A stretch of 25,662 nucleotides of DNA from a virus, in the IMG/VR virus record IMGVR_UViG_3300009068_000169, positions 1 through 25,662 of that record, one strand, 5' to 3'. The notes under the pieces were generated by a model that ran no database searches, was not told the origin of the DNA, and saw only the letters and a list, made by a program, of their open reading frames with translations. Positions 1-25,662 of the stretch are shown here, one piece after another. Position 1 is the first letter of the stretch, and the number at the start of each line of letters is the position of its first letter. Made by a program: the position numbers and the translations under genes.

Positions 1-855
1 AAAGATGGTTTTATATGGTGGACAGGTGTTGTTGAAGATCGACAAGACCCATTAAAACTTGGCAGGTGTCGAGTTCGTTGTTTAGGATGGCATAGCACAA
101 ATAAATCAGATATGCCAACTAATCGTCTGCCATGGGCAACGCCTAATATTCCATTGAATATGCCAATAGTGTATGCTCCTAAAGAAGGTGACATGGTATT
201 TGGTTTTTTCATTGACGGAGAAAATGCACAAGAACCTGTTATGCTTGGCGTATTTCCAGGCATACCTTTAAAAGCAGGCAATAGACAAGAACCTTTTAAT
301 GACCCAAGAACATCTGCTGAACTTGCTACCGCACCTGTAAAACCTGATGAGTCTGCTACAAACTATCCACGAAAGTTAGATGAACCGACAACATCACGAT
401 TGGCACGTAATGATTCTGATTATCCACCGCCAATTAATGCAGCAAAGAAAACAAAAAAAGCAACCAAAGTAGAACCTGATTCTTACTATGCTGCTAAGTA
501 TCCATACAACCATGTATATGAAACTGAATCAGGCCATGCGTTAGAGTTTGATGATACTAAAAATGCGGAAAGAATACATCTATATCATCGGTCAGGTTCT
601 TATGTTGAGTATGGCCCATTAGGTGATCGTTCGGAAAGAATACAAAGAAATAAGTTTGAAGTGGTTATTGGTAACGAACAAGTTTACGTTAAAGGTGATG
701 TTACAGTATTCATTGAAGGAAATGCTACCGTAGATGTTCGTAAAAATGTTAAACTGACTGTAGGTGGAAATTTCCAAGCAGATATTACTGGCACATGTAA
801 AGTAACCTCTGGAGGTAATATGACACTCAAAGCACCACGTATCGACTTAAACTAA
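1..855 (+). CDS. gp5: Baseplate central spike/hub protein gp5, 5'-truncated, no lysozyme domain
   Basis: C-terminal 284 residues of the trimeric needle that sits under the tail tube and pierces the cell envelope. The frame is open from base 1 and the residues before the first ATG (base 112) already belong to the fold (FIWWTGVVED..., LGRCRVRCLGWH), so that ATG is internal and the true start lies upstream. The visible order is an OB-fold-like domain (about residues 1-85), a Pro/Lys-rich linker (about 100-160), a VgrG/gp5-type segment with ETESGHALEFDDT and ERIHLYHRSGSYVEYGPLGD, then short V/I-x-G repeats to the end (NEQVYVKGDVTVFIEGN, LTVGGNF, APRIDLN) typical of the triple-stranded beta-helix. 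In T4 a lysozyme domain of about 160 residues lies between OB-fold and helix. Here the linker is too short to hold it. The family assignment is strong; the missing upstream part cannot be judged. Confidence 0.9.
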   Translation, partial: KDGFIWWTGVVEDRQDPLKLGRCRVRCLGWHSTNKSDMPTNRLPWATPNIPLNMPIVYAPKEGDMVFGFFIDGENAQEPVMLGVFPGIPLKAGNRQEPFNDPRTSAELATAPVKPDESATNYPRKLDEPTTSRLARNDSDYPPPINAAKKTKKATKVEPDSYYAAKYPYNHVYETESGHALEFDDTKNAERIHLYHRSGSYVEYGPLGDRSERIQRNKFEVVIGNEQVYVKGDVTVFIEGNATVDVRKNVKLTVGGNFQADITGTCKVTSGGNMTLKAPRIDLN

Positions 856-856
856 T

Positions 857-1162
857 ATGCCAGCAGTCTCTCGTAAATCAGGAACAGATTCAATATCCAC
901 AGGACATGGATGTGATGCTACAACTGTTACCGATCAAGGTTCTTCTGATGTTATTGTGAATGGCATTGGTGCAGTACGTGCTGGAGATTTGTGTCAAGTG
1001 CATTTGATTCCCTCAGGAAGTTCTTGTGTGCCACACACTGTACCTCTAACCTCATTTTCAAGCACAGTATTTGTTAATGGAAAAGGTGTTGGAAGACAGG
1101 GTGATCAATATTCTGGTCATACTTTGACTTCTGGTTCTGGTAATGTTTTCGCTGGAGGTTGA
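857..1162 (+). CDS. PAAR-repeat spike-tip protein (T4 gp5.4-like)
   Basis: A 101-residue protein that should cap the gp5 beta-helix as a sharp, metal-bound cone (T4 gp5.4; also the tip of type VI secretion spikes). Family features visible are the small Gly/Val/Ser-rich composition and three short repeats (DVIVNGIGAVRAGD, STVFVNGKGVGRQGD and a C-terminal SGSGNVFAGG). Candidate metal ligands are H17, H49, C57, H60 and H88, spaced as in PAAR proteins. The gene begins 1 base after the gp5 stop, so it is almost certainly co-translated with its partner. It ends in TGA, unlike most genes here. There is no fused effector domain. Confidence 0.88.
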   Translation: MPAVSRKSGTDSISTGHGCDATTVTDQGSSDVIVNGIGAVRAGDLCQVHLIPSGSSCVPHTVPLTSFSSTVFVNGKGVGRQGDQYSGHTLTSGSGNVFAGG

Positions 1163-1173
1163 ATAAATAAACG

Positions 1174-1596
1174 ATGTCAACAACAATAACTTCCTCAAAT
1201 CCAATAATTAATGGCGAAAGAGTCTTTAAAGATTTGGATTTAAATTTTACAGCACATCCTATAAAAAAGGATATTGTAAAACATACTAATGAATATGCAG
1301 TAATTAATTCCGTTAAAAATTTAATTTTAACAAATTACTATGAGCGTCCTTTTAGACCAGAAATAGGCAGTGGAATAAGTAACTTATTATTTGAAAATGT
1401 TGATCCTCTGATTTCTTCACGATTAGAACGTGCCATTGAAGAAACAATTTTAAACTATGAACCTAGAGTTTCATTGAGTCTTGTTAATGCAACCGCGTAT
1501 CCTGATGAAAACAGATATAGTGTGACACTGACATTTTTCATTATCAATAATCCAAACCCAATTACAATTGATTTTTTCCTAGAAAGAATTAGATAA
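1174..1596 (+). CDS. gp25: Baseplate wedge protein gp25 (GPW/gp25 family)
   Basis: A 140-residue wedge protein that belongs to the conserved core of contractile injection machines and helps join wedges to the hub and to start sheath polymerisation. The family signature is clear: N-terminal DIVKHTNEYAVINSVKNLIL, then YYERPFRPEIGSGI at residues 55-68, LLFENVD shortly after, and the hallmark EPRV at 96-99, followed by a beta-rich end. Length is close to T4 gp25 (132 residues). It lies between the spike tip and gp6, the usual order in T4-like aquatic phages. No convincing Shine-Dalgarno precedes the start, so translation probably relies on coupling or on an A/T-rich leader. Confidence 0.95.
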   Translation: MSTTITSSNPIINGERVFKDLDLNFTAHPIKKDIVKHTNEYAVINSVKNLILTNYYERPFRPEIGSGISNLLFENVDPLISSRLERAIEETILNYEPRVSLSLVNATAYPDENRYSVTLTFFIINNPNPITIDFFLERIR

Positions 1597-1598
1597 AA

Positions 1599-3656
1599 AT
1601 GGCAGATCGTTTAAGAATTACCGAACTTGATTTTGATACAATCAAGGAAAATTTAAAAGCATTTTTAAATCAACAGTCTGAATTTACCGATTATGATTTT
1701 GAGGGTTCTGGTTTAAATATACTGTTGGACATACTTGCCTATAACACACATTATAATGCATACTATTTAAATATGGTTGCTAATGAATCGTTTTTGGATA
1801 CTGCACTGCTTCGTGATTCTGTCATTTCTCATGCTAAAGTTTTAGGTTATGTTCCTTATTCTTCTAAAGCACCTCGTGCAAATATTAATTTCACTGTATC
1901 AACAACCAACAGTACTCCTGCAACATTAACTATACCAAAAGGATTTACTTTTTTATCTGATGACATTGATGGTATAAGTTATAATTTTGTGACGTTGCAG
2001 GAAACTATTGTAACAAAATCAAATACAAGTTTTTCTTTTTTAAATTTGCCAATTCATGAAGGCCAATTAGTATCTTATGCATATGCTCATGATCAAGCAA
2101 CAAATCCAAAACAGTTATTTTCTATACCGGATGCCGACGTAGATACTTCTACTTTAACGGTAAGAGTTAGTCCTTCTGTAGCAAATACAGACTTTACCAC
2201 ATTCACTCTTGCTACGGATGCATCGGAAGCAACTACAACTTCTGCCGTTTTCTACTTACAGGAAAATAAGGCACAAAGTTATCAAATATATTTTGGCGAT
2301 GATATAATAGGTAAAAGTATTTCTGACGGTTCTATCGTATCAATAAGTTATCTTGTAACGAATGGTGATGCTGCCAACAAAGCAAATAATTTTGTTGCGA
2401 CTGCTACACTTTCGGACTCACTAGGTAATAATTTAACAGACTTTACAATTGATCCAATTGGTGAAGCGGCAGGTGGTTCTGAACGTGAAAGTGTAGATAA
2501 CATTAAATTTTCTGCGCCACTTCAATTCACAACTCAAAATCGTTTGGTAACATTTAAAGACTATGAGTCCTACATTCAAAAAAGTTATCCATCGGTTGAT
2601 TCCGTTTCTGTATGGGGTGGTGAAGATGAAGTACCACCAACCTATGGTCAAGTTTATGTTGCATTAAAACCCAAAGCAAATTATTACTTATCGGATACCG
2701 AGAAGCAAAGAATTATTGATGAGATCATTACACCAAAAGCGGTTGTTACCGTAAAAACTGTAATTCGTGATCCAGAATTTTTGTATCTATTGATTTCTAC
2801 TGCGGTTTCTTATGATCAAAATAAAACCACTCTAACTCCCGAACAAGTTAAAACAGGGATTAAAAATTCTATCTTATCATATAGTTCAACGTATTTAAAT
2901 AAGTTTGATTCAAAATTGGTTATATCAAGACTGCAAGATGCAATTGATGCTACGGACCGCAACTCAATCGTTGGTTCAAAGATAAGTGTTCGTGTTCAAA
3001 AAAGATTTGAACCTATAGTAAATCAATCCAAACCTTATTTTATTAACTTTAACACACCTGTCCGTCGTGGCACAATCAACAATAGACTAGCATCAACGTT
3101 TTTTATTGTTGAAGATAGTGAAGGAATTAACCGCGAAGTTCAATTTGATGAGATTCCACAATCATTTAGTGGTGTTTCTTCAATCGGTGTAATGAATCCA
3201 GGTAAAGATTATACAAGTTCACCTACTATAACAATTTCTGGTGATGGTGTTGGCGCAACTGCTTCCGCAACTATAGTTAATGGCGCAATTGAAAGCATTC
3301 AGATTGTCAATCGTGGTATTGATTACACACGTGCCACAGTTACTATTACCGGCGGCGGTGGATATGGTGCAACAGCAGAAGCAATTCTTGATGGTAGAAC
3401 AGGACAAATACGTACAGTATATTATGATGTTAATTCTCAACGTCAAATTGTTGATGAGAATGCTGGAACAATAGACTATGATTCTGGCACGATATCCATA
3501 TCAAATATTCTTATCAAATCTGTTTCCGCAGTTGATGGTTTAATACGCCTATCTTTAGAGTCTGAAAAAGGTATTATAAGTACCGTAAGAAGCACCATAT
3601 TAACATTAGATCAAGATGATCCTATATCTATTAGTACCACATTAGAAACCGCATAA
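1599..3656 (+). CDS. gp6: Baseplate wedge protein gp6
   Basis: A 685-residue wedge protein (T4 gp6 has 660) that forms the continuous inner ring of the baseplate as a dimer per wedge. The N-terminus has the family block LDFDTIKENLKAFLNQQ, FTDYDFEGSGLNILLDILAYN and NESFLDTALLRDSVISHAKVLGY (residues about 10-83). The middle carries the gp6/gpJ-like beta-rich region with FKDYESYIQKSYPSVDSVSVWGGEDEVPP written across about residues 310-340. Residues about 528-605 are an inserted repeat of the GxxYTxxPTxTI type (MNPGKDYTSSPTITISG, NRGIDYTRATVTITGGGG). The start follows the gp25 stop by 2 bases, and the stop overlaps the next ATG (TAATG), which implies translational coupling to gp7. Confidence 0.95.
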   Translation: MADRLRITELDFDTIKENLKAFLNQQSEFTDYDFEGSGLNILLDILAYNTHYNAYYLNMVANESFLDTALLRDSVISHAKVLGYVPYSSKAPRANINFTVSTTNSTPATLTIPKGFTFLSDDIDGISYNFVTLQETIVTKSNTSFSFLNLPIHEGQLVSYAYAHDQATNPKQLFSIPDADVDTSTLTVRVSPSVANTDFTTFTLATDASEATTTSAVFYLQENKAQSYQIYFGDDIIGKSISDGSIVSISYLVTNGDAANKANNFVATATLSDSLGNNLTDFTIDPIGEAAGGSERESVDNIKFSAPLQFTTQNRLVTFKDYESYIQKSYPSVDSVSVWGGEDEVPPTYGQVYVALKPKANYYLSDTEKQRIIDEIITPKAVVTVKTVIRDPEFLYLLISTAVSYDQNKTTLTPEQVKTGIKNSILSYSSTYLNKFDSKLVISRLQDAIDATDRNSIVGSKISVRVQKRFEPIVNQSKPYFINFNTPVRRGTINNRLASTFFIVEDSEGINREVQFDEIPQSFSGVSSIGVMNPGKDYTSSPTITISGDGVGATASATIVNGAIESIQIVNRGIDYTRATVTITGGGGYGATAEAILDGRTGQIRTVYYDVNSQRQIVDENAGTIDYDSGTISISNILIKSVSAVDGLIRLSLESEKGIISTVRSTILTLDQDDPISISTTLETA
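3183..3415 (+). repeat. Two-part beta-repeat insert in gp6 (GxxYTxxP type)
   Basis: Two consecutive units share the layout G-x-x-Y-T then a PTITI/TVTI strand, a glycine loop and GATA/GATAEA: NPGKDYTSSPTITISGDGVG and NRGIDYTRATVTITGGGGYG. The same unit type recurs in gp7, gp8 and the DUF4815 protein of this window. It is a protein-level repeat; the DNA of the units has diverged. Confidence 0.75.
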
Positions 3657-6600
3657 TGTCAGCGAATACAGATTTTAAAACATCATTACTTGTCGGTCGG
3701 CAACTTCCAGAATTTGTTCGAGATGAGTATCCTACGTTTGTCACGTTCTTGGAAGCATACTATGAATTTCTTGAAAAGAAACAAGGAACACAAAAAAATG
3801 ATTTAGTTAATGCTGCCAAAAGTCTTAGAGACATTCGTGATGTGGATTCTTCGATAGCAGAATTCGAAACCAATTTTTATAATACATATGCATCACTAAT
3901 ACCTATTGAAGTGCAATCAGATAAGGCACTTTTATTCAAACACCTAGTTCCACTGTATAAAAGTAAAGGTAGCGATGCGTCCTTTAAGTTATTATTTCGC
4001 CTTGTTTTTGGTGAAGATATTGATTTAATTTTACCTAAAAATAATGTTCTTAAAGCATCTGGCAGTAAATGGCAAATTGATAATAAACTTCGTATCAACG
4101 CACAGATTTCATCAAGGTATGTTGGTAATGGTTCAACTAAAATTTTTAATTTAGCACAAGTATCCGCCGCAGATCAAATAACAGTTTATGTTGATGGAAT
4201 AGAGAAAAATTTAACAACTGATTTTTTCCTTAAGGTTGAATATCGACAGTTAATTTTTAAAACTGCACCAACAAATAACTCAGTCATTACGGTTGAATAT
4301 TCTGAATTTAATCCAGCACTATTATATAATCGTAAAGTTACAGGTTTAACTTCTGGCGCAAGTGCTATTATTGAGAGCACAAATCGCCGTGTTATTTCCG
4401 ACTCTTTGAATTTAGGTTTGCCTATTGAACTTGTAGTTAATGCAAATTCATTGGATGGTAATTTTCTTAATGGTGAAAACGTATCAATACCAATCTTAGA
4501 TTCAAATGAAGTTCTAATTGATATTCGTGCATCAACGTTTTCAATCGTTAGGGCAATTGATATCATTAGTGGTGGTGTAAACTATAATGTGGGTGATGTT
4601 ATAGTTGTGTCTGGTGGTGGCTCTACTGAAAGTGCAACCATTAGAGTTGAAGATGTTTTCCGTGGTACGATTGATAGAATCTTAGTGCATCATGGTGGAG
4701 CAGTATTCACATATGGTTCGGACGTTCGTGTTTCTGGTAATGGTAGTAGCGTTTTAACTTTGGTTGTTGATGGGGTTGATACCTCAGGTGCAAATGCTTC
4801 AAATACCTTCATCATTTCCACAGACACAATTTCAAATTTTAATGGTTCCGTTCATGCGGCAAACTCATTAATTAGTGGAGCAGCATATGGTTTTACAAAT
4901 TTTGGAAATGCAAATTTAAGCACACGGGTTATTGACTCACTTACGTTTGATACCTTAACAGTTGGTCCAATTACTAATGTGTCCATTCTATTTTCAAATG
5001 TTCTTTCGTCGGTTCAACCAACATTAGATGCATTTGGTGCCGCATATGGAAATTTTACAAACTTCCGTACACCAAGAAGTCTTGGCACACTTGCTCGATA
5101 TAAAATTAATAATCCTGGTGTTGGTTATAGAATTGGTGACGAAATAGATTTTGGTCCTAATCCATCGATGACTTTTGGTATTGGTGCTGCTGCCACAGTT
5201 TCAAATGTATCTTCTGTTGGTGAAATTTTAACAATTTCATCCGCAAATTCAAGAATAACAGGAACAGTTTCTATACAATCGGGTCTGACTCAAGTTGCTG
5301 GCGCTGGTACTAATTTTTTATCCGAATTGTTTATTGGCCAAAAAATTGAAGTCAATAGAGAATTCCGAACAGTTGCTACGATTGCCGATGATGTTACATT
5401 AGATGTTACTGCACCTTTTGCCACAAATGCAATCAATAAAAAACTTGGAGTGTTCAACAGATATCCTAAAGGTGGTGTTGGTTATGTACAAAATAATTTT
5501 CCGTCAATAACTGTATCTTCAAACACTGGTTCAGGTGCGTCTGTTGAAGTGGATTCTCTTGCTTCAGACAATGATCGATTAGAAGCGACAGGTGTTGCCA
5601 ATTTAGGTGCGATAACTAAAATTCGTATTGTAAGTCCAGGTGCTGGATTCCAATTTAAACCAATCATTAGTGCTACAACATTAGGCAGTGGCACAGCAGT
5701 TCTAGAAGCACAAATTGAAAGTTCATATTTGTCCACTCCAGGTCGTTGGACAACTTCAGATTCAATCTTATCATCAACTGAAAGAAAACTTGCTGGTCGA
5801 AATTACTATGTTGATTACTCATATGTCATCTCATCACAAATTGAATTCTATCGTTATAAGCAACTGTTAAAACAACTTCTACATCCAGTAGGTTTGATTA
5901 ACTATGCTTCTTATGAAAAATCAACTGAGATTGCAGCAAATAATTTAAGTTTAACAACCTCTGATGTTTTTCCTGATCTTGCTTTTTCTGGAAGAGTAAA
6001 TGTAGGTAACGGTAGTATTGTTGTTACAGGCACCAACACAAAATTTAATATTGCCAATTCTAGAGGAAGTTTAACAGTTGGTTCATACATTAATGTAAAT
6101 GGTGAATCAAGAAAAGTCAATTCAATTATTAGTAACACATCGTTGATTACTTCTTCGGAAATTAATCAAATCTTAATCAGTAACACAGGTTCAGGATATT
6201 CAAATTCTTATGTGACCTTTGCGAATGGTGGTGGTAAAATAACCACGTTATCCATTCCAGCAAGTCAAGGTGGTTCAGGTTATTCTGACGGTCTAGTTTT
6301 GTTTGTTGGTGCAGATGAAGCAGTTCCTGCAATAGCATCAATTTCTGTTTATCCATCTAATGGAACAATTAATACGATTAGTTTATCTGTAGAAGCAAAT
6401 GTTTATGCAAATGGTTTATATTCAAAACTACCAACGGCAATTCCTGCTAGTGATCCAGATTTAGTTCTTTATGCAAATACAATTACTATAGCAAATTCAG
6501 GTGAAGGTTATTCAAATGGTCATCTAGTATTTACTGGCGGTGGTGTAAAAACTAAAGCATTTGGTTCAGCAACCATATCTGGCACAACGATGACCGTTAC

Positions 6601-8719
6601 GGGTGTTCCTGTAGCAAATTATGGCACATTTGCTGTAGGACACACAGTTGCTGGTACGGATGTTACTCCAGGAAGTAAAATTGTTTCTTTAGGTACAGGA
6701 ACTGGTGGCAATGGTACTTACGTATTGAGTGTATCATCTACTGTTATTTCCGCAGTTAATGTTGTTGCTACTAGACAAGCAACAGCAACCGTTGAAGTTT
6801 ATGGTGGTGCTTTAGGCAATGGCGCAATTCGTAGAATCACCGTTAGTGATCCTGCGCTGTACGAAAACAATCCTTCTGCAAAACCAAACTCAGAACCTAA
6901 CGTTGTAATATCTCAAGTCACAGTTACCTCTGTTGGTAATGGACATTCAAATGGTGTTTTAACATTCTCTGGTGGAACTCCAAGAAGAGAAGCAACAGTA
7001 ACAGTTGAAGTTTATGGAACACCTACTCTCAATATAGCAAACTTAACTATATTAGATTCTGGTAATAACTACACAAATGGATTCATGACTTTCTCTGATA
7101 CTGCTCGGTCTGGTAATTCAGCAAATATTAGAATCTATGTTCACAGTCAGGGTGCTGTAGGTAATGCAACTATATCTGGCACAACAATGACCGTTACCAG
7201 TTTTGCTTCTGGTTATGGATTCTTTGCTGGTCAAAGTATTAGTGGTAATGGAATTGTTACAGGAACAACTATTACTGCTTTGGGTTCAGGTTCTGGTTCT
7301 ACAGGAACATACACAATTAGTCGTTCACATACGATAGCATCTGAGATAGTTGTTACATCTGTTGGAAGAACTGGTAACGTTAAAAATGTTGTCATACAAG
7401 ATGCAGGCTCATACTTATATTTGCCTGGCATTATAAAAGCAAATAGTTTAGGTGATGGTAATTTACGATTCACTGTGGGTGTCAATACGATTCCAGCAAA
7501 CGGTTCTATTCGTACTGTTACGATTGTTGATCCTGGAAGATATTCGACACCACCAACTGCCGTTTTAAATACGGCACCGATTTCGATTAGTGCAATTTCT
7601 CCAACAACAGGCACTCCAATTCTTTCTGGAAATACGCATTCAAATGGATTCATTGTCTTTACTGGTGGTGATCCTGTTATTCCAGCAAATGCAAGTGTTG
7701 AGATTTATCCTCCTAGTGTGGTTGGAAGTAATGGTGTGGTTCGCAGAGTTATAGTTAATAATGCTGGACTTTATCGTACAGCACCAGTTGCTACTGCAAA
7801 CAGTGTTCCAGTTTCGATTACACAAGTGCTGCCAATTGAAGGTGGAACTGGATACTCAAATGGTTTTATAACGTTCAGTTCAGCAGCATCACAAAATGCG
7901 ATAGTCCGAATAATTGTTAATGCTGCGGGTTCTATTGTTCGAACAATTATTGATCATGAGGGATTGTATCCAAATAGTAGTGGTGTGATTATTACTGGAA
8001 CAACAGGTGGTGGAACAGGTGCAACATTTGCAATATCATTCAATGCAAATACAAGTAATCTAGCACAATTTACGCTAACCACTGGTGCAAATGCCACATA
8101 TACTGGTGCAGTAACAATAACTGCAAATAGCAATGTTTATACAAATGCGGCATTTACCATAAACGGTGTAGCAAATGTACAAACCACCGCCAATATAACT
8201 GTTGGATTTACTGGTAGAAATACTGCGGCAAACGCCTCTGTGGAAGTATATCCAGGAAACGGATCGATTCGTTCTGTCACTATTAATAATCGAGGTGACT
8301 ATTATTATGTTCCAGACATAATTGTTACCTCAGGCGGTACCTATGGTTCGATAAATATAACTGGAACCACAATGACTGTTACAGGTTCACCTGTTGCGCC
8401 AGTTGGAAACTTTAGAGTCGGACAACGAATAATTGGTTCAGGCATCACTGATGGAACTAAAATTCTATCTTTGGGAACTGGAATTGGTGGAAATGGAACG
8501 TATAATGTGTCAATTTCACATGCCGCAACTGCTACAGTAAATGCGATTGCTATTGGAGTAGATGCAATTTTAAATGTCAACACGTTTGGCATATTTACTC
8601 AGACAGCAAATTTACAATCTGCAACCGTTTCAAGAAAAGATCCTTCAATTTTCATAACTGAAGATTCTTCTTACGACCTAGTTACAGAAGATAATAACAC
8701 TATTACTACAGAGTTTTAA
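3656..8719 (+). CDS. gp7: Baseplate wedge initiator gp7-like protein with giant beta-repeat extension
   Basis: A 1687-residue protein. Residues about 12-135 (LPEFVRDEYPTFVTFLEAYYEFLE ... VPLYKSKGSDASFKLLFRLVFGEDIDL, split here) match, from memory of the T4 sequence, the C-terminal region of T4 gp7 (SNFEAFCEAYIQYL; FYSTKGIEASYKFLFKVLYNEE). A second T4 gp7-like block, RNYYVDYSYVISS then KQLLKQLLHPVGL, follows at about 711-753 (T4: RSYYVMKIKSNLPSS; FVHPVGF). In T4 the blocks are about 130 residues apart; here nearly 600, filled with beta-repeats. Residues 800-1660 are further beta-repeats with three inserted ISGTTMTV modules. The end, ITEDSSYDLVTEDNNTITTEF-like, is the D/E/T-rich tail common in such phage proteins. 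The ~640 N-terminal residues of T4 gp7 are absent. Its role should be joining wedge proteins and initiating wedge assembly; the repeats are probably surface-exposed. Position between gp6 and gp8 agrees. Confidence 0.82.
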   Translation: MSANTDFKTSLLVGRQLPEFVRDEYPTFVTFLEAYYEFLEKKQGTQKNDLVNAAKSLRDIRDVDSSIAEFETNFYNTYASLIPIEVQSDKALLFKHLVPLYKSKGSDASFKLLFRLVFGEDIDLILPKNNVLKASGSKWQIDNKLRINAQISSRYVGNGSTKIFNLAQVSAADQITVYVDGIEKNLTTDFFLKVEYRQLIFKTAPTNNSVITVEYSEFNPALLYNRKVTGLTSGASAIIESTNRRVISDSLNLGLPIELVVNANSLDGNFLNGENVSIPILDSNEVLIDIRASTFSIVRAIDIISGGVNYNVGDVIVVSGGGSTESATIRVEDVFRGTIDRILVHHGGAVFTYGSDVRVSGNGSSVLTLVVDGVDTSGANASNTFIISTDTISNFNGSVHAANSLISGAAYGFTNFGNANLSTRVIDSLTFDTLTVGPITNVSILFSNVLSSVQPTLDAFGAAYGNFTNFRTPRSLGTLARYKINNPGVGYRIGDEIDFGPNPSMTFGIGAAATVSNVSSVGEILTISSANSRITGTVSIQSGLTQVAGAGTNFLSELFIGQKIEVNREFRTVATIADDVTLDVTAPFATNAINKKLGVFNRYPKGGVGYVQNNFPSITVSSNTGSGASVEVDSLASDNDRLEATGVANLGAITKIRIVSPGAGFQFKPIISATTLGSGTAVLEAQIESSYLSTPGRWTTSDSILSSTERKLAGRNYYVDYSYVISSQIEFYRYKQLLKQLLHPVGLINYASYEKSTEIAANNLSLTTSDVFPDLAFSGRVNVGNGSIVVTGTNTKFNIANSRGSLTVGSYINVNGESRKVNSIISNTSLITSSEINQILISNTGSGYSNSYVTFANGGGKITTLSIPASQGGSGYSDGLVLFVGADEAVPAIASISVYPSNGTINTISLSVEANVYANGLYSKLPTAIPASDPDLVLYANTITIANSGEGYSNGHLVFTGGGVKTKAFGSATISGTTMTVTGVPVANYGTFAVGHTVAGTDVTPGSKIVSLGTGTGGNGTYVLSVSSTVISAVNVVATRQATATVEVYGGALGNGAIRRITVSDPALYENNPSAKPNSEPNVVISQVTVTSVGNGHSNGVLTFSGGTPRREATVTVEVYGTPTLNIANLTILDSGNNYTNGFMTFSDTARSGNSANIRIYVHSQGAVGNATISGTTMTVTSFASGYGFFAGQSISGNGIVTGTTITALGSGSGSTGTYTISRSHTIASEIVVTSVGRTGNVKNVVIQDAGSYLYLPGIIKANSLGDGNLRFTVGVNTIPANGSIRTVTIVDPGRYSTPPTAVLNTAPISISAISPTTGTPILSGNTHSNGFIVFTGGDPVIPANASVEIYPPSVVGSNGVVRRVIVNNAGLYRTAPVATANSVPVSITQVLPIEGGTGYSNGFITFSSAASQNAIVRIIVNAAGSIVRTIIDHEGLYPNSSGVIITGTTGGGTGATFAISFNANTSNLAQFTLTTGANATYTGAVTITANSNVYTNAAFTINGVANVQTTANITVGFTGRNTAANASVEVYPGNGSIRSVTINNRGDYYYVPDIIVTSGGTYGSINITGTTMTVTGSPVAPVGNFRVGQRIIGSGITDGTKILSLGTGIGGNGTYNVSISHAATATVNAIAIGVDAILNVNTFGIFTQTANLQSATVSRKDPSIFITEDSSYDLVTEDNNTITTEF
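6569..6769 (+). repeat. ISGTTMTV module, copy 1 (gp7-like protein)
   Basis: About 67 residues: [12 protein letters not shown], a GTFAVGHTVAG strand, TPGSKIVSLGTGTGGNGTY and an S-rich end. It interrupts a GYSNG unit between its FTGGGVKTKA strand and the ATATVEVYGG strand. In the next unit the same two elements are adjacent (FSGGTPRREATVTVEVYG). Confidence 0.8.
7166..7360 (+). repeat. ISGTTMTV module, copy 2 (gp7-like protein)
   Basis: [44 protein letters not shown]. It is inserted between the IRIYVHSQGA strand and the NVKNVVIQDAGSY strand of a GYSNG unit; uninterrupted units have these joined through a short NG turn. Confidence 0.8.
8351..8553 (+). repeat. ISGTTMTV module, copy 3 (gp7-like protein)
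   Basis: INITGTTMTVTG, FRVGQRIIGSGI, GTKILSLGTGIGGNGTYNVS. It follows the last DYYYVPDIIVTSGG strand of the repeat array, close to the C-terminus of the protein. Confidence 0.78.
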
Positions 8720-8731
8720 TTAGGACAAAAA

Positions 8732-9448
8732 ATGGCAAACATAAAAGTATCTGAATTAACTGAATTAACTTCCCCTACGGCAAGTTCGGCGGATAAATTT
8801 CTACTAATTACAGATTCAAGTTCGGGCATTCCAGTGTCTAAGAAAATATCTTTAAGCACACTTGATACGTTTTTGGACGTTACAAATAGTCATGCGAATG
8901 GCGCATTCAATAAAGCAAACGGTGCATACAATCATGCAAATGCCGCATTTGTTGCTGCCAACACATTTGCATCTAGTTCAGATACCGCCAATGCTGCATT
9001 CATAAAAGCAAACGCAGGAATACTACACGCACAGTCTGCGTTCATCCAAGCAAATGCCGTATTTACACAATCAAATAACTATGTGTGGCCAACTGGTAAT
9101 GCCGCATTTATTCAAGCAAATGCTGTATTTGCACAATCAAATATCTATGTATGGCCAACAGCCAATGCAGCATTTGTTAAAGCAAACTTAGGTCTTACAC
9201 ATGCACAGTCGGCATTCATTACTGCCAATGCTTCTTTCCTTGCAGTCAATACTATTATTGATTTTGCAGCAAGTGCATTTAATAAAGCAAATGGTGCGTA
9301 TGATCAAGCAAATAATGCAAATGCGTATACCGCAGCAAATTTAGCAACCACATTGTGGGCAACATCACCGCCAGCGACAATTGATATTGCAATTGAACGG
9401 TTAGCAAATGCTGTTATAATTCTGCGTGGATACAGTCCAATACCATAA
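8732..9448 (+). CDS. Ala/Asn-heptad fibre-like virion protein between gp7 and gp8
   Basis: A 238-residue protein. Its N-terminus (IKVSELTELTSPTASSADKF, then LLITDSS, ISLSTL) is the short attachment motif seen on many phage tail fibres and related virion proteins. Residues about 50-200 are heptads of the form A-[FY]-x-x-A-N-x (AFNKANG, AYNHANA, AFVAANT, AFIKANA...), likely a long trimeric helical rod with Asn layers. The C-terminus (LWATSPPATIDIAIERLANAV) is another motif I associate with fibres of aquatic T4-like phages. It has a plausible ribosome site (TAGGA) and lies 12 bases after gp7. The exact role is unknown: a small fibre, a baseplate strut or a fibre adaptor are possible. T4 has no equivalent between genes 7 and 8. 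Confidence 0.7.
   Translation: MANIKVSELTELTSPTASSADKFLLITDSSSGIPVSKKISLSTLDTFLDVTNSHANGAFNKANGAYNHANAAFVAANTFASSSDTANAAFIKANAGILHAQSAFIQANAVFTQSNNYVWPTGNAAFIQANAVFAQSNIYVWPTANAAFVKANLGLTHAQSAFITANASFLAVNTIIDFAASAFNKANGAYDQANNANAYTAANLATTLWATSPPATIDIAIERLANAVIILRGYSPIP
9038..9169 (+). repeat. 66-bp tandem duplication in the heptad protein
   Basis: Two adjacent 66-base units (9038-9103 and 9104-9169) encode AFIQANAVFTQSNNYVWPTG and AFIQANAVFAQSNIYVWPTA, each plus NA. They differ at a few bases only. Each unit breaks the heptad rhythm with a YVWPT turn. A flanking pair, HAQSAFIQAN and HAQSAFITAN, suggests an older, larger duplication around it. Confidence 0.85.
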
Positions 9449-9460
9449 TAAATATAAACT

Positions 9461-11020
9461 ATGACCTCAGTAACAACAAAAACATTATCCTATATTACGG
9501 CATCTCAATTTAAAGAGTCGTTTTATGAATTATCGCCAACTATTGGTTATCTGTTTATTGGTAACCATTTAAAGTATGTTGATGAAAATAATCCTCCGAT
9601 TATCAAAGATACCATAGATACGCAAAAAACCATATGGGATAATATGTTTGCGGCAAAAAAGATTGTCGGTAACGATGTTGAGTTTGTATTACCAAGAATC
9701 AATTGGACTGCTAATACAAAATACAAACAGTATGACGACATGATACCCCAAAGCGATTTGTTGACGGGTAACACTTCGTTGAATGTTAAACCCATGTATG
9801 TCATGACAACGGAACGAAATGTTTATAAGTGTGTATCTAACAATGTCTCTGCAAATTCCACAGTAGAACCGTCTGGTGATTTTACTTCTTCAAATGGTAA
9901 TATCTCAACATCTGATGGTTATATTTGGAAATACATGTATAATGTAAAACCATCAAATAAGTTTTTTAATTTGGATTGGATGCCTGCACCCACATCGACT
10001 AATCAAGTCGATTATAGTGTGAATAACATTGGTGTGGTTGATGGCGAATTAACAACCATAGTAGTTCAAAATACGGGTGCTCAATACTATGAAAGTAAAG
10101 TGAGTGCTTTTGCATTTAGTGTTGGTTGTACTTCAATTACTTTAGCAAACACAACCAATGTTGTTGCAAATATGTCTGTGTCTGGAACAGGTATTGCACC
10201 AGAAACATATGTTTCAAGTGTAGATATACCAAACAATAGAATAACATTATCCATAGAAACAACTTCAGGGGGTGGTGTAACTGCGGCAAATCAATTGTCC
10301 ATCTCAACAAGAATTTATATTGATGGTGATGGTACAGGTGTTTCAGCAACTCCAGTGGTCAATACCACTGGACATATAACCAAAGTTACAGTTTCCACAA
10401 TTGGTATTAATTACTCACGTGCCAACGGATACATTTATGGAACAGGCACTGGAGCAAACACCGCAAATGTTCGTTGCATCTTGTCGCCAAAATACGGTCA
10501 TGCATTGAATCCTGCAAGGGAACTTGCCGCAACAAACGTAATGATTTCTTCTCGTATCGGTGAGATTGATACAACAGAAAATGGTAAAATACCAGCAAAT
10601 ACAACAATTCGACAATACGGGATTTTTGTTGACCCGCATAAATATGGGGATGCAAATGTAGTTTCAGCAATAAATGCCAACTCAGTCATTTCGCAAACTA
10701 CCGATGTTTCTATAGTTGCTGGCGCACCATATTTTATAGATGAATTTGTTTATCAAGGTTCTTCATCCGCTACGGCATCTGCTTATGGGTTTATACTTGA
10801 CCAGACATCCACTGTCATTAAATTGACGAATGTAAAAGGTACAATAGCAACTGGTGTTCCATTTGTCGGTGTGAATTCTGGAGTTAGTAGGTTGGTTGTT
10901 AGTGTAACTAATCCAGAATTTGAACCATACAGCGGCGATTTACTATACGTGGAAAATACAAATAAGATTACACGTGCAGATGGACAAGCAGAGAATTTAA
11001 AACTTATTGTTAGATTTTAA
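9461..11020 (+). CDS. gp8: Baseplate wedge protein gp8 with inserted beta-modules
   Basis: A 519-residue wedge protein (T4 gp8 has 334). T4-like features are IWDNMFAAKKIVGNDVEFVL and PRINW near residues 49-81 (T4: MWTHMMGTVKVL, PRRDW), a SDGYIWKYMYNV block near 150 (T4: GDGYVWEYLFEI) and the C-terminal SGDLLYVENTNKITRADGQA then ENLKLIVRF (T4: SGEMIYMENRPPIIMAMDQT, EEINILFTF). The extra length is mainly residues about 195-340, which are GxxY-type repeats with a nested ~69-residue module. gp8 dimers sit on the outer side of each wedge, binding gp7 and the gp10 region in T4. No good Shine-Dalgarno is visible. Confidence 0.88.
   Translation: MTSVTTKTLSYITASQFKESFYELSPTIGYLFIGNHLKYVDENNPPIIKDTIDTQKTIWDNMFAAKKIVGNDVEFVLPRINWTANTKYKQYDDMIPQSDLLTGNTSLNVKPMYVMTTERNVYKCVSNNVSANSTVEPSGDFTSSNGNISTSDGYIWKYMYNVKPSNKFFNLDWMPAPTSTNQVDYSVNNIGVVDGELTTIVVQNTGAQYYESKVSAFAFSVGCTSITLANTTNVVANMSVSGTGIAPETYVSSVDIPNNRITLSIETTSGGGVTAANQLSISTRIYIDGDGTGVSATPVVNTTGHITKVTVSTIGINYSRANGYIYGTGTGANTANVRCILSPKYGHALNPARELAATNVMISSRIGEIDTTENGKIPANTTIRQYGIFVDPHKYGDANVVSAINANSVISQTTDVSIVAGAPYFIDEFVYQGSSSATASAYGFILDQTSTVIKLTNVKGTIATGVPFVGVNSGVSRLVVSVTNPEFEPYSGDLLYVENTNKITRADGQAENLKLIVRF
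10103..10309 (+). repeat. ~69-residue module inserted in a beta-repeat of gp8
   Basis: CTSITLANTTNVVANMSVSG, TGIAPETYVSSVDIPNNRIT, LSIET. It resembles the ISGTTMTV module in layout (strand, 'M-x-V-x-G-T-G-I-x-x-x-T-x-V', strand) but with a different end. It separates NTGAQYYES from RIYIDGDGTGVSATPVV, parts that are contiguous in the gp6 copy of the repeat. Confidence 0.65.
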
Positions 11021-11030
11021 AGGTTAATAA

Positions 11031-14000
11031 ATGGCACTTACTACAAATTTTAATACTGATCCTTACTACGATGATTTCGATGATAATAAAGATTTTCATC
11101 GAATTTTATACAAACCAGGATATGCAGTTCAGTCCCGTGAATTAACACAATCTCAAACAATACTTCAAGACCAAATTAAAAAATTTGGTAATCATGTTTT
11201 TACCAGTGGTTCTGTTGTAACTGGTGCCCAAATTTCAATTCAAAATACCGCTTATCTAAACATATCTTCAACATACGGCTCTTCAGATATCGGTTATATT
11301 AATTTTGATAAACAAACGATTTATAATACAGCAAATACTAAACGTGCATATGTATTAAAATCATATGATGCAATTACTGCAAACAGTGAACCAATTCAAT
11401 TTATTATTAATCAAGTTTTTGGTGATCCTTTTGTTGCAGGGGAAACAATATACACCGCAAACACTGATTCAAATTCAGTAGCATATTATGCGAATGTATC
11501 AAGCACTGGAACACCAGTTGGTAATAACTCATCGTTTTCAATTAATGACGGTGTATTTTATTATGAAGGATTCTTTGTAAAGAATCAACCACAAACTGTA
11601 GCAATCAGTAAATACGATAGGAAAGGAAATGCTCTTATTGGTTTTGTGGTATCTGAAGATATTATTGATTACACCGAAGATACTTCGTTGTTAGATCCAG
11701 CACAGAGTTCTTCTAATTTCCAAGCACCAGGTGCAGATCGTTATAAGATTACTTTAACTCTTGATAAACGCAACCTTGATAGTACAGACTTAACTAAGTT
11801 TATTGAACTTGCACAATTTAAAAATGGTCGTCCTTTATCAGTAGTAGAAACTCCAATTTATGGTCCGTTAAAAGATGAGTTGGCACGCAGAACATATGAT
11901 GAGTCTGGCGATTATATTGTTAAAAATTTCGAAATCTTTTTAGAAGATAACACCCAAAATACTGCATTTGCAAATGCCATATTCAGTCCAGGTAAAGGTT
12001 ATGTACGTGGTTATGAATATGGTACTGGCGGTGCAACATCTATCACTTTCGCAAAACCTAGAACTCTTGTAAGTGTTAATAATCAGAGAGTTAGTTCAGA
12101 CTATGGTTATTATGTTTATGCGAATGGTTTTTATGGTTCGTTTGCAACAAATCAATATGCAAATGTAGATATTCTTGCCGTAGATTCTGGAGTTGCTCGG
12201 TCATATCTGGTTAGTAGCACAAATGGAGTTACTGGAAATACAGCAAATATTTCTAATGTAACTATCGGTACAGCAAAGGTTAAACTATTATCATTTGTTT
12301 CGACTGGTGCGGATGAACGTACTGCTAACAATTACATCTATAAAATGTATTTGACTGATATCAATACCAAATCTTTGCTCAATTCTACAACTGGATATGG
12401 ATATAATGCAGCAAGTGGTTCTACCACAACAATTGTTCATCCAGATGGTTTTCCAGCAAACGTAGGTTTATATATTGGTTCGACTATTCGAATCACACAG
12501 GGTGGTCAATGGGCTGATGGACCACGAATGGTTAAAGACTATGATGCAGCATCAAGAACTATTACTGTGGATCGTCCATATTCTGTAGCAGTTAATGCTG
12601 GTTCTAGATTTATGATTGACTATAAATTTACTGATGCTGAATCTTTTATTGTGAAAACTTCTGCTGGCGAATTGCTTGCCGCAGCAAATGTTCATCCTTA
12701 TTCTAAAGATGTAACCAGTACAATACCAGGAGTAACTCCATATGTTTATTATCAACCAGCGTTTGTTTCAGATATAAAAAATGAACCTTTATTATTAAGA
12801 ATTGGTAAGAATAATGTTGCTGACAATACGATTGCTGATTTTAGTTATTCATATAAAAGACTATATCAAAGTGTGGCATTCAGTTCAGGTATTTCCACTG
12901 CATTATCTGTTGGTGTAGGTGAGTCTTTACCAACGGCATCGTCCGAAGATTTGAAACGTAAAAACTATACCATTATTCCAACATCTACAGGTCATGTCAC
13001 TTACGGTAAAGGTTATCCTGTATCATCAGCAGACTTTAGTGTTGATACGGATTCCCGTACGATAACGGTAACTGGTGGTTATAGTTTTACTGCGAACGTG
13101 TATGCAACAATTAATGCATCAAATCCAACATCGAAAACTAAAACATTCACTAAACCAAGTATGACATTGATTCCAGCAGCAGGTGGTGCTGCTAATGATA
13201 TCTTTGGCAACGGTATGGTTTACATGACAAGTGTTTATGGCCAAACTCAAATTACCGAAACTTCTGCTGATGTTGGCACTGCTACTGGTACTGTAACAAT
13301 GTCTGGTACCACTATGACTGTTGTGAGTGTAACTGCTGGAAAATTTGTTGTCGGTATGAAGATTACTGGTGTAAATTCCATCGATGGAATCGTTAATGGA
13401 ACAACAATTACCGCTTTAGGTTCTGGTGCTGGTTATGCTGGTACATATACTGTAGATCGTTCAAGTGGAACAATATCGGGTGCAGTATCAGTTACTGGTG
13501 TTAAAGAAAGTTTTATTATTAAAACTCCTGGAGTAAAACAGTATCTGTATGCTGGAGACGTACATTCAATTAATGCTGTTTTTGATTTTGAAGGACAAGC
13601 AATTAACGATACAAATTATGCTACTGTACTTGCTAATCCATCAGCAAACATAACTTCACGGTATACTTTAGATACTGGACAGAAAGATTCATACTATGAT
13701 TGGGGTGCAATCATACTCAAACAAGGACAACCAGCACCAAAAGGACCTCTGTTAATTCGTTACAATAGGTTTAGATCAACAGGTACAGGTTTCTTTAACG
13801 TTGATTCTTACACACGATTAGGTAAACAATCTGATGGTGGAAATGGATTGGATTATGGTTATATACCAGAATATGTTTCCGAAGATGGCACAACTTATAG
13901 ACTCCAAGATTATCTAGATTTCAGACCAGTCCGTAAAGATGCCGTAAATGCATTTACTTCCAAAAACTTTGTGTTTGATGTGGAAGAAGCAAGTTCTGGT

Positions 14001-17000
14001 CCTAAAATTAGTGATCCAGAACAAACTGTTCTTCTAGATTATTCTTATTATTTGCCACGTATAGACCGAGTTGTTCTTAATAGAGTTGGTCCAAAAATTG
14101 AAGTGTTGCCTGGTAATCCGTCAGAAACTCCTAGTGCTCCAGAGGAACCTGAAGGAACAATGACACTTTATACATTGTCACATCCAGCATACCTATCTGA
14201 TCCTGCGGCTACTTTAATTAAGTTTTATAAAAATAGACGCTATACGATGAAAGATATTGGAACTCTTGAAAAACGTATTGAAAATCTTGAGGTTTATCAG
14301 ACGTTGACTATTGCAGAACTTTCTGTAATGAATAAAGATGATAGGACAACTAAAGATCCACTTGGTGTATCTAGACCAAAAAATGGTATATTTGTAGATA
14401 CTTTTGTTGATAAAACTGGTTCTGCAATTACTAATGACGATTATTTGGCAGCAATAGATCACTTAGATAATTTGTGTCGTGGATCATATACCATCAAATC
14501 AACTAAATTGGCAAAAACTACAGGAACTGATATTAATGTGGTTACTAATGGTCCATTGTTAATGTTAAACTCAACAACAGAATCATTTGTAGTTGCGAAC
14601 AAAGCATCAAAACCACTTAATGTTAATCCATTTAATGTTGTTAATTTTCTTGGTACTGTTGCTATTGAACCAAATTCTGATGTTTGGAAATCCGTAGATC
14701 GTGTAGAAAAATTACAAGTTGATTTAACTGGTGGTCAAGATGCAAAAGATGCATGGAATTCAATTGAAAGTACAACATGGGGTCCATGGAAACCAAATTG
14801 GACAACATCATCTAAAACTTCTAGCGACACTCAAATCATAGGTGTTACATCTGGTAAAACTGTAACCAGAGAAAAAGGGCCAGGTGGAAATTTAAAAGAA
14901 ACAAGTTGGACGGACACCACTTATAAAACCACAAATACTACTGTTACAACTGACAAAATTACAGCAGCGAAACAAGGTGTAACTACATCAATTAAAGCAC
15001 AAGTATTAACTGCCGATTTAGGTGATAGATTATTGGATGTTAGTATTGTCACATACATGAGACCGATTGATATTTTAACACTAGCAACAAAATTTAAACC
15101 TTATACTGCATTGCATGGTCGTTTTGATAATGTTAAAATTGATGATAAGATTATGGGTTTAAATCGGTTCACTATAACTGGCGACTCTGTAGCACTAGAA
15201 ACCAAAATTGGAAATCAAGAAAGAGTTAATTTATTTGATAGCGTTTCTGGTGCTGAAGTTGGTGCAGGACTGGCCGCTTTAACTTCAGGTAAAAATTTCT
15301 GGCTTGTAAATTTTGTACCAAGTTCTACATATGGTACTTGGAATACTACCAATTTAACTCAAACTGGAATTAGGGTTGTGGGTACAGTGTCGGGAAAGAC
15401 ATACACATGTAAATCTTGGGCACACTATCAAGGTCGACCATCCGCAGCATCAACTACAACAATTACCCTTTCACCTGCTGCTGGTGGTTCAAGTGGAATT
15501 GCTGATTATGTCGGTCAACTTTTAACCATTGTTGATGGTCCAGGTAAAGGTTCAGTAAACAGAATTTCTGCTTACGATGCAGCAACACGTATTGCTACCA
15601 TTGAGGGTTCGTGGCTTGTATTGCCAACCACAGATTCTCAATACTCAATAGGTTTATTGGAAACTGATGAGTATGGTTCCGCTGCCGCTGTAACTAAAAT
15701 TCCAGGCAATACTTTCCGCACAGGTGAAAAGATTATTCGTCTAATTGATGATGAGTTTAATAATACTGAAAATTCCAGAACAAATGGTGAAACAAGTTTC
15801 TTTGCACAAGGCGTGATTACAAAAAATCAAGAAACTTCAATATCAGTATTTACACCTAAAATTGCAGAGAAAAAAGATGTGACGGAATCGTTTACCGTAT
15901 CAAAACAAGATGTTCAATCTAAAAGTTCCATAAGCATAGGACATAATGTAGATGGTGTGCGTTATTTCGATCCTCTTGCACAAACATTTTTGGTAAATCA
16001 AAAAGATTATCCACAGGGTGTAATTATTGATAGTATCCGAGTTTGTTTTAGAACCAAAGATGTAGCAATTCCAGTCACATGTCAAATTCGTCCTGTTATT
16101 AATGGATACCCCTCTTCATCAATAACATATCCATATGCTGAAGTTACATTGACACCAGATAAGGTACAACTTACAAAAACTCCAAATCTTTCGGATTCGG
16201 CAAAATATACTGAATTCAAATTTGATGTTCCTGTTCACTTACAACCTGGAGAGCATTCGTTTGTTCTGTTATCGAACAGTAATGGATATGAAACATATGT
16301 TGGTGAGATTGGCGCAACTGATATTTACACCAATACTAAAATTTCTGAACAACCGTACACTGGTTCATTATTCTTATCTCAAAATGGATCAACTTGGACC
16401 GCAGATCAAACTGCTGACATTATGTTTAGCATCCAGAAAAAAGTATTTTCTACAGATGTTGGATATGGTTTCTTTGAAGTTGATTTGAGTGACATTTCTA
16501 CTGTGGGTACCGCATCAATTTCAGGAACCACAATGACTGTTAGTAGTCAATCTTTTGGTGGAAATGATTCTGATATTGCAAAATTTAAATCATGGACAAA
16601 TGGTGGTGCTGCGTTTGCAGTTGGTCAAACAATCCGCGGAACTGGAATCACAACAGGAACAACAATTACTGCGTTAGGTACTGGAAGTGGCAGCACAGGT
16701 ACTTACACAGTTAGTCCAAGTCAAACTGTGTCAAGTACACCAATTTATGCTGGAAATGATTCTTATTTTGACTTGATGCATTTTATGACAAGTGAGGCAA
16801 AACCAGATCAAACTGGAACTCTATATGAGTTTATATCTGAAGGCGATAGTGGTTCTCAACATCCTTATATTAGAATTATACCAGATATTGATTATAGAAT
16901 GACTGATGGTTATGGTCGCAGAAAATTAAATTTTGCAACAGGAAATCCAACGTTTAAAATGCGTATAGCATTAAATACTATAAATCGTGATGTTTCGCCA

Positions 17001-17969
17001 ATGATTGATATCAATCGTTTAAATATATTAACAATTAAAAATAGAATTAATAATTTACCATTGTTGGATTCTAATCTTTCTATTACGGGTGGAACTGGTT
17101 ACACTCATTTAGCAATTGATGTTTCTGGTGGTGGTGGTTCTGGAGCAAATGCTAAACCAACATTAACTGCAGGTGTTTTAACTGGTATAACGTTTGATAG
17201 TATAGGGAGTGGTTATACCACATCCCCAACATTAACTCTTCGTAGACCTGCCAATGCTGTTGGTACTGCTGCAATTGCTTCAACAACATTGACAGTTAGT
17301 TCGGTAGATTCTGGTGTTTATGCAGTTGGTCAAATTCTTAGTGGTTCTAGCGTTACTCCAGGAACAACAATTACTGCGTTAGGAACTGGAACTGGTGGTG
17401 TCGGTACGTACACTGTTAGTCCAAGTGGAACAACATCAAGCACAACAATTACTGGCACATATGGTGGTTCTGGTGCAATTGTGCAATATAATGGTGAAGA
17501 TTGGTCAACTGGTGGTAATTCTGAGATTCGACACATCACTAAGAAAATTGCATTAGCAACTGGATTTGATGCGGGTGATATTCGTGTCTATATGGATGTG
17601 TATAAACCACCAAGTTCAGGATTCTTGGTGTATTATAAAGCACTATCTACTTCAGATACCGCTTCATTCGAAAGTCTGAAATGGAATTTGATGACACAAT
17701 TGGATAATAATTTGGTAAACTTTATTTCAGAAGATGAAGGAGATTTCCGTGAGTTTGCGTTTGCACCAGGAACTAAAGGAACTGCTGATAACAATATTGC
17801 ATATACTTCTAACGGTTCAACGTATAAAGACTTTGCTGTTTTTGCAATTAAGGTAGTCATGTATGGAACTACTACCGTAGATGTTCCTAAATTCACGAAT
17901 TTGAGAGTTGTGGCATTACCATCAGCAACAATAACATCATCATACACTACAAGTAAAATTGTAGCATAA
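11031..17969 (+). CDS. Giant DUF4815-type tail/baseplate structural protein
   Basis: A 2312-residue protein. The N-terminus (residues 1-57: [46 protein letters not shown]) is the DUF4815-type head of large tail proteins in T4-like aquatic phages. Further conserved-looking landmarks are DFRPV at 963-967, [17 protein letters not shown] at 1071-1087, [15 protein letters not shown] near 1344, [10 protein letters not shown] at 1646-1655 and [20 protein letters not shown] from 2165. Three ISGTTMTV modules (residues about 754-823, 1827-1906, 2078-2143) and one GxGYTTSP repeat sit between these landmarks, so they look like insertions. It follows gp8 with a ribosome site (AAAGG) and occupies the place of T4 genes 9-10. 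A role as the outer baseplate protein or fibre attachment point is inference. Confidence 0.8.
13290..13500 (+). repeat. ISGTTMTV module, copy 4 (DUF4815 protein)
   Basis: [44 protein letters not shown]. It lies between a SADVGTAT segment and a [10 protein letters not shown] segment of the large protein. Confidence 0.8.
16509..16749 (+). repeat. ISGTTMTV module, copy 5 (DUF4815 protein)
   Basis: [12 protein letters not shown], an extra Asp/Ser/Lys-rich loop of about 20 residues, [38 protein letters not shown]. It interrupts the region between [14 protein letters not shown] and [15 protein letters not shown]. It shares a 25-base exact match (16654-16678) with copy 6. Confidence 0.82.
17262..17460 (+). 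repeat. ISGTTMTV module, copy 6 (DUF4815 protein)
   Basis: [57 protein letters not shown]. It follows a [15 protein letters not shown] repeat unit and precedes [11 protein letters not shown], which looks like the rest of that unit. It contains the 25-base match at 17359-17383. Confidence 0.82.
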
Positions 17970-17979
17970 TGGGAAAATC

Positions 17980-18216
17980 ATGTACGTACCTATAAAAGAT
18001 AAAAAAGATTTTGTTAGAGATATATCTAATAAAGCAATTCTAAATACGAACATGGAAGAATTGAAAACGTATTATGCTGAGAGAGATTTGGCAATAAAAA
18101 GAAATGAGGAAAAGTTAATGATGGAACAGAAAGTAAATAAACTAGAGGAAGATATTACGGACATCAAACAGATGCTCCGTGAACTTGTGCAAATGAGAAA
18201 CCCAAATGGCAATTAA
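17980..18216 (+). CDS. Small coiled-coil protein at the head of the fibre locus
   Basis: A 78-residue, highly charged protein. The N-terminus (MYVPIKDKKDFVRDISNKAI, LNTN) is a pattern I recall from small proteins encoded in tail regions of T4-like aquatic phages. Residues about 25-70 are Lys/Glu/Leu-rich with heptad-like spacing (VNKLEEDITDIKQMLRELV), so a helical coiled coil is likely. No membrane segment or signal is seen. It begins 10 bases after the DUF4815 gene behind a GGGAAA ribosome site and overlaps the next gene by 11 bases. Its size and helical nature recall the T4 fibre chaperone gp57A (79 residues), but I see no sequence similarity, so a chaperone role is only a guess; a small virion protein is equally possible. 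Confidence 0.75.
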   Translation: MYVPIKDKKDFVRDISNKAILNTNMEELKTYYAERDLAIKRNEEKLMMEQKVNKLEEDITDIKQMLRELVQMRNPNGN

Positions 18217-18643
18217 TCAAGTATCCACATCAAACACATTCCAAGAATGGTTAACTACCACTGGTCTTTTAATTGCAACCGCAAATGCATTGACTGATCA
18301 TTCTCCAGGACAAGTATTTACTTCTAATACAATTTTAGAAATCACTGGTTCTGATGCTCGGTTCAATGTTCGTACAAGTGGCAACATTAATACCTTTGGT
18401 GCAAATACTGCCAACATTGCAAACATATCGATTGTTGGTGCTAGTGGTATACCAGGACATGCCAGCAGAATCACTGTACCAGGTAACGTATCGGTTAGTC
18501 AAAATATTACCACAGGCAATCTAACTATGACTGGTGTTCTTGATGGACCCACTAGACTTATTGGTGGTGCAAACAATGCAATTTATCAGACAATTACCAA
18601 TGCTGTCGATACGGCAATTGCTATGTCCATCATTATCAATTGA
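18206..18643 (+). CDS. Fibre-like virion protein, 145 residues
   Basis: The N-terminus (MAINQVSTSNTFQEWLTTTG, then ATANALTD) is a recurrent head motif of fibre-like proteins in T4-like aquatic phages. The rest is short beta-strands rich in Asn/Thr/Ile (FTSNTILEI, NINTFGANTANIANISIVG, VPGNVSVSQNITTGNLTMTG), as in beta-helical or beta-prism fibre shafts. There is no long coiled coil. The start lies inside the last codons of the preceding gene (11-base overlap), which implies coupled expression. It ends in TGA just before a promoter-like gap. I cannot name a receptor-binding domain, and it is short for a full fibre, so it may be an adaptor or a reduced fibre. Confidence 0.72.
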   Translation: MAINQVSTSNTFQEWLTTTGLLIATANALTDHSPGQVFTSNTILEITGSDARFNVRTSGNINTFGANTANIANISIVGASGIPGHASRITVPGNVSVSQNITTGNLTMTGVLDGPTRLIGGANNAIYQTITNAVDTAIAMSIIIN

Positions 18644-18648
18644 TGTAG

Positions 18649-18656
18649 TATAAATA
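18649..18656 (+). promoter_or_regulatory. T4-type late promoter box TATAAATA
   Basis: An exact TATAAATA octamer lies in the 36-base gap between the 145- and 108-residue protein genes. In T4 this box alone (no -35 element) directs late transcription with the sigma factor gp55. Transcription would start near 18662, leaving a leader of about 18 bases with AGGGG at 18670-18674, 5 bases before the ATG at 18680. Confidence 0.65.
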
Positions 18657-18679
18657 TTTAAAAACAATTAGGGGTTTTA

Positions 18680-19006
18680 ATGGCTAACACGTTCAAAAAT
18701 CAATTTGCTTCTGCTATCGGTGTAACTCCAGTAGCAGTTTACACCAATCCTGCTTTAACACAAGCAACTGTTATAGGGATGAGTATAGCAAATTTATTGG
18801 CAGTTCCTATTTCCGTAAGTGTGTATGTAACTTCTGCCGCCACGAATTACTATATGATTAAAAATGCTACGATTGCTCCTGGTGGTGCGTTGGTGCCAAT
18901 TGGTGGTGATCAAAAATTAGTTCTTGAGGCAAATGATGTGCTCTATGTGGTTTCTGATACTGCGGTATCTGCTGATGCAATCACTTCTGTCTTGGAGATT
19001 ACCTAA
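18680..19006 (+). CDS. Small beta-sandwich-like virion protein, paralogue 1
   Basis: A 108-residue protein, predicted all-beta. The layout is an N-terminal strand, TQATVIGMSIAN, VSVYVTSAATNYYMIKNATI, APGGALVPIGGDQKLVLEAN (DVLYVVSD) and a final strand ending SVLEIT. The same layout occurs in the 115-residue protein at 19701 and the 127-residue protein at 23519, so the window has three paralogues. Proteins of this shape are frequent in fibre regions of aquatic phages, but I know of no established function; a fibre-associated or decoration role is inference. It has a strong ribosome site (AGGGG) and a late promoter directly upstream, and its TAA overlaps the ATG of the next gene. Confidence 0.75.
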   Translation: MANTFKNQFASAIGVTPVAVYTNPALTQATVIGMSIANLLAVPISVSVYVTSAATNYYMIKNATIAPGGALVPIGGDQKLVLEANDVLYVVSDTAVSADAITSVLEIT

Positions 19007-19680
19007 TGTCATATATTGGCAATAGACCAGAAATAACATCATTCACAGTTGATTATCAATTATTTAGTGGTACCAGTTCTTGCACATCGTTTGTATTAGC
19101 AAGGACTGCGGAATCATCTAGAGCAATTGAGGTTGTTCTTAATAAACAACAACTAACTCCAGATAGAGATTACACAGTAACTTCTGCAAATTCGTCAGTA
19201 AATTTTTCAGTTGCACCAAACACTGCCACTAATAACATTGTTGTTACGTATCGTGCTCCAAACAGTTACACCTTCAATTCTGTTTTTGAAGATCAATTAA
19301 CTGCATTGAGTGTTGGTGAAAGTGCCATACAAACGGATGCAATTACATCAAGTAAAGTTTTAAACAGAGCAATTATTGGCACTAAATTAGGATTAGGTTC
19401 TGTCTCAGGTAACAATATAGCACCAACATCAATTGGTGGTAATAATATTGTCGTAAATTCAATCAGTGGTAATACTCTTCACACAGGTGCAATTTCTGGC
19501 AATAATCTAACTGTCACCTCTATTGGTGGTAATAATATTGTTGTAGGTTCATTAAGTGGTAATACTCTTCAAACTAATTCTATAAGTGGTAATAACTTAG
19601 GGTTGAGTGCTGTTAGTGCAAACAATCTGTCGAATGATGCTGCAAATTTTGATGATGCGTTTTTACTTGGTGGAATGTAA
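19006..19680 (+). CDS. YIGN-type fibre protein with decapeptide-repeat shaft
   Basis: A 224-residue protein. Residues 1-95 form the widespread phage fibre N-terminal domain: MSYIGNRPEI, a beta-rich part with SFVLARTAESSRAIEVVLN, DRDYTVTSANSSVNFSVAPN and NNIVVTYRAP. Residues about 100-130 (ALSVGESAIQTDAITSSKVL) lead into eight decapeptide repeats of the form S-x-S/G-G-N-N/T-x-x-x-x at 132-211, likely a beta-helix or beta-roll shaft. The end (FDDAFLLGGM) is short, with no large receptor-binding head. It starts by TAATG overlap with the preceding gene. The head should attach it to the virion or to a partner fibre, and the missing tip suggests that a following protein supplies the adhesin; that is inference. 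Confidence 0.8.
   Translation: MSYIGNRPEITSFTVDYQLFSGTSSCTSFVLARTAESSRAIEVVLNKQQLTPDRDYTVTSANSSVNFSVAPNTATNNIVVTYRAPNSYTFNSVFEDQLTALSVGESAIQTDAITSSKVLNRAIIGTKLGLGSVSGNNIAPTSIGGNNIVVNSISGNTLHTGAISGNNLTVTSIGGNNIVVGSLSGNTLQTNSISGNNLGLSAVSANNLSNDAANFDDAFLLGGM
19399..19638 (+). repeat. 30-bp repeats with a 90-bp higher-order period
   Basis: Eight 30-base units encode decapeptides such as SVSGNNIAPT, SIGGNNIVVN, SISGNTLHTG, AISGNNLTVT, SIGGNNIVVG and SLSGNTLQTN. Every third unit is most alike: the SIGGNNIVV units (19429 and 19519) and the SGNTL units (19459 and 19549) are each exactly 90 bases apart, showing an ancestral 90-base duplication. Confidence 0.9.
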
Positions 19681-19700
19681 AAAATTAAGGGAAATAAAAA

Positions 19701-20048
19701 ATGGCAAGAGCATATAAAATTTTAGGTCAATCGATTCCAAATTCCGCAACGATAACGGATTTTGTTACATTGTACACCGTACCATCATCAACACAGGCAG
19801 TAGTTTCATCTTTAGTGATTTCTAGTTTGGCCACTTCTGCGGGAACTTCTGCTGCTGTGTATGTTGCAGTTCAAGATGCTGCCGCTTCGGTAACAAACAA
19901 ACACTACCTATGTTATGGAGTTAATGTACCTTCAGCAGATACAGTGACGATGACTTTAGGTATTACACTTGCATCAGGTTCTGTCGTTAAGATCGCAGCA
20001 AATACAGTATCTTCATCATTCACATTGTTTGGCACTGAAATAACATAA
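19701..20048 (+). CDS. Small beta-sandwich-like virion protein, paralogue 2
   Basis: A 115-residue all-beta protein of the same layout as those at 18680 and 23519: FVTLYTVPSSTQAVVSSLVI, then AAVYVAVQDA, NKHYLCYGVNVPSADTVTMT, LGITLASGSVVKIAA and a final FTLFGTEIT strand. A ribosome site (AAGGGA) precedes the start by 9 bases. It lies between the YIGN fibre protein and the first glycine-rich protein, the same relative place that paralogue 3 takes in the second cassette. Function is unknown. Its constant place beside the adhesin-like genes suggests a structural partner. Confidence 0.75.
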   Translation: MARAYKILGQSIPNSATITDFVTLYTVPSSTQAVVSSLVISSLATSAGTSAAVYVAVQDAAASVTNKHYLCYGVNVPSADTVTMTLGITLASGSVVKIAANTVSSSFTLFGTEIT

Positions 20049-20054
20049 TATAAA

Positions 20055-22781
20055 ATGACAATACGAAGAGTTAGTACGACTGGCAATAGAATTAAATTAT
20101 TAAGTGGCTTCCATAAAGTTGGTAGTTATTTAACTCGTCGGAAATCCATACTTGGCGTAGTCAGAGGCGAACAAGAAAGATTCGTCCTCGAATATCTCGT
20201 TGTTGGGGGCGGTGGTGGTGGTGGTTCTGGCGGTGGCGGTGGCGGTGGTGGAGGCGGTGTTTGGATTGGATCACTTGATGGTATAACTACAGGTGGAAAT
20301 GTATCAATTGGATTAACTGGTGCTAGTGTATTCTCGATGGGCATCGGTGCAGTAACAGGTAACAATCAAGATGCCCGCGGCAATGATGGTAATGCTACCA
20401 CATTTGCAATGTCTGGTCCTACGGGATTCTCTCTTACTGCATTAGGTGGTGGAGGTGGAGGATTCGAATGGGATCCACCAAACGCAACTATGGCAAATCG
20501 TGCTCCAGAATCTGTTGCTGGTGGAGGTGGAGGAGGCCTTCGTGATGAGTCTACACGATCCAGATCAAATCAAGGTGGACAAGGTGGCATGGCTAAAGTC
20601 ACTGGTAACGATGGTAATCCAAATCGCACAAATACTGAATCAAATGGACGAGGTGGTAATGACGGGTCCGAATCAACATGTATATCAGGTTCAATTTCGG
20701 GTGATGTATTGACGTTAGATGGACCAAGAAGTAATTTTCCAGACGGTAATTTTCAAGTCGGAATGACATTACAGGGTGGACCATATTCAAATCCAACAGG
20801 TTGGCTTCAAGGAACAGTAATAACTGCCGCATTAGTTACACCTTCATTTTCGCCTGGCGTTGGTGGCGCTGGCACATATCGCATATCACCTGCACCACAA
20901 ACAGTAACTCCTAGAGAAATAAAAGGTAAAATGAATCCACGTGGTTATGGTGGAGGTGGCGGCGGTGGTTCCGGTTATACTCCTGGACCACAGGGTGACG
21001 GTGGAGAAGGTGGTGGTGGTTATACTTCATCTATACTTGGATTTAATAGAGAGTATGCTGCTGGCGGTGGCGGTGGTTCGAGTTCACCAACCAATGGTCC
21101 TAAAGGCAATCCGAGTAATGGTGCCGGTTATGGGGTTGTAAAAGATGGCGGCGATGAAATATATCAAGCAGGACAAAGTCCTGGAGACAATACAGTATAT
21201 GATGGCAATGGCAATCTTTCTGGCCCAGGTCAAGGACCAACTGGACCTAAAGGTGCATTTCCACTTCCACCATTTGGTGGAAAAGCAGGTTATGGCCCTC
21301 GTGAATCTGGTCCTTATCCCACTGGTGGTTATCGATATCCTGGAGTTGGATCGCAAAAAAATGCTTTAAATAATCGTGGCGGTGGCGGCGGTGGTGCTTG
21401 GAATGGTTCATCAAGACGTGATTGGGGACAACTCGGACCAAATGGTGAAGGTGGTCCTTTTATTTTGAACAGTGGAGCAGAACCAACAATGTTGTGGAAT
21501 TCAGATGCAAATCCTCCACCACATGCATATGCTCCACTTTGGCCAACAGACACAGGCACAAGAAATTGGCCTGGTCGTGCTAATTACAGACAAGGTGGTC
21601 GTGGTGGTTCTGGAATTGTCATAATTAGATATCCTAGTGTGTTTGGTAATACAACAACTACAGGAACTCCAATTAAAACAAAAATTGATGCTGGTTGGCT
21701 TGTGCATCAATTCGTAGATTCTGGTAGTATGACTTTAGATTTTTCAACAGCATCTCGTAGAGCATTAACATTGACTGCTGGACCTGCATATGGAGATCCT
21801 CCTGCTGCTACTGTTTTGTCTTATCTTTATATTGGAGGTGGCGGTGCTGGTGGACAAGGTGCTGGTGATGCTTACTTTGCAGGTGGCGGTGGCGGTGGCG
21901 GTGGTGCTTTTAAAACAGGCACACTCAGTCTTGTCAATGGTGCAGGTTCATACACTGTAGTTATTGGTGCAGGTGGTGCGTCTGGAACAAAAGGTTCAAA
22001 TACTGGGGTATTCAATACAACTACTGGAAGTTTATTCGGTGGCAGTAGTTGGGCAGGAGGTGGTGGTTATGGTGCAGGTCAAGCAATTTCTCCAGGAATA
22101 AATGTCGTAGGTGGTGTTGGTGGTGATGGATCAAGTGGCGGTGGAGGTATGGGTGCTTGGCCTTCTGGTTATACGAATGCAGGTGGTGCAGGTGGTGGAT
22201 CACCCGGAACTGCTGGTGGTTATTCTGGCGGTGGTCCAGGGTTTACAAATCCTGGAGGACAAGTATACTTTTCTGGTGGTGGAGGTGGCGGAGGTGCAGG
22301 ATATATAGGCACCAATGGTGCTCAAATATGGGATGGTGGTGCAGGTGGACAAGGAGTCGCATCTTCAATATCTGGTAGTGCAGTCACTTATGCTGGCGGT
22401 GGCGGTGGCGGTGGAATGACAGTACACTTTGGCACCGCACCAACTAGAGTATCTGGTGGTGAAGCAGGTATCGGAGGCACATTTGGAGGCCCATCAGGAT
22501 CACCTGGCGGTGCAGCAAATGGTGGTGGCAATGGTGTTGGTTTTGGAGGTCAATCTGGTACAGCAGGCACTGGTGGCGGTGGCGGTGGCGGTGCTTCTGC
22601 ATTTAGTGGTGCTGGTGGTGGCAATGGAGGTTCTGGAGTTGTTATATACAGTTACCCAAATGAATATGCTAATGTGGAAAATCTTGTTGGTGGAACATAT
22701 TCAGAGGTTAACGGCCAGAGAATACTAAGATTTACAGGTTCTGGATCATTTGCTCTAGGACAACCATTTGACGGTGGTTAA
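20055..22781 (+). CDS. Glycine-rich adhesin-like fibre protein, two Gly-rich units
   Basis: A 908-residue protein. After a basic N-terminal segment (residues 1-45) come two units of the phage glycine-rich domain, each opening with a hydrophobic strand plus poly-Gly and closing with GGSG-hydrophobic-YP. Unit 1 runs from YLVVGGGG (47) to GGSGIVIIRYP (517-527), unit 2 from YLYIGGGG (590) to GGSGVVIYSYP (858-868). Between them lies a beta-strand linker (GWLVHQFVDSGSMTLDF), and the C-terminus (NGQRILRFTGSGSFAL) repeats that linker type as if a third unit began. Residues about 212-291 hold a diverged ISGTTMTV-like module. Poly-Gly runs of this sort form polyglycine-II bundles in the T-even adhesin gp38 of Salmonella phage S16; a receptor-binding role here is inference by analogy. 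Confidence 0.8.
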   Translation: MTIRRVSTTGNRIKLLSGFHKVGSYLTRRKSILGVVRGEQERFVLEYLVVGGGGGGGSGGGGGGGGGGVWIGSLDGITTGGNVSIGLTGASVFSMGIGAVTGNNQDARGNDGNATTFAMSGPTGFSLTALGGGGGGFEWDPPNATMANRAPESVAGGGGGGLRDESTRSRSNQGGQGGMAKVTGNDGNPNRTNTESNGRGGNDGSESTCISGSISGDVLTLDGPRSNFPDGNFQVGMTLQGGPYSNPTGWLQGTVITAALVTPSFSPGVGGAGTYRISPAPQTVTPREIKGKMNPRGYGGGGGGGSGYTPGPQGDGGEGGGGYTSSILGFNREYAAGGGGGSSSPTNGPKGNPSNGAGYGVVKDGGDEIYQAGQSPGDNTVYDGNGNLSGPGQGPTGPKGAFPLPPFGGKAGYGPRESGPYPTGGYRYPGVGSQKNALNNRGGGGGGAWNGSSRRDWGQLGPNGEGGPFILNSGAEPTMLWNSDANPPPHAYAPLWPTDTGTRNWPGRANYRQGGRGGSGIVIIRYPSVFGNTTTTGTPIKTKIDAGWLVHQFVDSGSMTLDFSTASRRALTLTAGPAYGDPPAATVLSYLYIGGGGAGGQGAGDAYFAGGGGGGGGAFKTGTLSLVNGAGSYTVVIGAGGASGTKGSNTGVFNTTTGSLFGGSSWAGGGGYGAGQAISPGINVVGGVGGDGSSGGGGMGAWPSGYTNAGGAGGGSPGTAGGYSGGGPGFTNPGGQVYFSGGGGGGGAGYIGTNGAQIWDGGAGGQGVASSISGSAVTYAGGGGGGGMTVHFGTAPTRVSGGEAGIGGTFGGPSGSPGGAANGGGNGVGFGGQSGTAGTGGGGGGGASAFSGAGGGNGGSGVVIYSYPNEYANVENLVGGTYSEVNGQRILRFTGSGSFALGQPFDGG
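20205..20258 (+). repeat. GGN trinucleotide tract coding poly-Gly
   Basis: Eighteen codons (residues 51-68) of which all but one (a Ser) are Gly, written as GGT/GGC/GGA. Slippage by multiples of three would change Gly number without shifting frame. Confidence 0.9.
20688..20928 (+). repeat. Diverged ISGTTMTV-like module in the glycine-rich protein
   Basis: GSISGDVLTLDGP, FQVGMTLQGGP, GTVITAALV, GVGGAGTYRISPAPQTVTP. It retains the order of the module (ISG-x-x-L-T, VGMTL-x-G, GT-x-IT-A, G-x-GTY-x-I-S-P) but shares little DNA identity with the others. Confidence 0.68.
21884..22593 (+). repeat. Three identical in-frame 20-nt GGY repeats
   Basis: The same 20-base string (TGGCGGTGGCGGTGGCGGTG) occurs at 21884-21903, 22394-22413 and 22574-22593. 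The spacings (510 and 180 bases) are multiples of three and all copies are in the same reading frame, so recombination between them would remove 170 or 60 residues without a frameshift. Confidence 0.88.
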
Positions 22782-22790
22782 AAAAACGAA

Positions 22791-22798
22791 CATAAATA
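22791..22798 (+). promoter_or_regulatory. Probable late promoter box CATAAATA
   Basis: CATAAATA fits the NATAAATA form of the T4-type late box and lies in a 49-base gap after the glycine-rich gene. Transcription would start near 22804, giving a leader of about 27 bases that includes a strong ribosome site before the ATG at 22831. It shares ATAAATATT with the box at 18649. Confidence 0.5.
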
Positions 22799-22818
22799 TT
22801 GAGTAATAACTTTTTTAT

Positions 22819-22823
22819 AGGAG
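22819..22823 (+). promoter_or_regulatory. Strong Shine-Dalgarno AGGAG
   Basis: AGGAG lies 7 bases before the ATG at 22831. It is the best ribosome binding site in the window, where most genes have weak or no such site, and it fixes this start codon. Confidence 0.75.
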
Positions 22824-22830
22824 TGATTGA

Positions 22831-23259
22831 ATGAACAACACAGAAATTGAATATGCACATTTTCTAATTGGTAACAACAACAAATTAGTTTGTGGTATTG
22901 ACACAGCAATTAAAGCATTACGCCCAACAGGACGATATGATATGTCTGCATCAGGTGGACATTTTGAGTTTACACGTTGGGAAGATGAAGCAAATACAGT
23001 AGCACCAACAAGAGCAGAAATTATGGCCGAGTTGGAGTATCAAAATAAGTTTATTGAACATCATCAATATTTTTTAGACCGTGCATCAAACTATCCTGAT
23101 ATTACGGTCTTAATTAATTTGTTATGGGAAGCAATGGATCAAAGTAAGATTCCAGGTAAAGGAACAGAATTCTACGATACAGTCAAAGAAATCAATGATA
23201 AGTATCCTAAACCCGAAGGTAATGCACCAGTAAGACCAAGTTACGAACAGGAAGAATAA
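22831..23259 (+). CDS. Fibre-locus accessory protein, 142 residues
   Basis: An acidic soluble protein of unknown function. The first half has a pattern I recall from small proteins beside tail-fibre genes in many phages: AIKALRPTGRYDMSASGGHF, then FTRWEDEAN, followed by APTRAEIMAELEYQ. The second half has YPDITVLINLLWEAMDQSK, PGKGTEFYDTVKEINDKYPK, resembling the 'YP..xQLDxLW...VKxxYPKP' ends of those proteins. There is no membrane segment. It stands between the two fibre cassettes with its own likely promoter and the strongest ribosome site here, and the next gene begins directly after its TAA. A fibre chaperone or assembly factor is a reasonable inference from such contexts; a structural role is not excluded. 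Confidence 0.7.
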   Translation: MNNTEIEYAHFLIGNNNKLVCGIDTAIKALRPTGRYDMSASGGHFEFTRWEDEANTVAPTRAEIMAELEYQNKFIEHHQYFLDRASNYPDITVLINLLWEAMDQSKIPGKGTEFYDTVKEINDKYPKPEGNAPVRPSYEQEE

Positions 23260-23505
23260 ATGGCATACATTGGCAACCCAGTATATTCAACACCACATAA
23301 AGTCGATGTGTTTAACGGCACTGGATCACAGGCAATATTTCAATTGTCTCGTGCTCCGTATGGCGTTGCTGCAATTGCTGTATATGTTGATGGTCTCTAT
23401 AAAACACCTACCATCACTTGGACAGTTAGTGGTGATGTATTAACTTTTATCAATGCTCCTGCTCTTGGAAATTATAATGTTGTTGTGCATCATTTAGGAT
23501 ATTAA
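23260..23505 (+). CDS. Minimal YIGN-type fibre N-terminal domain protein
   Basis: An 81-residue protein made only of the fibre N-terminal domain: MAYIGNPVYSTPHKVDVFNG, TGSQAIFQLSRAPYGVAAIA, VYVDGLYK, then WTVSGDVLTFINAPALGNYN and VVVHHLGY. The domain matches residues 1-95 of the 224-residue protein at 19006 in order and spacing, but the repeat shaft is missing and the gene ends cleanly with TAA. It begins right after the 142-residue gene (no gap). It is either a free-standing adaptor that works with a separately encoded partner or a truncated former fibre; an intact ribosome site for the following gene and no remnant downstream favour the former. Confidence 0.78.
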   Translation: MAYIGNPVYSTPHKVDVFNGTGSQAIFQLSRAPYGVAAIAVYVDGLYKTPTITWTVSGDVLTFINAPALGNYNVVVHHLGY

Positions 23506-23518
23506 CTAAGGAAAATAA

Positions 23519-23902
23519 ATGGCAGCACCCAACATAGTCGGAGTAACTACGATTCGTGGCAAATCAAATGTCGCTAACCTTACTACGACCTCAACATCTA
23601 TTGTTGTTAATGATGTCAACTCAGGTAAAGTGTTTAAAATTAATACCATCATGATTTCAAATGTTGATGGTACAAATGCTGGTAATGTCTCAGTTGAATT
23701 GTTTAAATTTGGCGCACAGAATGTGTCCACAGGTTCAGGTAATGCAACATATGGTATTGCCAATTCTGTGACTGTACCTGCCAAATCATCTTTAGATGTT
23801 ATGTCTAAATCACTTTACCTTGAAGAAGGTGATCATCTCAAAGCAAAAGCGGATGCAAATAATCGTCTGCACCTTATTACATCGTTTGAAGAGATAAGTT
23901 AA
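23519..23902 (+). CDS. Small beta-sandwich-like virion protein, paralogue 3
   Basis: A 127-residue all-beta protein with the layout of those at 18680 and 19701: VFKINTIMISNVDGTNAGNV, SVELFKFG, YGIANSVTVPAKSSLDVMSK, SLYLEEGDHLKAKADANN and a final LHLITSFEEIS. It is slightly longer and has a more charged end (LEEGDHLKAKAD). A ribosome site (AAGGA) precedes the start. The stop overlaps the ATG of the following glycine-rich gene (TAATG), so the two are translationally coupled, which supports them as partners. Function is unknown. Confidence 0.75.
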   Translation: MAAPNIVGVTTIRGKSNVANLTTTSTSIVVNDVNSGKVFKINTIMISNVDGTNAGNVSVELFKFGAQNVSTGSGNATYGIANSVTVPAKSSLDVMSKSLYLEEGDHLKAKADANNRLHLITSFEEIS

Positions 23903-25662
23903 TGGCAAAAAGTTTCAACGGTGGTATTATTGGAACAAGAAATTTGACCACTGGTGGTATTACTGGTGCTGCTACAGGCATATATTCACTTAATGAAGCA
24001 CAAATATTTAAACTTGCTGGTTTATGGCCTCAAGAAATCAACACAAGTTCTGCTTTCATAGTTCAAGTATTTCAAGGTTCCACTACATGGACACCGCCAT
24101 CTGGCGTATTAACCGTCGATTATCTTGTTGTTGGTGGCGGTGGCGGCGGTGGTGGTCGTATTGGCGGTGGAGGTGGTAGTGGTGGTGTTGTTCAGGGAAC
24201 TTCATTACCTGTAACTCCAGCAACATCTTATACAATTGCTATTGGTTCTGGAGGTGCTGGAGGTGCGGCTTCACCTGGCGGAACTGGCGCAAACGGAACA
24301 AACTCTGGAATATTTGTCACAAGTAGTGGTGCAACATTAACTTCTTGGTCAAATGGTGGCGGTGGTGGTGGTGGCACAGATGCTGGTAATGGCATGTCTG
24401 GTGGTTCTGGCGGTGGAGGTGGTAGATTTTCTCCAGGCGGTCTTGGTGGTTTAGGAACTCCAGGTCAAGGAAATAATGGTGGACGAGGTGCACCTAATGC
24501 TGGTCCTTCTTCTCCTTTTGATCGCTCTGGTGGAGGTGGTGGTGCTGGTGGTGCTGGTGCTACAGGAAATGATTCTGGTAATGGTGGTATAGGTATATTT
24601 TCATCGATAACAGGTTCTAATACAGGTTATGCGGGCGGTGGTGGTGGAAGTGTTTATGGTCCAGGAACACCACAACCATTTGGTCAAGGTGGCAATGGAA
24701 ATCCTATGTTTGGTGCTGGTAATGGTTTGTCAACACCAGCAGCATCAGTAGGAGGTTCTGCAAATACAAATCAAGGAAGTGGTGGAGGTGGTGGTGGATA
24801 TACCGATCCTGGTGGTACAGCATATGGAGGTGGTGCTGGCGGTTCTGGTATCATCGTTCTAAAATATACGTTTGCTACGCCAAGTGCAGTCTTAATATTT
24901 GGAAATACAAGTACATTCATTGTACCTGATGGTACAACAACAATCGATTATCTTATTATTGCTGGCGGTGGAGGAGGTGGTTTTCAACACGGCGGTGGCG
25001 GAGGTGCTGGTGGTGTGCTTCAAGGTACAGGATATCCAGTGGGCCCAGGTCAAGCATATACTTGTATTATTGGCGCAGGTGGTCCAGGTCCTCCTGGTGG
25101 TCCAAACGGTAGTAATGAAAGAGGAATTAATGGTTCGAACACAATATTTGCTGCTTCAAACTCTGCATGGACTTTAGCAAACACTTCTAATTCATATTAT
25201 GCAAATAGCAATTCAGGAATATTTTTTGCTTTCGGTGGCGGCGGTGGTGGTTCTTACAATGGTGCAGGTGGTACTTCAGTAGGTAAAGATGGTGGTTCGG
25301 GTGGCGGTGGAGCACCTGATGGAAGTCCTGGTGCAGGCGGTGCAGGAGTGCCGGGTCAAGGATTTGCTGGTGGCACAGGATTCTCTTTTTGGACTGGCAA
25401 TGGTGGCGGAGGTGGTGGTGCAGGTGGTGCAGGGAAGTCTGGTAGCGCAACAACACCCGCTGAAGGATTAACAAGTGGTAATGGAGGTATAGGAATATTT
25501 ACTACAATCACAGGTTCAAATACTGCATTTGCTGGTGGCGGTGGTGGAGGTGGTGTAGATTTCTCAGCACCATATTCTGGTGATCCAAGACAACCTGCGT
25601 ATCATACAAGAGCAGGTTCTGGTGGACCTGGAGGTGGCGGCGGTGGTGGTGATGGCACTAAT
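23902..25662 (+). CDS. Glycine-rich adhesin-like fibre protein, 3'-truncated
   Basis: The frame is open from ATG 23902 to the window end (587 residues, no stop). The N-terminus (MAKSFNGGIIGTRNLTTGGI, IYSLNEAQIFKLAGLWP) is the usual head of phage glycine-rich fibre proteins. Then comes FIVQVFQGSTTWTPPSGV and a first Gly-rich unit from YLVVGGGG (residue 74) to GGSGIIVLKY (313-322), a linker LIFGNTSTFIVPDGTTTIDY and a second unit from YLII (350) that continues past the window. The two units are homologous along their length: PVTPATSYTIAIGSGGAG with PVGPGQAYTCIIGAGGPG, and GNGGIGIFSSITGSNT with GNGGIGIFTTITGSNT. It is the counterpart, in the second cassette, of the protein at 20055. A receptor-binding role is inferred from poly-Gly adhesins such as phage S16 gp38. 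Confidence 0.8.
   Translation, partial: MAKSFNGGIIGTRNLTTGGITGAATGIYSLNEAQIFKLAGLWPQEINTSSAFIVQVFQGSTTWTPPSGVLTVDYLVVGGGGGGGGRIGGGGGSGGVVQGTSLPVTPATSYTIAIGSGGAGGAASPGGTGANGTNSGIFVTSSGATLTSWSNGGGGGGGTDAGNGMSGGSGGGGGRFSPGGLGGLGTPGQGNNGGRGAPNAGPSSPFDRSGGGGGAGGAGATGNDSGNGGIGIFSSITGSNTGYAGGGGGSVYGPGTPQPFGQGGNGNPMFGAGNGLSTPAASVGGSANTNQGSGGGGGGYTDPGGTAYGGGAGGSGIIVLKYTFATPSAVLIFGNTSTFIVPDGTTTIDYLIIAGGGGGGFQHGGGGGAGGVLQGTGYPVGPGQAYTCIIGAGGPGPPGGPNGSNERGINGSNTIFAASNSAWTLANTSNSYYANSNSGIFFAFGGGGGGSYNGAGGTSVGKDGGSGGGGAPDGSPGAGGAGVPGQGFAGGTGFSFWTGNGGGGGGAGGAGKSGSATTPAEGLTSGNGGIGIFTTITGSNTAFAGGGGGGGVDFSAPYSGDPRQPAYHTRAGSGGPGGGGGGGDGTN
24118..25662 (+). repeat. Tandem duplicated Gly-rich unit in the last gene
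   Basis: Unit 1 (from about 24118) and unit 2 (from about 24946) share landmarks at matching places: the D-Y-L-V/I start (828 bases apart) and the GNGGIGIF...ITGSNT block at 24577 and 25477 (900 bases apart). The difference in spacing shows that unit 2 gained about 24 residues or unit 1 lost them. Unit 2 is cut by the window end. Confidence 0.8.

Follow-up and report, generated by a model that had tools for sequence, protein, structure and literature searches.

Three small β-proteins encoded in the fibre region of a viral contig are probably jelly-roll couplers that join fibre segments into two branches with different tips, as suggested by class-specific tags that match each β-protein on both sides. 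On this reading the region is where a T4-like aquatic myovirus encodes its tail fibres and hence its host recognition. The sequence analysed (hereafter the window) is the whole 25,662-nt stretch of IMG/VR record IMGVR_UViG_3300009068_000169.

Layout of the fibre region

The genes discussed here are as follows.

11031..17969, plus strand: baseplate-associated protein, 2312 aa (PHROG 358, DUF4815)
17980..18216, plus strand: virion structural protein, 78 aa (PHROG 473), conserved and opening the fibre region
18206..18643, plus strand: shaft-like proximal protein, 145 aa, start codon ATT, C-terminus AVDTAIAMSIIIN (degenerate class C tag)
18680..19006, plus strand: β-protein, 108 aa, putative class C coupler, 1-base overlap with the next start codon
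19006..19680, plus strand: YIGN1, 224 aa, beginning MSYIGN; N-terminal YIGN domain, then a repetitive shaft and the C-terminal class A tag NFDDAFLLGGM
19701..20048, plus strand: β-protein, 115 aa, putative class A coupler, beginning MARAYKILGQ
20055..22781, plus strand: putative Gly-rich adhesin 1 (Gly1), 908 aa, 30% Gly, class A type N-terminus MTIRRVSTTGNRIKLL (PHROG 2295, E=1.4e-21)
22831..23259, plus strand: conserved 142-aa protein between the two modules (PHROG 9114)
23260..23505, plus strand: YIGN2, 81 aa, beginning MAYIGN; YIGN domain only, without shaft or class B tag
23519..23902, plus strand: β-protein, 127 aa, putative class B coupler, beginning MAAPNIVGV, predicted jelly-roll, 1-base overlap with the next start codon
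23902..25662+, plus strand: putative Gly-rich adhesin 2 (Gly2), 587 aa to the contig end, 34% Gly, with Gly_rich_2 domains; N-terminus MAKSFNGGIIGTRN of class B type

The 2312-aa product is probably a VrlC-like protein; in marine T4-like phages host-recognition clusters begin after VrlC, in a VrlC-to-gp14 placement (PMC7029224). A sequence-only reading of the window had described the order YIGN protein, small β-protein and Gly-rich adhesin as present twice (19006–22781 and 23260 to the contig end), and all six open reading frames are found there. The two differences it drew between the copies are also real: the second YIGN protein lacks a shaft, its 81 residues being the N-terminal domain only, and the adhesins begin differently (MTIRRVSTTGN in Gly1 versus MAKSFNGGIIG in Gly2). 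Besides the window, 17 distinct IMG/VR contigs have both modules in the same order (18 contigs in all), which bears out the proposed conservation of the set in relatives and rules out chance gene order. The relative L120, whose DNA is 91% identical to the window, gives the full Gly2 (899 aa), likewise has an 81-aa YIGN2, and carries a further class A β and Gly pair downstream.

Two further elements had been overlooked: a third β-protein (18680–19006) with its own upstream gene (18206–18643), because of which the module is larger than first seen, and the conserved 142-aa gene (22831–23259), whose position makes its product a possible adhesin assembly chaperone.

The β-proteins form one remote family

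Pairwise BLASTP returned no match among the β-proteins of the window, the 115- and 127-aa proteins included. Profiles built from any of the three nevertheless converge on one family that contains all three, and hhalign links the classes (B–C, E=1e-14; A–C, 1e-10; A–B, 1e-5). Because the profiles agree, we accept relatedness despite the BLASTP result and reject unrelated β-proteins; the three are, as judged from these profiles, remote homologues, a point on which the idea of a repeated cassette depended. All three have the length (~105–135 aa) and homology that define the family, and the 127-aa member is predicted to be a jelly-roll (AlphaFold2, pLDDT 90.9). Sequence searches of solved structures gave no useful relative for the β family or for Gly2.

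YIGN1 and YIGN2 are homologous (35% identity, E=5e-8, pairwise). The MxYIGN N-terminal signature also occurs on unrelated bodies directly 3′ of class C β-proteins and therefore looks like a proximal docking tag, so the YIGN protein is probably not the fibre head it had been taken for. Part of a K1 capsule depolymerase (9k4a) weakly matches the YIGN domain (E=8e-6).

The two putative adhesins gave no useful pairwise BLASTP match to each other; they share PHROG 2295 (E=1e-21 for Gly1 and 5e-62 for Gly2), and Gly2 matches Pfam PF21722 (E=9e-38). An AlphaFold2 model of Gly2 residues 1–335 (pLDDT 84) has the Pam3 fibre (7ypx, E=3e-6) as its best PDB match and the Bxb1 tail tip (9d93, E=7e-6) as its second. 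Gly2 is thus assigned a compact Gly-rich tip domain of the Pam3 gp24/S16 gp38 type, to which Gly1 is linked only through PHROG 2295.

Tags on both sides match the β class

The new result of this analysis, which compared hundreds of relatives, is a matching rule between the class of a β-protein and short tags on its neighbours. The protein upstream ends in FDDAFLFGGM (class A), GKAIAMAIVFG (B) or AIAFAIALG (C), and the protein downstream begins with a basic/Ser stretch (A), NGGIIG (B) or MxYIGN (C); tags of each class sit on unrelated bodies. The downstream N-termini of the window are all class-matched, with MSYIGN after C, MTIRRVSTTGNR after A and FNGGIIG after B. In the discovery set, upstream tag and β-protein agreed in class in 28 (A), 58 (B) and 56 (C) pairs, the one cross-class case (L026) being a loose pattern match, against 18 tags in 1902 pairs with a non-β second gene. 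When tag patterns were fixed beforehand and applied to previously unseen upstream proteins, 133/133 tagged proteins preceding a classed β-protein matched it (30+50+53) with 0 cross-class pairs; the background was 13 tags in 1256 non-β pairs.

Permutation tests run across unrelated bodies support class matching on both sides, with 0/2000 permutations for the 14 C-terminal residues upstream and 0/2000 for the 25 N-terminal residues downstream; control stretches gave 1027/2000 upstream and 32/2000 downstream, the latter with chance-level nearest-neighbour accuracy. All 195 of 195 loci with at least two classes agree, a count that is not deduplicated. Tag B alone occurs on 16 body groups with synonymously differing codons, so that the protein is what is conserved. 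The tags could be by-products of Shine-Dalgarno sequences, as FGG can read TTTGGAGGA, but this is not the main cause, the whole 12-residue tag being kept with varying codons. Cultured phages fit the rule as well, including CRP-9, RHph_TM30, GN1 and S-TIM5 for class C and HTVC033P and DSL-LC04 for class B. Bellamy, HTVC033P and Melnitz are clear cases in culture, and a β-protein is also encoded by YerA41 (YerA41_173c), a phage with published proteomics (PMC7354516). Shafts that bear a covalent C-terminal tip domain represent an alternative design: they have no tag, and 18/21 are then followed directly by a Gly gene. Literature searches with the tag strings, which are short, returned no phage paper among the matches listed.

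The rule has exceptions. In the window itself the upstream tag is clean in one of three cases (before 19701), degenerate before 18680, where relatives of the proximal protein end in the class C tag AIDSSIAFAIALG, and absent before 23519, although YIGN2 of many relatives carries the class B tag (e.g. GSGIVGSIIFGG); L124, for instance, has a tagged YIGN2 of 131 aa together with a class B β-protein and Gly2. Some class B β-proteins occupy another setting, between an 81–98-aa gene and a 140–176-aa gene, without a tag; several β-proteins (in L121, L122, L123 and L126) come after a Gly gene rather than a shaft; and tagged shafts of 432 aa (L120) and 1815 aa (L130) have no β-protein after them. A PSSM test leaving out one body group at a time assigned 147/189 cases and 33/40 group-class units correctly, and its failures stem mainly from the no-tag setting and from few or unlike training bodies for class A and B YIGN shafts. 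Joint inheritance could account for part of the tag linkage.

A coupler model of fibre assembly

In the model that we favour, the fibre would be a chain of segments, each translated on its own and arranged as their genes are, with each coupler gripping the C-terminal tag of the preceding segment and the N-terminal tag of the following one, so that its class (A, B or C) would have to fit both. Coupler C (18680) would connect the proximal piece (18206) with the YIGN N-termini. Two branches with differing Gly-rich tips would result, one running from YIGN1 through coupler A to adhesin 1 and the other from YIGN2 through coupler B to adhesin 2. Because YIGN2 of the window has no tag, the seat of coupler B may be the YIGN domain itself or a different shaft with a class B tag; L120 encodes such a shaft, 432 aa long and ending GKAIAMSIVFGG. 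The 142-aa protein may aid the folding of an adhesin. Physical binding, presence in the virion and the spatial order of the parts are what the tag matching would imply, and the display of both tips on one virion is plausible.

Alternative roles for the β-proteins

The β-proteins might instead be assembly chaperones or trimerisation factors that act on the shaft C-terminus and stay outside the finished joint, with the tags as chaperone recognition sites. Fibre chaperone genes often adjoin their fibre gene, the β-sandwich domain of Pam3 gp25 binds a fibre end (PMC9608196), and a separate C-terminal domain can stand in for the β-protein. We nevertheless regard this as unlikely, since it leaves the class match of the downstream N-terminus unexplained and separate chaperone-like genes already lie 3′ of the adhesins; moreover, shaft–β fusions occur (368 aa in S-SKS1, 220 aa in L140), and, going by annotation only, homologues are (putative) virion structural proteins in S-TIM5, HTVC010P, HMO-2011 and Rhizobium phages.

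It is less probable still that the β-proteins are lectin-like knobs that bind the receptor at the end of the fibre, with the Gly-rich proteins as separate adhesins. Fold searches with the β-protein gave weak matches to a lectin as well as to trimeric knobs and TNF-like proteins, the annotation 'putative lectin' occurs among its homologues, and phiPsal1 has a β-protein after a shaft without an annotated adjoining Gly gene. The class B β-protein, however, is the most conserved fibre gene of the lineage (median identity 78%) whereas the Gly tips diverge (35–52%), the opposite of what is usual for a receptor-binding end, and the N-terminal tag match of the next gene would again go unexplained.

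Origin and exchange of the modules

A third proposal, to which we give little credence, is that upstream tag, β gene and downstream tag travel as one mobile recombination block, the tags being homology arms or hitchhikers that bind nothing. The tags do lie at gene borders, where exchange would need homology, and the parts are clearly mosaic, but tag codons vary synonymously while the amino acids stay, which indicates selection on the protein rather than on DNA homology, and the tags persist on unrelated bodies across phages of different hosts. The earlier suggestion that head, partner and adhesin are inherited and swapped as units holds in part: distances correlate for YIGN1 and βA (0.61) and for βB and Gly2 (0.63), but hardly for βA and Gly1 (0.06) or YIGN2 and βB (0.24). 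The conserved linkage is that of C-terminal tag, β-protein and N-terminal tag, so that the exchange boundaries appear to lie within the genes flanking β.

An ordinary tandem duplication followed by divergence, the original proposal, would account for three gene kinds standing twice in the same order with homologous YIGN domains, but it is very improbable and a recent one is ruled out, because in no genome do the paired YIGN domains (36% identity, not above between-genome identity) group most closely with one another, the nearest neighbour of each lying in the same slot (45/45), and the slots, themselves old paralogues, carry couplers of different old β subfamilies that are found in unrelated phages.

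Comparison with known fibres

The coupler model has partial counterparts in known systems. The T4 long tail fibre (gp34-gp35-gp36-gp37; PMC3004832) likewise joins segments from neighbouring genes through a connector, but the gp35 knee is one 372-aa monomer used once, whereas the family described here would supply couplers of ~105–135 aa, used repeatedly and in tag-matched classes; no gp35 family was among the Pfam or PHROG matches of the three window β-proteins, and the 50 best PDB fold matches of β included no T4 fibre chain. The S16/T2-type gp38 on gp37 (6F45) is similarly a Gly-rich adhesin made as a separate protein at the fibre end, but it docks by means of short helices of its own, on a hydrophobic platform (PMC9608196), rather than through a small intermediary; 6F45 was absent from the 50 best Foldseek matches of the Gly2 model. 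Pam3 tail fibre gp24 with its chaperone gp25 (7ypx; PMC9608196) shares with Gly2 a Gly-rich tip domain of similar predicted architecture, and with the window a chaperone-like gene near the adhesin; gp24, however, is a single polypeptide that includes a docking helix and a TNF-like domain of its own, and for which no separate jelly-roll coupler or class-specific tags are described. The second-best Gly2 match, the Gly-rich tail tip protein of mycobacteriophage Bxb1 (9d93), belongs to a siphovirus tail tip. In pelagimyophages and cyanomyophages the host recognition cluster occupies the same kind of genomic place, with a large baseplate protein upstream of hypervariable fibre genes; the excerpt of PMC7029224 describes this variable region without β couplers or matching tags.

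Implications for tip exchange

Phages are well known to swap receptor-binding tips as modules, but to our knowledge the compatibility of swapped parts is mostly unexplained outside a few model phages. Coupler matching would explain how host-binding tips are mixed and matched among phages. The broader proposal, to which we give even odds, is a widespread coupler family of at least three classes that joins segments non-covalently through class-specific C- and N-terminal tags, a socket-and-plug code. L122, in which a class A-tagged YIGN1 is followed by βA-Gly-βA-Gly, has two coupler–tip pairs for one socket; if the code is real, genomes of this kind could load alternative tips, and replacing genes would let phages of many hosts trade tips or stack them while the fibre design stays as it is. 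The fibre genes of cyanophages, pelagiphages and their relatives are mostly annotated as hypothetical; the two-sided tag rule would make the assignment of segment to tip readable from sequence in these phages, and it predicts concrete binding pairs.

Gene content of the fibre region

Every clear gene of the window, which covers an entire IMG/VR contig (25,662 bases), lies on the plus strand, and the cassette region directly follows T4-like baseplate genes, a genomic position that passages of PMC7029224 assign to the hypervariable host recognition cluster of marine T4-like phages. The six genes that the sequence-only reading had arranged as two modules are all present at the coordinates it assigned. 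Their YIGN proteins are homologous (E=5e-8), the second being a bare 81-aa domain lacking a shaft, as described there, and both Gly-rich proteins match PHROG 2295. The last three features below were absent from that reading.

Features of the region
First 18 kb: T4-like baseplate genes (hub/lysozyme, PAAR, gp25, gp6, gp8-like, 2312-aa DUF4815 protein)
18206-18643, plus strand: upstream partner of the third beta-protein
18680-19006, plus strand: third beta-protein (class C)
Between the two modules: conserved 142-aa gene

The YIGN domain at 23260-23505 weakly matches residues 126-163 of a K1-specific capsule depolymerase (PDB 9k4a, E=8e-6). Separately, a 238-aa gene (8732-9448) has no PHROG match; its DNA at ~8890-9230 shares repeats with the 1703-aa fibre-like gene region of the related contig L120, where it matches at many sites (70-90% over 60-230 bases).

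The beta-proteins form one family

Pairwise BLASTP detects no match among the three beta-proteins of the window. Iterative profiles started from each of them reach a common set of about 231 proteins, all three among them, and profile-profile comparison links classes B and C (E=1e-14), A and C (1e-10) and A and B (1e-5), establishing the kinship on which the two-module reading depended. The class B protein, beta127, is confidently predicted by AlphaFold2 as all-beta (pLDDT 90.9); among solved structures it comes closest to jelly-rolls, with weak matches to nucleoplasmin, phage tail-needle knobs and TNF-like folds (best E=9e-4), and the fold is common to many predicted viral proteins, several of them named virion proteins. 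Class B proteins of 225 aa (L065, L067, L068) carry an inserted ~100-aa domain that by eye looks cupredoxin-like (GHPFWIQTSSG...YYxCQYH).

Class-specific tags flank the beta-proteins

Beta genes are usually preceded by a gene whose product has a short hydrophobic tag at its C-terminus, and this tag differs with the class of the beta-protein.

C-terminal tags preceding each beta class
Class A: FDDAFLFGGM or FLLMGG
Class B: GKAIAMAIVFG
Class C: AIAFAIALG or AFTIAFS

The same tag occurs on unrelated bodies (16 groups for tag B), and tag codons vary synonymously. Tag patterns were then fixed and applied to new loci, and an upstream protein was admitted only if its C-terminal 40 residues were previously unseen. 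Where a tagged protein stood before a beta of assigned class, tag and class agreed in 133/133 cases; the upstream sequences are new, but phylogenetically the loci are not independent of those in the first set. Thirteen tags preceded non-beta genes, among 1256 such pairs; another 56 classed betas followed a protein without a tag under the fixed patterns, many of these proteins ending in near variants (PFLFLGI, MLMLSGM).

Downstream N-termini also follow class: MxYIGN or something close to it after class C, NGGIIG-like motifs in many proteins after class B, and basic, serine-rich sequence after class A. In permutations restricted to unrelated bodies, with one protein per body group, class explained similarity in both the last 14 residues upstream and the first 25 downstream (0/2000 each). 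The upstream control stretch showed no class effect (1027/2000); the downstream control showed a slight one (32/2000) without predictive value (nearest-neighbour accuracy 0.43 vs 0.82 for the first 25 residues). The statistics for the tag-class match are strong.

The pattern recurs in cultured phages of Roseobacter, Rhizobium, Yersinia, Synechococcus and Pelagibacter, and Bellamy has three additional couplers that fit none of classes A-C and come with different tags. Further pairs in loci L023-L043 (e.g. L025, L035, L040), with TTYDNEVLVWMGV before MANLIPKSFY and TRNAALIIMDIGA before MAVGDRVESR, suggest additional coupler classes.

Probable position of the proposed coupler

In some shafts a covalent tip domain forms the C-terminus. 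Such shafts are all untagged, and in 18/21 of them the very next gene is a Gly gene. Natural shaft-beta fusions also occur. Together with them, this alternative design supports the tag-based reading, and the beta-protein seems to be placed between shaft and tip. Residues 1-335 of Gly2 are predicted to fold (pLDDT 84), with the Pam3 fibre as best PDB match (E=3e-6), followed by the Bxb1 tail tip. Taken by themselves, residues 1-23, which contain the NGGIIG tag, have low confidence, which is what a docking peptide would be expected to show.

Exceptions to the tag rule

The main exception is a setting in which untagged class B betas lie between 81-98-aa and 140-176-aa genes (L069, L073-L077, L085, L087, L089), the latter encoding LYSYKG...LPxxIRLSDGxTRTD. 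The window itself departs twice: YIGN81 has neither the shaft nor the tag B present in many relatives, and the tag of the 18206 product is degenerate. Beta B of L121-L123 and L126 comes after a tip-domain shaft and a Gly gene and so has no tag next to it.

L120 encodes a class B-tagged 432-aa shaft elsewhere (4912-6210, minus strand); that such a shaft uses beta127 in trans is speculation. After this shaft and a 1815-aa one in L130, both tagged GKAIAMSIVFGG, the next gene is not a beta but encodes a protein of 216 or 167 aa; the larger one, in L120, resembles covalent tip-domain proteins and stands before a Gly gene. L121, L122 and L126 carry two class A couplers in tandem behind one class A-tagged shaft, with a Gly-rich gene for each coupler in L122 and L126, as if alternative tips competed for one socket.

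Conservation in relatives and units of exchange

Relatives share the order 78 aa, ATT (the shaft-like 18206 product), beta C, YIGN1, beta A, Gly1, 142 aa, YIGN2, beta B, Gly2 and often Gly3, and both YIGN slots and both couplers occur in 18 contigs, window included. In the closest relative, L120 (91% identical across the shared 6.67 kb), YIGN2 is also 81 aa and the complete Gly2 is 899 aa.

Recent duplication of the module is rejected, because 45/45 YIGN domains (23 genomes of the lineage) are closest to a domain from the corresponding slot of a different genome, YIGN1 and YIGN2 are 36% identical inside one genome, the same as between genomes, and the beta subfamilies differ between slots, each being present in unrelated phages too.

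The proposed co-inheritance of head, partner and adhesin holds in part: order is kept in relatives, and distances correlate for YIGN1 and beta A (0.61) and for beta B and Gly2 (0.63), but only weakly for YIGN2 and beta B (0.24) and not for beta A and Gly1 (0.06). Beta B is the most conserved part (median 78%) and the tips the least (35-52%). What is conserved in the cassette is therefore the sequence of its parts and not a block, with tags and coupler as the constant interface. The two modules of the sequence-only reading are confirmed as an observation, and their interpretation is supported in part. The physical model that we infer, combining binding, virion location and two tips per particle, appears somewhat probable. 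A coupler with matching tags on two sides is a more interesting result than a doubled cassette.
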